Shown: one piece after another, positions 1 to 64,000 of the stretch | Layout of the letters: each line of letters begins with the position of its first letter | How positions within the stretch are numbered: position 1 is the stretch's first letter | Assembly: GCA_023701135.1 (NCBI GenBank) | Contig: JAMPXP010000023.1 | Location: 1-64,000 of the forward strand | DNA length: 64,000 nt | Origin: Desulfobacula sp. | GTDB taxonomy: Bacteria > Desulfobacterota > Desulfobacteria > Desulfobacterales > Desulfobacteraceae | Direction: 5' to 3' | Made by a program: the position numbers and the translations under genes | The notes under the pieces: model-generated | Told to the model about the DNA's origin: nothing | Databases searched by the model: none | The model's input: the letters and a program-made list of their open reading frames with translations, nothing else

Positions 1-786
1 CTCAACGAGGAATTGTTAACGGTTAACAATGACTTGCAAACCAATGTGCTGAACCTGTCCCGTGCCAACAACGACATAAACAATCTACTGGCCGGCACCG
101 GCATTGCCACGGTTTTTGTGGATTTTCGACTGCGTATCCTGAACTTCACCCCCACCGCTTCCCAAATCATCAATGTGATCCGGAGCGATGTGGGGCGCCC
201 CTTGGGTCATATCGTCTCCAATCTGATCAATTACAATTGCCTGGTGGAAGACATAAATGCCGTGCTGAAAACCCTGATTCCCAAAGAGATCGAAGTGCAG
301 ACCACGGACGGCCTTTGGTACACGATGCGCATCCTGCCCTATCGTACCATTGACAACGTCATCGAGGGTGCGGTGCTCACCTTTGTGGACGTTACCGAGA
401 TAAAAAAGACGAGGGAGGCACTGCAAGAAGCAAACGCCATGCTCCGTCTGGCCTTGGTGGCGCGCGATGCCCACGATGCCGTCACCGTCCAGGATCTGGA
501 TGGACAAATTTTAGCCTGGAACCCGGGAGCGGTGAGGATGTATGGCTGGAGTGAGGCTGAGGCGCTTTTGATGAACGTCCGCGAGCGGGTTCCGGAAAAG
601 CTGCGCAAACAAGCTCAGGCCAAGGTTCATCAGCTCAGCCGGTCGGAAATCCTGAAGCCCTATATTACCGAGCGGATTGCCAAAGACGGGTCCATCGTGA
701 AGGTTTCGATCATCTCCACCGCTCTGGTGAATGAAGCCGGGCAGATGTATGCCGTCGCAACAACGGAACGGGCCAGGGGGAAATAA
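1..786 (+). CDS. CheB/CheR-type chemotaxis fusion protein, C-terminal PAS part (5' end outside window)
   Basis: This is the C-terminal end of a signalling protein, open from the first base (it begins LNEELLTVNNDLQ) and ending at a TAA at 784-786. The text resembles the linker and PAS region of CheB-CheR-PAS fusions: a LNEEL-x-TVNNDLQ coiled coil, then a PAS domain with FVDFRLRILNFTP, DVGRPL and MRILPYRTIDN...GAVLTFVDVTE, and then a second PAS domain (about residues 145-255 of the visible part) with DLDGQILAWNPGA and YGWSEAEAL. In this family the missing N-terminus carries the methylesterase and methyltransferase domains; that is family knowledge, not visible here. The protein stops right after the second PAS domain with no kinase domain. 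It could also be a plain PAS sensor. Confidence 0.8.
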   Translation, partial: LNEELLTVNNDLQTNVLNLSRANNDINNLLAGTGIATVFVDFRLRILNFTPTASQIINVIRSDVGRPLGHIVSNLINYNCLVEDINAVLKTLIPKEIEVQTTDGLWYTMRILPYRTIDNVIEGAVLTFVDVTEIKKTREALQEANAMLRLALVARDAHDAVTVQDLDGQILAWNPGAVRMYGWSEAEALLMNVRERVPEKLRKQAQAKVHQLSRSEILKPYITERIAKDGSIVKVSIISTALVNEAGQMYAVATTERARGK

Positions 787-849
787 GAAAGACCGGCAGT
801 AATTTCCTGCCGCCGCCACCCTGATGGGTGAACCCCGCAGCAAGATGGT

Positions 850-1044
850 CAGGCGAACCATCTCAGGGCTCATCCTCAAGGAAGATCAGGAAATCTATTA
901 CCGGCACCGCAAATTGCTCTTTGAGTTCGGCGAGCCCCAGGAATGCGAACTGCGAGATTGTGCAAAAAGACGGGGCAACATTCTTTATCCCATTATCGGT
1001 CATGCCGAGATGCTTCTGGAAGATATCCCGGACTCAGTACAGAT
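850..1044 (+). pseudogene. Remnant of a PAS sensor histidine kinase, internally deleted and frameshifted
   Basis: Three short pieces in two frames together look like a PAS sensor kinase. One frame reads ISGLILKEDQEIYYRHRKLL then GEPQECELR, typical PAS text. It continues best in the next frame as IVQKDGATFF (about 952-981). The first frame resumes with NILYPIIGHAEMLLEDIPDS (about 977-1036), which matches the stretch after the phospho-accepting His of HisKA domains of the FNNILxPIIGHxEMLLED type. The His itself, the rest of HisKA and the ATPase domain are missing. The PAS and HisKA pieces join inside about 15 bases, as expected for a deletion between two distant parts of one gene. No functional product is expected. 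Confidence 0.55.
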
Positions 1045-1162
1045 AAATTTTTGGCACCCCATATATAGTGTATGACCTTTTTTCAATTTTAAAAATTCAA
1101 TTCAAATATATGGGCCGCAGACCGAAATCCTGCCCATTCTTTCAGATTGTTTTTTTTAGTAT

Positions 1163-1294
1163 ATTAAGGTGAATCCTCAACCAGGGCCACCCGCCGATTT
1201 TTGGCCTTGCCGTCTTCGGTTTTATTGGAGGCCACGGGGCAGGCATAGGAAACCCCCACCGGGGTCAGGCGGTCCGCCGGTTCGCCGTATTTTG
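1163..1294 (-). pseudogene. Truncated duplicate of the 3' end of the ompA-like gene
   Basis: These 132 bases match 4357-4488 in the same orientation with about 11 mismatches by eye (roughly 92% identity). On the minus strand they encode the last 42 residues of the OmpA-like protein (KYGEPADRLTPVGVSYACPV ... RVALVEDSP) with only three amino-acid changes from the intact gene and the same stop codon. Upstream (above 1294) the similarity ends abruptly, so there is no start, signal peptide or OmpA core. It is a displaced gene tail and forms one of two direct repeats that bracket the 1.3-4.36 kb segment. Confidence 0.85.
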
Positions 1295-1623
1295 ATGCAG
1301 GCCGGCCCCAGCGCCGTCAATGCCTTAACCATTGATGATCATCAGAAGGTTATGGCGGTTTCAGTGATCCGCCCGGACAAGACCCCGGAAGTAAAACCGA
1401 CCGGGATCTGCGGCAATGATCTTCCCCCTCATTGGGTCCGGTATCCGGCAGTTCCGCAATATTAGCATGATTTTATCGAATTTTTATTTGCAAAGCCATC
1501 TTTCATGCTATAGTCGGCAAAGAGCTAATTTGTTGATAATAGAAAAAATATATTTGAACCAAAATGCTTCCGGAAATCAATAACCGACTGTTCTGTCGAC
1601 AATGGTAAAATGAGGAATATCGA
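1295..1623. other. Intergenic stretch, no recognisable gene
   Basis: About 330 bases between the ompA-tail remnant and the lipoprotein gene. A plus-strand open frame runs through the remnant to 1465, but its first half is the antisense of the ompA tail and the rest matches nothing I recognise. The last 150 bases are A+T-rich and would fit a promoter for the downstream lipoprotein gene, but no convincing -35/-10 pair was found. Confidence 0.5.
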
Positions 1624-2460
1624 GTGAACAGGAAAGTAGCCAAACGATTATATCAGGCGCGGCTTCTTGCGGTGGTGATCTTGCTGACGGGAGTTGTGGC
1701 CGGCTGCGCTCATCAGATCCATGCTCCGATGCAACCCGATGGCTGGAGTGCCCAACCTGTTGCTATCGTGTGCCGTTTTGCCCCTGATGCCGATCTTGAT
1801 CCCGCCACCAGAACTCCTGTGGGGGACGAGGGGTATTTTCTTTATATCCTGACTGAACCTGCCGTTTGGGACTTCAGCGATGCGTCGTCGCTTCTCTTTT
1901 CTATTTGGCAGCGCCCTTCAGCGCATAGCTGGATCATTCTGGAAAGTCCCGGGAGTCGCATGGAATTCGGCCATATAGGCAATTTCGGACAGGAGAAGCC
2001 ACGTTACCATGCCGGCGTGATGCAGAAGATTCAGGAGGGGGACCCCAATCCTATCGCTTATTTATGGCAGACGATGTCCGATGGTCAATTCCAGATCGGC
2101 AGGCCCGGCCGCCCCCCCACGTTCGTCTGGAGAATGCCGATTGCCCGGCGCCGGTATCAGATGATCTATGAATATGTGATGCAGCGCAAGTATGACCGGT
2201 TCGATCTGAGGACCGGCAACTGCACGGATCTGGTAATGGAGACAGCGGCGATGGCCGGCATCCACCTGATCCACCGCATCCGCCTCACCTTGCCGCAGGA
2301 AGCGAAGGTATTGGGCGATACACTCCGTGTTTGGACGGATCCACAATACCGCATACTGGAATTCAGCACTCCCGAAGTTCTGGACGCGGATCTGCAGCAG
2401 CTTGCCCGGATAGGAATCGGGATCGATGTCACTGCGTGGTATCTGAATTTGAAAGACTGA
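1624..2460 (+). CDS. Predicted outer-membrane or periplasmic lipoprotein, possible cysteine-peptidase-like fold
   Basis: A 278-residue protein starting at GTG with GAGG about 10 bases upstream. The N-terminus is a lipoprotein signal peptide: basic start, hydrophobic core LLAVVILLTGVVA and lipobox VVAGC (Cys about residue 28). The mature part is soluble. HSWIILES (about residue 100) and TGNCTDLV (about residue 198) recall the His and Cys blocks of permuted NlpC/P60 and DUF4105-like families, which would make it a cell-envelope hydrolase; this is a weak motif-level suggestion. It lies 93 bases upstream of a membrane transferase on the same strand, so the two may form one transcription unit acting on the envelope. 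Both lie between the ompA-tail direct repeats. Confidence 0.65.
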   Translation: MNRKVAKRLYQARLLAVVILLTGVVAGCAHQIHAPMQPDGWSAQPVAIVCRFAPDADLDPATRTPVGDEGYFLYILTEPAVWDFSDASSLLFSIWQRPSAHSWIILESPGSRMEFGHIGNFGQEKPRYHAGVMQKIQEGDPNPIAYLWQTMSDGQFQIGRPGRPPTFVWRMPIARRRYQMIYEYVMQRKYDRFDLRTGNCTDLVMETAAMAGIHLIHRIRLTLPQEAKVLGDTLRVWTDPQYRILEFSTPEVLDADLQQLARIGIGIDVTAWYLNLKD

Positions 2461-2553
2461 CGATCACGCTGACACCTGGCCAAACCGGGTCTGATCCAAC
2501 CGGTGAATTGCAGTTACCAGGAGAATGAATGACACTGAAGCAGAGGTCTATAA

Positions 2554-4293
2554 ATGTTGGTTCAACATCGAGTTCCCATTACCGTTACCGCCTTGATTGC
2601 AGCAGCGCTCGCCGTCCTTATCGATCTTATTTTCAGGTTCAGCAATTACAGGGATCTGCTGCATCTGCTTTCAGGAGCCGGCGCCGTGAAGTTCTCAGGC
2701 ACCCTTACGCTGGTATTTCTACAGATGGTCGCCTTGCTCTATCTCCTCCTTCTCTTGCCCAGGCTTCTCCGCTCAGTCGTCGTCCTTCTTTTTGTTTTCG
2801 TTGTGATCGTCCAATTTTCCTATTGGCTGACGCTAAACCAGTTCATTACCAGCACCGACCTGTTTCTCATCCTGAATGTCAGTGCTGACAATCTCAAAGG
2901 AGCCATCTCAAGTTTCTTCAAACCACTTATCCTCTGGTATACGCTCCCTTACACCATCTTTCTTTTTGCACTGATGTTCGTCCCTGTCAGATCCACATTC
3001 CGAAAGTCCCTTGCGCTCAGCCTCCTACCCGTGCTCTACCTCCTCGTTTCCAATTACGCCCTATTTCTTTACGCAGCAGAAGGCAATTTCCATCTGAATC
3101 CCATGACCTCCCTGCTCCGTTCCGCATTTCATTACACGTTTGAAACTCTCCGTGAATATCATGGGCCCCGGGAAGCGCTGCCCGCCCTGAACACCTCCCG
3201 GCAGCCGCTTAACAGCATCATCTATATCATTGATGAATCCATCCGTGGCAGCAATCTCAGTCTGAACGGCTACCCGCGCGCCACAACACCGTTTCTTCAA
3301 TCCATCGAAAGCCGGGGACGCCTCAGGAATCTCGGCATTTGCGTTGCTGCCGGCACCTCTTCCTATCTCAGCAATGCCTATCTGATCACCGGCCATAACG
3401 CATTTCCCGACAACGCCTTTCGAACATTCAAGAATCCCACCCTGTTTGATTATGCAAAAAAAATGGGCTACGAGACGATCTTTATCGATGTCGATAGCGG
3501 CTATCTTTCCAAGCTTCTGGAAACGGCCCCGGAGGGTCGTGTGAGATCCTTGGACCGGTGGATGAATAATCAGTCGTTCAGGGATTGGCAGATTGATCTT
3601 GAAACTACGAAAGATCTGGGCATCGCCCGATATCTGAGTAACCTCTTGAATGAAAGAGGCGGTTATTTCATTCTCGTCAACAAGAAGGGCCTTCATTTCC
3701 ACTACCGCAATACATACCCGGATGATCCGGCCTTTACGTTTTGGAAACCGGTTATGGAACCATCGGAGCCCATCACCACCGATCCGGCAGGACGCGAGAA
3801 GCTCGTCAATACCTATGACAACGGGATTCGTTTTCAGGTGGATGAATTCTTCCGTGAGCTGGTCTCAAAGACAACCAATCAGAATTACGTCGTCCTTTAC
3901 ACATCGGACCATGGCCAGACTTTGGCCGAGCAGGGTCAGGTATATACCCATTTGAAGCCCGACAAAGTGATCGTTGATGTCCCCGGATTTTTCGTATTCG
4001 GCGGGCAATATGACAAGAAAGAATCCTTAACCGGCATTTTCCCCGGCATCCGGGTTTCTCATCTGAACAATTTTGCAACGCTCCTTGATCTGATGGATGT
4101 GCCAATGTCTTTGCGGGTTCGTTCCTACGACAAATCGATTTTCTCTTTGACGGCCGAGGACAACAGAGAGCGTTACTATATGAGCGGCTCTCTTCATGGG
4201 TCCGGTGATTACGTTGTGAAGATGGTACCCACACCGGCTGATGAGGGATGGGGCGTTTCAAGACCTGCCGGCAATGGACCAAAGGCTGATTGA
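2554..4293 (+). CDS. Membrane-anchored alkaline-phosphatase-superfamily transferase (EptA/sulfatase-like)
   Basis: A 579-residue integral membrane enzyme. The first 175 residues hold about five hydrophobic segments, then comes a periplasmic alkaline-phosphatase/sulfatase fold. Motifs resemble phosphoethanolamine transferases: IIDESIRGSNLSLNGYPRAT near residue 225 (metal-binding Asp/Glu and the GY-x-R-x-TTP block), AGTSSYLSN (about 268, the Thr being the likely nucleophile), and YTSDHGQTLAEQG (about 450, metal-binding Asp-His). Such enzymes move phosphoethanolamine or a similar head group onto lipid A or glycans. The actual substrate here is unknown. The start is forced: the codon just before ATG 2554 is an in-frame TAA, with GAGG seven bases upstream. 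The family call is firm; lipid A specificity is a guess. Confidence 0.8.
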   Translation: MLVQHRVPITVTALIAAALAVLIDLIFRFSNYRDLLHLLSGAGAVKFSGTLTLVFLQMVALLYLLLLLPRLLRSVVVLLFVFVVIVQFSYWLTLNQFITSTDLFLILNVSADNLKGAISSFFKPLILWYTLPYTIFLFALMFVPVRSTFRKSLALSLLPVLYLLVSNYALFLYAAEGNFHLNPMTSLLRSAFHYTFETLREYHGPREALPALNTSRQPLNSIIYIIDESIRGSNLSLNGYPRATTPFLQSIESRGRLRNLGICVAAGTSSYLSNAYLITGHNAFPDNAFRTFKNPTLFDYAKKMGYETIFIDVDSGYLSKLLETAPEGRVRSLDRWMNNQSFRDWQIDLETTKDLGIARYLSNLLNERGGYFILVNKKGLHFHYRNTYPDDPAFTFWKPVMEPSEPITTDPAGREKLVNTYDNGIRFQVDEFFRELVSKTTNQNYVVLYTSDHGQTLAEQGQVYTHLKPDKVIVDVPGFFVFGGQYDKKESLTGIFPGIRVSHLNNFATLLDLMDVPMSLRVRSYDKSIFSLTAEDNRERYYMSGSLHGSGDYVVKMVPTPADEGWGVSRPAGNGPKAD

Positions 4294-4356
4294 TCCCCCC
4301 CCCGGAAAACCGGAGGCAGGGTTAAGCCGCATTTTCAAAAATCAACTTCTGTAAAC

Positions 4357-4488
4357 ATTAAGGCGAACCCTCAACCAGGGCTACGCGCCGGTTTTTGGCC
4401 CTGCCGTCTTCGGTTTTATTGGAGGCCACGGGACAGGCATAGGAAACCCCCACCGGTGTCAGGCGGTCCGCCGGGGCACCGTATTTTG
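4357..4488. repeat. Right copy of the 132-bp ompA-tail direct repeat
   Basis: This is the 3' end of the intact ompA-like gene. It pairs with 1163-1294 in direct orientation (about 11 mismatches of 132). The two copies enclose 3.06 kb holding the lipoprotein and transferase genes. The homology begins one base beyond the gene's stop codon and ends inside the coding sequence. Confidence 0.85.
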
Positions 4489-5353
4489 CGGTCAGTTCTT
4501 TTGTGACGGAGGCGGCCCGGCGGGAGGAAAGATCCATATTGTAGGCAAAGGTCCCGGCGGTGTCGGTGTGACCCACCACGAGCAGTTTCAGGTTTTTATT
4601 CTCGCTCAGGAGGGCGGCGATCTGTTTCAGGGTTTCTGCGGATTCAGGTTTGATATCCGCCTTATCGGTATCAAAATAGATGCCGTAAAGGGCTATGCTC
4701 CCGGAGGTTGAAATCGCGTCGGCCATTTCCCCGGAAGTCACGGTGACCATTTTCGTATCCATGGGTTTGGCTTCTATGATATCCACCTGGAGCAGGACCT
4801 GGCCCTTTTCGATATTTTTCAGATTGGCGGCCCAGAACCGGTTTTCAACGGCGTATAAGGACAGGACCAGATTGCCTTCGGCCCCTTTTTTTTCAAGGGC
4901 CAGGAACCTCTGGGTATCACTGTTCAGTGTCAGGGCCGGGATATTGGGCGGCCACTGGAGTTTCTTATATCCGGCCGCCTCGGCAAAATAGCTGCCCAAC
5001 TCATCCTTGCTTCCGGAAAAAAGAGGGGTGAATCCCTGGGCCTGGAGTTCATTTTCGTAGTTGCGGACCACCTCCAGGGGTGAGCGGCCCATGGGGATTT
5101 TATAGGTCAGCCGCGTCACAGCCCCTTCCGCCTGCATGGATTGGGTCAGTTCGGACGAGCTTTTGGCCTTGCCGAGAGCAATGGTAAGGCTGTCATATTC
5201 ATGAAATTCATATTTGATGATTTCCGAACCTTCATAGCGTTTGAAAAGCCGGTGGTCCTTGCTGCCCACTATATCAGCGGCAAAGAGAAGGCCTGACGGC
5301 AGGATACAGAGGACAATGAAAGTCATGATCCCGAAAATGGGTTTGATATGCAT
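4358..5353 (-). CDS. OmpA-family peptidoglycan-associated outer-membrane protein
   Basis: A 331-residue secreted protein. Start chosen at ATG 5353 because AAGGAATTCC precedes it and the text that follows is a signal peptide (FGIMTFIVLCILPSGLLFA) ending near residue 25; the frame stays open further upstream without a ribosome-binding site. The middle is unassigned. The C-terminal ~115 residues are an OmpA domain: YGIYFDTDKADIKPESAETL, VVGHTDTAGTFAYNMDLSSR and a basic ending KNRRVALVE. OmpA domains bind peptidoglycan through conserved Asp and Arg residues (in HTDTAG and LSSRRA), so the protein likely ties the envelope to the wall. It lies 31 bases after a secreted small protein on the same strand, probably one operon. 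Its 3' end is duplicated at 1163-1294. Confidence 0.9.
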   Translation of the reverse strand: MHIKPIFGIMTFIVLCILPSGLLFAADIVGSKDHRLFKRYEGSEIIKYEFHEYDSLTIALGKAKSSSELTQSMQAEGAVTRLTYKIPMGRSPLEVVRNYENELQAQGFTPLFSGSKDELGSYFAEAAGYKKLQWPPNIPALTLNSDTQRFLALEKKGAEGNLVLSLYAVENRFWAANLKNIEKGQVLLQVDIIEAKPMDTKMVTVTSGEMADAISTSGSIALYGIYFDTDKADIKPESAETLKQIAALLSENKNLKLLVVGHTDTAGTFAYNMDLSSRRAASVTKELTAKYGAPADRLTPVGVSYACPVASNKTEDGRAKNRRVALVEGSP

Positions 5354-5384
5354 GGAATTCCTTTTTAATGCTTGAACATCATGG

Positions 5385-5921
5385 TTATTTGATTTTTTTA
5401 ATGACCAGGACGGCCAGGGCCTTGGCTTTTTCCAGATTGGCCGCCGGATCACCGGTGGCTGCCTGGGCCGTGAAATAGGTGTCTTTATAGAGGACATGGA
5501 GTCCGGCCCCCAGTTTCAGGCCGGAACCTCCCCAATAGGCTTTCTCGCCAATGCCCGGAATTTCCTGGAGAGAGTCGAGAAAGCTCATATTATTTTCAAA
5601 CAGGGATTTTGCAGTCCATTTTTTGCCCTTGGCCCAACCGGTGCGGAACATCTGCAACTGGGCAAAGCGCACGGCCGTATCCGAGGGGATATCAAAAAAA
5701 CAGACACTCTGGCCCATGGGGTTGGCAGGCGGAGCCTTAATTTCACCGATGCCGGTTCCCATGACTGTTTGAACTTCATCTTTGGTCAGGTAGTCGCAGG
5801 CATGCTCCTCAGCGCTCAAAGCCGGTCCCGCCCACAACATCAGGACGGCGGCTGCAAGCAAGGGCAGAAGCCTTTGTCTGCAGAGGTCGGCTAAATTTTG
5901 GATCAAATCATGTGGATCCAT
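5385..5921 (-). CDS. Secreted protein of unknown function, partner of the OmpA-family gene
   Basis: A 178-residue protein. Start taken at ATG 5921, preceded by AGGAGAT. A signal peptide follows (LLPLLAAAVLMLWAGPALSA, cleavage near residue 34). The mature protein begins EEHACDYLTKDEVQTVMG and has two cysteines (CDYL and SVCFFDI), which may form a disulfide. The layout (Cys, 'LTKDEV', a substrate-like domain of about 140 residues) resembles the DUF3558-like envelope proteins, but only weakly. It is the first gene of a likely two-gene unit with the OmpA-family protein, suggesting an envelope role. Function not recognised. Confidence 0.75.
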   Translation of the reverse strand: MDPHDLIQNLADLCRQRLLPLLAAAVLMLWAGPALSAEEHACDYLTKDEVQTVMGTGIGEIKAPPANPMGQSVCFFDIPSDTAVRFAQLQMFRTGWAKGKKWTAKSLFENNMSFLDSLQEIPGIGEKAYWGGSGLKLGAGLHVLYKDTYFTAQAATGDPAANLEKAKALAVLVIKKIK

Positions 5922-6068
5922 ATGGAAATCTCCTGGATTGATAAAGCTGTTTTTTATGTTTAGGACAGGAAAAAACACTTTGTCAATTAAAATAGAAAAT
6001 ATATGATAATGATGTTGCCGGCACTGGAAGAACACGATCCGGGCAACGGAAGAGGAGAACTCGAAAAG

Positions 6069-6821
6069 ATGGCAAATGAAATCATCCTGGACCTGGACCC
6101 ATCATTTGATTTTTTTCGTCCCGAGGACAGGGCCGGGACATCAGTCCGGGCCTCCCTGGATCGCCGGGCCTCGGTCAAGGACCTAGTGGAATCCTGCGGC
6201 ATCCCCCATACCGAGGTCGGGTATCTGCGGATGGACGGGAAAGAGGTGGGTTTTTCCCATATTCCCCGGTCCCCGGGACGCCTGACGGTGCGCGGCATCA
6301 GCCCGCCCTTTGACGTGGAGCGCCCGTCTTTTCTGAGGCCCGAGCCCCTTTCCGCCCTCCGGTTCATTGCCGATGCCAATGTGATCCGCCTGGGACGGCT
6401 GATGCTGATCCTGGGGTTTGACGTTGAGCTTTGCCGGAGGGGCAGCGACGGGGATATCGCCCGTCAGGCCCAAACCCAGGGCCGGATTGTGCTGACCCGG
6501 GACACGGCTCTTTTGAAGCGCAAAAAAATTATTTTTGCCCGGCGGGTCAGGGCGGACCTGCCCTATGACCAGGTTTTTGAAGTGGTTCATTTTTTCGGCC
6601 TGGAGCAGAGAACCGCCTTTTTTTCCAGGTGCACGGCCTGCAACGCCTTGCTTGAACCCAGGGCCAAGGATGAGATTCTTCACCTGCTGGAACCCAAGAC
6701 CCGGCTGTATTTTCACCGGTTTTTCCAGTGCCCGGATTGCGGCCGGATATTCTGGAGAGGGTCCCATGTGGAGAATATGAGGGAAAAATTTTCAGCCCTG
6801 GGAATTTCAATAAACGGTTGA
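6069..6821 (+). CDS. Mut7-C family RNase-like protein with N-terminal ubiquitin-like domain
   Basis: A 250-residue protein with two parts. The N-terminal 80 residues (ASLDRRASVKDLVESCGIPH ... SHIPRSPGRLTV) fit the Mut7-C ubiquitin-like domain. The C-terminal part is a Mut7-C (PIN-like nuclease) domain: LRFIADANVIRLGRL, GRIVLTRDTALL, then a zinc ribbon with CTAC...CPDC and the typical ending GRIFWRGSHVENM. The family motif is DAMLGRLARWLR; here it reads DANVIRLGRLMLIL, so the acidic Asp is kept but part of the helix is unusual. Start chosen at ATG 6069 with AGAGGAG 11 bases upstream; another ATG at 6003 lacks a site. Presumed to act on RNA in the cytoplasm; substrate unknown. Confidence 0.8.
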   Translation: MANEIILDLDPSFDFFRPEDRAGTSVRASLDRRASVKDLVESCGIPHTEVGYLRMDGKEVGFSHIPRSPGRLTVRGISPPFDVERPSFLRPEPLSALRFIADANVIRLGRLMLILGFDVELCRRGSDGDIARQAQTQGRIVLTRDTALLKRKKIIFARRVRADLPYDQVFEVVHFFGLEQRTAFFSRCTACNALLEPRAKDEILHLLEPKTRLYFHRFFQCPDCGRIFWRGSHVENMREKFSALGISING

Positions 6822-6877
6822 TTTACACCCCGGAGACCGTTATATTCGGCCTATTGTTAATTTAAATGAGGATCATC

Positions 6878-8176
6878 ATGATTATTGTGACCACCCATAA
6901 GGGCTCGGATTTTGACGCCATGGCCTCCCTGGTGGCGGCAACCCTGCTGTATCCCGGCGCCAGACCGGTTCTGCCGACATCCATCAACGGCAATCTGAAA
7001 ACCTTTTTATCCATTCATAAGGACCTGTTTAATTTTTATTCGCCCTCGGACATCACCCCGGACCACGTGAAAAAACTGGTGGTGGTGGACACCCATTCCT
7101 GGGACCGGCTGGAGGGCCTGGACAAGCTTAAGGGAAGAAAAGATCTGGAGATCGTGGTCTGGGATCACCATACCGAGGGCGATATGGAGGCCGCAGAGAA
7201 GCACGTGGCTGAAATGGGGGCCACGGTCACCATGCTGGTCCATGAATTAAAAAACCGCCGGACCCTGATCACGCCCATCCAGGCCACCCTTTTTCTCATG
7301 GGGCTCTATGAGGACACCGGCAATCTGACCTTTCCGTCCACCCTTTCCGAAGACGCCTATGCCGCAGGGTATCTTCTGGACCGGCGGGCCGATCTGAATA
7401 TCCTTTCCACGTTTTTAAGGCAGGCCTACGGCAAAAAGCAGAAAGACATCCTCTTTGAAATGATCCAGAAGGCCGAGAGAAGCGAGGTGGCCGGGTTTTC
7501 CATCAGCATTTCCCGGATGGATATCGAGGGCCGGATCCAGAACCTGGCCATGGTGCTTCAGATGTACCGGGAGATTGTCAATGTGGATGTGGCCTTCGGG
7601 ATTTTCAAGGATGTGGAGCGCAACAAATGCATGGTCATCGGCCGGAGCAATGTGGATGAGGTCAATATTGGGGTTCTCATGCGGAGCCTGGGCGGAGGCG
7701 GCCATCCCGGAGCCGGGTCGGCCCTGTTGCACGGCGTCAATCCCGATACCATCGAAGAAATGCTCGTGGAACTCATTTCAGGCAACCAGTATTCTTCCAT
7801 CCGGCTTTCGGATATCATGTCCTATCCCGTGGTTACCGTCACCGAGGACACCAAAATCGAAGAGGTGGCCATGATCCTGAGGGATATGGGATGCACGGGC
7901 GTACCCGTGGTGGACAAGGACGAGAACGTGGTGGGCGTCATTTCCCGGAGGGATTTCAAGAAGGTCAGGAAAACCAATCATATGCAGTCCCCGGTCAAGG
8001 CCTTCATGAGCAGAAAGGTCATCAGCATTGATCATCATAAGAGCGCGGTTGAAGCGGCCAAACTCATGATCAAACATGATGTCGGCCGGCTTCCGGTCAT
8101 GAAGGAAGGAAAACTCATCGGCATCATCACCCGGTCCGACGCCATGATGTATTTTTATGATCTTTTGCCCGATTGA
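6878..8176 (+). CDS. DHH/DHHA1 phosphoesterase with tandem CBS domains
   Basis: A 432-residue cytoplasmic protein. The DHH phosphoesterase core has the metal-binding motifs HKGSDFDAMAS, VVVDTH, and VWDHH (about residue 92), followed by DHHA1 with GGGGHPGAGSA (about 275). After that come two CBS domains (about 310-430: MSYPVVTVTEDTKIEEVAMI and FMSRKVISIDHH), each followed by GCTGVPVVDKD or GRLPVMKEGK-type text; CBS pairs usually bind adenine nucleotides. The same DHH-CBS block forms the N-terminus of some tRNA nucleotidyltransferases, but here the polymerase part is absent. Start taken at ATG 6878 with GAGG six bases upstream rather than ATG 6866. It converges with oleC and the 3' ends overlap by 22 bases. 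Confidence 0.88.
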   Translation: MIIVTTHKGSDFDAMASLVAATLLYPGARPVLPTSINGNLKTFLSIHKDLFNFYSPSDITPDHVKKLVVVDTHSWDRLEGLDKLKGRKDLEIVVWDHHTEGDMEAAEKHVAEMGATVTMLVHELKNRRTLITPIQATLFLMGLYEDTGNLTFPSTLSEDAYAAGYLLDRRADLNILSTFLRQAYGKKQKDILFEMIQKAERSEVAGFSISISRMDIEGRIQNLAMVLQMYREIVNVDVAFGIFKDVERNKCMVIGRSNVDEVNIGVLMRSLGGGGHPGAGSALLHGVNPDTIEEMLVELISGNQYSSIRLSDIMSYPVVTVTEDTKIEEVAMILRDMGCTGVPVVDKDENVVGVISRRDFKKVRKTNHMQSPVKAFMSRKVISIDHHKSAVEAAKLMIKHDVGRLPVMKEGKLIGIITRSDAMMYFYDLLPD

Positions 8177-9822
8177 AGCTTCAGCTTTTTCCGGGCCTTT
8201 TCCGCCAGCTTTTCCCTGAAGATTTTGGAATTGTGACGGATGTCCACGGGAAAGGCTTTTTCAATGAAAATATGCTCGATGCCCGAGGTCAGGGGGTTGG
8301 CTTTGGCCAGGGCCAGCAGTTCCCGGATAAAGGCCTTTTCATCGCTGATGGGGGAAGAGGGCTCAATGAAGATGACGGGTGTCTGGTCGTTTTTCGGGCC
8401 CACCCCGGCCAGGGCGCTGCGGAACACCTTGTCGTGATTGTTAAAGATGGCTTCCACCGGAATGGTGTAAAGGGTTTCCTTGCGGGTCACCACCCGATGG
8501 TTTTTTCTGCCGCAGAACCAGATCCTGCCCTTGGAGTCCCGCCAGCCCAGATCTCCCATCCGATGCCAGATCTTACCGTCGGAATCCGGGATTTTGGCCA
8601 GCAGGTCCGCCTCACGGTTATTGAAATAATGTTCCGTCACCAGGTCGGCTTTGACCATGATCTCTCCCACCTGCTTTTCAGGGGCCTTGATGGTATCGTG
8701 GATCTGGGTGATGGGATTGTCCGTGATCCGGATGATCTCCACCCGGGTATCGCCGATGGGCCTGCCGATACAGAGGCCAAATCCTTTTTCGGTTAGGGAT
8801 TTGGTTTCCGCCAGGATTTCATTGGAAGCCATGGAAATGATGGGCACTGCCTCCGTGGCCCCGTAGGGGGTGTGGACCTGGGCCTCGCCAGTCAGCAGGG
8901 AGGAGAATTGCTCGATATTGGCCGGGCTCACCGGAGCCCCGGCCGAGATGACCCGCCTCAGAGAAGGCAATTTGATCTGGTGCTCCCGTCCGTATTTCCC
9001 CAAGCGGTTGAGCAGGGCCGGAGAGGCGAACATATTGGTGACCCCGTGGTTTTCAATGGCTTCGATGATCTTGCGCGGATTGGCCTTTGCCGGTTTGGTG
9101 GGGTCCATGTCCGGGATCACGGCCGTCATGCCCAGGGCCGGGTCAAACAGGGCAAACAGGGGAAAGGTGGGCAGGTCAATCTCGTCCGGTTCAATCCGGA
9201 AATACTCCTGGATCTGCCGGATCTGGGCGTCAAAATTGCCGTGGGTGTAAACCACACCCTTGGCTGGACCGGTGGACCCGGTGGTGAAGACGATGGCGGC
9301 GGTTTCATCCCGTGTGGTTTTGGCATGGGAATAGGGTTTATAGGGGCCGGTCAGCAACTGGTCCAGGGTGTATCCTCCCCAGAACCAGCGGTTGCCCACG
9401 GTGACCCAGTGTTTGACGGATTTAAAATACCGGGGTTTGAGCTTTCGCAGCAGATGGGCTTTTTCTATGCCGATGAAGGCCACGGGCCGACCTTCTTCCA
9501 AACATTGAAGCATCCTTTCGATGCCCATGCCCGGGTCCACCACCACCGGGATGGCGCCCACCTTAAACATGGCAAAGACGATGATGAAAAATTCCATGCC
9601 CGGCCGGACCATGAGGATGGTGCGGGTTCCCCGGACGATGCCGATCCGCTCAAGGCTGAAGGCCAGGCGGTCCGATTCCCGGTCCAGTTGGGTAAAGGTC
9701 ATCTGGCTGTAAAGGACCCGGCCGGCCCTGTCTCTTCCGGCGGGGTAAACAACGGCTCTTTTGTATGGATAAGCTTCCCGGGATTTTTTCAGGCCCAGGG
9801 CAATATTGGTATAGGATGTCAT
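8155..9822 (-). CDS. oleC: OleC-like AMP-dependent synthetase (beta-lactone synthetase family)
   Basis: A 555-residue adenylate-forming enzyme. It shows the P-loop-like motif FTTGSTGPAKGVVYTHGN (about residue 176), TPYGATEAVPI (about 320), and a C-terminal KNHRVVTRKETLYTIPVEA block. The long motif with GVVYTHGNF and the 'FPLFALFDPALGM' segment are characteristic of OleC, which in the hydrocarbon pathway activates a 2-alkyl-3-hydroxy acid and closes it to a beta-lactone. Without context it could be called a fatty-acyl-CoA or acyl-AMP ligase. OleC is favoured by its position as the last gene of an operon with OleA and OleB homologues. Its ATG overlaps the stop of the upstream membrane-protein gene by four bases, implying translational coupling. 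Confidence 0.85.
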   Translation of the reverse strand: MTSYTNIALGLKKSREAYPYKRAVVYPAGRDRAGRVLYSQMTFTQLDRESDRLAFSLERIGIVRGTRTILMVRPGMEFFIIVFAMFKVGAIPVVVDPGMGIERMLQCLEEGRPVAFIGIEKAHLLRKLKPRYFKSVKHWVTVGNRWFWGGYTLDQLLTGPYKPYSHAKTTRDETAAIVFTTGSTGPAKGVVYTHGNFDAQIRQIQEYFRIEPDEIDLPTFPLFALFDPALGMTAVIPDMDPTKPAKANPRKIIEAIENHGVTNMFASPALLNRLGKYGREHQIKLPSLRRVISAGAPVSPANIEQFSSLLTGEAQVHTPYGATEAVPIISMASNEILAETKSLTEKGFGLCIGRPIGDTRVEIIRITDNPITQIHDTIKAPEKQVGEIMVKADLVTEHYFNNREADLLAKIPDSDGKIWHRMGDLGWRDSKGRIWFCGRKNHRVVTRKETLYTIPVEAIFNNHDKVFRSALAGVGPKNDQTPVIFIEPSSPISDEKAFIRELLALAKANPLTSGIEHIFIEKAFPVDIRHNSKIFREKLAEKARKKLKLQSGKRS

Positions 9823-10574
9823 AAGAATTTCTTTTTCAGCATATACAGGGTTCCCTTGATCAGGCCCTGTGGAGGCGTCTCTTCCGGTCGTATGGTTTGG
9901 GTCAGTTCCTGGGCAGGGGCAAGGGCGGCGCCTGCAAGTTCAGTCAGTTCCTTATTTCTTTCATTTATCTGGATCATGGCCTGTTCCGGATTGACACGGA
10001 ACAGAACGTAGATTTCTTTAACCGGTTTTTCAATTTTTAAAAAGCCTTTTTGCAGATTTATTTTTGCTTTTTCCCAGACTGCTTTTTCCTTTTCCGCAAT
10101 TTTCCCCTGTTCCGGATATTTTTTTGCGATCCCGTCTATCCGTGCAATTTCCTTGTCCATCAATGTGATTTGTGTGTTACAGGTCAGAAAGGCGGCATAG
10201 AGGTCCGGGAAATGGTCAAAACAGAACCGGATCATTTCTTCCGGAAGGTTGATATGCTTTAATTCCGTTTTTTGATACACCGCTTTCAGGGATGCGGGAT
10301 CCTTGGGGGCAAAATACAGTTTATAGACCAGAAAAGAGGAGGCGCCCAGGGCAATGAGAACGAGAACGGCAACAAAAATAAGCTTTTTGGGGATCTGTAT
10401 TCTTTTTTTTGCTTTTTTTTCAGACGTTCCGTCTCCAGGTGTTTCAGGATCCTTGGAAGTCTTTTTCTTATCTTTTTTTTCCTCGGGCTTTTTTTCCTTG
10501 TCATTTTCCCCGGATTTTTTTGAAGACGCTTCTGTTTCGCCGTCCTTTTTTTTCTTTTTCAAAAGTTTAAGCAT
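9819..10574 (-). CDS. Lys-rich single-pass membrane protein with coiled-coil, unknown function, inside the ole operon
   Basis: A 251-residue protein I do not recognise. Residues 1-65 are extremely Lys/Glu-rich and low in complexity (starting MLKLLKKKKKDGE). One membrane segment follows (LIFVAVLVLIALGASSFLVY, about 67-87). The remaining 160 residues are mostly helical with heptad-like text (KEIARIDGIAKKYPEQGKI, INERNKELTELAGA) and end basic, LKKKFL. The likely topology is a positively charged cytoplasmic tail, one membrane pass and an external or periplasmic helical domain. It has a strong GGGGGG ribosome-binding site, lies 45 bases after oleB, and overlaps oleC by four bases. Position suggests it serves the Ole enzymes, perhaps as a membrane anchor; that is inference. 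Confidence 0.7.
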   Translation of the reverse strand: MLKLLKKKKKDGETEASSKKSGENDKEKKPEEKKDKKKTSKDPETPGDGTSEKKAKKRIQIPKKLIFVAVLVLIALGASSFLVYKLYFAPKDPASLKAVYQKTELKHINLPEEMIRFCFDHFPDLYAAFLTCNTQITLMDKEIARIDGIAKKYPEQGKIAEKEKAVWEKAKINLQKGFLKIEKPVKEIYVLFRVNPEQAMIQINERNKELTELAGAALAPAQELTQTIRPEETPPQGLIKGTLYMLKKKFL

Positions 10575-10619
10575 ACCGTCCCCCCTTAACCCGGTTTAAG
10601 ACCTGCATCCTGATCCACC

Positions 10620-11534
10620 CTATCGTGTTAAAAAGGCGTTGATCAGAGCCAGGGTCTCTGCGGGTTTGTCTTCAAACAGATAATGGCCTGCGTCATGGAA
10701 CACATGGGTTTCCGCCCCTGGAAACCGGCGTTTGAACTCATTTAAAAAGGTCAGATCAAATACAAAATCCCTTGCCCCCCATAGAAACAGGAGGTGTGAT
10801 TCAGCCAGCAGATGTAAATGGCGGTCCACATGATCCACAAGGGCATAACTCCGGTCTTTTTCACATATCGGTATGTCCTGGACAAATTTTAAGGTGGCGA
10901 TGCGGTTTTTCCAGGAATTATAGGGTTCCACAAGGCCGGCCTTCACCTGGCGGGGTAATTTTTTTTCAGGGGCCAGATACAGGGCCCCCCGGGCAAAGGC
11001 ATTCAGCCCGAGGACCGCCGGGACTGCGAAAAAGGGAACATATTTGATCAGTCTGAGAAGAAAGGGAAAGGTTTTTTCTTTGGGCAGGAAAAACCCGGAG
11101 GTATTGGTGATGACGATCTTGTCTATTTTTTCGGGATGCCGGACGGCAAAGGCCAGGCCGATCATGCCCCCCCAGTCGTGGACCACCAGATGGATCTTTT
11201 CCGTAATATTCAGGCGGCCGACAAAGGTTTCAAGATCCCTGACCCTGGATTCAAGGGTATAGGCATAGGCTTTGGCGCCGGGTTTGTCGGAAAAGCCGCA
11301 ACCGATATGGTCCGGAGCAATGGCCCGGAAATTTTTGGGCAGGCCGGTGATGAGATTCCTGAAATAAAAGGACCAGGTGGGATTGCCGTGGACCATGAGG
11401 ACGGGTTTTCCCCGGCCTTCGTCCACATAATGAAGGGTCTGTCCCCCGATTTCCATGAATTTGGATTCAAAGGGATACAGTTCCGCAAAGGTCCGGGTGG
11501 AGGTCAGGGTTCCGTTGATGGATTTTTCTACCAT
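10620..11534 (-). CDS. oleB: OleB-like alpha/beta hydrolase (beta-lactone decarboxylase family)
   Basis: A 304-residue alpha/beta hydrolase. Oxyanion-hole text VHGNPTWSFYFRNL (about residue 49), nucleophile elbow VVHDWGGMIG with Asp at the nucleophile position (about 118), and catalytic His in HDAGHYLFED (about 280). A haloalkane-dehalogenase-like Asp nucleophile is what OleB uses to break the beta-lactone into an olefin and CO2. Alone this could be a haloalkane dehalogenase or epoxide hydrolase; placement directly after oleA, overlapping it by seven bases, supports OleB. The predicted substrate is the cis-beta-lactone delivered by OleC. Confidence 0.85.
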   Translation of the reverse strand: MVEKSINGTLTSTRTFAELYPFESKFMEIGGQTLHYVDEGRGKPVLMVHGNPTWSFYFRNLITGLPKNFRAIAPDHIGCGFSDKPGAKAYAYTLESRVRDLETFVGRLNITEKIHLVVHDWGGMIGLAFAVRHPEKIDKIVITNTSGFFLPKEKTFPFLLRLIKYVPFFAVPAVLGLNAFARGALYLAPEKKLPRQVKAGLVEPYNSWKNRIATLKFVQDIPICEKDRSYALVDHVDRHLHLLAESHLLFLWGARDFVFDLTFLNEFKRRFPGAETHVFHDAGHYLFEDKPAETLALINAFLTR

Positions 11535-12580
11535 CTCACACCCAGGATATAACAGTTCAGGCCGGAGCCCACGCCGATGAAGGCCACCAGGTCTTCCGGC
11601 TTTAAAAAGCCCCTTTCATCGGCAATGGCGGCGGTAATGGGAAGGGAGACCGTACCGATATTCCCAAGGAAGGGAAAGGTGCAGAAATCCTTTTGTATGT
11701 CCTGGTTCAGGGCCTGGTAGAATTTCTGGTGGTGGATGGCCCCGACCTGGTGGCCGATGAATTTATCCGGCTCATGGTCTGACAGGTTGAATTCATTTTT
11801 AAAGGCCATAAAGGTTTTCTGCGCCAGGGCCACCCCCTGTTCCAGAACATCCTGGGCCCGGGTTCTCATGATGACCCGGGAATGGGTGGGCATGCCCTTG
11901 TCTTCAAAGCCCCAGTGGCAGAGATCAAAATGTTGAATGGCATTTCTCACCACCCCGCCTTTCAGGGCGTGTTTTCGGTTCTCCGGGTTGCCCAGGGTAC
12001 CGTCGGTGAGAAGGACGGCGGCGGCTCCTGATCCGCCGGTCATGGTGGCAATGGTGTCTTTGTAAAAATCAATGCTGTTGTGGGCATTGATTTCATCAAT
12101 GGTGGCATCCACAATCTGCCGGGCCGTTTCACAGGACACCACCAGGCCTGCCCGGATATTGCCCAGTTCGATTTCATTGGCAATCTGGACCATGCCCGTG
12201 ATCATACCGAGACAGGCGCTTTTCACATCAAAGACGTGGGCCTTTTCCCCCAGGTTCAGGCGGGCGGCAACGGCACAGGAGGTGGCCGGTTCAAACCCGT
12301 CCTGGCAGACCCCGCAATAGACCAGGGCCCCGATCTGGTCAGGGGAGATCTCGGCTTCATCCAGGGCCCTTTGCCCGGCAATGGCAGCATGCTCGGCCAG
12401 GGTATGGTCCCTGTCCCAGTACCGCCGCTCCCGGATGCCGGTCAAGGCTTCTAGTTGGCCCGGCGCAAATCCCACGGCCGTGTAAAAGGGCAGGAGTTTT
12501 TTTTCCAGTTCTGCGGTGGTGACCACCCGGGAGGGAAGTTCATATCCAAAGGATTCAATAAATACACGTGAATATTTCAT
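11528..12580 (-). CDS. oleA: OleA-like thiolase-fold enzyme (head-to-head acyl condensation)
   Basis: A 350-residue ketoacyl-ACP synthase III-type protein. Motifs seen: GYELPSRVVTTAELE (residues 12-26), LTGIRERRYW (46-55), DGFEPATSCAVAARL with Glu97, and the nucleophile Cys123 in FDVKSACLGM; later IGHQVGAIHH (His) and FLGNIGT (Asn) supply the other thiolase-fold catalytic residues. The opening text and the Glu before the Cys fit OleA, which condenses two acyl chains head to head to a 2-alkyl-3-ketoacid, better than FabH. Translation is coupled to the upstream megasynthase: ATG overlaps its stop by four bases, with TGGAGA just upstream. FabH-like priming of the neighbouring synthase is the main alternative role. 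Confidence 0.85.
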   Translation of the reverse strand: MKYSRVFIESFGYELPSRVVTTAELEKKLLPFYTAVGFAPGQLEALTGIRERRYWDRDHTLAEHAAIAGQRALDEAEISPDQIGALVYCGVCQDGFEPATSCAVAARLNLGEKAHVFDVKSACLGMITGMVQIANEIELGNIRAGLVVSCETARQIVDATIDEINAHNSIDFYKDTIATMTGGSGAAAVLLTDGTLGNPENRKHALKGGVVRNAIQHFDLCHWGFEDKGMPTHSRVIMRTRAQDVLEQGVALAQKTFMAFKNEFNLSDHEPDKFIGHQVGAIHHQKFYQALNQDIQKDFCTFPFLGNIGTVSLPITAAIADERGFLKPEDLVAFIGVGSGLNCYILGVRW

Positions 12581-15500
12581 TTGCGTCTCCAGAAAGATAC
12601 CAGGTCATCCTGGGTCAGGCCCGCCAGTTTCATGCCCATATTCCGGTAAAGGACAATCCTCAGGTCATCGGAAAACATATGGGCATCGGCCAGGACATAG
12701 GGTTCGGGCCCATAGGCCATTTTTTTGATTTCCAGCTCGTACCGGGCTTTTTTTGTCTTGGGTGTCACCGGTCCCCGGCATTTCAGATCGCTTTCATTGC
12801 CCGGAAGAATATCATAATACACATCCTCCCGGTCACTTACCCAGCCCGTCCTCTGGGTGAAAATTCTCAAGGCATGGGCGCAGCATTCATACATGAGGGT
12901 GCCGGGCATGACCGGATCATCGATAAAATGACAGGTTAAAAACCAGTCATCGGGCCGGATGTCGGCTTCGGCAACGATGGAGCCGAGGCCGAACCGGCCG
13001 CCCTTTGGATCAAATTCAAGAACCCGGTCAATGAGGTGCATCCGGCCGCCGGGAAGAAAAAGCTTGGTTCCGAGTCGTTTGCCCCTGAATTCAGGTCCAA
13101 AGGCAAGCGCCAGGTCCCCGGTTCTCAGGGCCTGGACCTGATCCTCTGAAAATCCGGTCTTGAACACCGGGACCAGGGGAGAAATTTCAGGCAGGAGAGC
13201 TGTTTTTTCCAGATCCTCTTTTTTCAGGATAATGCCCCCTGAATTTTCAACCTCGGCTTCCGTGAAAAAACCGGCGCATCCGTTCCGCATGGAAATCAGG
13301 AGCTGGTTGCCGACATAGCCTTTATAATGGAAAAAGAACAGGTAAACCTCTCCCTGTTTTAAGAACCGGTCGATTTCAATATGGTATTCAATGGTCTCTC
13401 CGGGTTGGGGCAGGGTCCGGTGAAAGGTCACCCGGGCATCCAGGAGCCGGTATTTTCTTTTGCCTTTGACCACATGGTCGATGCCCAGCCAGGCGCAGAG
13501 AAAAAGGTCGGCCTGGCCGGCTTCAATGGAAATGGAAACCGGGGCCTTGCCGCCGTCCAGGTACCAGGCCCCCTGCCGAACATCGTGCTGGGTGACAATG
13601 CTTCCCGAGGTCAGGGAAAGCATTTCCCCCCGGATCTCCATGATCCGGTCCACCAGCATCAGGGGTTCCGCCGGAAGCCTGACCCTCACCGGATAGGTGT
13701 CGATGATGTCAAAGGACTCTCCCAGGACCTTGCCGGCCTTTCCCACGGCATATTCAAGGCATTCTTCCCGGTCGAGAAAGGGGGCCGGAGCTTGGCCTTT
13801 TATCCCATCCGGGGCCTGAAGGACGCGGCCTGCCAGGCGGGTCAGGGCCTTAAACTGTTTTTCCATTTCCAGCATATTCTGTTTTGAGAATTCCAGGAAT
13901 TTTTCATGGGCAAGGGCGGTTTCAGGATTTCCGGGTAAGAAGGGGCCGGGATGAAATCCGGGGTCCGGGACTGGAGTCGCTTCATGGGCCGCTTCAGGAG
14001 CTGTTTCAGGAGCCGGTGCTAAAGGGGCCGAGGCTGGCCGCATGCCGGGAACTGGTCCCCGGCTGGTTTTTAGAACCAGTCTTTTCCGGGCTACGGCAAG
14101 GGGGTCCTGACGGATATCGGATTGAAACGGACGTTTAATAGGGGGGTGTTGACCCTTATAGGCTTCAAGAACGGCATGGGACACGGTGCCGGCCAGGGAG
14201 ACGGAAGCGACACCGGCTTTTTCCGGCAGCCCCCGGTGATAAAGGCCCAGAGCGGTTTTGATGATTGAAAACAGGGAAGAAACAGCCCCGGTATTCCCAA
14301 TGACGGAAGCCGCGGAGGCAATAGAAAAATCCGGAAAGGAGGACCCGGGGAAAAGGGTGTCCAATGCTTTGGCTTCGGCCCTGTCATGATCCGTGACCCC
14401 AGGGGCTGCGGTTTCATAAAAGCTGATGTCGGAAAGGCCGGTTTCTGAATCGGCCAGTGCGGTTTCCAGGGACCGGAGGTAAAGGGATTCCAGGGCTCCG
14501 GGGTCAGGGTGGGTTTCTCCGGGGAGGGGGCCGCCCGAGGCATCTGAAATACCGGTGATCACCCCGTAAATCCGGTCCCTGTCCAGGATGGCCTGGTCCA
14601 GGCGTTTCAACACAAGGGCCGCGGCCCCTTCAGAGGGCAGGATATTTTCGGAATGGGGTTTTGCCCCTTCATGAAGGGCAAATTGCCGGACATCCCCGCC
14701 AAGGTCCACACAGGCGCAGATAAAGACATCGGTCTCATGGCTGCCGAGGGAATGAACCGCCGTTTCAATGGTTTTCATGCCGGAACCGGCGCCGGCGGAA
14801 AGGGTGAAGCAGGGCCCGCCCAGCTTGAATTCCCGGGCCACCCGGGAGGCCGTGATGCCGCCCAGGGCCCCCAGGGTCCGGTTAAAGGTCAGGGCAGGGG
14901 AGAGCTGGTCTCTGATCTTTTTCTCGACGGGCCCGGCGGTCCATCTCAAATGAAAATCCGTGGCCCCGTAATCGAATTCAATGCCCACGGCGCAGCCCAT
15001 GCCGTGCCGGGGCGGTTCCCCGTCCAGGGGCCGGGGACTGATGCCCGCATCTTCCAGGGCGCCTTTGGCGGCCTTGAGCAAAAGGAGGTGCTGGGGCAGG
15101 ATGTCTTCCATCTGAAGGGGGGGGATGTGGAATTCCCCATAATCGATTGAAAATTCATCCAGGAAATAGCCTTTTTTTTCCGGGACGGCGCCGGTCCTTC
15201 TCCACCGGGTTCCGGGCAATTCCGGGGTCAATTGCGTTTTGCCCAGGACGAGGTCCCTGAACCCGGAAAGGGAATCGCAGTCCTTTAAAAGGGTTCCCAT
15301 GCCGATGACGGCGCAGGGAACCGGTTGAACCCGTTCTGTCTTTTCCGGTTGTGAAAGGGGTGCTCCACCGGGCCGGGAAGGGGGCCTGTATGCTTCAGCC
15401 CTGTACGCTTCACCCCTGTATTCTTCGACAAGGATATGGGCATTGATGCCGCCGAAGCCAAAGGCGCTGACGGCGGCCCTCCGGGGAAGGCCGGGTCCTG

Positions 15501-16731
15501 CGGGTTTCCATTCTTCCACCTCGGTCTGGACCCGGATATGGGAATGGTGCAGGGGGCTTTGGGCCGGGGGAGCGGTGAAATTCAGGGAGGGCGGCAGGAT
15601 GCCCCGGTTCATGGACAGCAGGGTCTTGATGAAGCCTGCCGCTCCGGCAGCGGTCAGAAGATGGCCGATCATGGATTTTACGGATCCTATGGAAAGAGGG
15701 GCTCCGGAGCAGCCGGAAATACGGTAGAGTTCATGGATGCTGGAAAGCTCCACCGCATCCCCCACAGGGGTGCCGGAGCCGTGGCATTCCATGTACTGGA
15801 TGTCGGAAGGAGACCATCCGGCCTGTTCATAGGCCTGGATCATGGCCCTGACCTGGCCTTCCGAGGCCGGTCCCACCAGGGTTCCCTCGATATCGTTGGA
15901 TACCCCGGCCCCCGTGATCACGGCATGGATGGTATCGCCGCAGGCAAGGGCGTCTTCCAGCCGTTTCAGGACCACAATGCCGGCGCCCTCACCCACCACC
16001 AGCCCGTCGGCGGTCTTGTCAAAGGCGGCGCACCGTCCCGAGGGCGACAGGGCCTGGAGTTGGGTAAATCCGATCTGGGTATACAGGGCATCGGGCCTGG
16101 AAACGCCGCCGGCCACCATGATATCCGCTTTTCCCAACTGCAGGTGCTCACAGGCCAGCTTGACGGCAAAAAGGGAAGAGGCGCAGGCCGCATCCAGGGT
16201 GAAGCAACCGGCTTCAAACCCCATGGCCCTGGCCAGGATGGCGGCGGGAAGAAAGACCATGCCCGTATTTAAAAAATCTTCAGGGCCGGGGGCCTTATAG
16301 GTTTTCCCGCACAGAAGCTGCCGGGAAAAATCCGAAGACCGGTCCGTGGGAAGGGCGATGGCGGCAAGGATCACCCCGGTCCGCTGTTTGTCTGCTTTTG
16401 TGTGCCGGCATTGCAAAAAAGCCTCCCGGCCGGCATGGAGAACCAGTTGATGGACCGGGTCAAGCAGGGAAAGAAGGCTTGGGTCCATAAGAAAACCCGA
16501 GGGATCAAAGTCAAAATGGTCAATGAGCCCTGCTTTGTTGGAAACGGCCTTGTCCGGAACCGGGGTGTTGGAGACAAAGTCCTGAACCGGCCCGGCCCAC
16601 CGATGATCCGGAACCCGGATGATGCAGTCTTTTTTTTGAAGGATGTGGTCCAGGAAAATGTTTGTGTTCCCGGCCTGGGGGAAGACCCCGGCCATGGCGA
16701 CAACGGCAGTTTTTCCGGTCATTTTTTTCAT
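12577..16731 (-). CDS. PfaC-like multidomain synthase (KS-CLF-DH-DH)
   Basis: A 1384-residue megasynthase. Domain order: active ketosynthase (about 5-430) with DAACASSLFAV (Cys near 180), ECHGSGTPVGDA (His near 315) and SVKSMIGHLLTAAG (His near 352); a second ketosynthase fold (about 465-870) lacking these residues, as LSAGAGSGMKT replaces the Cys motif and YETAAPGVTD the His motif, i.e. a chain-length-factor-type domain; a Pro/Ala-rich linker (about 890-960); and two FabA-type hot-dog dehydratases (about 1010-1180 with LMLVDRIMEI and SIEAGQADLF; about 1230-1384 with HLIDRVLEF and CHFIDDPVMPG). This is the PfaC arrangement of polyunsaturated fatty acid synthases. No ACP, AT, KR or ER domain is present and no pfaA, pfaB or pfaD lies nearby. 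First gene of the ole operon. Confidence 0.85.
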   Translation of the reverse strand: MKKMTGKTAVVAMAGVFPQAGNTNIFLDHILQKKDCIIRVPDHRWAGPVQDFVSNTPVPDKAVSNKAGLIDHFDFDPSGFLMDPSLLSLLDPVHQLVLHAGREAFLQCRHTKADKQRTGVILAAIALPTDRSSDFSRQLLCGKTYKAPGPEDFLNTGMVFLPAAILARAMGFEAGCFTLDAACASSLFAVKLACEHLQLGKADIMVAGGVSRPDALYTQIGFTQLQALSPSGRCAAFDKTADGLVVGEGAGIVVLKRLEDALACGDTIHAVITGAGVSNDIEGTLVGPASEGQVRAMIQAYEQAGWSPSDIQYMECHGSGTPVGDAVELSSIHELYRISGCSGAPLSIGSVKSMIGHLLTAAGAAGFIKTLLSMNRGILPPSLNFTAPPAQSPLHHSHIRVQTEVEEWKPAGPGLPRRAAVSAFGFGGINAHILVEEYRGEAYRAEAYRPPSRPGGAPLSQPEKTERVQPVPCAVIGMGTLLKDCDSLSGFRDLVLGKTQLTPELPGTRWRRTGAVPEKKGYFLDEFSIDYGEFHIPPLQMEDILPQHLLLLKAAKGALEDAGISPRPLDGEPPRHGMGCAVGIEFDYGATDFHLRWTAGPVEKKIRDQLSPALTFNRTLGALGGITASRVAREFKLGGPCFTLSAGAGSGMKTIETAVHSLGSHETDVFICACVDLGGDVRQFALHEGAKPHSENILPSEGAAALVLKRLDQAILDRDRIYGVITGISDASGGPLPGETHPDPGALESLYLRSLETALADSETGLSDISFYETAAPGVTDHDRAEAKALDTLFPGSSFPDFSIASAASVIGNTGAVSSLFSIIKTALGLYHRGLPEKAGVASVSLAGTVSHAVLEAYKGQHPPIKRPFQSDIRQDPLAVARKRLVLKTSRGPVPGMRPASAPLAPAPETAPEAAHEATPVPDPGFHPGPFLPGNPETALAHEKFLEFSKQNMLEMEKQFKALTRLAGRVLQAPDGIKGQAPAPFLDREECLEYAVGKAGKVLGESFDIIDTYPVRVRLPAEPLMLVDRIMEIRGEMLSLTSGSIVTQHDVRQGAWYLDGGKAPVSISIEAGQADLFLCAWLGIDHVVKGKRKYRLLDARVTFHRTLPQPGETIEYHIEIDRFLKQGEVYLFFFHYKGYVGNQLLISMRNGCAGFFTEAEVENSGGIILKKEDLEKTALLPEISPLVPVFKTGFSEDQVQALRTGDLALAFGPEFRGKRLGTKLFLPGGRMHLIDRVLEFDPKGGRFGLGSIVAEADIRPDDWFLTCHFIDDPVMPGTLMYECCAHALRIFTQRTGWVSDREDVYYDILPGNESDLKCRGPVTPKTKKARYELEIKKMAYGPEPYVLADAHMFSDDLRIVLYRNMGMKLAGLTQDDLVSFWRRK

Positions 16732-16738
16732 ATGGGCT

Positions 16739-16767
16739 GATATAATGGAGAACCTGCCCGATTACAA
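16739..16767 (-). promoter_or_regulatory. Candidate promoter of the pfaC-like/ole operon
   Basis: On the minus strand TTGTAA (16767-16762), 17 bases, then TATATC (16744-16739). Each hexamer matches four of six sigma-70 consensus bases. Predicted transcription start lies about seven bases downstream, at or next to the ATG at 16731. No Shine-Dalgarno sequence precedes that ATG, so a leaderless transcript is possible. Weak match; only position and spacing support it. Confidence 0.3.
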
Positions 16768-16837
16768 GGAGGCAATGTAAAATTTGTGTAAAATTCCGTT
16801 TGTCCGCCCGGTTGCAAGGGGCTAAGCCCCTGGAAAA

Positions 16838-17617
16838 TCAGGTGAAAATCAGAAAAAACCCTTTGACAACGGATCTTGCCAGGAGCCACAGGGTGATGCC
16901 GAAGAGGATAAGGGCCAGGGATCTGTCGAAACGGTTTTCCTTCCGCTTTTCGGCATATCCCATCACCCAGCCGAAAAAGATGCCGGAAACGAGTCCTCCG
17001 GCATGGCTGTAATTGTTGATATTGGGCATTAAGAATCCGATGACGATAAGGCTGATCACCCATCCTGTGGTTTGCTTGTAAACCAGTTTACCCCAGGTCC
17101 CGCCCCGGGATTTGCCGAAAAAGAGCAGGGCTCCGATGAGCCCGCAAAGCCCGGAGGAAGCGCCGATGGTCAGATAGACGTTGCCCATATAGGACAGAAG
17201 AAAACCTGAAATGCCCGTGAGGGTATAGATGGAAAACATCCGGCACACGCCGAATTCCTGCATCACCAGCGGGGCCACGGTGCGCAGGGCCAGCATATTG
17301 AAGACGATGTGGAGAAGTCCGCCGTGAAGCCAGTTGGCCGTAATCAGGGACCACCAGGCCTCGAATTTGACAATGGGCAGACGGCCGGAAGCCCCCAGGA
17401 AATTCAGGACATCCATGGAAGGGGTCAGGGCATAGAACGGGTTCAGGCTGAATACCGTATTTCTGCCGCTATAGATCAGGCTGACGGCATACATGAAGAT
17501 ATTGCCGTAGATCATTGCCTTGAGGACAAATCCGGGGGTTAGAAAATCATGGTCAGGTCTTGTTCTGGTCATTCTTCCGGCCTTATCAATAAATGTTCCG
17601 ACGGATGGGATCGGCAT
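16838..17617 (-). CDS. Rhomboid family intramembrane serine protease
   Basis: A 259-residue membrane protein with six to seven hydrophobic segments. It has the rhomboid signature: WWSLITANWLHGGLLHIVFN with the WLH-x-x-x-x-H-x-x-x-N block (about residue 90-108), the catalytic Ser in TIGASSGLCGLIGAL (GASSG, about 155), and the catalytic His in NNYSHAGGLVSG (about 212). Rhomboids cut membrane-embedded helices of partner proteins. Its ATG shares the A of the upstream gene's stop codon (TAATG), so it is coupled to the lipoprotein gene, hinting that the lipoprotein or its partner is a functional associate. Substrate unknown. Confidence 0.9.
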   Translation of the reverse strand: MPIPSVGTFIDKAGRMTRTRPDHDFLTPGFVLKAMIYGNIFMYAVSLIYSGRNTVFSLNPFYALTPSMDVLNFLGASGRLPIVKFEAWWSLITANWLHGGLLHIVFNMLALRTVAPLVMQEFGVCRMFSIYTLTGISGFLLSYMGNVYLTIGASSGLCGLIGALLFFGKSRGGTWGKLVYKQTTGWVISLIVIGFLMPNINNYSHAGGLVSGIFFGWVMGYAEKRKENRFDRSLALILFGITLWLLARSVVKGFFLIFT

Positions 17618-18216
17618 TACTGTTGCAAGGCCTTTTTAAGGACCTCTTCCATGGACTGGTTGACAAATCGTTCAAGCTTTTCCGGTGTAAAGGTCATCTC
17701 CGTTCTTTCAAGGGTCAGAGAAATGGGTATGGTTTTCAATTGATCGCCGTTGGTTTGTTTCCCGATGAACAGGGTGAGGTCGATTTCAAGAACCATATCG
17801 GTGGTGGGCCCATTCTTTTTGGCCCGGCATTCAAATTTATTGATCTGTCCCGCCACAATCTGTTCAAATCCGCCGATGCTACCCTTTACACCATCGGGTG
17901 AGAGTTTCCAGGCAGCCATGGGGATGACCTCAAACCCGGTTTGCCGGAAATAATCGCCCACGGATGTATTGAGGGTGTTTGCAAGGTTCATGCCCTGGAC
18001 AAAATAGGTTTCCTGACTTCGGTCCATGAGGAGCCGGTATCCCACATATCCGCCGTTCCTGTCGGTCCTGTTGTCTTTAAACGGGGCCAGGCCCATGACC
18101 CCGGTCTGGGTCTTTTCATGATCCGCCGTATAGGAAATGTTGATAAATTTCTGGCCGGGAGTGGCACATCCCAGCAAGAGGAAAAGAACGAAGATCATCC
18201 AGCATTGTTTTTTCAT
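17617..18216 (-). CDS. Lipoprotein of unknown function (YajG-like layout)
   Basis: A 199-residue lipoprotein. Signal peptide and lipobox WMIFVLFLLLGCATPG give a lipidated Cys near residue 17. The mature part contains NISYTADHEK, LAPFKDNRTDRNGGYVGYRL (the 'pF.DnR' block seen in YajG-like and related lipoproteins) and the C-terminal EKLERFVNQSMEEVLKKAL helix. Probably attached to the outer membrane facing the periplasm. It sits 19 bases after an unknown gene and overlaps the rhomboid start. The family assignment is tentative; the lipoprotein call is firm. Confidence 0.8.
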   Translation of the reverse strand: MKKQCWMIFVLFLLLGCATPGQKFINISYTADHEKTQTGVMGLAPFKDNRTDRNGGYVGYRLLMDRSQETYFVQGMNLANTLNTSVGDYFRQTGFEVIPMAAWKLSPDGVKGSIGGFEQIVAGQINKFECRAKKNGPTTDMVLEIDLTLFIGKQTNGDQLKTIPISLTLERTEMTFTPEKLERFVNQSMEEVLKKALQQ

Positions 18217-18235
18217 GAAGCAGTCTCCTTTTTTA

Positions 18236-18778
18236 TTAATTTAGTTTGATATCATCGATGGTGATGGTATTTAAATATTCTTTGACGGCCCCCAGGGTCA
18301 GGGTAAACATTTTTGTTCCAAAGAGGACGGCGACGGCATTGTCTGCACTGCCACAGGTTGATGCAAAGGCGGGTCCGATGATGACGGCAGGATTTTGGGA
18401 GGTTTCCGGATTGTTTTGCATGGCATGGAGATAGGTATCGAGCCGTTCTTTCAGGATGTTGAAATAATCAACGGATTTGCCTGTGGTGGTCTGGGTCAGA
18501 CTGGAAATGCTGCCGGAGATCTCCCTGATATTTTCCCAGAAGATCTGGGTCAGCGGTCCTTTGTTTTTATCCGCAGCCGGCATGAAAAAAGAAAGGGCCC
18601 ACCCCACACTGAGAATTTTAAGCAATTGAAGTTCATATTCGATGGTGGTTTTGTTCAGGCTGGAATCGGCAGGAATGGCGGCCAGAAGCTCTTTTAAATC
18701 GGTCCTGTCAATGGCAAAGGCAGAAAGAGCCTGGGCCGTTTTTTCAACATTCATGCTTATTTTATGTTCCTGTTCCAT
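18236..18778 (-). CDS. Hypothetical protein, first gene of the rhomboid operon
   Basis: A 180-residue protein without signal peptide. Mostly helical; one moderately hydrophobic stretch (KILSVGWALSFFMPAADKNK, about 53-72) and a small-residue-rich stretch later (VIIGPAFASTCGSADNAVAVL). No family recognised. A good Shine-Dalgarno (GAGGAAAC) precedes the ATG. It is divergent from the MoaD-like gene with only about 100 bases between, and is followed after 19 bases by the lipoprotein and then the rhomboid protease, so the three likely form one transcript. Confidence 0.7.
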   Translation of the reverse strand: MEQEHKISMNVEKTAQALSAFAIDRTDLKELLAAIPADSSLNKTTIEYELQLLKILSVGWALSFFMPAADKNKGPLTQIFWENIREISGSISSLTQTTTGKSVDYFNILKERLDTYLHAMQNNPETSQNPAVIIGPAFASTCGSADNAVAVLFGTKMFTLTLGAVKEYLNTITIDDIKLN

Positions 18779-18803
18779 GAGTTTCCTCTTTGCATTAAAT
18801 TCA

Positions 18804-18834
18804 TGTACAAATTAATTCACTTATGTCATATAAT
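18804..18834 (+). promoter_or_regulatory. Candidate promoter for the ubiquitin-like/E1/sirtuin/glycogen run
   Basis: A perfect -10 TATAAT (18829-18834) with TGTACA (18804-18809) 19 bases upstream as a possible weak -35. The predicted transcription start near 18841 lies downstream of an upstream ATG at 18837, which supports the MoaD-like start at 18882. The region is shared with the divergent unknown gene at 18778. Confidence 0.4.
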
Positions 18835-18881
18835 CTATGGTCTTAATAGCAGCACAAACAAAAAGAGTAAACTTAAAAACA

Positions 18882-19112
18882 ATGATCAAAATTGACCTCA
18901 GACTGTTTGTGACCTTATCCGGATATCTTCCGGAAAACAATGAATGCTTTGAAATTCATGGGGATACAACCGTGGAAAAACTGGTCCGGGACCTGGGTAT
19001 TCCGGACGGGCTTGTGAAGCTTATTTTTATCAACGGAAAGCGTCAGGACCGGACCTATATTTTGAAAGAGGGAGACAGGGTCGGGCTCTTCCCGCCCGTC
19101 GGAGGCGGATAA
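18882..19112 (+). CDS. MoaD/ThiS-type ubiquitin-like sulfur carrier or modifier
   Basis: A 76-residue beta-grasp protein beginning MIKIDLRLFVTLSGYLPE and ending PPVGGG. The glycine-rich tail is the hallmark of MoaD/ThiS proteins: an E1-like enzyme adenylates the terminal Gly, which then carries sulfur as a thiocarboxylate or, in some prokaryotes, is joined to proteins. The middle (LVRDLGIPDGLVKLIFINGK ... ILKEGDRVGLFPP) fits the family. The E1-like gene starts three bases after its stop. It could serve molybdopterin, tungstopterin or thiamine synthesis, but no such biosynthetic genes are adjacent. Start at ATG 18882 rather than 18837, for the promoter position and because family members begin here. 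Confidence 0.85.
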   Translation: MIKIDLRLFVTLSGYLPENNECFEIHGDTTVEKLVRDLGIPDGLVKLIFINGKRQDRTYILKEGDRVGLFPPVGGG

Positions 19113-19115
19113 GCA

Positions 19116-19817
19116 ATGGAGGCATTTAAAGAACGGTATGACCGCAATTTCAACACCTTCTCCCCTGATGAGCAGAAAAAGCTGGGGGCCTCCACGGTGG
19201 CCATTATCGGCCTGGGGGGCCTGGGCGGCGGTGTCTGCGAAATGCTGGCCAGGGTTGGAATCGGCAGGCTGATCCTGGTGGACGGGGATGTGTTTGAAGC
19301 CAGTAATTTAAACCGCCAGGTATTGAGTGAAGAGCGGCTCATGGGGGTTCCCAAGGCAGAGGCGGCAAGGGACAGGGTGAGAGCCGTCAATTCAGGGATT
19401 GAGGTGATTCATCGCATCGAATTTCTGGATGAACGAACCCTTTACGACACCATAAAAGGGTCCGATGTGGTCATGGATTGCCTGGATTCCATTGACACGC
19501 GGTTCAAACTCCAGGATGCGGCAAAAAAAGCAAAGATATCCATTGTCTCCGGCGCCATAGCAGGGGTCACCGGCCAGGTTACCGCCATTTTTCCGGAAGA
19601 CAAGGGGTATGCCCTGATATATGGGGAAAAAAGCCGGAAACAGGGAAAGGGTGTGGAAACAAAAACCGGGAATATTGCCTATTGCGCTCTTTTCACGGCA
19701 GCCCTCCAGTCTTCGGAATGTGTGAAGATTATTTTAAACCGCGGGGATATCCTGCGCAATAAGCTCTTGATCGCAGAGCTGTGGACCAATCTCTTTGAGG
19801 TGATGGATCTTGTCTGA
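19116..19817 (+). CDS. E1-like adenylyltransferase (HesA/MoeB/ThiF family), short form
   Basis: A 233-residue ThiF-fold enzyme. Nucleotide-binding GLGGLGGGVCEML (about 28-40), DGDVFEASNLNRQ with the catalytic Arg (about 55-67), PKAEAARDRV with the Lys, and MDCLDSIDTRF with the catalytic Asp (about 125). These residues activate the C-terminal Gly of a ubiquitin-like protein. The zinc CxxC pairs of MoeB/ThiF and an obvious catalytic Cys are not seen, nor a rhodanese domain, so it resembles the compact HesA-like form that may only adenylate. Sits three bases after the MoaD-like gene and overlaps the sirtuin start by eight bases. Confidence 0.88.
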   Translation: MEAFKERYDRNFNTFSPDEQKKLGASTVAIIGLGGLGGGVCEMLARVGIGRLILVDGDVFEASNLNRQVLSEERLMGVPKAEAARDRVRAVNSGIEVIHRIEFLDERTLYDTIKGSDVVMDCLDSIDTRFKLQDAAKKAKISIVSGAIAGVTGQVTAIFPEDKGYALIYGEKSRKQGKGVETKTGNIAYCALFTAALQSSECVKIILNRGDILRNKLLIAELWTNLFEVMDLV

Positions 19818-20553
19818 TACCTATCAACAGGCGGCCGATATCATCAGATCGGCCAAACGCTGTGTGGCCTTTACGGGCGCCGGTATTTCCGTTGAAAGCG
19901 GCATTCCCCCCTTTAGGGGAGAAAACGGTCTCTGGAATAAATATGATCCCGAGACCTTTGACATCCGTTATTTTTACACCCATACCAAAGCATCCTGGGA
20001 AGTCATCCGGGAGATCTTTTATGATCTTTTCGGAAAGGTTGTCCCTAATTTTGCCCATTATGCCCTGGCCCAACTGGAGTCAATGGGATTGCTCGGTTCC
20101 GTGATTACCCAGAACGTGGATAACCTTCATTATGATGCCGGCAGCAGAACCGTCCATGAATTTCACGGATCATTGAAAAAACTGGTCTGCCTAGGCTGCC
20201 GGGCAAAATACACGATTTCGGAGATTGACCTCACCTGCCTGCCGCCGGAATGCGGAAAATGCGGCAAGGTTTTAAAACCGGATGTGATTTTTTTTGGAGA
20301 GGCCATTCCGGAGCCTGCCCGGACCCATTCATTCAATGAAACCAGAATCGCCGATTGCTTTATCCTGATCGGGACCACGGGAGCAGTGGCGCCGGCCAAT
20401 ATGATACCGCCGGCCGCCAGGGCAAACGGCGCAAAAATCATTGAAATCAATCCCGTGGTCTCTGAATACACCCATTCGGTCACGGATGTGTTTCTGAAGG
20501 AAAAAGCCACAACAGCCATGGAAAGATTAATGGATGAAATCAAAGGAAAATGA
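19810..20553 (+). CDS. Sir2-family NAD-dependent protein deacylase
   Basis: A 247-residue sirtuin. GAGISVESGIPPFRG (about 18-32), TQNVDNLHYDAG (about 99-110), catalytic His in VHEFHGS (about 119), and the zinc-binding cysteine pairs CLGC and CGKC. It removes acyl groups from lysines using NAD. The start is TTG at 19810, overlapping the E1-like gene by eight bases; the text then reads SDTYQQAADIIRSAKRCVAF, the normal N-terminus. The neighbours are a ubiquitin-like protein with its E1 upstream and a HIT protein downstream, suggesting a small protein-modification module. The protein lacks the Ala-Tyr-Arg desuccinylase text as far as I can see, so plain deacetylase activity is the default guess. 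Confidence 0.92.
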   Translation: MSDTYQQAADIIRSAKRCVAFTGAGISVESGIPPFRGENGLWNKYDPETFDIRYFYTHTKASWEVIREIFYDLFGKVVPNFAHYALAQLESMGLLGSVITQNVDNLHYDAGSRTVHEFHGSLKKLVCLGCRAKYTISEIDLTCLPPECGKCGKVLKPDVIFFGEAIPEPARTHSFNETRIADCFILIGTTGAVAPANMIPPAARANGAKIIEINPVVSEYTHSVTDVFLKEKATTAMERLMDEIKGK

Positions 20554-20572
20554 TCGATAAAAGGAGTCTTCA

Positions 20573-20908
20573 ATGCCGGGAGATTGTATTTTCTGCAAGA
20601 TCGTCAAAAAAGAGATGCCTGCTGAATTTTTATATGAAGATGAGGTCTGCGTGGTTTTCAGGGACATTCACCCTGCCGCACCGGTCCATCTCTTGATTGT
20701 GCCGAAACACCATATCAGAAGCGTCAATGATTTGAAAAATGAAGAGGAAGCCATTGTGTCCCATCTTTTTCTGACGGCAAGGGATATGGCAAGGCAGAGC
20801 GGGGTCAGGGACTCGGGATATAAGCTCTTGTTCAATGTGGAAAAGGGCGGGGGGCAGGTGATTTTTCACCTTCACCTGCATTTGATCGGCGGCTGGAAAA
20901 GACCATGA
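20573..20908 (+). CDS. HIT-family (HINT-type) nucleotide hydrolase
   Basis: A 111-residue HIT protein. CIFCKIVKKEMPAEFLYEDE at the N-terminus and the catalytic triad motif HLHLHLIGG at the C-terminus are those of HINT proteins, which hydrolyse AMP joined to lysine, amino acids or other groups. A good Shine-Dalgarno (AAAGGAG) precedes the ATG. Its stop overlaps the debranching-enzyme start by four bases. Placement after an adenylating E1 and a sirtuin makes clean-up of adenylated intermediates one possible role; general purine-nucleotide housekeeping is the default. Confidence 0.92.
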   Translation: MPGDCIFCKIVKKEMPAEFLYEDEVCVVFRDIHPAAPVHLLIVPKHHIRSVNDLKNEEEAIVSHLFLTARDMARQSGVRDSGYKLLFNVEKGGGQVIFHLHLHLIGGWKRP

Positions 20909-23900
20909 TAAAGGATGTCACGGTCATCCAGATCCCGGCGCCGGGAGAATCCCGGGTCATGTATGGCGGAGATTGTGTCCGGTTTGAACTCCTGCTTTCA
21001 AAAAAGGTGGCCGGCCGGGCCTGGGTCAGGACGAATCTCGGTTCTGCCGCCGTGTCCAGGCGGGAAATCATTTCCCGCATTGAGAAAAACGAAATCAAGC
21101 TGGATGAAGCCTGGTACGATATTGAAATGGAACAAAAGGACGATCTTGTTTTTCAGATTGCCCTGCCCCTTCATCAGACCGGATATTTCCAGGCCAAATG
21201 TTTTTTTATCCCGGAAAAGACCACCATTCCCATCTGGCCCCAGGGCAAAAATTCCATTATCAATGTGGAGCCGCCGGGCACCTGCTGCGCCAATATCATT
21301 TACAACGCCTTTGTCCGGCAGTTCGGTACATCCAAGTCCGGGGCCGTTGAAGATAAGGACCTGTCGGCCATCATCAAACAACTGGATGCCAAGGGGTATA
21401 CGGTTATCCCGGAATCCGGGAAATTCAGGGATTTAAAGCGGGAAGTGGAATTTATTTTTTCCCGCCTGGGGTGCAGGGTCCTGCACCTTCTGCCCATCCA
21501 TCCCACCCCCACCACCTTTGCCAGGATGGGAAGGTTCGGCAGCCCCTACGCAGCCCTGAATTTTACGGAAGTGGACCCGGCCCTGGCCGAATTCGATCCT
21601 TCGGCCACCCCCCTGGAGCAGTTCATGGAACTGGCCGATACGGTGCATTTCCATAACGGTTATATTTTTATGGACATTGCCATCAACCATACCGGCTGGG
21701 CCGCGTCCATCCATGAAACCAACCCGGAATGGCTGGTCCGAGGGGATGACGGTAGGATCGAGGCCCCCGGTGCCTGGGGAACCGTCTGGGCCGATCTTAC
21801 AAAACTGGACTATACCAATATCGACCTCTGGAAATACATGGCCGATGTGTTTCTGCTCTGGTGCCACAGGGGAGTGGACGGGTTCCGGTGCGATGCCGGG
21901 TATATGGTGCCGGTTGAAGCCTGGGAATATATTGTGGCCAAGGTCAGGACCGAATATCCGGAAACCCTTTTTTTTCTGGAAGGGCTTGGCGGACTCATTT
22001 CAACCACGCGAACCCTGCTGAGCAGGGCCAATTTCAACTGGGCCTATTCGGAATTGTTCCAGAATTATACCCGGGAAGAGATTTCCCGGTATCTGCCCCT
22101 GGTCCATGATATTTCCGATACCTGCGGAAATCTGATCCATTTTGCCGAAACCCATGACAATAACCGGCTGGCTGCGGTTTCAAAACAATATGCAAAAATG
22201 AGGGCGGCCCTTTCCGCTCTTTTCTCCGTCTGCGGCGGGTTTGGATTCGCCAACGGCGTGGAATGGTTCGCCACCCAGAAGATTGATGTCCATGAATCTT
22301 CCAGCCTGAACTGGGGGGACAAGGTCAACCAGGTGGATCATATTGCAAAATTAAATCTGATCCTGAAACACCACCCCACTTTTTTTGCCCACACAAAACT
22401 CGCCCTGATTCAGAAAAACCAGTCCGAATGCCTGGTTCTCCTGCGGCATAATGAAGAATACCGTAAAAAACTCCTGATTCTGGTGAACCTGGACTGTACT
22501 GATCCGGGGGAAGCCATCTGGAGCCGCTCTGATGCGGGGATTAAGGAGATTTTCCTGGTGGATCTGATTTCCGGGACCACCATAAAAACAGAAGAAGAAG
22601 GAGACCGATTTGTCTTCAGGCTTGCACCGGGAGAAGTCCTGGCCCTGACCCCTGATCCGGAAGACTTGAATCAGCTAGAACTGAGCCGCCGGGAGAAGAG
22701 CGAGGCCCCGGAAAGGGTCTATCTTCAGAAACTGAAAGCCAGGGTCCTGTCCATCCGGACGGTATTCAACGGATACGGCCATGTTAAAAATATTGATATT
22801 GAGAAAGAAGCCCTTGAATTTGCACAGCGCCCGGCAGAATTCATCCGCTCCCTGAACAAAAATTCAGAGGAATGCCCTGTGGTTGAATTTCAATTTGAAA
22901 GGGATTTACGGCGCCAGTTGATGGTTCCGCCCGGTTTTTTCCTTCTCATCACCTGCAAGACAGGATTCAGGGCTGAAATTCTGGACGAAAGCAGAACCTC
23001 AAAAACATCCCTGGGGTATGAGGAAGGCCTGCCGACACCGGATAAACGAGGGTTTTTCGCAGTCTTTCACCCCTTTGAAATCCGGAACCAGCATAAGGAA
23101 TATTCCCTCATCCTGAGGGTGTTTGAACCTGACGGCACACGGGTCGAAAAGGTGTTTATCCTGTCCCTTGCCCCCTTTGAGTCCCTTTATATGAACGCCT
23201 CCTTTGCCCGGAAGGAGATTGTCCGGACCCCTTCCCTCAAATTACTGGGCACCACGGCAAAGGGAGGGATGATGCGGGCCGCAGCCTGGTGGGGCAGGCT
23301 CGACAGCCGCTATGATGCCTTTTTGGGGGCCAACCTGGACAAGACCATGCCGGAAAACCGGTGGATGGTGCTTTCAAGATGCAGGATCTGGGCCATATTT
23401 CAGGGGTATTCAAGGGAACTCTTGCCCGATTGTCTGGAACGGTTCACTTTTTCATACCATAACGGCGGCCGGTGGCTGTTTCGGGTGCCTACATCCGAGG
23501 GCAAATACTATGCCCTTGAATTGGACCTGTCCATTGACCATGAGGAAAACCAGGTCCTTTTGATCGTCCGGCGAAGCTCCTCCGGCAAGGATTCGAAATT
23601 TCTCCTCGAAGACAAAAAAGGCATTACCCTGGTCATCCGCCCCGATATTGAGGACCGGTGTTTTCATGACCCGGTCAAGGCCTATACGGGTCCGGAAACG
23701 AACTGGCCCGGAGCGGTCACGGCCTATGAAAAAGGCTTTGAGTTTTCCCTGTCAAACGGAAAAAAATTAGGAGTCGTCCTGTCCAGGGGGGAATTCCATC
23801 ATGAGCCGGAATGGTATTATATGGTCCACCGGTCCATGGAAGCCGAGAGGGGGCTTGACCCGGATTCCGATCTGTTCAGTCCCGGCTGGTTCAGTGTTTC

Positions 23901-25218
23901 CTGTTTAGGCGGGGACCAAGTTATGCTCAATGTCTTTGTCAGGGAAAATCATGAAGATCCCCGGCAATTCGACAAACCCCTTGACCTTTTGGAAGAATTA
24001 TCCTTTGAGAAAGGAATACCCCTCCCTGATGCGGTATATAAAAGCCTGGATGCCTTTATCGTTTCCCGGGGAACGGAAAAAACCGTCGTTGCCGGATATC
24101 CCTGGTTTCTGGACTGGGGAAGGGACAGCCTTATTTTCTGCCGGGCCCTCATCGAGCTGGGTCGGGTGCCCGAGGCCTTGTCCGTTTTACGTCTTTTCGG
24201 CCGGTTCGAAGACCAGGGGACCCTGCCCAATATGATCTGCGGAAAGGATGCGGCCAATATTGAGACCTCGGATGCCCCCCTCTGGTTTTTTGCCTGCTGC
24301 AAAGATCTTCTGGAAAAAGAAAAGAGCCGGGAGTTCTTAAACGAAAGCCTGGGCAATCGGTCCATCCGGGAAATCCTCATTTCCATGGCCCATTCCCTGA
24401 TCACCGGAACCAAAACAGGAGTGAAGGCCGACCCTGAGACCCTTTTAATTTACAGCCCCTCCCATTTTACCTGGATGGACACCAATTTTCCGGCCGGGTC
24501 TCCGAGACAGGGCTATCCCGTTGAAATCCAGGCCCTCTGGTATAATGCCCTGGTCCTGCTCTCAACCATTGATGACGGGCCTGAATCCGGGTGGAAGACA
24601 AAAGCGGACCTTGTCCGGGAGTCCATTCAAAATCTATTTTATCTTCCCGCCAAGGGGTATTTTTCCGATTGTCTCCATACCGCCGGTCCCGTGGGAGCGA
24701 AAAATGCGGTTGCCGATGATGCTTTAAGACCGAACCAGTTGTTTTTGTTTACTTTTGACGTCATACAAGATATGAAACAGGTACGGACCTGTGTGGAGAC
24801 CTGTCAGGAGCTGCTGGTGCCCGGAGGCATCCGGAGCCTTGCCGACAGAAGGGTTGAATATCCTATCCCGGTCTATTATCATGGCCGGTTGCTGAATGAC
24901 CCCCATCACCCTTATTGGGGAGAATATAAGGGAGATGAAGACACAAAAAGAAAACCGGCCTATCATAACGGAACGGCCTGGACCTGGCCTTTTCCCGTTT
25001 TTTGTGAAGCCTGGGCCAGGGCCTTCGGGAAAAACAGCCATGCCACCTGTCTGGCTTGGCTGGGCAGTGTGCTGAATTTGATGAGAACCGGTGCAGCAGG
25101 CTATATCCCTGAAATCCTGGATGGGGATTACCCCCATACGCCCAGGGGATGTGACGCCCAGGCCTGGGGATCCAGCGAGGCAGCTAGGGTGATGCATAAA
25201 TTGTTGAGTAAATTTTAG
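20905..25218 (+). CDS. Bifunctional glycogen debranching enzyme (GH13 glucanotransferase + amylo-1,6-glucosidase)
   Basis: A 1437-residue two-enzyme protein. After a short beta-rich N-terminus, residues about 170-560 are a GH13 barrel: LPIHPTPTTFARMG, MDIAINHTGW, GVDGFRCDAGY (nucleophile Asp near 331), LFFLEGLGG (acid Glu) and FAETHDNNRLAA (third Asp). Residues about 770-1040 match the N-terminal beta domain of glucosidases, and about 1040-1437 are the amylo-alpha-1,6-glucosidase (GDE) barrel with YPWFLDWGRDSLIFCRAL, HFTWMDTNFPAGSPRQGYPV and a final DAQAWGSSEAARV. Together they would move maltooligosaccharides off a branch and then release the branch glucose, as the eukaryotic enzyme does. 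Most bacteria use a single GlgX. Translation is coupled to the HIT gene. Confidence 0.88.
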   Translation: MIKDVTVIQIPAPGESRVMYGGDCVRFELLLSKKVAGRAWVRTNLGSAAVSRREIISRIEKNEIKLDEAWYDIEMEQKDDLVFQIALPLHQTGYFQAKCFFIPEKTTIPIWPQGKNSIINVEPPGTCCANIIYNAFVRQFGTSKSGAVEDKDLSAIIKQLDAKGYTVIPESGKFRDLKREVEFIFSRLGCRVLHLLPIHPTPTTFARMGRFGSPYAALNFTEVDPALAEFDPSATPLEQFMELADTVHFHNGYIFMDIAINHTGWAASIHETNPEWLVRGDDGRIEAPGAWGTVWADLTKLDYTNIDLWKYMADVFLLWCHRGVDGFRCDAGYMVPVEAWEYIVAKVRTEYPETLFFLEGLGGLISTTRTLLSRANFNWAYSELFQNYTREEISRYLPLVHDISDTCGNLIHFAETHDNNRLAAVSKQYAKMRAALSALFSVCGGFGFANGVEWFATQKIDVHESSSLNWGDKVNQVDHIAKLNLILKHHPTFFAHTKLALIQKNQSECLVLLRHNEEYRKKLLILVNLDCTDPGEAIWSRSDAGIKEIFLVDLISGTTIKTEEEGDRFVFRLAPGEVLALTPDPEDLNQLELSRREKSEAPERVYLQKLKARVLSIRTVFNGYGHVKNIDIEKEALEFAQRPAEFIRSLNKNSEECPVVEFQFERDLRRQLMVPPGFFLLITCKTGFRAEILDESRTSKTSLGYEEGLPTPDKRGFFAVFHPFEIRNQHKEYSLILRVFEPDGTRVEKVFILSLAPFESLYMNASFARKEIVRTPSLKLLGTTAKGGMMRAAAWWGRLDSRYDAFLGANLDKTMPENRWMVLSRCRIWAIFQGYSRELLPDCLERFTFSYHNGGRWLFRVPTSEGKYYALELDLSIDHEENQVLLIVRRSSSGKDSKFLLEDKKGITLVIRPDIEDRCFHDPVKAYTGPETNWPGAVTAYEKGFEFSLSNGKKLGVVLSRGEFHHEPEWYYMVHRSMEAERGLDPDSDLFSPGWFSVSCLGGDQVMLNVFVRENHEDPRQFDKPLDLLEELSFEKGIPLPDAVYKSLDAFIVSRGTEKTVVAGYPWFLDWGRDSLIFCRALIELGRVPEALSVLRLFGRFEDQGTLPNMICGKDAANIETSDAPLWFFACCKDLLEKEKSREFLNESLGNRSIREILISMAHSLITGTKTGVKADPETLLIYSPSHFTWMDTNFPAGSPRQGYPVEIQALWYNALVLLSTIDDGPESGWKTKADLVRESIQNLFYLPAKGYFSDCLHTAGPVGAKNAVADDALRPNQLFLFTFDVIQDMKQVRTCVETCQELLVPGGIRSLADRRVEYPIPVYYHGRLLNDPHHPYWGEYKGDEDTKRKPAYHNGTAWTWPFPVFCEAWARAFGKNSHATCLAWLGSVLNLMRTGAAGYIPEILDGDYPHTPRGCDAQAWGSSEAARVMHKLLSKF

Positions 25219-25234
25219 GGAGAAAGTTTGTCAT

Positions 25235-27808
25235 ATGGAAAAAATGCAGATTTACAAAGTATACCCTGCCATCCCGGAGGCCTTGTCCTTCCTGGATTAT
25301 CTTGCAAGAAACCTGTGGTGGTGCTGGAATCCCGAAGCCATCGAACTCTTCCATAGAATCAATTCCGTGCAATGGGAAAAAATCGGTAAAAATCCCGTGG
25401 CCTTTCTGTCCACCATTTCCCAGCGCCGTTTTGACGAACTTTCAAAGGATGAAAGCTTTCTGGGCCATCTGAACAGGGTAAAGGCCAAATTTGAGCGGAT
25501 GTTTTCCTATGTATCCCAGATCAAGGAATTAAATCTCGGGCCCAAGGAAACCATTGCCTATTTTTCCATGGAATTCGGGCTCCACGAGTCCCTGCCGTTT
25601 TTTGCAGGAGGACTGGGCGTTCTGGCCGGAGATCATCTGAAGGCGGCTTCCGGCCTCGGTATCCCCTTGACCGGGATCGGGCTTTTGTTCCATGAAGGCT
25701 ATTTCCGGCAGTTTCTGGATCATAATGGATGGCAGCAGGAAACCTATCCCATCAACGATGTTTTTGATCTTCCGGTTCAAAAGGTCAAAGACGGCGCCGG
25801 GTATGATATCATCATCGATATCCCCGGTCCCGCAGGCTTGATCCGGGCCTGTGTGTGGCAGCTCAGGGTGGGGAAAATCAAGCTGTTGCTGCTGGACACC
25901 AACCTGCCGGGAAATCCCAAGGCCATCCGGGATATCACCTCCCGGCTCTATGACAGCGACGGGGAAAGGAGAGCGGCCCAGGAGGTATTGCTGGGCATCG
26001 GCGGGGTCAAGGTATTAACGGCCATGGATCTTTTTCCCACCATCTGCCATATGAATGAGGGTCACTGTTCCTTTGCCGGCCTTGAGCGCATTTCCATCAT
26101 CATGGACAAATATCACCTGGATTTCCCCAGCGCCTTCCAGGTCTGTAAGCGAACCTCGGTCTTTACCACCCACACTCCCGTGGCCGCCGGCCATGACGAA
26201 TTTCCCAAGGAACTGGTCAGATCCTATATCAAGCCCTATGCCGAGAAATTCGCCATACCCGAGGAAGAGCTGCTGTCCTGGGGGGAACCCCACGGGTCAA
26301 AGGACACGGGAAAATTTTCCATGTTTATCTTCGGGGTCCGGTTCTCCGGTTTTATCAACGGGGTCAGCCGCCTCCACGGCCAGGTGGCCCGGACCATGTG
26401 GCAGTCCCTCTGGCCCCGCCGCCATGTTGAGGAAATCCCCATTTCCCATATCACCAACGGGGTTCATATCTGCTCCTATCTTTCCCGGCATAAGAATGCC
26501 TTGTTTGAGCGTTATATATCCTCGGACTGGACCAACCGGATCTCTGATCCGAATCTGATTTCAAGAATCGATAATATTGAGGATGCAGACCTCTGGCATG
26601 TTCATGAGCTGGACCGGTCCAACCTGATCCGAAAATGCCGGGAATTGCTGCTGGCCCAGTATGAACGCAGAAACGCCCCCCGGAACATTCTGGATGAAGC
26701 CGTGAGCGTTCTGGACCATCGTGTCTTGACCATCTGTTTTGCAAGGCGGTTTGCCACCTATAAGCGTGCCGCGCTCTTGCTGAAAGATCCCCAGCGCCTG
26801 ATCAATATCCTCTCGGACGATGATAAACCGGTGCAGATCGTGTTTGCAGGCAAAGCCCATCCCAATGACACGGAAGGAAAGGAAATCATCAAGCGGATCG
26901 TGGAATTTGCCCGGATTCAGGGGATCCGTCACCGGGTGGTTTTCCTTGAAAATTATGATATCAATATTGCCCGGTATATGGTCCAGGGGTGTGATGTCTG
27001 GCTCAATACCCCCCGGAGGCCCAACGAAGCCTGCGGCACCTCGGGCATGAAGGCTTCGGCCAACGGCGGACTGAACCTTTCCATCCTGGATGGCTGGTGG
27101 TGTGAGGGATACAGGGACACCAGGGGATGGAGTATCGGAAACGGGGATGATTATGATGATTTTCATTACCAGGATGAAGTGGAAAGCCAGGCCCTTTATA
27201 ATGTGCTTGAAAATGAGGTCATTCCCAAATTTTATGACCGCAGAAGAGGCAACCCGCCCGAGAAATGGATCAGGATGATGAAGGAGGCCATGAAAATGGC
27301 CATCATGGATTATTCCAGCGACCGCATGGTCCGGGAGTATTCCAGCCGGTATTATGTTCCGGCCTCCCGGAATTTTATCCAGTTGACGGCGGATTCGGCC
27401 TGGAAGGCCAAGGAACTGGCCCTGGTGCAATCCCGCCTCATCACCCTGTGGGGAGGCATCCGGCTGTCACCGCCCAAGCTGGCCACGGAGTCTGAATTCA
27501 CCGTGGGCGACACCTTCAGGATCACCATCCAGATTTTTCTGGGTGAACTGACCCCGGAGGAAGTGGAGGTCCAGGTCTACCACGGAAAGATCAGATCTTC
27601 CGACTATGTGGAGGGCAGCAGGGCCGAAACCATGTGGCTCCAGGAGACCGTTTCCGAAGGCACCCATATTTACGCATGCACCATCACCTGTTCCGACTCC
27701 GGCCGGTTCGGGTATACGGCAAGGGTCATTCCCAAGGGTGACGAGGCATTGAGCCATACGCCGGGCCTTATCACCTGGGCCCATGACGGGGACAATCTAA
27801 TGAAATAA
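25235..27808 (+). CDS. glgP: Glycogen/alpha-glucan phosphorylase (GT35, DUF3417 type)
   Basis: An 857-residue phosphorylase that cleaves terminal alpha-1,4 glucose as glucose-1-phosphate. The N-terminal ~120 residues (YLARNLWWCWNPEAIELFHR) are the DUF3417 extension typical of the short bacterial/archaeal maltodextrin phosphorylases. The catalytic core shows IAYFSMEFGLHESLPFFAGG, HTPVAAGHDEF, and the pyridoxal-phosphate Lys in EACGTSGMKASANG (about 600). Starts 16 bases after the debranching gene with AGGGAGA upstream; an ATG nine bases later is an alternative. It supplies the glucose-1-phosphate arm of glycogen breakdown. Confidence 0.93.
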   Translation: MEKMQIYKVYPAIPEALSFLDYLARNLWWCWNPEAIELFHRINSVQWEKIGKNPVAFLSTISQRRFDELSKDESFLGHLNRVKAKFERMFSYVSQIKELNLGPKETIAYFSMEFGLHESLPFFAGGLGVLAGDHLKAASGLGIPLTGIGLLFHEGYFRQFLDHNGWQQETYPINDVFDLPVQKVKDGAGYDIIIDIPGPAGLIRACVWQLRVGKIKLLLLDTNLPGNPKAIRDITSRLYDSDGERRAAQEVLLGIGGVKVLTAMDLFPTICHMNEGHCSFAGLERISIIMDKYHLDFPSAFQVCKRTSVFTTHTPVAAGHDEFPKELVRSYIKPYAEKFAIPEEELLSWGEPHGSKDTGKFSMFIFGVRFSGFINGVSRLHGQVARTMWQSLWPRRHVEEIPISHITNGVHICSYLSRHKNALFERYISSDWTNRISDPNLISRIDNIEDADLWHVHELDRSNLIRKCRELLLAQYERRNAPRNILDEAVSVLDHRVLTICFARRFATYKRAALLLKDPQRLINILSDDDKPVQIVFAGKAHPNDTEGKEIIKRIVEFARIQGIRHRVVFLENYDINIARYMVQGCDVWLNTPRRPNEACGTSGMKASANGGLNLSILDGWWCEGYRDTRGWSIGNGDDYDDFHYQDEVESQALYNVLENEVIPKFYDRRRGNPPEKWIRMMKEAMKMAIMDYSSDRMVREYSSRYYVPASRNFIQLTADSAWKAKELALVQSRLITLWGGIRLSPPKLATESEFTVGDTFRITIQIFLGELTPEEVEVQVYHGKIRSSDYVEGSRAETMWLQETVSEGTHIYACTITCSDSGRFGYTARVIPKGDEALSHTPGLITWAHDGDNLMK

Positions 27809-27855
27809 CAGCAGGGATTTGATCTGTAACATCCGTCAAATCCAGGAAAAAGCCA

Positions 27856-29355
27856 ATGGCAAAAAAACCGAGAATCCTTATTGTAACGCCTGAAGTCAGC
27901 TATCTTCCCGAAGACATGGGGGCCGAATCCCGGTATTCGGCCAAGGCCGGCGGGCTTGCCGACGTGTCGGCGGCCCTGATCAGCGCCTTGTTTGACCTGA
28001 GGTGTGATGTCCATGTGGCACTTCCGGATTATAGGTCCATATTTAACGGCTATTCCACCAAGACCCATAACCGGGAGCTGGAAAAAATACGGAAAAGCCT
28101 GGATGAGGAAAGGATCCATCTTGCGGCAGACCGGGCCTTTTATTATCTGGACAATGTATATTCCGGCTATTCCGACAAGGATTTAAAGGTTTCCCTGGCC
28201 TTCCAGCGGGAGGTCATCAACAATATCATTCCCAGGGTCAGGCCGGATATCATCCACTGCAATGACTGGATGACGGGCCTGATCCCGGCCATGTCCCGGC
28301 AGATGGAAATCCCCTGCCTTTTTACCATCCACAATATCCATACCATGACCTCCACCATGGCGGAAATCGAGGACCGGGGGATCGACGCCGCCTCCTTCTG
28401 GCGCTGGCTGTATTTCAAGACCCCTCCCCATCATTATGAGGAAAGCCGGGACTGGAACCGCGTGGATTTTCTGACCTCGGGGGTGTTTGCGGCCCATTAT
28501 GTCAATACCGTGAGCCCCACCTTTCTGACGGAGATCGTTGAAAACCGGCATCCCTTCATCGAGCCCTGCCTGAAAAACGAACTGTCCGCCAAATATTACG
28601 CCGGGTGCGCCACCGGCATCCTGAACGCCCCGGAACCGGAATTCAATCCCGCCGTGGACGATCTCATCCGCTATAATTACGGGCCCAAAAACCACAGGCT
28701 GCAGAAGGCCAAGAACAAGCGGTATCTCCAGAAGATCCTGGACCTGGAGGTGGATGAGCATGCGGTCCTCTTTTTCTGGCCCTCCCGGCTGGACCCCGTG
28801 CAGAAAGGCTGCCAGCTCCTGGCCCAGGTCATGTATGAGATCGTCTCAAAATACTGGGATGTGAAACTCCAGATTGTGTCCGTGGCCAGCGGGGAATTTC
28901 AGAAACATTTTCATGATATTGTCCGGTTTCACGGCCTCGGACGGCGGGTTGCCGTTTGCGGATTCAACGAGGCCCTGTCCCACCAGGGATTTGCCGCCGC
29001 CGATTTTCTGTTCATGCCGTCTTCCTTTGAACCCTGCGGGCTTCCCCAGATGATCGGCGGGATATACGGGACCTTGCCCATTGTATATGATACCGGCGGA
29101 TTGCACGATACCATCCGCCAGCTCGATCCTTTCAACAACACGGGGAACGGGTTTTTGTTCAATGTCCATGACGCCCAGGGATTTAAATGGGCCATTGACC
29201 GGGCCATGGATTTTCATTTCCTTTCCCCGGACATCAAGGAAGCCCAGATCCACCGGATCATGATCGACAGCGTTCTTGGATTCAACCACAGCCGATGCGC
29301 GGAAGACTATATCAATCTCTATGGAAAAATGCTCCAGAGGCCCTTCATTGTCTGA
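27856..29355 (+). CDS. glgA: Glycogen synthase (GT5 family)
   Basis: A 499-residue glycosyltransferase. KAGGLADVSAALISAL (about 30-45) binds the nucleotide sugar, HCNDWMTGLIPAM and the C-terminal FMPSSFEPCGLPQMIGG are GT5 motifs; the Glu in FEPCGL is the conserved catalytic Glu. It elongates alpha-1,4-glucan from ADP- or UDP-glucose. The text KAGGLADV follows an unusual 'YLPEDMGAESRYSAKAGG' with extra residues. Placed 47 bases after glgP and overlapping the branching-enzyme start by eight bases. No ADP-glucose pyrophosphorylase gene is in the window. Confidence 0.92.
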   Translation: MAKKPRILIVTPEVSYLPEDMGAESRYSAKAGGLADVSAALISALFDLRCDVHVALPDYRSIFNGYSTKTHNRELEKIRKSLDEERIHLAADRAFYYLDNVYSGYSDKDLKVSLAFQREVINNIIPRVRPDIIHCNDWMTGLIPAMSRQMEIPCLFTIHNIHTMTSTMAEIEDRGIDAASFWRWLYFKTPPHHYEESRDWNRVDFLTSGVFAAHYVNTVSPTFLTEIVENRHPFIEPCLKNELSAKYYAGCATGILNAPEPEFNPAVDDLIRYNYGPKNHRLQKAKNKRYLQKILDLEVDEHAVLFFWPSRLDPVQKGCQLLAQVMYEIVSKYWDVKLQIVSVASGEFQKHFHDIVRFHGLGRRVAVCGFNEALSHQGFAAADFLFMPSSFEPCGLPQMIGGIYGTLPIVYDTGGLHDTIRQLDPFNNTGNGFLFNVHDAQGFKWAIDRAMDFHFLSPDIKEAQIHRIMIDSVLGFNHSRCAEDYINLYGKMLQRPFIV

Positions 29356-31351
29356 TCCGGGGATCTTTGATGATCCCTATCTCCTGGCCCACGCCCCTGC
29401 CATTGCCAGCCGCCTGTCCCATACCAAAGCCTTGGAAGCAAGGCTGATTCAAGGGAAGGGCGGTTCCCTGCACGCCTTTGCCGATTACCACCAGTGTTTC
29501 GGCCTTTTCTTTGAGGCTGAAACCGGGGCCTGGGTGTTCAGGGAATGGGCTCCCCATGCCCTGGACATCTTTATGGTCTGCGACAAAACCGGGTGGCAAA
29601 AGAACCGGGATTTCCGGCTCGAACGAAAGGAGGGGGGCGTCTTTGAAAGGCGGTTTTCCAGGGATACCTTCAGCCATGGAGATCTTTACCGGCTCATGGT
29701 GGTCTGGCCCGGCGGGGAGGGAGACCGGATTCCCACGGCCGCCCAAAGGGTGGTCCAGGACCCCCATACCCTGATTTTCAATGCCCAGGTCTGGCAGCCG
29801 GCCCGCCCTTATCAGTGGAAAATCCAAGGGTTTATCCCGGCCAAGGCCCCGCTGCTGATCTATGAAACCCATGTGGGCATGGCCCTGGAACAGGGCCGGA
29901 TCGGCACCTACCCGGAGTTTGAACAGCATATCCTGCCCAAGATTGTGGATAGCGGGTATAACACCCTCCAGGTCATGGCCGTCCAGGAGCATCCCTATTA
30001 TGCGTCTTTCGGCTACCATGTGTCGAGTTTTTTCGCCCCGTCCTCCCGGTTCGGCACCCCCGATGAACTGAAAAGCCTGGTGGATGCGGCCCATGCCAAG
30101 GGCATCCGGGTATTGATGGACATCATCCATTCCCATGCCGTGAAAAACGAGGTGGAAGGCATTTCCCGGTTTGACGGAAGCGTTTATCAGTTTTTCCACG
30201 ACGGCCCCAGGGGCTATCACCGGCAATGGGATTCCCGGTGTTTTGATTACGGGAAACCCCAAGTGCTGCGCTTCCTTTTATCCAATATCCGGTACTGGAT
30301 CGAGGAATTCAAGATGGACGGGTTCCGTTTTGACGGCATTACCAGCATGCTCTTTGAAGATCACGGCCTGGGCAGGGCCTTTACCTGCTATGAAGATTAT
30401 TTCGGGGCCGATGTGGATGTGGATGCCCTGTCTTATCTGTCCCTGGCCAACCGGCTGGCCCATGAGATCAACCCCGAAACCGTCACCATTGCCGAAGATG
30501 TGAGCGGGTATCCGGGGCTGGCGGCCCCCCTTGCCCAGGGAGGGATAGGGTTTGATTACCGGTATGCCATGGGCATTGCCGATTTCTGGATCAAGCTTTT
30601 AAAGGACCACAGGGATGAGCACTGGCGCCTGGGGAGCCTCTGGCATGAACTGACCACCAAGAGAAAAGAGGAAAATACCATCAGCTACGCAGAATCCCAC
30701 GACCAGGCCCTGGTGGGGGATAAAACCCTGATGATGCATTTGATGGGGGAAAAGATTTACACCTCCATGGGAAAAGACATGGAAAGCCCCGAGGTGTTCA
30801 GGGGGGTGGCCCTGCATAAAATGATCCGTTTGATCACCATTTCCACGGCCCATTCCGGGTATCTGAATTTCATGGGCAATGAATTCGGGCATCCGGAATG
30901 GGTGGATTTTCCTTCGGAAAGAAACGGGTTTTCCTTTCACCATGCCCGGCGGCAATGGTCTTTGAAATATGACAAGACCCTTTATTATTCCGATTTGTTC
31001 GCCTTTGACCGGTATATGATCGATTTTGTCAAAACCGAGGCCCTGTTCACGTCCGGGCCAAGGCTGATCTTCATCCACGAAGAAGACAAGATCCTGGCCT
31101 TTGAAAGAAAGGGGCTGATCTTTGTCTTTAATTTCCACCCTGTCACCTCCTTTTTTGATTACCGGTTTGACGCCCCTGCCGGTGAATACAGGATGCTGTT
31201 CAATACCGATGAGCCCCGGTTCGGCGGGAAGGGACGGCTGAAAGACGGCCAGGCTCATTTTACCTTGTTTGATCCGTCTTTGTATGGCCAAAGAAATCTC
31301 TTAAGCCTGTATCTGCCCAACAGGACGGCCCTGGTGCTGAAAAAAGGATAA
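29348..31351 (+). CDS. glgB: 1,4-alpha-glucan branching enzyme (eukaryote-like GH13)
   Basis: About 667 residues. N-terminal carbohydrate-binding beta domain (FGLFFEAETGAWVFREWAPH), then the GH13 barrel: FGYHVSSFFAPSSRFG, VLMDIIHSHAVKN, MDGFRFDGITSMLFEDHG (nucleophile Asp), TIAEDVSGYPGLA (acid Glu) and YAESHDQALVGDKT (third Asp). The FRFDG-x-TSML text is that of animal and fungal branching enzymes (GH13_8), unlike the ALRVDAVASMLY of bacterial GlgB. Start: TTG 29348, ten bases after AGAGG and overlapping glgA by eight bases, like the E1/sirtuin junction; an ATG at 29321 inside glgA is the alternative. Last gene of the run from 18.9 kb. Confidence 0.88.
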   Translation: MSDPGIFDDPYLLAHAPAIASRLSHTKALEARLIQGKGGSLHAFADYHQCFGLFFEAETGAWVFREWAPHALDIFMVCDKTGWQKNRDFRLERKEGGVFERRFSRDTFSHGDLYRLMVVWPGGEGDRIPTAAQRVVQDPHTLIFNAQVWQPARPYQWKIQGFIPAKAPLLIYETHVGMALEQGRIGTYPEFEQHILPKIVDSGYNTLQVMAVQEHPYYASFGYHVSSFFAPSSRFGTPDELKSLVDAAHAKGIRVLMDIIHSHAVKNEVEGISRFDGSVYQFFHDGPRGYHRQWDSRCFDYGKPQVLRFLLSNIRYWIEEFKMDGFRFDGITSMLFEDHGLGRAFTCYEDYFGADVDVDALSYLSLANRLAHEINPETVTIAEDVSGYPGLAAPLAQGGIGFDYRYAMGIADFWIKLLKDHRDEHWRLGSLWHELTTKRKEENTISYAESHDQALVGDKTLMMHLMGEKIYTSMGKDMESPEVFRGVALHKMIRLITISTAHSGYLNFMGNEFGHPEWVDFPSERNGFSFHHARRQWSLKYDKTLYYSDLFAFDRYMIDFVKTEALFTSGPRLIFIHEEDKILAFERKGLIFVFNFHPVTSFFDYRFDAPAGEYRMLFNTDEPRFGGKGRLKDGQAHFTLFDPSLYGQRNLLSLYLPNRTALVLKKG

Positions 31352-31372
31352 TGACAGGCAATTATTTTTGTA

Positions 31373-31399
31373 TTGACAAGGGTGAAAACTATCTATAAG
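31373..31399 (+). promoter_or_regulatory. Sigma-70-type promoter of the attenuator-controlled aromatic gene
   Basis: Consensus -35 TTGACA (31373-31378), 15 bases, then TATAAG (31394-31399). The predicted start of transcription near 31406 falls just before the Phe-rich leader peptide. A 7-base inverted repeat, GGGTGAA/TTCACCC (31380-31386 and 31401-31407), spans the -10 region and could be an operator or the 5' hairpin. Confidence 0.6.
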
Positions 31400-31426
31400 C
31401 TTCACCCATTATTTTGGAGAAAGCAC

Positions 31427-31498
31427 ATGAATAAAACGGCATACGCAGGCATATTTAGTTTTGGACGCTTCTTTTTTAGGAGCGTTCATCCGGTGTGA
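31427..31498 (+). CDS. Phe-rich leader peptide of a transcription attenuator
   Basis: A 23-residue open frame, ATG at 31427, TGA at 31496-31498, with TGGAGA seven bases upstream. It begins MNKTAYAGIFSFGRFFFRSV; five of its 23 codons are Phe, including three in a row at 31469-31477. It lies between a consensus promoter and a perfect terminator hairpin, and the gene downstream makes the Phe precursor. This is the layout of pheL-type leaders: when charged tRNA-Phe is scarce the ribosome stalls on the Phe run and terminator formation is avoided. The sequence itself is unlike E. coli pheL; only codon content and position match. Confidence 0.8.
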   Translation: MNKTAYAGIFSFGRFFFRSVHPV

Positions 31499-31521
31499 CG
31501 CTTTATTGATGCGATAGAATA

Positions 31522-31565
31522 AAGCCCCGGGTGGACAGTCAAGCCACCCGGGGCTTCTTTTTTTT
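31522..31565 (+). terminator. Attenuator terminator hairpin
   Basis: A perfect 13-bp stem, AAGCCCCGGGTGG (31522-31534) pairing with CCACCCGGGGCTT (31544-31556), a 9-base loop, and eight T residues (31558-31565). It sits 24 bases after the leader stop codon and 68 bases before the DAHP synthase start. An alternative 8-bp helix, GCTTTATT (31500-31507) with AATAAAGC (31518-31525), would take the base of its left arm, as an antiterminator should. Confidence 0.85.
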
Positions 31566-31593
31566 GGCCCTGGGAAATCCCGGGGCCTTTTTT
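31566..31593 (+). terminator. Second hairpin with T-tract directly after the attenuator
   Basis: GGCCCTGGG/CCCGGGGCC (31566-31574 and 31579-31587, one G-T pair) with a four-base loop, followed by six T residues (31588-31593). It is a second terminator-like structure abutting the first. It may back up termination in the attenuated state. Confidence 0.55.
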
Positions 31594-31632
31594 ATTTTAG
31601 GGATTGATTATCGGTTAACAAGGAGAAGAAAA

Positions 31633-33501
31633 ATGATTCTGGTTCTGGACGACAAGATTACAAAGGAAGCCAAGGATAAGATCAACCGGGTCCTGTCCGA
31701 AGAAAAGTGCATCCACAGGGAAATCACGGATGCCGGAAGAACTGTTATCGGGGTCATCGGCAAAACCCGGACAAGCCTGGAAGCATTCAAGCAGATGGAG
31801 GGAGTGGCCGAGGCCCGCCTCATTAAGACAGCCCACAAACTGGTGAGCCGGGAATTCAAATCCGACAATACCCAGGTAAAAATCAACCAGGCCGTCATCG
31901 GTGCGGACAGGATTGTCCTGGTGGCGGGGCCCTGCGCCGTGGAAAGCCTGGACCAGGCCATGACCATTGCCAGGGAGGTTAAAAAATACGGGGCTGTCCT
32001 GTTCCGGGGCGGGGCCTATAAACCCAGATCCTCGCCATACTCCTTCCAGGGGCTTGAGGAGGAAGGCCTGAAAATCCTGGCCCAGGTCCGGGAGGAAACC
32101 GGTCTTGGCGTGGTCACGGAAATCACCTCCGTATCCCAGGCAGACCTCATGATGAAATATGTGGATGCCGTCCAGATCGGGGCCCGCAATATGCAGAATT
32201 TCGAACTTCTCAAATGCGTCGGCCGGATGGGTATGCCGGTGGTGCTGAAACGGGGTCTGGCCTCCACCATCCAGGAATGGCTCATGTCTGCCGAATATAT
32301 CATGGCCGAAGGGAATGATCATATCATCCTTTGCGAGCGGGGCATCCGGACCTTTGAACCCTATACCCGGAACACCCTGGATCTGTCCGCCATCCCGGTT
32401 TTAAGGCAGCTCACCCATTTGCCCATTATCATTGATCCCAGCCATGCCACCGGAATCCGGGAAAAGGTCAGCCCCATGGCCAGGGCCGCCGTGGCCGCCG
32501 GGGCCGACGCCCTCATGATTGAGGTCCACCATGACCCGGACAATGCCCTTTCAGACGGTCCCCAGAGCCTTTATCCCGAACAGTTCGGCCAACTGGCCCG
32601 GGACATTTATGTCATCGCCCCGGTGGTGGGCAAGCAACTGGATTTTGATTATCTGAAAAAATCCGAAGTGATCAATGGGTTTGGTGCAAAAGAGTCTAAA
32701 ACCGCCGCCTTTATCGGTGAATACGGCGCTTACAGCCATAAGGCCAGCCTGGGATATTTCGGCGACGAGATCACCCCGGTTCCCATGAAAACCTTCCGGG
32801 ATATTTTTAATGCGGTCCGGGGGGGAAGCTGCCAGTATGGGGTGGTTCCCTTGGAAAATTCCCTTTCAGGCTCCATCCATGAAAATTATGACCTGCTCCA
32901 GGAATATGACCTGAAGATCATCGGAGAGGTCACCATCCGGGTCAAGCATGCCCTCATTGCCCATGAAAATGTATCCAAGGGGGATATCCGAAAGATCCTT
33001 GGACCGCCGCCGGCCCTGTCCCAGTGCCGGAATTACCTGGATCAGTACCCCGACATTGAAACCGTTACGGCGACCTCCACCTCCAGTGCCGTCCGGCAGG
33101 TCAAGGAGTCCGGGGACCGGCAGGCCGCCGCCATCGGATCCACCATGGCGGCAGAGATTTTCGGCATGACCATCCTGGAAGAATCCATTGAGGACAATCC
33201 CAGGAACTATACCCGGTTTGCCGTTATCGCCAAGGAAAAAATCGGCCATAAAAAGGTGGGCAAGACCTCCATCATCTTTTCCACCGGGAACAAGCCGGGC
33301 GCTCTGTTTGAAGTCATGAAAGTGTTTTCAGAATACGAGATCAACCTGGTCAAGCTGGAATCCCGGCCCATGCTGGGAAAGCCTTGGGAGTACATGTTCT
33401 ATGCCGATCTTGAAGCTGACCTGGGGCATCCGGACCTTGCCCCGGTCATGGACAGGTTAAAGGAAAAGTCAGAGAACCTGAGAATCCTGGGCCGGTATTA
33501 A
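31633..33501 (+). CDS. Fused DAHP synthase / prephenate dehydratase
   Basis: A 622-residue fusion of the first shikimate enzyme with the phenylalanine-branch enzyme. Residues 1-70 form the ferredoxin-like N-terminal domain of type I-beta DAHP synthases; about 75-345 are the barrel with VLVAGPCAVES, FRGGAYKPRSSPYSFQG, DAVQIGARNMQNFELL and IIIDPSHATGIR. Residues about 355-540 are prephenate dehydratase (GEYGAYSHKASLGYF, VPLENSLSGSIHENYDLL, and TRFAVIA with the catalytic Thr-Arg-Phe). A C-terminal ACT domain (KPGALFEVMKVFSEYEINLVKLESRP) normally binds Phe for feedback inhibition. No chorismate mutase domain is present. Start at ATG 31633 with AAGGAGAAG upstream. Controlled by the Phe leader. Confidence 0.93.
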   Translation: MILVLDDKITKEAKDKINRVLSEEKCIHREITDAGRTVIGVIGKTRTSLEAFKQMEGVAEARLIKTAHKLVSREFKSDNTQVKINQAVIGADRIVLVAGPCAVESLDQAMTIAREVKKYGAVLFRGGAYKPRSSPYSFQGLEEEGLKILAQVREETGLGVVTEITSVSQADLMMKYVDAVQIGARNMQNFELLKCVGRMGMPVVLKRGLASTIQEWLMSAEYIMAEGNDHIILCERGIRTFEPYTRNTLDLSAIPVLRQLTHLPIIIDPSHATGIREKVSPMARAAVAAGADALMIEVHHDPDNALSDGPQSLYPEQFGQLARDIYVIAPVVGKQLDFDYLKKSEVINGFGAKESKTAAFIGEYGAYSHKASLGYFGDEITPVPMKTFRDIFNAVRGGSCQYGVVPLENSLSGSIHENYDLLQEYDLKIIGEVTIRVKHALIAHENVSKGDIRKILGPPPALSQCRNYLDQYPDIETVTATSTSSAVRQVKESGDRQAAAIGSTMAAEIFGMTILEESIEDNPRNYTRFAVIAKEKIGHKKVGKTSIIFSTGNKPGALFEVMKVFSEYEINLVKLESRPMLGKPWEYMFYADLEADLGHPDLAPVMDRLKEKSENLRILGRY

Positions 33502-33516
33502 ATCGAGCTTATACCA

Positions 33517-33552
33517 CAAGCCCTGACCCGGTGGTCTGCGGGTCAGGGCTTG
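33517..33552. repeat. 13-bp inverted repeat between convergent genes
   Basis: CAAGCCCTGACCC (33517-33529) and GGGTCAGGGCTTG (33540-33552) form a perfect 13-bp stem with a 10-base loop, 15 bases past the dehydratase stop and 4 bases before the DUF2442 stop. There is no T-tract on either strand, so it is a possible bidirectional terminator or mRNA 3'-end hairpin rather than a classic intrinsic terminator. Confidence 0.6.
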
Positions 33553-33556
33553 CCAA

Positions 33557-33808
33557 TCAATATTCGGCCGTCCCCTTGAGCCAGAGTTCCGATTCGGCCA
33601 AGTCCACATCATCGCTCCAGACCACTCCATAGCCGTGTTTATCGGAACGGACATTCTGGAAAAAAGCCTCGTTCTGTAGAACACGGAAAGCCTCTTCAGC
33701 CAGCAAGGGAGTGCAGTCGTATACCTTTACCGTTCCGTTTTCAAAAGTGACGCGGAGGCGCTTGCCTTGAGACGGTTCTACAGCTTTTACTTTTGGGTAT
33801 TCACTCAT
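33557..33808 (-). CDS. DUF2442 protein
   Basis: An 83-residue protein; start at ATG 33808 with GGAGTAG upstream. KVKAVEPSQGKRLRVTFENG, YDCTPLL and DVDLAESELWLKG are DUF2442 family text. These small proteins are usually encoded next to DUF4160 genes, as here (five bases after it), and the pair is often suspected to be a toxin-antitoxin-like unit, though the biochemical role is not established. The DNA here is clearly more A+T-rich than the surrounding metabolic genes, as expected for acquired genes. Confidence 0.85.
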   Translation of the reverse strand: MSEYPKVKAVEPSQGKRLRVTFENGTVKVYDCTPLLAEEAFRVLQNEAFFQNVRSDKHGYGVVWSDDVDLAESELWLKGTAEY

Positions 33809-33813
33809 GACAT

Positions 33814-34062
33814 CTACTCCAGTCCGGGAAGTTGTTTGAATTGTTGTTTCTTCCACATTTCCCGAAGTTCCGTCTGATAGCTTTGGCCCCATTCCCGCAC
33901 CAACTGTTCAGCCCTCCTGGGAAGGTCACCTTCAAGGACCTCCATGGTTTCAATGTCGAAGACGGCATTGAATTCACCGTAGAGAGCATGAAAATGGGGT
34001 TTGCCATGTTCTTTGAAATACATCTTGATGAGAATCCCATAGAATCTGGCTATTATCGGCAT
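33814..34062 (-). CDS. DUF4160 protein
   Basis: An 82-residue protein beginning MPIIARFYGILIKMYFKEHG, followed by KPHFHALYGEFNAVFDIETM, the DUF4160 signature with conserved His-x-His. ATG 34062 has AAAGGAG upstream. Partner of DUF2442 (stop five bases before that gene's start). Putative toxin-antitoxin-like pair; which partner would be the toxin is not evident from sequence. Confidence 0.88.
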   Translation of the reverse strand: MPIIARFYGILIKMYFKEHGKPHFHALYGEFNAVFDIETMEVLEGDLPRRAEQLVREWGQSYQTELREMWKKQQFKQLPGLE

Positions 34063-34149
34063 GGTGGCTCCTTTCTTTATTGCTTTTTTGCTCAACATCT
34101 CCGACCGGGCACCATGATGAGCCGTGAGTATAATAAGTTGGCTGATCCA

Positions 34150-35199
34150 TCAAGTTTTCAGAGCATCTTTCTTTCTGATAGCTCTCAAAGATATCATTAT
34201 GGCCTCACCATATGGCGTGAGCATCCAGTAAGCATTTCGATCTGACACACTGCGCGTTTTTCTTTTCGTGCTTCTGGACATCAGCTTGAGAGCCAAGAAC
34301 TGCACCTTGATTGTATTGAAATCTTCAGGGCTGAGAGAGAAACCCTTTAGCGTTAAACCCTTTAGTGTTGTGTATTTGTTTAACAAAACATTTGTATTCT
34401 CTTCAGCAACAAAGCGATCCAAAGCTTCTTTCAGTGCACGGTCAGATGCTTCATCGATAAGAAGAGGAGAGGCTACTGCAAAAAGCGAATTCCAAGATAC
34501 AGTAAATTTATCAGACTGCTTTTTATCGGGCCTCCAAGATTCTGGATCCTTATGAATGCCGAAATCAAAGCTCAGCTCAATCGTCTCTTCAGCTTGTGAT
34601 AAATGCTCGGTTCCTGCTGGTGAGGCACCTAAATTGTTTTCCAGTTCTTCAACTCTTTTCCTCAAACGCAACATTTCCTCCGCTGCACTCTGATCGGGTA
34701 AAAGGTCAGCTCTAACCCAGCCTACAGCAGGATGAGTTTTTATCAGCTTTACCAGACTCCGACTGACCACAGAACCAAGATCGGCTGGTGAGGTCCAAAA
34801 TCGGCACATCTTCTCCTGGGCTATGGCTCGAAATTGATCAAGCTTTTCTCTCCCCACTTGGCTTTTCTCGCACTTGTTCGAAGGAAGCGACCCAGGGTCT
34901 TTATGGAGAAATGCTATTACAGGTTTGTTTTGGCTTACCGCATATTCGTATTCCATCTGTGTATAGCTGAGGCCTTCCCTACCAATAGACCCATATCGAC
35001 CCCCGATGATAACTATATAGTAGTCACAATCATCTATTACACCTCGAATAAGAGTCCACTGATCTTCGTTGGCTGCCGGAAAGAGTTCCATACCTGATGG
35101 GATGCAGTCGAGTTCGAGTAAGGCTTGCATTACCTCTTGACGTTCTTCCCGGAGGTCTTCATAAGTTGAACTAACAAATACTTGGTAACGTTTATCCAC
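34150..35199 (-). CDS. DUF4062-domain protein with coiled coil and unknown C-terminal domain
   Basis: A 349-residue cytoplasmic protein starting at GTG 35199 (AAGAGGAAT upstream). Residues 1-165 are DUF4062: QVFVSSTYEDLREERQEVMQ, GMELFPAANEDQW, DDCDYYIVIIGGRYGS and a Tyr-rich MEYEYAV; this Rossmann-like domain often forms the N-terminus of NTPase/TPR proteins and is TIR-like in layout. A coiled coil follows (EEMLRLRKRVEELENNLG, about 183-200), then a 150-residue C-terminal region I do not recognise. No NTPase or repeat region is present, so this is a compact form. Composition is A+T-rich. It lies 87 bases upstream of the DUF4160/DUF2442 pair on the same strand. A defence or stress role is only a guess from family context. 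Confidence 0.8.
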   Translation of the reverse strand: MDKRYQVFVSSTYEDLREERQEVMQALLELDCIPSGMELFPAANEDQWTLIRGVIDDCDYYIVIIGGRYGSIGREGLSYTQMEYEYAVSQNKPVIAFLHKDPGSLPSNKCEKSQVGREKLDQFRAIAQEKMCRFWTSPADLGSVVSRSLVKLIKTHPAVGWVRADLLPDQSAAEEMLRLRKRVEELENNLGASPAGTEHLSQAEETIELSFDFGIHKDPESWRPDKKQSDKFTVSWNSLFAVASPLLIDEASDRALKEALDRFVAEENTNVLLNKYTTLKGLTLKGFSLSPEDFNTIKVQFLALKLMSRSTKRKTRSVSDRNAYWMLTPYGEAIMISLRAIRKKDALKT

Positions 35200-35484
35200 T
35201 AATATTCCTCTTCATGGTTTATTCTAACAGAGCAACAATAAGGTTCTTACACTTATGGAATGAATGACGATCAAACATTGTAGATTTTCCCGATAAACCC
35301 TAAAATGGTTGTTTGGGAGCGCGGGAGGATTGTTAAATATTGTGTTGATGAGCAATGCCGCGATCACCAACCGGAATTCCATTGCATTCTATGGGGTTAT
35401 ATCGTTTGCCTTTATGGGATGCAAGGAGATTTTTCGATTATTTTTAAAATAGCTGATCCATAATTCTGCTTTGCCAAAAACAAT
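35200..35484. other. A+T-rich intergenic region upstream of the DUF4062 gene
   Basis: About 285 bases holding the presumed promoter of the DUF4062 gene (minus strand) and no recognisable gene on either strand. No strong hairpin or consensus promoter pair was found. Confidence 0.45.
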
Positions 35485-35580
35485 CTATTCATAGGATGTG
35501 CTCTTATTTTCCCATCGGCTCAGCCAGTCGGCCACAACCGTTGTGCCGATGATGACCAGCCCGCCGGCAAGGGTCCGGTA
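35485..35580 (-). pseudogene. Displaced C-terminal tail of the EamA transporter gene
   Basis: On the minus strand this reads RTLAGGLVIIGTTVVADWLS, then RWENKSTSYE and a TAG at 35485-35487. It matches the last 20 residues of the intact EamA permease at 46.4-47.3 kb (RTLAGGLVIIGTTVVAGWLS). At DNA level 35508-35578 matches 46432-46502 with about 7 mismatches in 71 bases. The intact gene instead ends RRETGR, encoded by the sequence at the junction with the histidine kinase. This fragment therefore looks like the original or a donor version of the eamA tail, left on the other side of the hydrogenase cassette. Confidence 0.8.
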
Positions 35581-35951
35581 TATGTTTGTTCTGAAAGATT
35601 CCTGCTTTATTGATGTTTCTTCCTATATTGTTTGACACTTATTGTATATATCAGGCCTTTGTCAAAGGCAATTATCTATTCATTCATGAAAGACCGATGG
35701 ACCTTCTATCAACTTGTAAAAAAAACGGACACTCACAGTAAAAAAGAGGTTCGAAAAAATTCAAAGGCTGATTTCCTCCCATTTATCAATTCCCGGTGTC
35801 CGCTTTGCTGTCAAGCTATCCTATCAGCCATGGGTTTGATTTCTCCCTTATTTTGAAAACTGGCATGCAAATTGAATTGGCGGTTGGTAGAAATATATGT
35901 TGCGCCCTGTCTCATGTCATCACAATTTGCCTTAGGAGGGGTGATCAAACC
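35581..35951. other. Leader region of the hydrogenase operon
   Basis: About 370 bases with no gene. It contains a perfect 7-bp inverted repeat, CGGACAC (35726-35732) and GTGTCCG (35796-35802), 63 bases apart, which could be ends of a decayed small insertion; a short palindrome CCTTTGTCAAAGG; a possible sigma-54 promoter; and the AGGAGG ribosome-binding site of the first hydrogenase gene. A 74-codon open frame here has no family resemblance. Confidence 0.45.
35861..35876 (+). promoter_or_regulatory. Possible sigma-54 (-24/-12) promoter of the hydrogenase operon
   Basis: TGGCATGCAAATTGAA compares well with the consensus TGGCAC-N5-TTGCA: the GG at -24 is followed after exactly ten bases by GA in place of the -12 GC. 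It lies 76 bases before the first ATG. Hydrogenase operons in several bacteria use sigma-54; the mismatch at -12 keeps confidence low. Confidence 0.35.
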
Positions 35952-36455
35952 ATGCCGAATCAATCAAATTCAACCGTACCGGAAATCTGCGAATTCACAT
36001 CGGATGAACTGAGCAGAGTCGATGATATCATCCATGGATACAAATCAAAACCGGGATCGTTAATCCCGGTTCTTGAAGAAATCCAGGAAACCATCGGGTA
36101 TCTGCCGATTTCCATTCAGAAAAGAATTGCGGCCGGGCTTAACATCGCTTTTGGTGAAATATACGGTGTTGTGACGTTTTATTCTTTTTTTACCATGGTC
36201 CCCAAAGGGAAACATACCATCCGGTGCTGCCTCGGGACAGCGTGTTATGTCCGGGGCGGGAAAAAACTTTTGGATGCCGTCAGCCGGGAACTGGAGATAG
36301 GTCCCGGATATACCACCGAGGACAGGCGGTTTTCCCTGGAAACGGTCCGCTGCCTAGGAGCCTGCGGACTGGCCCCTGTAATGATGGTGGGGAAGGATAC
36401 CTATCGTCAGGTAAAACCTGCCAAAGTATCAGGGCTGATTGAAGACTACGATTAA
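35952..36455 (+). CDS. hoxE: NuoE/HoxE-type [2Fe-2S] subunit of the hydrogenase
   Basis: A 167-residue thioredoxin-fold [2Fe-2S] protein. LIPVLEEIQETIGYLPISIQ and GEIYGVVTFYSFFTMVPKGK are typical NuoE text; the cluster ligands are seen in CCLGTACYVRGG and VRCLGACGLAP. It passes electrons between the flavin module and the rest of the complex. Start at ATG 35952, preceded by TTAGGAGGGG. First gene of the hydrogenase operon; the fused diaphorase begins 14 bases later. Confidence 0.9.
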   Translation: MPNQSNSTVPEICEFTSDELSRVDDIIHGYKSKPGSLIPVLEEIQETIGYLPISIQKRIAAGLNIAFGEIYGVVTFYSFFTMVPKGKHTIRCCLGTACYVRGGKKLLDAVSRELEIGPGYTTEDRRFSLETVRCLGACGLAPVMMVGKDTYRQVKPAKVSGLIEDYD

Positions 36456-36468
36456 TAAGAGGGCCATC

Positions 36469-39400
36469 ATGTCTTTTCTAAAAATTGAAGACCTGTACCG
36501 GATTAAAGGAGATGTACTTAGAAAATGGGAACTTGTCCCCGGAAAAACAAGCGCCCGGATCTGTGTGCATATGGGCACCTGCGGGATATCTTCCGGCGCT
36601 GACAAGGTCCTGGATGCAGTGAACAAAGCGCTTTTATCTTCGGGCAGAACCGATATTATGATCACCACTTCCGGATGTGCCGGGATTTGTAATTATGAAC
36701 CGCTGATTACCATTGAAAGGGTGGGTGAAGAACCTGTCAGATATGCCAGGGTGACCCCGGAAAAAGCCGGCTTGATTTTTCAGGACCATGTCCTCGGCGG
36801 CCGTATGAATCCTGAATGGGTCTTTGCCAGGGGCTGGGAGCAGAAAGAAAAGGATTTTGAAGGCCCTGAGAGCCTTGTATCGGCGCTCACTCCCCATATC
36901 CGGGATATCCTGTTTTTCGGTATGCAGCACCCGGTTGTGATGAGAAACCGGGGCCTGATCCAGGCTGAAAAAATTGAGGAATATATTGCCATGGACGGGT
37001 ATTTTGCCGCTGCAAAAGCTCTGTACCAGATGGAGCCCGAAGAAATCATCAATGAGGTCAAGCGGTCCGGAATCAGGGGCAGGGGGGGCGCAGGATTTCC
37101 CACAGGAATGAAATGGCAGTTTGCCGCAGGGTCGAAAAATGATGTCAAATATGTCCTGTGCAATGCGGACGAAGGAGACCCCGGAGCCTTTATGGACCGA
37201 TGCGTGCTCGAGTCAGACCCGCATTCGGTCATTGAAGGGATGATCATCGCAGCCAAGGCCATTGGTTCCCGCCAGGGATATATCTATTGCCGCGCCGAAT
37301 ATCCCCTTGCGGTTTCCATGCTGCATAGGGCCATCGCCCAGGCCAGGGATCTGGGGCTCCTCGGGAACAATATTTTCAATTCCGGGTTCAGCTTTGATCT
37401 TGAGGTTTACAGGGGGGCCGGGGCCTTTGTGTGCGGTGAAGAAACGGCTTTGATGACCTCCATTGAAGGCCGGCGGGGCACCCCCAGGCCCAGGCCCCCG
37501 TTTCCGGCCATCCAGGGTCTTTGGAAAAAACCCAGTATTCTGAACAATGTGGAAACCCTTTCAAATATCCCGCAGATTATCCTGAAAGGGGGAAAATGGT
37601 ATGCGGGGATGGGAACCCGGAAAAGCAAAGGCACCAAAGTATTTGCCCTGACGGGCGATGTGAATAATGTGGGCCTTGTGGAAGTGCCCATGGGAACCTC
37701 CATCGGAACCATCATCCATGAGATCGGCGGCGGTATCCCAAAGGGTAAAAAATTCAAGGCGGTTCAACTGGGCGGACCTTCAGGCGGCTGTATCCCGGTC
37801 GAGCATCTGAATGCGCCGGTGGATTATGAATCCATTGCCCAGTTGGGGGCCATTGTCGGGTCCGGCGGCATGATTGTCATGGACGAAGATAAATGTGTGG
37901 TTGATATTGCCCGGTTCTTTATGGAATTCTGCAGGGACGAATCCTGCGGAAAATGCACACCCTGCCGGGTAGGAACCCAAAAAATGCTGGAAATCCTCAC
38001 AAAGATCTGTGACGGAAAAGGAGAACAGGGCGATATCGAAACCCTGGAAAACTGGGCCGGAATTATCCGGAATACGGCATTGTGCGGGCTTGGCCAGACA
38101 GCTCCGAACCCGGTCCTTTCGACCCTGAGGTATTTCAGGGATGAATATGAGGCCCATATCCATAAAAAACGCTGCCGGGCGGCTGTATGCGGGGCACTGG
38201 TCAAGGCCCCGTGCAGGCATACCTGCCCCATCGGCATGAATGTGCCCGGGTATATCGCCCTGGTCAGGGCCGGAAACCTTGAGGACGCCTACCGGCTTTT
38301 GCTCAAGACCAATCCCTTTCCCAGTGTCTGCGGCCGTGTGTGTGACCATAAATGCGAATCCAAGTGCAGGCGCTCAACCATTGATGCGCCTCTCAGTATT
38401 AAAAACCTGAAACGCTTTATCACGGATCATACAGCAAGACCCCCGGTGGAACGGCTGCCGGTTGTCCATAGGGAAAAAATAGCCGTGATCGGTTCAGGGC
38501 CTTCGGGGCTGACCGTTGCCAAAGGCCTTGCCCTGAGAGGCTATGGGGTAACGATTTTTGAACAATTTTCAGAACCCGGCGGCATGCTCAGATGGGGGAT
38601 CCCTGCCTACCGCCTGCCCCGGAATATACTCAAAAAAGAAATTGACGATATCTTAAGCCTGGGCATCGGCCTGAAATGTAATTCACGGATAGGGATTGAT
38701 ATCTCATGGCAGGAGATCCGGACAAAATTTGATGCCGTTTACCTGGCTACCGGTATTCATAAAAGCCTTTCCATGGATATGGTGGATGACCGACTGGACG
38801 GGGTATGGGGGGCCATTGAATTTTTACGGAAAATCAATTCCGATTATCCTCCCCGCATCGGGCAGAGGGTCGGGGTTGTCGGAGGGGGAAATTCAGCCAT
38901 TGATGCCGCCAGGTCCGCCTTAAGACTCGGGGCTAAAGAGGTGACCATCCTGTACCGGAGGACCCGGCAGGACATGCCTGCCCTGGAAGAAGAAATCCTT
39001 GCCGCCGAAGCTGAAGGCATACAATTCAGATTCATGGTAACCCCTCTCAGAACCGAGGGGATCAACGGCAAGCTCTTGAATCTCATCTGCCAGAACATGA
39101 CATTCGGGGATTTTGATATCACTGCCCGCAGAAAATCCGTGCCTAAAATCGGTGATGACTTTACCCTGGCCCTGGATCAGCTCATCATTGCCATCGGCCA
39201 GAAACCGGAGCACCCGTTTGATCTGGAAGAAGCCGGTATCCAGATTACCAAAACAGGCCTGATTGAAGTAGAAAAAGACACCATGACCGTGACATCCGCG
39301 CCCATGGTGTTTGCCGGCGGAGATGCCGTAAGCGGTCCGGATACGGTTGTTCAGGCCATTGCCGCCGGATTTGAATCCGCAAGGGAGATCGACGACGCCA

Positions 39401-39621
39401 TACGCAAACAAAACGGCGGTGAAAAATATATTCATCCCGAAGAAACAATTGAAATTCCGCCTTTTATTGAAGAGGAAATCCTGGAAATGCCCCGGGTCCC
39501 CCTGCGTGAGGCAGACGCGAAACTGAGGATCAAGGATTTTCAGGAAGTTGAACTGGGGTATTCCATGGAAGAGGCTTTAAAGGAAGCCCGCAGATGTGTC
39601 CGCTGTGATATCGAGATTTAG
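36469..39621 (+). CDS. Hydrogenase diaphorase: fused NuoF-type FMN/NADH module and NfnB/GltD-type FAD/NAD(P) module
   Basis: A 1050-residue fusion. Residues about 1-110: thioredoxin-like [2Fe-2S] domain (CVHMGTCGISSG, TTSGCAGICNYEP). About 150-540: NuoF/HoxF with GRGGAGFPTGMKWQFA, ADEGDPGAFMDR (FMN/NADH) and a [4Fe-4S] motif ESCGKCTPCRVGTQ (about 489). About 565-665: the GltD/NfnB N-terminal two-cluster domain, PCRHTCPIGMNVPGYIALV and CGRVCDHKCESKCRR. About 670-1000: two dinucleotide folds, IAVIGSGPSGLTVAKGLALR (FAD) and VGVVGGGNSAIDAARSALRL (NADPH-type), and VFAGGDAVSGPDTVV. Two different flavin sites in one chain could split electrons between NADH and another acceptor. Start ATG 36469 with AAGAGGG. 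Confidence 0.9.
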   Translation: MSFLKIEDLYRIKGDVLRKWELVPGKTSARICVHMGTCGISSGADKVLDAVNKALLSSGRTDIMITTSGCAGICNYEPLITIERVGEEPVRYARVTPEKAGLIFQDHVLGGRMNPEWVFARGWEQKEKDFEGPESLVSALTPHIRDILFFGMQHPVVMRNRGLIQAEKIEEYIAMDGYFAAAKALYQMEPEEIINEVKRSGIRGRGGAGFPTGMKWQFAAGSKNDVKYVLCNADEGDPGAFMDRCVLESDPHSVIEGMIIAAKAIGSRQGYIYCRAEYPLAVSMLHRAIAQARDLGLLGNNIFNSGFSFDLEVYRGAGAFVCGEETALMTSIEGRRGTPRPRPPFPAIQGLWKKPSILNNVETLSNIPQIILKGGKWYAGMGTRKSKGTKVFALTGDVNNVGLVEVPMGTSIGTIIHEIGGGIPKGKKFKAVQLGGPSGGCIPVEHLNAPVDYESIAQLGAIVGSGGMIVMDEDKCVVDIARFFMEFCRDESCGKCTPCRVGTQKMLEILTKICDGKGEQGDIETLENWAGIIRNTALCGLGQTAPNPVLSTLRYFRDEYEAHIHKKRCRAAVCGALVKAPCRHTCPIGMNVPGYIALVRAGNLEDAYRLLLKTNPFPSVCGRVCDHKCESKCRRSTIDAPLSIKNLKRFITDHTARPPVERLPVVHREKIAVIGSGPSGLTVAKGLALRGYGVTIFEQFSEPGGMLRWGIPAYRLPRNILKKEIDDILSLGIGLKCNSRIGIDISWQEIRTKFDAVYLATGIHKSLSMDMVDDRLDGVWGAIEFLRKINSDYPPRIGQRVGVVGGGNSAIDAARSALRLGAKEVTILYRRTRQDMPALEEEILAAEAEGIQFRFMVTPLRTEGINGKLLNLICQNMTFGDFDITARRKSVPKIGDDFTLALDQLIIAIGQKPEHPFDLEEAGIQITKTGLIEVEKDTMTVTSAPMVFAGGDAVSGPDTVVQAIAAGFESAREIDDAIRKQNGGEKYIHPEETIEIPPFIEEEILEMPRVPLREADAKLRIKDFQEVELGYSMEEALKEARRCVRCDIEI

Positions 39622-39654
39622 AAAGACGGATTTCTCACAAGGAGAAGAAGATTG

Positions 39655-41682
39655 ATGGAAGCAAATACTATAAAAATAACCATGGACGGAAAAGAGATCT
39701 TTCCCGAGGAAGGCATGAGCATACTGGATGCGGCCCGGCAGAACCAGATCCGCATCCCGACCCTTTGCCACCATCCTGATCTGTCGGCCTTTGGCGGGTG
39801 CAGGCTCTGCATGGTGGAAGTGGACGGGGCTCCGCGGCTGGTAGCAAGCTGTGTGACTCCGGTTCGGGACGGGATGGAAATCATCACCTCCAATGAAAAA
39901 ATCATCCACAGCCGCCGGACCATTCTGGAATTTTTATTTGCCGAAAGAAATCACAATTGCATGATTTGCCCGGACAGCGGGGACTGCGAGCTTCAGAGCC
40001 TGGCCTATGAACTTCAGATGGATCATCTGACGGTTCACTCATCGTTTGATACTTTCCCCATGGATGTGACAAGCCCCTACCTGGCATTGGACCATAACCG
40101 GTGCATCCTGTGCGGAAGATGCGTCCGGGCCTGCCGGGAAATTTCCGGCGCCCGGGTATTGAATTTTATCCATCGCGGTCCCGACAGCCGCATCGGGTTT
40201 GATTTTGACGATACCCGGGGCGAATCAACCTGCCATGCCTGCGGGGTGTGTTTGCAGACCTGCCCCACCGGTGCCGTTGTGAACCGCTACAGAACCCATT
40301 ATTCGGTCAAGGGCCATGATAAACGGCAATGGCGGAAGACTGAGTCCTGCTGCCCCCTATGCGGGCTGCTATGCGCCGTCACCGCCACAACTGCCGACAA
40401 TACCCTGTTAAAAATTGAGGGCAACCTTGTGAAAGATACGGACCGGCCGGATGGCGGACAATTGTGTTTTAAAGGGCGGTTTGAAGTGCTCAAAACAAAG
40501 GGAGAGCGGCTAACCTGTCCCATGGTCCGGAATCATGACGGAAATTTGGAAGCAACAGATTTTCAAACGGCTATGGATCTGGTTTCTGAAAAATTGAACA
40601 CTATCCGGGATAACCACGGCAAAGATGCCGTTCTGGGTCTGGTGTCCTCCATGTGCAACAATGAAACACTCGGGCAATTTAAAGACCTGATGGTCCGGGG
40701 CTGGCATTCCGGGGCCATTGATACCTTGGACGGCGATCATTTCAGGACTCTCTTGAAAACCAGGCGTCACCTGCCGGGCAGCTTTGACGAGGCATCTTGG
40801 AAAACCATCCCCGACTCAGACTTTATCCTGATAACCGGTGCCTCTCCCGGCCGGACCCATCCTGCCATCAACTCGTTGATTCACAAAACCATACTGGAGA
40901 AGAACATAAAGGTGGCCGTGATTGGAAATTCAAACCCTGGGTTGCCCATGACCTCGTTTTTCCTGCCCATAACCCGGGAACAAGAGCCCCTTCTGATTAA
41001 GGCCATGCTAAAACACACCGTCGAGATCATCGGAAGCCCGGCCCAAAAAGCCCCTGACTGGAATCGCATTTGCAAAGAAACAGACCTTATTGATTCGGCA
41101 AAACTCCTGAATGATTCCGGTCTGGACAAAGCCTCAAAGATGCAGTTCCAGGAAATGGTCAAAGCCTATGCAACTGCCGTGACCCCTTTGATTGTGACAG
41201 GGGAGGGATTTACCGGCACAAATGATCCTTCAGGCTTGGATGATCTATTGGACCTGGCCATGCTGAAAACCTATCCCTCTGCAACCCGTCCGGGAATCAT
41301 CCTGCTCAAACCCTTTGGGAACAGTGCCGGCGCATGGCAAACGGGCATTCCGTCCATTGAACCCTTATCCGGGTCCGTCAACTGGAAAGGCGGGCTTTTC
41401 ATTTTATCCGGAGAAGAAGGTGAGGCCCATATTTTATCGGGTCCGGCGTCAGCAGTGGATTTTCTTGCCGTCATCAGTCCATTTTTCCCGGATCCATTGG
41501 CCCGGCGCGCCGATATCCTGATCCCTGCGCCGACCTGGATGGAAGAAGACGGAACCTATACCTCCCTGGATGGGCGGCAGACCCTTTTAAAACCCAAGCT
41601 GTATGATCCGCCGAACCATATTCAACATATGCAGGACATCCTGTCTTCATTGGCTGAAAAGGCCGGGTGGATACCGGCATGA
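39655..41682 (+). CDS. NuoG/HoxU-like iron-sulfur subunit with molybdopterin-oxidoreductase-like C-terminus
   Basis: A 675-residue protein. The N-terminal ~220 residues match HoxU/NuoG: plant-type [2Fe-2S] ligands (CHHPDLSAFGGCRLCMVEVD), His-Cys cluster (NHNCMICPDSGDCELQSL), and two 4Fe-4S motifs (CILCGRCVRAC, CHACGVCLQTCP). Next CCPLCGLLCAVTA binds another cluster, and residues about 290-675 resemble the large molybdopterin-oxidoreductase fold as kept in NuoG without need for the metal. Ordinary HoxU is about 240 residues, so this form is long. ATG 39655 has AAGGAGAAGAAG upstream. It bridges the flavin protein and the hydrogenase subunits. Confidence 0.88.
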   Translation: MEANTIKITMDGKEIFPEEGMSILDAARQNQIRIPTLCHHPDLSAFGGCRLCMVEVDGAPRLVASCVTPVRDGMEIITSNEKIIHSRRTILEFLFAERNHNCMICPDSGDCELQSLAYELQMDHLTVHSSFDTFPMDVTSPYLALDHNRCILCGRCVRACREISGARVLNFIHRGPDSRIGFDFDDTRGESTCHACGVCLQTCPTGAVVNRYRTHYSVKGHDKRQWRKTESCCPLCGLLCAVTATTADNTLLKIEGNLVKDTDRPDGGQLCFKGRFEVLKTKGERLTCPMVRNHDGNLEATDFQTAMDLVSEKLNTIRDNHGKDAVLGLVSSMCNNETLGQFKDLMVRGWHSGAIDTLDGDHFRTLLKTRRHLPGSFDEASWKTIPDSDFILITGASPGRTHPAINSLIHKTILEKNIKVAVIGNSNPGLPMTSFFLPITREQEPLLIKAMLKHTVEIIGSPAQKAPDWNRICKETDLIDSAKLLNDSGLDKASKMQFQEMVKAYATAVTPLIVTGEGFTGTNDPSGLDDLLDLAMLKTYPSATRPGIILLKPFGNSAGAWQTGIPSIEPLSGSVNWKGGLFILSGEEGEAHILSGPASAVDFLAVISPFFPDPLARRADILIPAPTWMEEDGTYTSLDGRQTLLKPKLYDPPNHIQHMQDILSSLAEKAGWIPA

Positions 41683-41746
41683 CACGACACAGGGGAAAAC
41701 CTAAACCATGCTTTCGGAATGATCAGACTAAATTGGAGGAAATTCC

Positions 41747-42289
41747 ATGAAACTGCCTAAAATCGCAACCGTATGGCTGGAAGGATGTTCAGGCTGCCAT
41801 ATGTCCTTTCTGGATATGGATGAAGATCTGCTGAATATCTTTTCCAGGGTTGAACTCACGGATTCACCGATTACGGATTTTAAAGACTTTAATTTCCAGG
41901 ATGTTGCCCTGGGAATTATCGAAGGCGGGATTGCAAACGAAGAACAGGTGGAAATTGCAAAAAAACTTCGGGAAAAATCTAAAATTTTAATGGTTTGGGG
42001 GGATTGTGCAGTTTTTGGCGGGATCAATACCCTGCGGAATGCATTCTCCACACAGGAGATATTGCAAAGGGGCTATATAGAGACCGAAAGCACGGTGAAC
42101 GGCGCCATCCCGGTTCATGAAAGTCTTCCCGTACTCCTTGAAAAAGCCCTTCCTGTCAACCGCTTCGTGACGGTGGATGTGTATGTGCCGGGCTGTCCGC
42201 CTTCTCCTGACGCCATTGCCTATTGTTTAAACGAAATCCTGCAGGGGAGAATCCCTGTGCTGCCAACCGATATGATGCATTTTGACTGA
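41747..42289 (+). CDS. hoxY: [NiFe]-hydrogenase small subunit (HoxY type)
   Basis: A 180-residue protein with the proximal [4Fe-4S] ligands EGCSGCHMSFLD (about 12-23), VWGDCAVFGG (about 83-92) and PGCPPSPD (about 149-156). Only one cluster is expected, as in cytoplasmic group 3 enzymes; there is no Tat signal. It starts 64 bases after the NuoG-like gene with TTGGAGGAA and is followed 12 bases later by hoxH. Confidence 0.93.
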   Translation: MKLPKIATVWLEGCSGCHMSFLDMDEDLLNIFSRVELTDSPITDFKDFNFQDVALGIIEGGIANEEQVEIAKKLREKSKILMVWGDCAVFGGINTLRNAFSTQEILQRGYIETESTVNGAIPVHESLPVLLEKALPVNRFVTVDVYVPGCPPSPDAIAYCLNEILQGRIPVLPTDMMHFD

Positions 42290-42301
42290 GGAGAGGGGAG
42301 G

Positions 42302-43732
42302 ATGAACACGACAAAAACCATTACCATTAATCCCATAAGCCGCCTGGAAGGCCACGGCAAGGTCACCATCCATTTGAACGCCGACGGTGAGGCAGCAGAT
42401 GCCCGGTTTCATATCACCCAATTCAGGGGATTTGAAAAATTCTGCGAAGGAAGGCCTTTTGAGGAAATGCCCGTCATTACCCAAAGAATCTGCGGTATTT
42501 GTCCGGTCAGTCACCAACTGGCTTCTGCTAAGGCCTGTGACGCCATTTTAGGGGTCGGAATTCCGGAGACGGCCAAAAAACTCAGGGAATTGATTCATAT
42601 GGGTCAATTCATTCAATCCCACGCCCTTCATTTCTTTTACCTGGCAAGCCCTGACCTGCTTCTGGGATGGGATGCGGATCCGGCCGGCCGAAACGTGGCG
42701 GGGGTGGCCGGACATTCTCCTGCCCTTGCCCTGAAAGGCATCAGATTAAGAAAATTCGGTCAGGATATCATCCAGGCCCTGGGCGGGAAAAAAATTCATC
42801 CGGTATTTGCTGTTCCCGGCGGAGTTGCCAGCCCGCTCCTGAAAAGCGACCGGGATGCGTTGCTCGGCAGGTTTGCCGAAGCCTATGAAACCGCCTATAC
42901 GGCACTGGATATCATCAAGGAATGGACGGATAGGAACCAGGAACAGGTTAAAACTTTTGCAAATTTTGCATCTCTTTATGCAGGGCTTGTGGATAAAGAC
43001 GGACACCTTGACCTGTATGACGGAAAAATGAGGATTTCAGGCCGGGAAAGAGCCGTTATAAGGGAATTTGATTCCAACGAGTATCTGAAATTCATCGGAG
43101 AGCAGGTGGAGCCCTGGTCCTATCTGAAATTCCCCTTTTATAAACCCCATGGATATCCTGACGGGTGTTACCGTGTCGGACCCCTGGGGCGGTTGAATGC
43201 TGCCGACAGCATGGGCACGCCCAAAGCGGAAACAGAGCGGAAAATTTTCAGGGGAACCTATGGGGGAGAATGGAACGGGTGCACGCTGTTATACCACTAT
43301 ACCCGCCTTATCGAACTCGTTTATTGTCTGGAAAAAGCTGAAAATCTCCTCAGGGACGAGCAAATCTGCAACAGTGAGATCAGAATAACGGCCGATGTCA
43401 AACATAAAGAAGGGATCGGTATGATCGAAGCCCCGAGGGGAACCTTGATCCATCATTACATCGTGGACCCCCATGGTGCTGTTCAAAAGGTCAACCTCAT
43501 TGTTGCAACCGGTCATAACAATATTGCCATGAACCGTTCCATACAGTTGGTGGCCAGGGAATACATCCACAACGGCGTTGTCAGGGAAGGCATTTTAAAC
43601 CGGGTTGAAGGCGCCATCCGGTGTTATGACCCCTGCCTTTCCTGTTCGACCCATGCCGCAGGCCCGATGGCGCTGGAAATCCTGATCCATGATGTTTCAG
43701 GCAGGCTTGTCAAGGAACTGGTGAGGAACTGA
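42302..43732 (+). CDS. hoxH: [NiFe]-hydrogenase large subunit (HoxH type, group 3)
   Basis: A 476-residue catalytic subunit. The nickel ligands appear in [20 protein letters not shown] (about 61-80) and near the C-terminus in [11 protein letters not shown] (about 444-454). [14 protein letters not shown] at the N-terminus fits the family. After the His a tail [20 protein letters not shown] continues for about 22 residues; in this family a protease removes such a tail after metal insertion, and a matching protease gene follows four bases later. The L1 motif text is that of the NAD(P)-linked group 3d/3c enzymes. Hyp maturation genes are not in the window. Confidence 0.94.
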
Positions 43733-43735
43733 GCC

Positions 43736-44284
43736 ATGCAGCCCTTGAGCCTTGCAAGAATGGACACCTGGATCATCGGCTATGGAAATGTCCATCGCCG
43801 GGATGACGGCATCGGGCCCTATGTGGCCCGTATAATAGAAAACAGCCTGACCCCCGGGGAAAATATTCGTATTCTGACCTTTTTTCAATTGGCCCCGGAT
43901 CTGATTGAAGAATTACGGTATGCTGGCAGAATCCTATTTATTGATGCAAGCCGGGAGGCCATTGATAATGGATTCAAATGGACAAAAATTACACCTGAAC
44001 CCAATGGATGTTACCATGTCACGCATCTGTTTACGCCGGCCTTGATCCTGAGGTATATTCAATCGCTTTATCAGCATGACCCGGAAACCTATCTGGTCTC
44101 TGTCCAGGGGGATAATTTTGAATTTGGCGACGGACTTGATCCCCCGGCTGAAACCAGGGCCATGGGGGCTGCATCGGAAATCATTTCATTTCTGGATACC
44201 TGCCTCGGCCGGGCCGGTAGGGCCTGCAACCACTTTACCAAAGGAGGGCAATATGGCTGCTACAAAAACCATACTCATCATTGA
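43736..44284 (+). CDS. hoxW: Hydrogenase maturation endopeptidase (HoxW type)
   Basis: A 182-residue protein. WIIGYGNVHRRDDGIGPYVA is the classic N-terminal block GYGN-x-x-x-x-DD-x-G-x-x-V, with the metal-binding Asp near residue 22; further down come ILFIDASREAID and HVTHLFTPALIL. It would trim the C-terminal tail of the adjacent HoxH. Its 3' end overlaps the response regulator start by 32 bases. Confidence 0.9.
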   Translation: MQPLSLARMDTWIIGYGNVHRRDDGIGPYVARIIENSLTPGENIRILTFFQLAPDLIEELRYAGRILFIDASREAIDNGFKWTKITPEPNGCYHVTHLFTPALILRYIQSLYQHDPETYLVSVQGDNFEFGDGLDPPAETRAMGAASEIISFLDTCLGRAGRACNHFTKGGQYGCYKNHTHH

Positions 44285-44660
44285 CGATGATAAAGACATG
44301 GTGAATACAACCCGAATTATTCTTGAAAGCCGAAATTACGCCGTAGAGGCCGCCTATAACGGCAAAGACGGCTATTCCATGATTGAAAAACACCCTCCTG
44401 ACCTGATCCTCCTGGATGTGATGATGTCCACAAATACAGAAGGGTTCGATCTTGCCTATAAACTTAAAAACAGCAACCAATATAGGGATATCCCCATCAT
44501 TATGCTGACATCTTTCCCCCGGGAAATCACCCTGCAGGGCCCGGAAAAGTTTCAACATATCCTCGGGGAAGACTGGCCTGTCTCGGAATTTTTTGAAAAA
44601 CCCGTTGATCCGGATGAACTGCTTGCCGTCATTCAGGATCTGCTTGTAGGGAAACCATAA
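44253..44660 (+). CDS. Single-domain response regulator
   Basis: A 135-residue receiver domain only: ILIIDDDKDM (acidic pocket), LILLDVMMS (phospho-Asp near 57), MLTSFP (Thr) and FFEKPVDPDEL (Lys). No output domain follows, so it acts by protein contact or in a relay. ATG 44253 has AAGGAGG upstream and lies inside hoxW. Upstream of a sensor kinase by 49 bases; the pair probably links hydrogenase expression or activity to a redox or gas signal. Confidence 0.92.
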   Translation: MAATKTILIIDDDKDMVNTTRIILESRNYAVEAAYNGKDGYSMIEKHPPDLILLDVMMSTNTEGFDLAYKLKNSNQYRDIPIIMLTSFPREITLQGPEKFQHILGEDWPVSEFFEKPVDPDELLAVIQDLLVGKP

Positions 44661-44709
44661 ACAGGCCATAACCGGAATACGCTTTTTGATCGGATAAGGA
44701 ATATGCTTT

Positions 44710-46476
44710 ATGAGCCTGGGGCATCAATTGATAAAAGAGCAGTTGTTCTTCAGGAAAGAACTGAAAGAAAGGGTTTTCTGGTTCATTAAGCTCAGATGGA
44801 TTGCCATAGCCGGAGCTGCCCTGTGCAGTTACGCCCTCTTTTTTCTTGAGCCCGGCCTGCCGGTATTTCCGATGATCATCCTTATTCTCGGGGTGGCTTT
44901 TTATAATATCCTGTTTTTATTCACCTGGCTGCGGCTCAAATCCTTCCCATCTGAAAGGGTCAGGCCCTTTGAAATTTTTGCCCACATTCAAATTGTTTTT
45001 GACCTGGTTGCTTATTTATTTTTCATTTTTTTGACAGGCGGGATTCAGAGCCCCTTCCTGATATTTGTGATCTTTCATATCATCCTGGCCGGAATTCTGC
45101 TTTCCCCTGTCAGTTGCTTTATCATTTCCGGCCTGGTGGTTCTGATTTTTGCCGGGCTGATGGCATTAGAACACACAACCGGTCTTCCCCGGCCACCCGG
45201 TTTTTTCCAAAACACATTGCTCACGGGCGATCTTGAATTTCCAGGCGCTCTTTTTGTGTTCCTTATACTGGCGGCGTTTATTCTGATTTCTGCATTTTTG
45301 ACCACTTCCATCAAACTGAGTTTAAGAGTCAAGGGACGGGAATTGCTTAAAGTCTCAAAGGCCTTGGAAATAAGCAATGCCAAGCTGATGACCCTGTACG
45401 AAATGGTAAAGGAAATGGGAAGCCTTTATGATCTTCAAAAACTGATGGATACCGCCACCCGGAATTCCGCCGTCATCACGGGAGTGAAAGGATGTTCCAT
45501 CAAACTTTTGGATGAAAAAAGGGAAAAATTCTCTTCAAGCTATGGCCTGAGCGAGGATGATATTGCCAAAGAGGCCATAAATAGTAAAAAGGAAGGGATG
45601 GCTGCTGTCATGTGCCTGCCCCTCAAAGTTAAAACCCTGCTGCTGGGAGATATCTGTTTTTACAGCGAAGCGCCCCTTTTTTTTGATGCTGAGGATAAGG
45701 TTTTTTTCTCTCTGATCGCTGACCTGACTGCCCTCGGCATAGAGACCATCAACCGGGAGCTGAACAAATCCTGGTTTCTTGCAAAGGCGGCTCACCAGCT
45801 CCGCTCGCCCATGAATGCCATCCACACCATGCTGGACATGCTTCAAAAAGGATTTCAGGGCCCGGTCAGCGAGAAGCAGAAAGAAACCCTGAACCGATGT
45901 AACACCCGGATCAAACTTCTTGGCGATATGATCCATGATTTGCTGAAGATAGGGATGAGAAGGACGGAAACAAACCATTCAGGTGTTCTTCCGGTTGACA
46001 TAACCCTTCTTTTGCAGAAATTAACCGATCTTTATTCGCCCAGGGCCCTGGAAAAAAATATAACCCTCACGCTTCAAACCGCTGCAGATATCCCCCGGAT
46101 TTATGCAGATGAGCAACTCCTGGATGATCTTTTCTCAAACCTGATCTCCAATGCTTTAAAATATACGCCTGAAAAGGGCGAGGTCCGAATTGCCGTATCA
46201 ATGGAGGATCATTGCCGGATAAAATTTCAAATTTCAGATACCGGTATCGGCATTCCCGAAGAAGACCTGCCCAATCTTTTTTCTGAATTTTTCAGATCTG
46301 AAAATGCAAGGGCATTTACGGAAAACGGAACCGGTCTGGGCCTGGTTATTGTCAAAGAGGCCCTGGACATTCTGAAAGGAACAATGGCGATTGAAAGCAC
46401 CCTGGGACAAGGCACCTGTTTTACCTGCCGGTTTCCCGTCGGCTCAGCCAGCCGGCAACCACCGTTGTGCCGATGA
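44710..46476 (+). CDS. Membrane sensor histidine kinase with GAF domain
   Basis: A 588-residue kinase. Residues about 20-205 hold six hydrophobic segments; a coiled coil and GAF-like domain follow (about 220-355); then HisKA with AKAAHQLRSPMNAIHTML (phospho-His near 363) and a HATPase with DDLFSNLISNALKYTP, ISDTGIGIPEEDL and ENGTGLGLVIVKEAL. The C-terminus is odd: the normal end GTCFTCRFP runs on as VGSASRQPPLCR, which is encoded by the eamA repeat in antisense. The gene thus lost its own stop at the junction with eamA and the two 3' ends overlap by 56 bases. Confidence 0.92.
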   Translation: MSLGHQLIKEQLFFRKELKERVFWFIKLRWIAIAGAALCSYALFFLEPGLPVFPMIILILGVAFYNILFLFTWLRLKSFPSERVRPFEIFAHIQIVFDLVAYLFFIFLTGGIQSPFLIFVIFHIILAGILLSPVSCFIISGLVVLIFAGLMALEHTTGLPRPPGFFQNTLLTGDLEFPGALFVFLILAAFILISAFLTTSIKLSLRVKGRELLKVSKALEISNAKLMTLYEMVKEMGSLYDLQKLMDTATRNSAVITGVKGCSIKLLDEKREKFSSSYGLSEDDIAKEAINSKKEGMAAVMCLPLKVKTLLLGDICFYSEAPLFFDAEDKVFFSLIADLTALGIETINRELNKSWFLAKAAHQLRSPMNAIHTMLDMLQKGFQGPVSEKQKETLNRCNTRIKLLGDMIHDLLKIGMRRTETNHSGVLPVDITLLLQKLTDLYSPRALEKNITLTLQTAADIPRIYADEQLLDDLFSNLISNALKYTPEKGEVRIAVSMEDHCRIKFQISDTGIGIPEEDLPNLFSEFFRSENARAFTENGTGLGLVIVKEALDILKGTMAIESTLGQGTCFTCRFPVGSASRQPPLCR

Positions 46477-47299
46477 TGACCAGCCCGCCCGCGAGGGTTC
46501 GGATGCCGGGGATTTCATTTAAGATGAAAAAGGCCAGGACAATTCCGTAGACCGGTTCAAGGCCTGCAATGACCGATGCGGTCTGGGCCCGGATAAAGGT
46601 CAGGGAATGGATGAACAGGGTATGGGCCAGGGCCGTGCAGACCACGCCTAAAAAAATGAGGTTGGGAAGATCGGAAACCGGGGGCAGGGGGATCTTCAGC
46701 AAAAGCACCGGGATGAGCAGAAAAAGAGCGGCAAACAGGTTCTGATAAAAGGCCACGGCAATGGAATCCGAGATCCTTGCGTTTCTCCGGTTCACCAGGG
46801 CCAGGACGGCAAAGGTAAATCCTGAAATGATCCCGTAAAATCCGCCCCGGGTCACATTGTTGGAAAAATCAAATTCCGGGATGACCAGGAGGATGCCCAG
46901 GAAAACGGCGCCGGCAATGAAAACATCCGCGGGTTTCAATTTTTCCCGGAAACACAGGGGTTCCAGAAAGGTAACAAACAAGGGAAAGGTGGAAAAGGTG
47001 ACCAGACCCACGGCCACGCTGGAAACCTGGATGGAAAAAAAGAAGGACCACCAGTGAACGGCCAGAAGGATGCCCTGGAGCATGAAAAAGAAAAATTCCG
47101 TTTTCCCGAAGGAGAGGAGTACGGTCTTGGATACGATCCGGGCATAGAGGTACAGGGCTATAAAGGCAAAAAAGGTCCGGCCCAGCACAATATAAAGGGG
47201 GCTGCACGACAGGAATTTCCCAAAAAGCCCTGCAAACCCGAACAGAAAAACTGCCGTATGGATTTGCAGGGCCCCTTTATGGAATACGGGCCGTTTCAA
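46421..47299 (-). CDS. EamA/DMT-family transporter
   Basis: About 292 residues with ten hydrophobic segments in two EamA repeats (FLFGFAGLFGKFLSCSPLYI ... and GFYGIISGFTFAVLALVNRR ...), typical of drug/metabolite exporters (VHWWSFFFSIQVSSVAVGLV; ASVIAGLEPVYGIVLAFFIL). No ATG exists upstream of the first membrane segment; the likely start is TTG 47299, four bases after the ettA stop, with CTG 47269 as alternative. The end is irregular: after VVAGWLSR the last residues RETGR come from sequence beyond the direct repeat, whereas the displaced tail at 35485-35580 continues WENKSTSYE. Substrate unknown. Confidence 0.85.
   Translation of the reverse strand: MKRPVFHKGALQIHTAVFLFGFAGLFGKFLSCSPLYIVLGRTFFAFIALYLYARIVSKTVLLSFGKTEFFFFMLQGILLAVHWWSFFFSIQVSSVAVGLVTFSTFPLFVTFLEPLCFREKLKPADVFIAGAVFLGILLVIPEFDFSNNVTRGGFYGIISGFTFAVLALVNRRNARISDSIAVAFYQNLFAALFLLIPVLLLKIPLPPVSDLPNLIFLGVVCTALAHTLFIHSLTFIRAQTASVIAGLEPVYGIVLAFFILNEIPGIRTLAGGLVIIGTTVVAGWLSRRETGR
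46432..46502. repeat. Right copy of the 71-bp eamA-tail direct repeat
   Basis: Matches 35508-35578 in direct orientation with about 7 mismatches. Its left edge lies exactly where the histidine kinase leaves normal family sequence, and the two copies enclose 10.85 kb carrying the hydrogenase operon with its two-component system. Confidence 0.8.
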
Positions 47300-47303
47300 C
47301 CGG

Positions 47304-48986
47304 TTACCGGGTGAGCTGCCGGTATTTGATGCGGGTCGGCTGATCCGCCTTGATGCCGAGGCGCTTTTTCCGGTCCTTTTCATAGTCGGAATAGGAGCCT
47401 TCAAAGAACAGGGTCTGGCTGTCCCCTTCAAAGGCCAGGATATGGGTGGCGATCCTGTCCAGGAACCACCTGTCATGGCTGATGATGACGGCGCATCCGG
47501 CAAAATTTTCCAGGGCCTCTTCCAGGGCTCTTAAGGTATTGACGTCCAGATCATTGGTGGGCTCATCCAGGAGCAGCACATTGGCTTCCTTTTTCAGGAG
47601 GGTGGCCAGATGGACCCGGTTTCTTTCCCCGCCCGAGATTTCCCTGACTTTTTTCTGCTGGTCCTGCCCTGAGAAATTGAATTTTGCCACATAGGCTCTT
47701 GAATTGATCTCCCGCCCGCTGATGAGCATTTTTTCCGTGCCGCCGGTGATGGTTTCAAACAGGGTCTTTTCCGGATCAAGGGTGTCCCTTTCCTGGTCCA
47801 CATAGGCCAGCTTTACGGTCTGGCCGATTTCGATGGTTCCCGAATCCGGCTTTTCCCGGCCGGTGATCATGTTGAAAAGGGTGGTCTTGCCCGCGCCGTT
47901 GGGGCCGATGACGCCGATAATGCCTCCGGGCGGGATGACAAAGCTCATGTTCTCGACCAGGAGCTTGTTGTCATAGCCCTTGGATACGGCCTGGGCCACG
48001 ATGACCTTGTCGCCCAGGCGGGGTCCGGGCGGAATAAAGATTTCAAGATCGTTTTCCTGCTGTTTGCCGTCTTTTTTCAAGAGGTCTTCATAGGCCGTGA
48101 TCCTGGCCTTGGGTTTTGCCCTTCGGCCCTTGGGCGACATCTTGATCCATTCCAGTTCCCTTTGCAGGGTCTGCTGGCGTTTGGATTCGGATTTCTGTTC
48201 CTGGGCCAGGCGTTTCTGCTTCTGGTCCAGCCAGGAGGAATAATTGCCCTTCCAGGGAATGCCTTCTCCCCGGTCCAGTTCCAGGATCCACCCGGCCACA
48301 TTGTCCAGGAAATACCGGTCATGGGTGACGGCAATGACCGTGCCTTCATAGCGGTTCAGATGTTGTTCCAGCCAGGATACGGATTCGGCGTCCAGGTGGT
48401 TGGTGGGCTCGTCCAAAAGGAGGATGTCGGGTTTCTGGAGCAGGAGCCGGCAAAGGGCCACCCGCCTTTTTTCACCGCCTGAAATCACATTGACGGGCAT
48501 ATTTCCGTCCGGGCACCGCAGGGCGTCCATGGCCATTTTCAATTTGGAATCCAGGTCCCAGGCATTGATCCGGTCCAGCTTTTCCTGGAGTTTGCCCTGC
48601 TTTTCCAGAAGCTTGTCCATTTCATCATCGGACATGGGGTTGGCAAATTCTGCGGAGATGGCTTCATATTCATTGAGCAGATCCACGGTTTCCTTGACCC
48701 CTTCCTCAACCACTTCCCTGACGGTCTTCTGGCTGTCCACCAGGGGCTCCTGTTCAAGATAACCGATGGTATAGCCCTTGGACAGGATGGTCTCGCCGGC
48801 GAATTCTGTGTCAACGCCCGCCATGATTCTGAGGAGCGAACTCTTGCCTGATCCGTTCAGACCCAGGACCCCGATTTTCGCCCCGTAAAAATAAGAAAGG
48901 GAAATATTTTTAAGCACTTGTTTCTGGCCGTGGAATTTACCCACATTCATCATGGAATAAATCACTTTTTTGGTATCTTCAGTCAT
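47304..48986 (-). CDS. ettA: ABC-F translation factor EttA
   Basis: A 560-residue soluble protein with two ABC ATPase domains: GLNGSGKSSLLRIM, ISGGEKRRVALCRLLL and LLDEPTNHLDAES in the first; GPNGAGKTTLFNMI, ISGGERNRVHLATLL and LLDEPTNDLDVNT in the second. Between them are the P-site tRNA-interaction linker (QTLQRELEWIKMSPKGRRAK) and an arm in the first domain (EYEAISAEFANP). Length and text fit EttA, which gates the first step of translation elongation according to ATP level. Good AAGGAG before the ATG. Likely transcribed with ridA upstream and eamA downstream. Confidence 0.95.
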   Translation of the reverse strand: MTEDTKKVIYSMMNVGKFHGQKQVLKNISLSYFYGAKIGVLGLNGSGKSSLLRIMAGVDTEFAGETILSKGYTIGYLEQEPLVDSQKTVREVVEEGVKETVDLLNEYEAISAEFANPMSDDEMDKLLEKQGKLQEKLDRINAWDLDSKLKMAMDALRCPDGNMPVNVISGGEKRRVALCRLLLQKPDILLLDEPTNHLDAESVSWLEQHLNRYEGTVIAVTHDRYFLDNVAGWILELDRGEGIPWKGNYSSWLDQKQKRLAQEQKSESKRQQTLQRELEWIKMSPKGRRAKPKARITAYEDLLKKDGKQQENDLEIFIPPGPRLGDKVIVAQAVSKGYDNKLLVENMSFVIPPGGIIGVIGPNGAGKTTLFNMITGREKPDSGTIEIGQTVKLAYVDQERDTLDPEKTLFETITGGTEKMLISGREINSRAYVAKFNFSGQDQQKKVREISGGERNRVHLATLLKKEANVLLLDEPTNDLDVNTLRALEEALENFAGCAVIISHDRWFLDRIATHILAFEGDSQTLFFEGSYSDYEKDRKKRLGIKADQPTRIKYRQLTR

Positions 48987-48997
48987 GTTTTTACTCC

Positions 48998-49375
48998 TTA
49001 TTCAATGGCGGCAATACATTCGATCTCAATCCGGACATCCCTTGGCAGCCTTGCCGCTTCAACGGCGGAGCGTGCCGGTTTATGGCCTTTGAGACAGGCT
49101 TCATAGACCTTGTTCATGGCGGAAAAATCATCCATGGATTTCAGAAACACCGTGGTCTTGATAATTTTATCCAGGGTGGTTCCGACTTCCGACAGAACCG
49201 CTTCAATATTTTTCATGACCTGGGCCGTCTGTTCTTCAATGCGGGTTCCCACAATGGTCATGGTCTCAGGGTCCAGGGGGATCTGGCCGGAACAAAAGGC
49301 AAGATCGCCATGGACGACGGCATGGCAATAGGGGCCAATAGCGGCAGGGGCTTTTTTGGCAAATATCTGTTTCAT
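48998..49375 (-). CDS. ridA: RidA/YjgF reactive enamine-imine deaminase
   Basis: A 125-residue RidA protein: AIGPYCHAVVHGDLAFCSGQ at the N-terminus, AQVMKNIEAVLSEVGTTLDK, and the C-terminal RSAVEAARLPRDVRIEIECI with the conserved Arg and Glu that bind the imine. It clears reactive 2-aminoacrylate made by PLP enzymes. AAGGAGA precedes the ATG; ettA starts 11 bases after its stop. Confidence 0.96.
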   Translation of the reverse strand: MKQIFAKKAPAAIGPYCHAVVHGDLAFCSGQIPLDPETMTIVGTRIEEQTAQVMKNIEAVLSEVGTTLDKIIKTTVFLKSMDDFSAMNKVYEACLKGHKPARSAVEAARLPRDVRIEIECIAAIE

Positions 49376-49406
49376 TCTAAATCTCCTTCTTGGGTCTGGT
49401 ATGCTT

Positions 49407-51518
49407 CTAATAGGTCATTACAGGTTCTTTTAATATCAGATCAATGGCGGTTTTTGCGGTTTTTGCAAGTTCGGGGAAATGGTCTTCCAGTTTGGCGACC
49501 TGTCTTAGATTTTCACCGGTTCTCAGGATCAGGCGGGCCAGGTCCCCTTCGGAAAAATCATACCGGGTGCAGATGGTTTCCCAGGGTTCGCCCTGGGCCC
49601 AGAGATAGATGAGCAGGCTGGGCTGGATATAAAGATTGGGGGCGCTGAAGCCTTTTTCCAGCATGGTGACGGCAAAGGGTTTCAGCTCTTTTCTGACATC
49701 CAGGAAAACATCTTTCAGCCCCTTGGGAAGGGCCTGGTGGTATAAGGGCTCATCATTGAATTCCCTTTCATTGACAAAGGAGCCTACAATGGCAGCCAAC
49801 AGGGCCGGGTCCGATTGGGGCAGAAGATTGTTTCGGATACTCTGGGCCACCAGGAGGGGGGAGTCGATCCTGAGTTTGGAAGCCCATAGCCCATCTTCCG
49901 TCAAGGCTCCGTCTTCCGTAACAAATTTTTCCAAAAGAAGAAAGTCCATATGATCGATGAAATCGTCCCAGAGCAGCTCCATATCCGAGCCGAATCGTTT
50001 TCTTGCAATTTTTCCCCTCTTTTTTCCGGACCGGATGAGATAGGAGGCAAAGGATTTTTCAAGGAGCAGTTTGATCTGATCGGGCGTATGGGATAAAAGC
50101 AGGTTCAGAACCATGGAAAAATTAATGAAGAGCTGACTTTCAATATCCAGAGGAGGCGAATTCATTAATTTGACCATATGATTTAAATCCATGAATTTGC
50201 CCGGCATGACAATGCAGAAACCGATCTTGTCCTTCCCCCGCCGTCCGGCCCGGCCGGACATCTGCTGAAGTTCGCTGGGGGTCAGGGGCATGAATTCCAC
50301 CCCGTTAAAGCGGTCCGAATTCAGGATGACCACGGAACGGGCAGGAAAATTCACCCCGGCGGCCACCGTGGAAGTTGCAAACATGGCATCCAGAAAACCT
50401 TCGGCCATGAGGGTTTCCACAACCGCTTTCCAGGCGGGAAGATGGCCGCTGTGGTGGGAGGCCGTTGCCGTCCTTTCAAGATAGGGTCTCTGGGCATGGG
50501 TTTTCAGGTGGGGATGGGAGGATACCAGATCATCTATTTTATCGATCAGGGCCTGCTTCCTTTCCGGGTTTTGGTTTAACAATTTTGAATTGCAGAGTTT
50601 TATGGCCTGGTCACAATCCGAGCGGGATTTTAGAAAAAAGATGGCCGGCAGAAGATCATAGGTGGAGAGGATATGAAGGACATCCCCAAAGGGCGGTAGT
50701 TTTTCATTGCGCGACATCACGGGCTTGTTTTTTGAATGAGCAAATTTAAATACTTTTTTATGAAGGACTTTTTCCTCTTCTGATTCCTCGATCAGGGGGA
50801 AAAGCGTTCCCGAAGGGTGGATAAAAATAGGGAAAAGGGGTACGGGCCTTTCCTGGGCCTTAATAACCCGGCATCGCTTTCCCCGGATGGATTCCAGCCA
50901 TTCGGCAATGGATACGGGGTTGCCGATGGTGGCGGACAGGAGAAGCAAGGGAATCCGCACCGGCAGGTAAATGATGATCTCTTCCCAGACCACCCCCCGT
51001 TGCTCGTCTCCGAGGAAATGGGCCTCATCCAGGATGATCAGGTCGGAGGTCAGGTTTTCGCCGGTATGCATGGCGTCATAGAGCTGGTTCCTCAGGATTT
51101 CCGTGGTGCCGATGACAATGGCGGCATCGGGGTTTTCCTTGATGTCGCCGGTGAGGATGCCGACCCTTTCCTTGCCGAAAAGTTTTGAAAACTGGGAATG
51201 GATGGAATTGGTCAATGCTTTTAACGGTGTGGCATACCAGACCTTTCCATTTTTTTGCAGCACACTGTGGGCAATCTGTTCGGCAATCCAGGTTTTCCCG
51301 GCGCCCGTGGGGGCCGTCACCAGGCAGTCGGATGTTTTTATGGCCTCCAGGGCCTGAATTTGAAACGGGTCCGGTCTAAACTCGGTTTCTGCCGGGATTC
51401 CGATTTTTTCAAACACGCGCTTCAGGGATTTGTCGGAACCGGCTTGCATTGCCGGGCCATTGATTTTCGGCTTTTTGGGGGAACCAGCTTTCTTTGACGT
51501 ATAAAATCTTTTTCTCAT
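49407..51518 (-). CDS. Ski2-like DEAD/DEAH-box helicase
   Basis: A 703-residue helicase. Walker A in LVTAPTGAGKTWIAEQIA, DEAH box in LIILDEAHFLGDE, motif III LLLLSATIGNP, and motif VI QMSGRAGRRGKDKIGF with SGHLPAWKAVVETLMAEGFL before it. The arrangement and the long C-terminal helical part fit Ski2-like superfamily 2 RNA/DNA helicases (Hel308/Mtr4-type core). Role in RNA turnover or repair cannot be told from sequence. Start taken at ATG 51518; a TTG 18 bases further upstream also keeps the frame. Confidence 0.85.
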   Translation of the reverse strand: MRKRFYTSKKAGSPKKPKINGPAMQAGSDKSLKRVFEKIGIPAETEFRPDPFQIQALEAIKTSDCLVTAPTGAGKTWIAEQIAHSVLQKNGKVWYATPLKALTNSIHSQFSKLFGKERVGILTGDIKENPDAAIVIGTTEILRNQLYDAMHTGENLTSDLIILDEAHFLGDEQRGVVWEEIIIYLPVRIPLLLLSATIGNPVSIAEWLESIRGKRCRVIKAQERPVPLFPIFIHPSGTLFPLIEESEEEKVLHKKVFKFAHSKNKPVMSRNEKLPPFGDVLHILSTYDLLPAIFFLKSRSDCDQAIKLCNSKLLNQNPERKQALIDKIDDLVSSHPHLKTHAQRPYLERTATASHHSGHLPAWKAVVETLMAEGFLDAMFATSTVAAGVNFPARSVVILNSDRFNGVEFMPLTPSELQQMSGRAGRRGKDKIGFCIVMPGKFMDLNHMVKLMNSPPLDIESQLFINFSMVLNLLLSHTPDQIKLLLEKSFASYLIRSGKKRGKIARKRFGSDMELLWDDFIDHMDFLLLEKFVTEDGALTEDGLWASKLRIDSPLLVAQSIRNNLLPQSDPALLAAIVGSFVNEREFNDEPLYHQALPKGLKDVFLDVRKELKPFAVTMLEKGFSAPNLYIQPSLLIYLWAQGEPWETICTRYDFSEGDLARLILRTGENLRQVAKLEDHFPELAKTAKTAIDLILKEPVMTY

Positions 51519-51579
51519 GACAGAGATAAACCACAAAAACCAATATTATGCAACTGATTCCGCAGGGGAGGGAATCGGG

Positions 51580-52140
51580 TTACAACACTTTTTGGGAAAA
51601 ACCGGGTATTCCTTTTCCCTTTCGGTTCAAGATCCGGTCAAGGATGATTTTTGAGGATTCAAACCCGAAATCCTTCTTGTTGAGAGCGGCAGGATTCATA
51701 AATGAAACGTCCAGGATATCGTCCCGTGCCGTAATGGGCCCGAAGTCCGGAACCTGGCAAAAAAAGGCAGAATCCGTGATGCTGTAAGTAACATCCTTAT
51801 AAACATAGGTATTGGGAACAGAGCAGAAATAGGTTAAAGAACCGGCATCCAGGTTGAGTTCTTCCTTAATTTCCCGAACAAGGCATTCTTCAAGGGTTTC
51901 TCCGGGTTCTGCAAATCCGCCGGGAAAATCGAGCATGCCTTTGGCCGGGTCATGTTTCCGTCTTGTGACCAGGAGGTCTTGATGTTGATTGAAAATGAGG
52001 GCAATGCCTGCAGATGCCGTGTTCAAATAAAATTCAAAACGGCATTGCAGGCACACAAAAGATTTCGGGCAGGCTGCGGAAAGTGTTTTCTTTCCGCAGG
52101 AAGGACAATATTGAAAAAGACGGCTGTTGCTGTTTATCAA
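51580..52140 (-). CDS. Nudix hydrolase with N-terminal zinc ribbon
   Basis: A 186-residue protein. The N-terminal 40 residues form a zinc ribbon (YCPSCGKK ... FVCLQCRFEF); the Nudix box is GGFAEPGETLEECLVREIKE (about 76-95) with the EE needed for metal. The zinc-ribbon plus Nudix layout is that of NUDT12/NudC-like NADH pyrophosphatases, but it lacks their usual N-terminal domain, and the specificity motif SQPWPFPxS is not seen. Likely acts on a dinucleotide or similar diphosphate. Confidence 0.88.
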   Translation of the reverse strand: MINSNSRLFQYCPSCGKKTLSAACPKSFVCLQCRFEFYLNTASAGIALIFNQHQDLLVTRRKHDPAKGMLDFPGGFAEPGETLEECLVREIKEELNLDAGSLTYFCSVPNTYVYKDVTYSITDSAFFCQVPDFGPITARDDILDVSFMNPAALNKKDFGFESSKIILDRILNRKGKGIPGFSQKVL

Positions 52141-52167
52141 GGGATTTCCTATATCTACCGGAAGGGA

Positions 52168-53871
52168 TCAGGGATTCATGACATAGACATCCTTTAAGGC
52201 CATGACCTGGTTTTCCCAGATTCTTGAAAACCGGGCCTTATCCGTCACCGGTTTTTTGATCATTTTTTGGCAATAGTCCATCTGGATATCGGAGGTATCG
52301 GTTTTTGAGTAGAGCTTTAAGGCAGATTCGGAAAAATCACGGATCATGAAATCAAAGATCTGCTCCAGAAGGTCTTCTTCAAAACGGTCCATGTTGAATT
52401 TCTCAATGATCAACTGGCCGTAGGCCACCAAGGTGAAGAGCTCTCCCAGATACAGAAGAAAATCCATATTTTTGGATTGGTCTTCATTGGGAGTGGCCTT
52501 GGCGAGCATTTCCCTGAGCAGGCCGATCTGTTCCTTAAAGGTGTTCACATTGGGCAGATCCACACTGTTGTATGCAAGATTGAAATCATGGAATTGGATT
52601 TTCCCCAGACCCTTGGTCTCTCCCTGCCGGAACAGGAATTCATCACAGGCGGCGTCATCCCGTTTGGGGATGACGGGGAATTGTCCGGGGTTGAAAAAAT
52701 AATTGGCCATGAATTTGATGATGAGGGCCATATTCACATGGACGGTTCCCTCAAGCTTGGGCAGGGACCGGATGTCGGAAGCGGCCATTTCAAAATACCC
52801 GTCCTTTTCAAAACCTTTGGCCGCAATCACATCCCATAAGAGGTTGATGACGGTTTCTCCCTGGCTGGGGACCTTCATTTTCACCATGGGATTGTACAAG
52901 AGGTAACGCCGGTCATCTTTGGATGCGCTTCGGAAATAATCCGCAGCCCGCAGGGAAAAAAGCTTCATGGCCGTCAGCCGGGTATAGGCATCCACAAACA
53001 TCTGCCGGATATGGGGGAAATCCGTCACCCATTTTCCATAAAGATTCCGGCCGGCGGCGTGGTTGAGGGCTTCGTAAAAGGCATGGGTGCAGATGCCGAC
53101 GGAGGCCCAGCCCAGATTGAATTTGCCCACATTGATGGTATTCAGGGCCGAATCCCAGGCTTCCCGGCCCGTGGAAAGGATGTCCTCATCCGTAACCGGA
53201 TAGCCGTTCAGGGCATATTCGGCCACATAGCCCTCCCAGTCCACCACATTCTGGACCAGATCATAATTTTCATGTTCAGGATTCACTGCAAAAAAGACAT
53301 AGTCATCGGTTTCTGAATTTTTCCCGAAGGTGGAAACAATGCCGGCCTTATTGGCATTCCCGATATAGTATTTTCCCCCATCCGCAACATAGCGGCCGTC
53401 ACCCAGGGGGGTGAGGCTCATGTCCGAGGAATAAAGGTCTGCCCCATGGGTTTTTTCCGACAGGCCAAAGGCAAAAATATGGCCTTCCTTTAACAGTTGG
53501 GCGGTTTTTGTCTTGGCGGTTTCATTTGTGCCCATCCATATGGGACCCAGCCCCAGGATGGAAACCTGCCAGGTATACCAGTGGGACAGGTTGTAAAAAC
53601 TCAGGATTTCATTGAAATCGCAAATCCTCCGGGTATCCCATCGGGCGTTGGGATTGCCTTGGGCATATGCTGAAGGGGTCAACAGGGTCGAAAAAATCTC
53701 ATTTTCTTTCAGAAAAGTGATGAAATCCTCATACCAGATTCGTTCATGGTAATCCGATTTTAATTTTTGTTTGCCCCGGGTCTCAAAATAGGCAATGGTT
53801 TTTTCCATGATGGCTTTTGAGGCTGCATCCAGATGGTCAAATGATTGTTTTTTGGGATTGAGTAAATACAT
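52168..53871 (-). CDS. Acyl-CoA dehydrogenase family protein
   Basis: A 567-residue flavoenzyme. N-terminal helical domain; FAFGLSEKTHGADLYSSDMS matches the FAD-binding middle region (usual text: LSEPxxGSD), and YFRSASKDDRRYLLYNPMVK ... helical C-terminal domain. It is longer than classical ACADs (about 380) and nearer the size of the AidB or C-terminal-extended types. No obvious catalytic Glu could be fixed by eye. It lies 49 bases after a MarR-type regulator, probably controlled by it. Substrate unknown; a role in fatty or aromatic acyl-CoA oxidation is the default. Confidence 0.85.
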   Translation of the reverse strand: MYLLNPKKQSFDHLDAASKAIMEKTIAYFETRGKQKLKSDYHERIWYEDFITFLKENEIFSTLLTPSAYAQGNPNARWDTRRICDFNEILSFYNLSHWYTWQVSILGLGPIWMGTNETAKTKTAQLLKEGHIFAFGLSEKTHGADLYSSDMSLTPLGDGRYVADGGKYYIGNANKAGIVSTFGKNSETDDYVFFAVNPEHENYDLVQNVVDWEGYVAEYALNGYPVTDEDILSTGREAWDSALNTINVGKFNLGWASVGICTHAFYEALNHAAGRNLYGKWVTDFPHIRQMFVDAYTRLTAMKLFSLRAADYFRSASKDDRRYLLYNPMVKMKVPSQGETVINLLWDVIAAKGFEKDGYFEMAASDIRSLPKLEGTVHVNMALIIKFMANYFFNPGQFPVIPKRDDAACDEFLFRQGETKGLGKIQFHDFNLAYNSVDLPNVNTFKEQIGLLREMLAKATPNEDQSKNMDFLLYLGELFTLVAYGQLIIEKFNMDRFEEDLLEQIFDFMIRDFSESALKLYSKTDTSDIQMDYCQKMIKKPVTDKARFSRIWENQVMALKDVYVMNP

Positions 53872-53920
53872 GACAGAGTCCTTTAATCTTTAGGATGATT
53901 AAGTTAGTATCCAAACTTGT

Positions 53921-54355
53921 TTAATCCGTGTTGATAATATCCATCAGCCATCGCCGGAATAGGATTTTTTCTTCCGGAGAAAAGCCTTTCATCAGTTCTT
54001 CATTGGCCTTTCTGCGCTCCATGATCAAATCCTGTTTCAGGGTGTCGGCCTTTTGGGAGGTGTAAATGGCAAACAGGCGCCTGTCCTTTTCATCGGGCCT
54101 TTTTTCGACCCAGCCGCTTTTGGCCATCCGGTCGAGAACATCAGAGAGGGTGGCCTTATCCAGGAGCAGGAATTTCCCCATTTGTGAGGCTGTCATGCCC
54201 GGTTTATACCAGAGACTTTCCAGCACCAGGTGCTGCATATTGGTAAGTCCGTAAGGGATCAATTGTTTTGTGAACGATGCATGGGCTTTTTGATATACCT
54301 TGGCCAGAAGGAAGATCATGCAGTCCGGAACATCATCGGGCAGTATTTGGGCCAT
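53921..54355 (-). CDS. MarR-family transcriptional regulator
   Basis: A 144-residue winged-helix protein: LTNMQHLVLESLWYKPGMTA, QMGKFLLLDKATLSDVLDRM (recognition helix) and GWVEKRPDEKDRRLFAIYTS (wing), the standard MarR blocks. It has ACAAAGGAG before the ATG and a short inverted repeat overlapping its upstream region, suggesting autoregulation. Next gene is the acyl-CoA dehydrogenase, its likely target. Confidence 0.94.
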   Translation of the reverse strand: MAQILPDDVPDCMIFLLAKVYQKAHASFTKQLIPYGLTNMQHLVLESLWYKPGMTASQMGKFLLLDKATLSDVLDRMAKSGWVEKRPDEKDRRLFAIYTSQKADTLKQDLIMERRKANEELMKGFSPEEKILFRRWLMDIINTD

Positions 54356-54367
54356 GTTTAACTCCTT

Positions 54368-54384
54368 TGTATACGAACAATACA
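54368..54384. promoter_or_regulatory. Candidate MarR operator
   Basis: TGTAT (54368-54372) and ATACA (54380-54384) form an inverted repeat with seven bases between, just upstream of the MarR Shine-Dalgarno. MarR proteins typically bind short near-palindromic sites in their own promoters. Arms are only five bases, so support is modest. Confidence 0.3.
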
Positions 54385-54509
54385 GGAGAAAAACATTTTT
54401 GTCAATTCGGGATCAAACTTATAGATGCCGGTTTAGGTTGGAATAGGCTCCGATAAAACAGTGATGCAAAGAGACTGCGGATGTAGCCGGGTCCTTGTCC
54501 AACCGAGGT

Positions 54510-54740
54510 CTACTCTACTATTTCAAGGATGACTCTTTTTTGTTCCTTTGCGGATGCACAGGATAAAATGGTTCGCATGGCCTGGGCGGTCCTGCCTTTT
54601 TTACCGATTACTTTTCCAAGGTCTTCCTTTGCAACCCTTAATTCCAGAACAAGGGTCTGCTGGGCTTTGATTTCCTTGACTTCGACCTGATCAGAATGAT
54701 CCACCAGTGCTTGAGCGATGTATTTAATCAACTCTTTCAT
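54510..54740 (-). CDS. khpA: KhpA-type KH-domain RNA-binding protein
   Basis: A 76-residue KH protein: [20 protein letters not shown], then [18 protein letters not shown] with the GKKG nucleic-acid-binding loop. Length and text fit KhpA, which works with KhpB in RNA binding. In many bacteria it follows rpsP; here it stands alone. AAAAGGAGAAC precedes the ATG. About 150 bases upstream of MarR on the same strand. Confidence 0.95.
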
Positions 54741-54985
54741 AAATCTGTTCTCCTTTTACTTATCAGATGGTAGAAGAAATATAATATGAACTACAACACG
54801 TATTGCTCTGTTGAACCTTCTGGTAAATCAATCTGGAAAAATATAGGCCAGAATATCACAGCGGATAATAATCTCAAGCCCTAATTTCCAAAAATTAAGC
54901 CCTATTTTGTTTTATTCTCATTACGGTTTATTTTGGAGGGTTTTGGACAGGGCGGGCCGGTCCGGAATTGTCTATTACCGGTTTA
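54741..54985. other. Intergenic region between the LysE-type gene and khpA
   Basis: About 245 A+T-rich bases carrying the khpA ribosome-binding site and presumably its promoter. No gene, clear hairpin terminator or repeat was seen. Confidence 0.4.
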
Positions 54986-55636
54986 TTATTTGTCATAGGC
55001 AAGTTTTAATCCGAATCCGATAAAAATCAGCCCGGAGAGCTTTTGCAGCAAGCTTCCTGTCTTAGGATGGCGTCTCAGGGCATCGGTCATGAGAGCGGCC
55101 GCCAGTGTCAGAAAAAGGCACCAGAGGGTTCCGGTAACCAGAAAGGTCGCTCCGAGAATCAAAAAAGGCATCACCCCGTAGGTCTGATGGGGATTGATGA
55201 ATTGGGGAAGAAATGAAAGAAAGAAGAGTCCGACTTTGGGATTCAGTACATTTGTCAATACGCCCTGTTTATAGATTTTAAACAGATCCCGGGACGAATT
55301 GGACACGAGGAGCATATCCAATGAGGACTGTTTGCTGAAAATCGTCCTGATCCCCAGATAGATGAGATACCCGGCACCGGCCCATTTGATCAGTGAAAAA
55401 ACAAGGGCTGAGGTGGACAGGATCATGGACAGCCCAAAGGCGGCGCAGAGAACATGAACGACACAACCGGACATGATGCCGGCCACAGAGACGAGGCCGG
55501 CGCTTTTTCCCTGGGAAATGCTCCGGGTCAGGATATAAATCGTATCAATACCCGGGGTAAGGTTCAGAACAATGGCCGACGCAAGAAATCCCAGATAGTT
55601 TTCAATCCCGAAGGATGCAAAAAAGTCTAAAGTCAT
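54986..55636 (-). CDS. LysE/RhtB-family amino-acid exporter
   Basis: A 216-residue membrane protein with about six hydrophobic segments. Family text: FLASAIVLNLTPGIDTIYIL (the NxTPGxD block), GLVSVAGIMSGCVVHVLCAA, and GVLTNVLNPKVGLFFLSFLP. It would export amino acids or related metabolites. ATG 55636 follows the ftsY stop by two bases, so translation is probably coupled; no separate Shine-Dalgarno is evident. Confidence 0.92.
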   Translation of the reverse strand: MTLDFFASFGIENYLGFLASAIVLNLTPGIDTIYILTRSISQGKSAGLVSVAGIMSGCVVHVLCAAFGLSMILSTSALVFSLIKWAGAGYLIYLGIRTIFSKQSSLDMLLVSNSSRDLFKIYKQGVLTNVLNPKVGLFFLSFLPQFINPHQTYGVMPFLILGATFLVTGTLWCLFLTLAAALMTDALRRHPKTGSLLQKLSGLIFIGFGLKLAYDK

Positions 55637-55638
55637 GA

Positions 55639-56595
55639 TCAATCAAACAAGGCATTAATAAAAAGTTTTGGGTCAAAATCCTGGAGATCGTCAATCTGCT
55701 CTCCGACACCGATATACCGGATGGGCAGCTTCATGTTTTCGGCAATGGCAGCCACAATGCCGCCCTTTGCCGTTCCATCCAGTTTGGTCAGGGCAATCTG
55801 GGTCAATCCCACGGCTTCATTGAAAAGCCTGGCCTGGGAAATGGCATTTTGCCCGGTGGTTGCATCCAGAACCATCAATACCTCATGGGGAGCTTCGGGC
55901 AGTTTTTTTTGGACGGATCGTTTTATTTTTTTCAGTTCTTCCATGAGGTTTTTCTGGGTATGAAGCCTGCCGGCCGTATCAATGAGCACAATATCCACGT
56001 CCCTTGCCAGAGCGGCTTCCATGCAGTCATAGGCAACGGCTGCCGGATCAGCGCCTTCCTTATGCTTGACAATACCGGCATTGGCCCGTTGGGCCCAGAT
56101 TTCAAGCTGTTCAACGGCTGCCGCCCGGAATGTGTCGGCCGCTGCAACAAGCACTTTTTTCCCTTCAGCCGTGAATTTCATGGCAAGTTTACCCAGGGTG
56201 GTTGTTTTACCGGTTCCGTTGACACCCACCACCATAATGACATGGGGTTTTCGATGAGGGGTCTTTGAGGCATCCGAGGGCAGGGGAAACAAGGCGATCA
56301 ATTCATCTTTGAGCACCTGTTTGAGCTCGTCGGCAGTGGACAGTGATTTTGCTTTTTTCCTGATGCGGCTCATCATTTCCATGGTGGTTTCCATTCCAAG
56401 GTCGGAGGTGATCAGCGCCTCTTCCAATTCTTCAAAAAGCGCATCATCTATTCCTTTTCCGGAAACAAAAAGCTGATTGATGTCCGTTGTCAGCAGTTGC
56501 CGGGTTTTAGACAGGCCGCTTTTCAGCTTTGAAAAGAGTCCTGTTCCCTGTTCTTTTTTTTCAGGTTCTTTTTTTTTAAACAGGTTGAATACCAA
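55639..56595 (-). CDS. ftsY: FtsY, signal recognition particle receptor
   Basis: A 318-residue SRP GTPase. N domain with helices (EELEEALITSDLGMETTMEM), then the G domain: VVGVNGTGKTTTLGKLAMKF (G1), DTFRAAAVEQLEIWA (I-box), DIVLIDTAGRLHT (G3), LTKLDGTAKGGIVAAI (G4 TKLD) and GVGEQIDDLQDFDP (G5). The acidic A domain is nearly absent: only a short Lys/Glu-rich start. The start codon is TTG 56595 with GAGGAG upstream. Divergent from purB, with a palindrome between. Confidence 0.96.
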   Translation of the reverse strand: MVFNLFKKKEPEKKEQGTGLFSKLKSGLSKTRQLLTTDINQLFVSGKGIDDALFEELEEALITSDLGMETTMEMMSRIRKKAKSLSTADELKQVLKDELIALFPLPSDASKTPHRKPHVIMVVGVNGTGKTTTLGKLAMKFTAEGKKVLVAAADTFRAAAVEQLEIWAQRANAGIVKHKEGADPAAVAYDCMEAALARDVDIVLIDTAGRLHTQKNLMEELKKIKRSVQKKLPEAPHEVLMVLDATTGQNAISQARLFNEAVGLTQIALTKLDGTAKGGIVAAIAENMKLPIRYIGVGEQIDDLQDFDPKLFINALFD

Positions 56596-56747
56596 TTTAG
56601 TCTCCTCGTGGTCTGTTTGTTATGTCTGATCTTGTACATGGTTATCAGATCAGAATCAAGGATTCCCGGATAAAAACCGGCCGGGCTGTCTGGAATTCCT
56701 TTATCGTTGGTATTGCTTTTGGGGGTTTGTTTTGGATTGTTAATTTT

Positions 56748-56779
56748 CATAATGTCTGCTATTGAATTCAGACATTATG
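56748..56779. promoter_or_regulatory. 11-bp perfect inverted repeat in the ftsY-purB divergent region
   Basis: CATAATGTCTG (56748-56758) and CAGACATTATG (56769-56779), perfect, with a 10-base spacer. It lies between divergent ftsY (start 56595) and purB (start 56857), so it could be an operator for a regulator of either gene. It lacks a T-tract, so a terminator is unlikely. Confidence 0.55.
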
Positions 56780-56856
56780 CAAGGAAAGAAAATACCCCTG
56801 ATATGCGCGTCGGATAATTCCGCCGGATTGATTTTTTGATGATGGAGCAAAAGACA

Positions 56857-58224
56857 ATGATTACTTCACTGACGGCCCTGGACGGCAGATATGCCGCCTT
56901 AACAACGGAGATGGCTGAAATTTTTTCCGAATATGGATTGATCAGGCATCGGGTGTTTGTCGAAATTCAATGGCTCAAATTTCTCTTGAACGATCTCACG
57001 CTTTTTAAGGCAGAAATCCCGGATATTGAGAAGCTGGATCAGATTGCAGAACACTTTAGCCCGGAGGATGCACACCAGGTCAAAGAAATTGAAAAGAAAA
57101 CAAATCACGATGTCAAGGCCGTTGAATATTTTATCAAGGACAAACTGGACCAGGCAGGGCTTGGCGCGATTAAGGAATGGATTCATTTTGCCTGCACCTC
57201 CGATGATATCAACAATACCGCCTATGCCTTGATGCTTAAAAAAGGCAAAGTGGAAACGGTTGGATTGCTGCGGCGGTTGATTGCGGATCTGGAAGAGAAG
57301 GCCTTGCAGTATAAATCCATTCCCATGATGTCAAGAACCCATGGCCAGCCGGCTACGCCGACCACCGTGGGAAAGGAATTCATCAATTTTGCCTGGAGAC
57401 TCCGCCAGGAAACCGATATTATCGATACAAAAAGTATCCAGGCAAAAATGAACGGCGCCACCGGCAATTACAATGCCCATTATTTTGTCTATCCTGAAAT
57501 CGACTGGATTGGGGCATCCCAGCGATTTATTGCCGATTATCTGCAGCTTGAGCCCATCCTTTTCACCACCCAGGTGAATCCCAATCATTCCATTGCCTAT
57601 ATCCTGCATGCCATGGTCAGAATTGCGGCCATCCTTATTGATTTTGACCGGGATATGTGGGGATATATTAGTCTCGGGTATTTCAAACAGAGAATCACGA
57701 AGGGGGAAACCGGTTCATCCACCATGCCCCATAAGGTCAACCCCATTGATTTTGAAAACAGCGAGGGGAATATGGGCATGGCCATCGCCATGATGGAGCA
57801 TCTCTCGGTCAAACTCCAAAAATCCAGGTTCCAGCGGGATCTGACCGACAGTACGGTGTTAAGGAGCCTGGGATCAGTATTCGGGTATTTTATGATCGGC
57901 CTTAAAAATACATTAAAGGGACTCGGTAAGATTGAGTTGGATCAGGACAGAATCCAACAAGATCTGGATCATAATCCCGAACTTCTTGCCGAACCATTTC
58001 AAACCGCCATGCGGGTATTTGGTGAAGCGAATCCCTATGAAAGGCTTAAGGACCTTACCCGGGGCAGGAAAATCAGGAAGGAAGACCTTGACGGCTTTGT
58101 CGACAAACTTGAAAAAGTGCCGGAGAATTTTAAAAACAGGATGAAGGCCCTGACCCCTGAAACCTATACCGGGCTGGCCCAGGATCTTGTGGATGTTTAT
58201 TTTAAGCAGAACAAGGGGCGATAG
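56857..58224 (+). CDS. purB: Adenylosuccinate lyase
   Basis: About 455 residues. The fumarase-superfamily signature SSTMPHKVNPIDFENSEG (catalytic Ser loop) is present, with HFACTSDDINNTAYAL and RTHGQPATPTTVGKE. It splits SAICAR and adenylosuccinate in purine synthesis. The text follows the E. coli-type (long) PurB: ALDGRYAALTTEMAEIFSEY near the start. Starts at TTG 56836 and ATG 56839/56842 are in frame, but ATG 56857 has GGAG nine bases upstream and begins where the family does. Confidence 0.95.
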   Translation: MITSLTALDGRYAALTTEMAEIFSEYGLIRHRVFVEIQWLKFLLNDLTLFKAEIPDIEKLDQIAEHFSPEDAHQVKEIEKKTNHDVKAVEYFIKDKLDQAGLGAIKEWIHFACTSDDINNTAYALMLKKGKVETVGLLRRLIADLEEKALQYKSIPMMSRTHGQPATPTTVGKEFINFAWRLRQETDIIDTKSIQAKMNGATGNYNAHYFVYPEIDWIGASQRFIADYLQLEPILFTTQVNPNHSIAYILHAMVRIAAILIDFDRDMWGYISLGYFKQRITKGETGSSTMPHKVNPIDFENSEGNMGMAIAMMEHLSVKLQKSRFQRDLTDSTVLRSLGSVFGYFMIGLKNTLKGLGKIELDQDRIQQDLDHNPELLAEPFQTAMRVFGEANPYERLKDLTRGRKIRKEDLDGFVDKLEKVPENFKNRMKALTPETYTGLAQDLVDVYFKQNKGR

Positions 58225-58227
58225 ACC

Positions 58228-59790
58228 ATGCCGTTTGAACCCAAAGGAAATCCGGAAGACCGCCTGGTCTTTGCCGATGAAGATAAGAGCGTCAAGAAAA
58301 GCGGCCCGGAACATACGGAAAAATCCTGGAAAATTTTGATTGTGGATGATGAGAAGGAGGTCCATGACATCACCCGGATTACACTTCGGGGATATTGTTT
58401 TGAAAACAGGGGCCTTGAACTTTTAAGTGCCTATACGGAAACCGAGGTGAAATCCGTTTTCAAATCCCATGGGGATATTGCCCTTGTCCTGCTGGATGTG
58501 GTCATGGAAAAGGAGGACACGGGACTTTGTCTGGTTCAATATATCCGAAAGGAGCTTAAAAATTCGTCGGTAAGGATTGTTCTCCGGACGGGCCAGCCGG
58601 GAAAGGCCCCGGAGCAGGAAGTCATAACAAAATACGATATTAATGATTATAAAACCAAACCTGAGTTTACGGCCCAGAAATTATTTACAACGGTTACCGC
58701 CTGCCTGAGGGCCTATGAAAATATCAAAGCCATTGAGAAAAATAACGAAGGCCTTGAACGGGTCATTCGTTCTTCGGCAGAAGTATTTAAAAACCAGTCC
58801 TTTTCCGAGTTCGGGAAAAATGTCCTGTTCCATCTGTTTAAAATCCTGCACCTGGATATGAATTCAGGGATTGACTGCGCTTACCTGGTCGGAATGCCCA
58901 ACAGCAGCGTGGTCCTCATGGCGGGAAACGGCCGGTATCAGGATAAAATAGGAAGCCTGCTGAATGAATCCATGCCCCAATTTGTCATTGAAACCTATCA
59001 AAGATTTGAAAACACCGGAGGGGAAAGGTTTTTCAGAAATGACTATGTCGGCGTCTTTAAGACCACGGAAGGCTTTGGCAGTATTTTATACCTGAAGGGA
59101 TGGGACCGCCTTTCTTCCATTGAAAAAAAATTTATCCGGATCTATGCCAATAATATTGCCATCGGTTTTGATAATATCAGCCTTGCCAGGGAAATTATCA
59201 ATACCCAGAAAGAAGTCATCCTGACCCTGGGTGAAATTGTTGAAACCCGTTCTCAGGAAACCGCCCACCATGTGACCCGGGTGGCCGAGGTCTGTTATCT
59301 GCTGGCCAAGAAAAACGAAATGGACGAAAAAACATGTGATTTGTTAAGGCTTGCCACCCCCATGCATGATGTGGGCAAGATCGGTGTTCCCGAAGCCATT
59401 TTAAATAAAGCCGGAAAATTGACCGATGCCGAGTTCGAGATTGTTAAGAATCATGCCAGAACCGGATATGAAATTCTGAAAAAATCCAACCGGCCCATCA
59501 TGAAGACTGCTGCCGTTGTGGCCTTGCAGCATCACGAAAAATGGGACGGCTCCGGTTACCCCCAGGGGCTTTCAGGAGAAAATATTCATATCTACGGCAG
59601 GATTGCCGCCATTGCCGATGTATTTGATGCACTGAGCCATAAGCGGTGCTATAAAAATGCCTGGGATATGGATCAGATTGTTGATCTTTTTGGAAAAGAA
59701 TCCGGAAGGCATTTTGATGGAAGGCTTACGGAAATATTCCTCAGCAATATTAAAGAGTTTGAAGCCATCAACCGGCATTTCCCTGAATAA
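58228..59790 (+). CDS. Response regulator with DUF3369 and HD-GYP phosphodiesterase domains
   Basis: A 520-residue signalling protein. Receiver domain (about 35-160: ILIVDDEKEVHD, VLLDVVMEKED phospho-Asp, IVLRTGQPG, YKTKPE). DUF3369 sensor-like domain (about 175-325). HD-GYP domain (about 335-510): HHVTRVAEVCY, MHDVGKIGVPE, HARTGYEIL, and HHEKWDGSGYPQGLSG with the GYP-type motif intact, so it should hydrolyse cyclic di-GMP. Starts three bases after purB, likely in the same transcript, though no functional link is evident. Its kinase is not nearby. Confidence 0.94.
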   Translation: MPFEPKGNPEDRLVFADEDKSVKKSGPEHTEKSWKILIVDDEKEVHDITRITLRGYCFENRGLELLSAYTETEVKSVFKSHGDIALVLLDVVMEKEDTGLCLVQYIRKELKNSSVRIVLRTGQPGKAPEQEVITKYDINDYKTKPEFTAQKLFTTVTACLRAYENIKAIEKNNEGLERVIRSSAEVFKNQSFSEFGKNVLFHLFKILHLDMNSGIDCAYLVGMPNSSVVLMAGNGRYQDKIGSLLNESMPQFVIETYQRFENTGGERFFRNDYVGVFKTTEGFGSILYLKGWDRLSSIEKKFIRIYANNIAIGFDNISLAREIINTQKEVILTLGEIVETRSQETAHHVTRVAEVCYLLAKKNEMDEKTCDLLRLATPMHDVGKIGVPEAILNKAGKLTDAEFEIVKNHARTGYEILKKSNRPIMKTAAVVALQHHEKWDGSGYPQGLSGENIHIYGRIAAIADVFDALSHKRCYKNAWDMDQIVDLFGKESGRHFDGRLTEIFLSNIKEFEAINRHFPE

Positions 59791-59845
59791 AGCACAAGGA
59801 GTGCCATCCTAATAAAGAGGACATGTCAAACAGGAGTTATCCATT

Positions 59846-59932
59846 TTGCTTGACATAAAAAAGAAATTAATTATTTTAGGACACGTATTTTTGTTTTTTG
59901 GTGTGGGATATTTTATTTTCACAACCCGGTAA
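59846..59932 (+). CDS. Possible 28-residue single-pass membrane peptide
   Basis: TTG 59846 to TAA 59932 encodes a basic start (LDIKKK) followed by a strongly hydrophobic helix (LIILGHVFLFFGVGYFIF) and a Thr-Thr-Arg end. AGGAG lies nine bases upstream of the TTG. It fills the 180-base gap between the HD-GYP gene and the IscU-like gene. Size and composition fit small inner-membrane proteins that regulate partners; but short A+T-rich DNA often encodes hydrophobic residues by chance. Confidence 0.35.
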   Translation: MLDIKKKLIILGHVFLFFGVGYFIFTTR

Positions 59933-59972
59933 AATATTCTTTTTGATAAGGGTCAAATAAAGGAAGGCTGAA

Positions 59973-60398
59973 GTGGTTACAAACATAGCAACATCGGGTG
60001 CTGAACGAAAAATGCTTTCAGATGCAGGATATGCTGATCCGGCGATCAATTATTATCTTGAAAAAAAATATATGGGACATATCGAAAATGCGGACCAGGT
60101 GTCTGAGAATGTGGGCTCCTGCGGCGATACCATGAAAATTTATCTTGAAATTGACAACCAAAAGGTCATCAAAGATGCCCGGTATGAAATTACCGGTTGT
60201 GCCGGGGCCATTTCCGCGGCCATGGCAGCCGTGGACCTGGTCAAGGGGAAAACTCTGGATGAAGCATTAAAGATAAATGACGGCGATGTTTTTAAAGTCC
60301 TTGAAAATATTCCTGAAAAAAAGCATCATTGTATCCAGCTTGCCGTCAAAACCATGCACAAGGGAATTTTGGATTATAAAGAAAAACTATCCATGTAA
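59973..60398 (+). CDS. NifU/IscU-like iron-sulfur cluster scaffold
   Basis: A 141-residue scaffold-like protein. Cluster-binding cysteines are seen in VGSCGDTMKIYLEI, EITGCAGAISAAMAAVDLVK and EKKHHCIQLAVKTM, matching the three Cys of NifU-N/IscU (CGD, GC, C near the end). The start is GTG 59973 with AAGGAAGG upstream; family members usually begin here. Isolated from other Isc/Suf genes. In this family it accepts a [Fe-S] cluster from a desulfurase and passes it on. Confidence 0.9.
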   Translation: MVTNIATSGAERKMLSDAGYADPAINYYLEKKYMGHIENADQVSENVGSCGDTMKIYLEIDNQKVIKDARYEITGCAGAISAAMAAVDLVKGKTLDEALKINDGDVFKVLENIPEKKHHCIQLAVKTMHKGILDYKEKLSM

Positions 60399-60455
60399 AA
60401 TACATTCCATAGGGATGGCGGGTCATTGAATTTTTAATGGAAAAGGGGAGGATCC

Positions 60456-61154
60456 ATTCTCAGGTTTCTGAAGAGCATATTATTCTGTTCAGCCTGCCTC
60501 CTTTTTATATCAACCTCTGGTTGCAGTTCCCTGGATGAATTTGACATTCGGAACCTGGCCAAAACCTCTATCGATGAAGTATCGGAAATCCATATGCAGC
60601 AGATCACTTCCCTGTTAAGGGATTTGACTGAAAAATTGTATAAAAAAAATCCATCTGAATTAAAAAAAAACAGCCATCAGACCATCGAATCCCGTCTGAA
60701 CCAGATTTTCCAATGTCCGCCAAATGAAAATTTAGCCGAGCTTGATCGTCGCAAAGGAACAGATGCCATTCTTCTTGGCTTTGAGCCGGGCTATAGGGGA
60801 GACCGGATTTTTGCCATGATGTATGGGTTATATACCATGATCCACGCCTCCTATAATTCCAAATGCGAGTTTTTTATACCCGACACCTTGGATGCACAAT
60901 CCCTTTATAACAGCGCTCGGAATATTGAAATCTTTGTCTGGCGGCTGAATACCCGTTTGAAAGAAGACGGGCGGCCCTTGATCTTTACCAACACCCTGGA
61001 AGGGGAAGTGAAAAATCTGAGCTATGAACGCATTTTCGGTAAACTCATCAGCCTTCAGGATACCATGGCGCTCATCGTGTCCAACAGGACCGGCAGGATC
61101 ATCAAGGAGGTTGTCCTGTTTACGGGTATGGCCTTTCTGCCCATAGGCCTATAG
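60456..61154 (+). CDS. Lipoprotein of unknown function with a non-ATG start
   Basis: The frame containing ATG 60594 is open upstream to 60438 and encodes a lipoprotein signal: LRFLKSILFCSACLLFISTS then Cys (lipobox STSGC, Cys codon 60522-60524). No ATG, GTG or TTG precedes this, so translation must start at ATT 60456, five bases after GGGGAGG, or CTG 60468. The mature protein (about 210 residues) is helical with RGDRIFAMMYGLYTMIHASY and NTRLKEDGRPLIFTNTLEGE; no family is recognised. Placed at the outer or inner membrane. It ends in a 6-base tail-to-tail overlap with the M48 peptidase. Confidence 0.65.
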   Translation: MLRFLKSILFCSACLLFISTSGCSSLDEFDIRNLAKTSIDEVSEIHMQQITSLLRDLTEKLYKKNPSELKKNSHQTIESRLNQIFQCPPNENLAELDRRKGTDAILLGFEPGYRGDRIFAMMYGLYTMIHASYNSKCEFFIPDTLDAQSLYNSARNIEIFVWRLNTRLKEDGRPLIFTNTLEGEVKNLSYERIFGKLISLQDTMALIVSNRTGRIIKEVVLFTGMAFLPIGL

Positions 61155-62984
61155 GCTCCGATCCTGTATCATTACCTCAAACCGCTTCAACTGATCTTCA
61201 TAATACTCTTTTTTTTCTTCTGACCGGGTCAGGGCTTCCCGGGCCGCAGCCAGGGCTGATTTTATGTCATTATTGGCCGCCAGGGCCTCTGCATAGGTGT
61301 CCAGAATATAGGCCTCCCTTTTCTGCTCCAGGGCTTTTTTGGCATATTCCAGAGCTTTTCCCCTGTTTCTGTATTTTTCTTCAGGGCAGGTGGAATAGAG
61401 CCAGGACAGATTATTAAGGGCATGGACGTTCACAGGATCAATCCTCAGGACGTTTTCATAGGCATCAATGGCCCGGTCATAGTTTTTCCGTCCGTAATAA
61501 TAATCACCGACAAGGGTATAAAGATCTGAATTGGCCGGGTCTAGGGCCATGTGCTGAAAAAGAAGCTGCTCTGCGATAAAATTGTCAAATCCTGTCTTTG
61601 CAGGCCCTGAACTGATGGAATACCCTGCTCCACAAAGAAATACAATCCCGATGACATAGGCTGAGATCATCTTTTTAATTTTTGAATGGTGGGCTGAGAT
61701 CAAAGCCGGATTTCTTTCACAGTCCTCCAGAAATCTAATCCGCTCACCAATGCTGAAATGGTGCCAGTTGGGTTTATCTACGGATTGCCGGGAATAGGAT
61801 GCGATTTTATGGAAAGTCGAAATCAGGGAAGAAGCATCATGGGTAAACTCGTAGACATGAAGATCTGCCTGCCGTTCAAAATTTCTCATGAAAAAACCGA
61901 AAACAAACCGGAAATATAAAATAAAGATCCCGATCAAGGATAGGCTAATGAGGATGGCGTGGGCCGTGGTCTTTTCGATTCCGAACCATGAAAACCCTTT
62001 ATATACTGGCTCTAAAAGGTATAATAACAGCATCACGGGTTCAAAAAAAACAAAATTGCAGACCATGAAGCCTGCAAAAAATAAAAGGTAAAATACCATG
62101 TGATATTTCTGAACATGGCCTATTTCGTGCAACATTACCGCATCGAGTTCCTCATCGGACAATATCCTCGTCAAAGACGGCGTTACCAGAAGATACCGGA
62201 ATCTGCCGACAAAGCCCATAACCCCTGCCGTCATCATGTTTCCGCCAAACAGGTCCCATTTTAGGATTTCGGCATATTTCAGCCCGGCCTTTTTACAGAC
62301 CGCTTCGATTCTGGATCGGGTATATCCCTGTTCCAGGGGCTTGCAATTCCAGATTTTCCGGATGAAAACAGGCCCGAAGACAGCAATGACCAGCAAAAAA
62401 AGAGAGATATACCCGATCTCTCCGGCCGGTGATGCCAAATAATTCTTTAGCGGTTTCCAGGGCAGAAGGCCCAGAAGGTCCGTGGCCAGAGACAGACAGA
62501 ACCAGGGAAAAAGTGCGGGAAGAGAAAAGGAGACATTGGACAGGATATACTCCTTCTTGGATACAGTGCCTGCAAAATACCTGTTTTGTAACGGATAAGC
62601 CGCGTTCCAGATCAGGATGAGATAGAAAAGATAGAGGCAGATGAAAAAAACGGCTTTAAATGTCGGCAGGAGTTCAAAGAATTTGATACCGGAAAACAGC
62701 AGCGTCAATTTAAATCCGTAGATATTAACGGCAAAAAGGATCAATGCCGACACAGACAGGCGGGTTATCCTGTTCTGGATCAGATGGTCAATATTCTCAT
62801 GGGGGCTTATTGCCGCAAGTCTCTCAATCCGTTTAAAGGAGAGCCGGCAGACTCCGGCAAAGCCGAGGCTCGCCAAAACAGCGTTGAGAAACCCATTTCC
62901 ATTTCCCGGATCAAGGTTTTGAAACAATTCCGAGGTACTGTAAACGACCAGGGCAATAAGAAAATACAATAAATTGGAAAACAT
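61149..62984 (-). CDS. Membrane M48-family metallopeptidase with C-terminal TPR repeats
   Basis: A 611-residue membrane protease. Several hydrophobic segments in the first 240 residues, then the zinc motif LDAVMLHEIGHVQKYH (HExxH, about 290-294) and EAVCKKAGLKYAEI upstream, more membrane segments, and ERQADLHVYEF with the third zinc ligand. After another segment (about 455-475) come TPR-like repeats (DLYTLVGDYYYGRKNYDRAI, VHALNNLSWLYSTCPEEKYR). The core resembles Ste24/HtpX-type peptidases in membrane protein quality control; the TPRs probably bind partners. Start codon ATG 62984 is adjacent to the upstream Nudix stop. Confidence 0.9.
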   Translation of the reverse strand: MFSNLLYFLIALVVYSTSELFQNLDPGNGNGFLNAVLASLGFAGVCRLSFKRIERLAAISPHENIDHLIQNRITRLSVSALILFAVNIYGFKLTLLFSGIKFFELLPTFKAVFFICLYLFYLILIWNAAYPLQNRYFAGTVSKKEYILSNVSFSLPALFPWFCLSLATDLLGLLPWKPLKNYLASPAGEIGYISLFLLVIAVFGPVFIRKIWNCKPLEQGYTRSRIEAVCKKAGLKYAEILKWDLFGGNMMTAGVMGFVGRFRYLLVTPSLTRILSDEELDAVMLHEIGHVQKYHMVFYLLFFAGFMVCNFVFFEPVMLLLYLLEPVYKGFSWFGIEKTTAHAILISLSLIGIFILYFRFVFGFFMRNFERQADLHVYEFTHDASSLISTFHKIASYSRQSVDKPNWHHFSIGERIRFLEDCERNPALISAHHSKIKKMISAYVIGIVFLCGAGYSISSGPAKTGFDNFIAEQLLFQHMALDPANSDLYTLVGDYYYGRKNYDRAIDAYENVLRIDPVNVHALNNLSWLYSTCPEEKYRNRGKALEYAKKALEQKREAYILDTYAEALAANNDIKSALAAAREALTRSEEKKEYYEDQLKRFEVMIQDRSL

Positions 62985-63560
62985 TTAAAGGGTTCCTCTA
63001 ACAGCAAAGGAATTCAAAACAATCCAGGTTTTCACATCAAATTTTATCTGTTTGTTTCCGAGAATATCCAGGGCCATGGACGGTGACACCATTAGAACTT
63101 CAATATCCTCTGAAGCTTCATTATAGCCAGTGGAGGGGGTTCCTTCACATTCTGCAAACATGAGGCATAAAGACTCATCGGTCATTCCCGATGATGAAAA
63201 AACCGCCGGGCTTTGATCGATGATCCGGGTCATTGTCAAGCCGGTTTCTTCAAACAGCTCTCTTTTTCCGGCGTCTTCAACAGACTCGCCCTTGTCCACC
63301 AGCCCAGCCGGAAATCCATACTGATAATCGCCCAAGACAACCCTGAATTCTTTAATCAGCACCAGTTTTTTTTCCTTTTTATGATAGGGTATGATCACGA
63401 CGGCATCGGCGATGCGGTCATCTTGTTCAGGGGGATTTGCCGGATTGGATCTTGAGGCGAAAATCCATTCCTTTTCCTGGTTGGCCCTGTCTTTGTATTG
63501 AACTGAGAATAGGTTAAGATGGTTATGGTCTGTTATTTTTTTGATGCTATTGATTTTCAT
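62985..63560 (-). CDS. Nudix hydrolase (ADP-ribose pyrophosphatase-like)
   Basis: A 191-residue protein with the Nudix box GLVDKGESVEDAGKRELFEE (about 103-122) preceded by GFPA, the ADP-ribose pyrophosphatase layout (FPAGLxDxGE). Domain text KKLVLIKEFRVVLGDYQYGF fits NUDT5/AdpP-like enzymes. Its stop abuts the ATG of the M48 peptidase (62984/62985), so the two are probably coupled. GGGAG before the ATG. Confidence 0.9.
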   Translation of the reverse strand: MKINSIKKITDHNHLNLFSVQYKDRANQEKEWIFASRSNPANPPEQDDRIADAVVIIPYHKKEKKLVLIKEFRVVLGDYQYGFPAGLVDKGESVEDAGKRELFEETGLTMTRIIDQSPAVFSSSGMTDESLCLMFAECEGTPSTGYNEASEDIEVLMVSPSMALDILGNKQIKFDVKTWIVLNSFAVRGTL

Positions 63561-63649
63561 TCCGGCTCCCTATCAACAATACCCGCTTAAAGCCGAAATA
63601 CTACTCAAAATTATGGTTTTTTACAATGAAAGAAAATCAGAAAAAGGAT

Positions 63650-64000
63650 TTATGCGGGGCTGATATTCATCAGATGACGAAATACAAGCCAGAAATGGCA
63701 GGCGCTTCCCAAAAGAACAAAGATATGCCAGATTTCATGGAAGCCGAATATGCCGGGGAAGGGGTCCGGTTTTTTAAGGGAATAGATAATTGCGCCTACA
63801 CTGTAAAAAAAACCGCCTGCGGCCAGCCAGAAAAAACCGGCGGGGGGCAGTGTATTGATCAGCGGATAGATGACTATCATGCATAACCAGCCCATGGCCA
63901 GATAGATCAGGGTTGAAATCCATCGGGGGACATGCATGGCAAAAATTTTCAATCCCATACCGACAACGGCAATGCCCCAGACCGTCCCGAAAACACTCCA
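63650..64000 (-). CDS. Hemolysin III/TrhA-family membrane protein, C-terminal part (5' end outside window)
   Basis: Open from the right edge on the minus strand; the visible ~117 residues contain four hydrophobic segments, including WISTLIYLAMGWLCMIVIYP, AGFFWLAAGGFFYSVGAIIY and FHEIWHIFVLLGSACHFWLV. The final FGFHEIWHIFVLLGSACHF with conserved His residues is the signature of the hemolysin-III/PAQR family, which binds zinc. In bacteria such proteins (TrhA) affect membrane lipid homeostasis. The start codon is outside the window. Confidence 0.88.
   Translation of the reverse strand, partial: WSVFGTVWGIAVVGMGLKIFAMHVPRWISTLIYLAMGWLCMIVIYPLINTLPPAGFFWLAAGGFFYSVGAIIYSLKKPDPFPGIFGFHEIWHIFVLLGSACHFWLVFRHLMNISPA

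Follow-up and report, generated by a model that had tools for sequence, protein, structure and literature searches.

We describe here an operon of five open reading frames (ORFs), all on the minus strand and inside positions 8155-16731 of a 64,000-nucleotide stretch of Desulfobacula sp. DNA (contig JAMPXP010000023.1 of assembly GCA_023701135.1, hereafter the window), which encode a PfaC-like protein, OleA, OleB, a membrane protein X and OleC. The bacterium belongs to a family of sulfate reducers. Its operon probably supplies PfaC and the Ole enzymes to a Pfa-Ole pathway whose genes are split between sites and which makes a long-chain hydrocarbon. The Pfa-Ole pairing itself is already known from other bacteria. 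What is new here, as judged from domain content, is that PfaC has lost the PfaB-type acyltransferase (AT) to which it is fused in sister families, and that the mutually exclusive placement of a dehydratase (DH) pair provides good evidence tying the unlinked PfaA to the window PfaC.

The operon outlined in the preliminary description, overlaps included, is borne out by the ORF coordinates together with Pfam and NCBIfam. The PfaC-like protein (12577..16731, minus strand like every feature given here; 1384 aa, from ORF and Pfam) has the arrangement KS-CLF-DH1-DH2 without an AT, and its gene overlaps that of OleA (11528..12580; 350 aa) by 4 bases. OleA in turn overlaps OleB (10620..11534; 304 aa) by 7 bases, 45 bases separate OleB from X (9819..10574; 251 aa), and X overlaps OleC (8155..9822; 555 aa) by 4 bases. 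A rhomboid protease gene (16838..17617) lies 106 bases upstream of PfaC; found no more than 150 bases from PfaC in 12 of 20 loci, it is a conserved neighbour. Assignment of the first protein to the PfaC type also holds, Pfam recognizing the KS fold twice and one DH of FabA type, with the second DH weaker. The KS domain (PF00109 part, 15949..16707) carries active-site Cys183, His317 and His357 by motif, whose roles we take to be those of KS biochemistry, all three are exchanged for other residues in the CLF domain (PF00109 part, 14590..15315), DH1 (13294..13677) is a weak PF07977 match of 24 bits whose orthologues are the DH1 domains of other PfaC proteins, and the FabA-type DH2 (12652..13056) retains the motif CHFIDDPVMPG. 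The protein thus shows both traits by which a PfaC is recognized here, namely the KS-CLF-DH-DH order on a single chain and, by motifs, an intact KS Cys next to a CLF without Cys. Its residues 8-880 align at 326.7 bits to 6riw_A, given in an excerpt of PMC9138089 as the KS-CLF of the Moritella marina PUFA synthase; its top PDB match, 7zma (356.6 bits), covers the KS part only.

Among the Ole proteins, OleA, of KAS III type, keeps its catalytic residues: C123, E97, H277 and N307 are invariant across 14 homologues, the alignment to structure 3row (5.6e-49) pairs the catalytic Cys, and the protein is 51% identical to OleA of Moritella sp. JT01, one of the best 80 of at least 513 stretches found with OleA. 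OleC, acyl-CoA-ligase-like and putatively of the beta-lactone synthetase type, scores 727.6 with NF006754, above the cut-off of 478; the next-best models are two olefin beta-lactone synthetases, NF045785 and NF045786, at 596.8 and 584.6 against cut-offs of 850 and 900. The OleB-like protein is an alpha/beta hydrolase of haloalkane-dehalogenase type with an HDWGG motif; it passed no curated OleB model, its top NCBIfam models were haloalkane dehalogenases below cut-off, and it is called OleB from context and homology. Protein X has a Lys-rich tail, one TM-like helix (63-88) and a helical bundle (112-225), and its structural model has a mean pLDDT of 74. It matched no Pfam or NCBIfam family, and none of 224 PDB entries listed at E ≤ 10 reached E ≤ 0.001 (best 0.57). 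A membrane protein does stand between OleB and OleC in the window, but it is not a constant part of such loci, being present in only 9 of 16 loci of relatives.

The preliminary description had noted that OleD, ACP, KR and AT are lacking. This stands for the operon but fails for the genome (4.81 Mb, 98.87% complete), which encodes ACP, KR, AT and a candidate OleD elsewhere. The genes of PfaD and PfaA are neighbours on another contig, C10, at about 121.3-130.5 kb, unlinked to the window PfaC and both above their family cut-offs (609.5 against 449.25 for PfaD; 1366.9 against 1010.1 for PfaA), and PfaA comprises KS, AT (GHSFGE), two ACP, KR, PS-DH and a C-terminal DH pair. PfaA-like proteins occur at E ≤ 1e-150 in 54 of the 58 genomes compared. 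The look-up of oleD outside the window that had been proposed located a candidate on the same contig (C10:43967-44944) that shares 57% identity with the OleD encoded after OleC in genome G046 and has NF042423 as its best NCBIfam model (400.2 bits, cut-off 580), so that OleD cannot be called missing; OleD matches at E ≤ 1e-10 are present in 54/58 genomes, and the four misses are 56-81% complete. The finding of the supposedly missing PfaD-PfaA and of the candidate OleD on C10 points to a split Pfa-Ole supercluster. Joined versions exist in relatives: Desulfobacter latus L138 has pfaC-oleA-oleB-X-oleC-pfaD-pfaA, with PfaA ending at the contig edge, G037 has pfaD-pfaA-gene-pfaBC-oleA-oleB-oleC-oleD, where a single gene separates pfaA from pfaBC, and in L190 and L193 PfaA-PfaC-OleA-B-C-D are joined. 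A PPTase gene stands beside a large synthase on contig C11 of the source genome. That synthase was found in the source genome alone (1/58 at E ≤ 1e-200) and is therefore not a conserved partner.

Conservation of the PfaC-like-Ole order, which the preliminary description had put forward as a check, was found in relatives. The family consists of the f1 genomes G000-G034 (n = 35, G000 being the source genome), and the other 23 genomes represent other families of the same order; PfaC was found in 32 of the 35, and the three without it are 56-78% complete. In 16 PfaC loci of relatives, chosen from PfaC matches, OleA and then OleB follow downstream in all 16, with 1.6 kb between PfaC and OleA in L053, while OleC was detected downstream in 12 and was missing from view in four. 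The PfaC-OleA pairing is therefore not a chance one. Approached from the other side, an OleA-alignment scan of named genome contigs confirmed at least 513 stretches, the best 80 of which were kept. Within these best 80 of at least 513, 71 loci had more than 600 bases upstream of OleA; a PfaC ended within 1500 bases of OleA in 52 of them, three more (L152, L157, L179) held a C-terminal piece of PfaC, bringing the count to 55/71, and the remaining 16, which include Moritella sp. JT01 and lone Desulfamplus OleA genes, had no PfaC piece adjoining OleA. In the same best 80, OleB stands next to OleA in 65 of the 74 loci with room for it, and OleC, X and OleD accompany OleA in 51/60, 20/60 (loci with enough flank) and 18/52 loci, respectively. 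Nor does the PfaC-like gene belong to a different cluster in relatives, an outcome that the preliminary description would have taken as refutation: there it joins PfaD-PfaA and Ole.

The link between PfaA and the window PfaC, which sit on separate contigs, comes from the dehydratases. In sister families, PfaC has the order KS-CLF-AT-DH1-DH2 and, after it, a second DH pair. The final domain of this pair matches the C-terminus of the source PfaA at 151-154 bits, whereas DH2 from those PfaC proteins reaches 42-48 bits. Among the 13 genomes for which both PfaA and PfaC were in hand, the second pair is on PfaA in seven (G000, G008, G027, G030, G033, G034, G051) and on PfaC in six (G035, G037, G042, G044, G046, G048), and in no genome is it on both or on neither. 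By these alignments, then, the pair is moved to PfaA and not lost. That it switches sides within the lineage is good evidence that PfaA and PfaC act as one complex even though their genes are unlinked.

It seems, then, that the pathway could proceed as follows. PfaA and PfaD (enoyl reductase), both encoded on C10, would assemble with the window PfaC into one iterative type I synthase, on whose PfaA carrier domains an unsaturated acyl chain would be built. OleA would unload a pair of these chains from the carrier for head-to-head condensation, OleD would reduce the resulting beta-keto acid, OleC would close the beta-lactone and OleB would decarboxylate it, leaving a long-chain hydrocarbon that is probably polyunsaturated. 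According to excerpts of PMC6463001, formation of C31:9 in Shewanella oneidensis requires the Pfa synthase, E. coli carrying OleA and pfaABCDE forms a 31:8 ketone, and OleA takes acyl chains off the Pfa carrier domains. Head-to-head condensation by OleA, as originally suggested, agrees with the enzyme set, which fits Pfa-type acyl chains as its substrate. The companion suggestion that the PfaC-like protein alone reshapes chains from an ordinary fatty acid synthase was abandoned, and a lone PfaC working on type II fatty acids is ruled out for the source genome, since PfaA and PfaD are encoded and no type II FabF, free FabA/FabZ or free FabD was found in it.

The second peculiarity of this system is the apparent loss of the PfaB-type AT. 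The AT profile was not found in the window PfaC; PF00698 has three matches in the source genome, all within large synthases and none in PfaC, and no PfaB, separate or fused, was found there. In a survey of 58 PfaC sequences (56 different), 23 had an AT with GYSLGE together with the second DH pair, four had an AT with GHS and no DH pair, three had the DH pair without an AT, and 28, the window PfaC included, had neither. A KS-CLF tree requires four changes to account for the PfaC proteins that have neither an AT nor the second DH pair, and the AT-bearing PfaC of L134 falls inside this group; on this tree, the AT is lost more than once and by no single event. AT-bearing PfaC proteins also precede OleA, in loci found through OleA. 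As excerpts of PMC12895367 have it, GYSxG with its Tyr marks the PfaB of bacteria, which acts as a long-chain acyltransferase; the M. marina system makes no DHA once pfaB is deleted, PfaB being required for PUFA completion, and off-loading of the product by PfaB is proposed there and not shown. With no PfaB found in the genome, a full PUFA-type chain is consequently not assured. The same two points lead to our boldest reading, in which chains leave mainly through OleA: the synthase would be a PUFA-type enzyme dedicated to hydrocarbon, the PfaB AT having been lost and OleA kept in translational coupling to PfaC. Polyunsaturated chains, about C16 in length, would then exit chiefly head to head and no PUFA would enter the phospholipids. 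This is possible, and we advance it tentatively. If the synthase works without PfaB, OleA would be the one off-loader in sight among the Pfa and Ole proteins and AT domains surveyed.

Rather unlikely, and yet the strongest competitor, is that PfaA-PfaC-PfaD forms all or part of the main synthase of a family without a type II system, making ordinary saturated or monounsaturated chains that the Ole enzymes turn into saturated or mono-unsaturated olefins. The source genome has no FabF match at E ≤ 1e-80, its PF07977 matches are confined to PfaC and PfaA, and its AT domains are confined to the three large synthases, with no free FabD; five ORFs of about 400 aa that match KS weakly and over part of its length (E 3.2e-7 to 2.2e-4) are taken for putative thiolases. 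Above cut-off, FabF occurs in none of the 35 family genomes versus 19 of 23 from other families, and FabZ in 1/35 versus 17/23. Moreover, the Type S cluster has been proposed as the core synthase of Desulfobacterium autotrophicum (excerpt of PMC3098273), and loss of FabD can be covered by Pfa (excerpt of PMC8174602). However, all 10 family genomes examined encode a second large synthase (3722-3958 aa). This protein contains KS (three matches), AT, ACP, KR, DH and domains of ER type, is the simpler candidate, and seems a better main synthase than PfaA-PfaC-PfaD; both may contribute to fatty acids. Stand-alone KS proteins also score just below the FabF cut-off of 493.75 (486.2 in G018, 484.6 in G020, 474.6 in G009), and in genomes from other families PfaA-PfaC-Ole and a type II system are found together. 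The second synthase bears on the split Pfa-Ole pathway as well: with its roughly 3800 aa it could be what provides OleA with chains in place of Pfa, which counts against the explanation we prefer. Weighing against that explanation, too, are the 16 OleA loci with no adjoining PfaC piece, the four PfaC-chosen loci where OleC was not seen, and the below-cut-off scores of OleD and of the two olefin beta-lactone synthetase models.

It is improbable that the end product is a beta-lactone, a ketone or a conjugate, with OleB in another role. The modest OleB scores, with no curated model passed and haloalkane dehalogenases best but under cut-off, and the placement of OleD outside the operon would agree with it, and clusters of OleA-OleC-OleD without OleB yield beta-lactones (excerpt of PMC7064751). 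However, the window differs from such clusters in having an OleB, at 10620-11534, OleB adjoins OleA in every PfaC-chosen locus as well as in most of the OleA-chosen ones counted above, and a candidate OleD is in the genome. A reading of the operon as a remnant in decay, which an excerpt of PMC4882568 suggests for pfa in Desulfobacterium autotrophicum and at which the scattered parts and the absence of an AT and a DH pair from PfaC might hint, is scarcely credible when the frames are open, the KS, DH2 and OleA motifs are intact, PfaC, OleA, OleB and OleC are 76-88% identical to their G020 counterparts, PfaC is so widespread in the family, and the DH pair appears to have moved rather than to have been lost.

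The statement that Pfa and Ole clusters are known as separate units did not survive, given the tandem pfaD,A,B,C-oleA,B,C,D-pfaE cluster of Geobacter bemidjiensis, described with a C31:9 hydrocarbon in an excerpt of PMC4882568. Like that strict anaerobe, the source organism has pfaC followed by oleA, oleB and oleC and the same enzyme set; unlike it, its genes are split over distant sites, with no PfaB, an unlinked OleD and an extra X. With the Pfa and OleABCD systems of Shewanella, Photobacterium and Moritella (excerpts of PMC6463001) it shares PfaA, PfaC, PfaD and, by homology, OleA-D. There OleA draws on the Pfa synthase, which for the source is our proposal; those genera have PfaB and a type II synthase, whereas the source has a PfaC without AT and no FabF, FabZ or FabD was found in it. 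Shulse and Allen described Deltaproteobacteria pfa-like clusters, often linked to ole genes, with pfaBC fusions in types C, I, K and S (excerpt of PMC3098273); the phylum, a PfaBC-type protein and the ole linkage are the same here, but the window PfaC has no AT and the second DH pair is on PfaA. OleABCD of the Xanthomonas campestris type (3row) shares the OleA fold and catalytic residues and is fed by type II synthesis, whereas here pfaC is in the same operon. In the literature searched, which took in papers open without subscription, we found no report of a PfaB-less Pfa-Ole form or of an olefin from Desulfobacteraceae, and no product described for the family, in keeping with the initial idea of an uncharacterised pathway.

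A Pfa synthase without a PfaB domain may mainly feed hydrocarbon synthesis. If the split Pfa-Ole pathway is right, these bacteria would offer a natural PfaB-less synthase for testing PfaB versus OleA in chain release, and the exchange of the DH pair between PfaA and PfaC provides natural variants with which each double bond might be traced to the dehydratase that sets it. It would also mean that long polyunsaturated hydrocarbons are made by strictly anaerobic Desulfobacteraceae, a possible source of them in anoxic sediment.

Upstream of pfaC, and reading in the same direction, lie genes for a rhomboid protease, a probable lipoprotein of 199 aa and a protein of 180 aa (window 16838-18778), and in 12 of 20 loci no more than 150 bases separate the end of the rhomboid gene from pfaC. 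The divergent block that encodes ThiF, Sir2, HIT, a glycogen-debranching protein of 1437 aa and a phosphorylase (window 19116-27808) looks ordinary. Gene X, the membrane protein gene between oleB and oleC (window 9819-10574, minus strand), encodes one membrane helix and a helical bundle for which no fold match was found; the oleB-X-oleC arrangement occurs in some relatives, and X is missing from others. Around the OleA genes of three Desulfamplus MAGs (L144, L145 and L146), neither OleB nor OleC was present within the flanks retrieved.

Elsewhere in the same genome, contig C11 carries a synthase of 2551 aa with the order NMO-KS-AT-ACP-KR-DH (locus L046, 5218-13667), which adjoins genes for a phosphopantetheinyl transferase and ABC-transporter-like proteins and which, at E <= 1e-200, was found in this genome only among the 58 searched. 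A synthase of about 3800 aa, encoded on contig C23 (locus L047, 4232-15646), is kept in all 10 genomes examined. Across the 35 Desulfobacteraceae genomes, FabF was above the cut-off in none and FabZ in one. It seems that type II fatty acid synthesis has been lost in this family, and the synthase of about 3800 aa is a candidate for its main fatty acid synthase, of type I.
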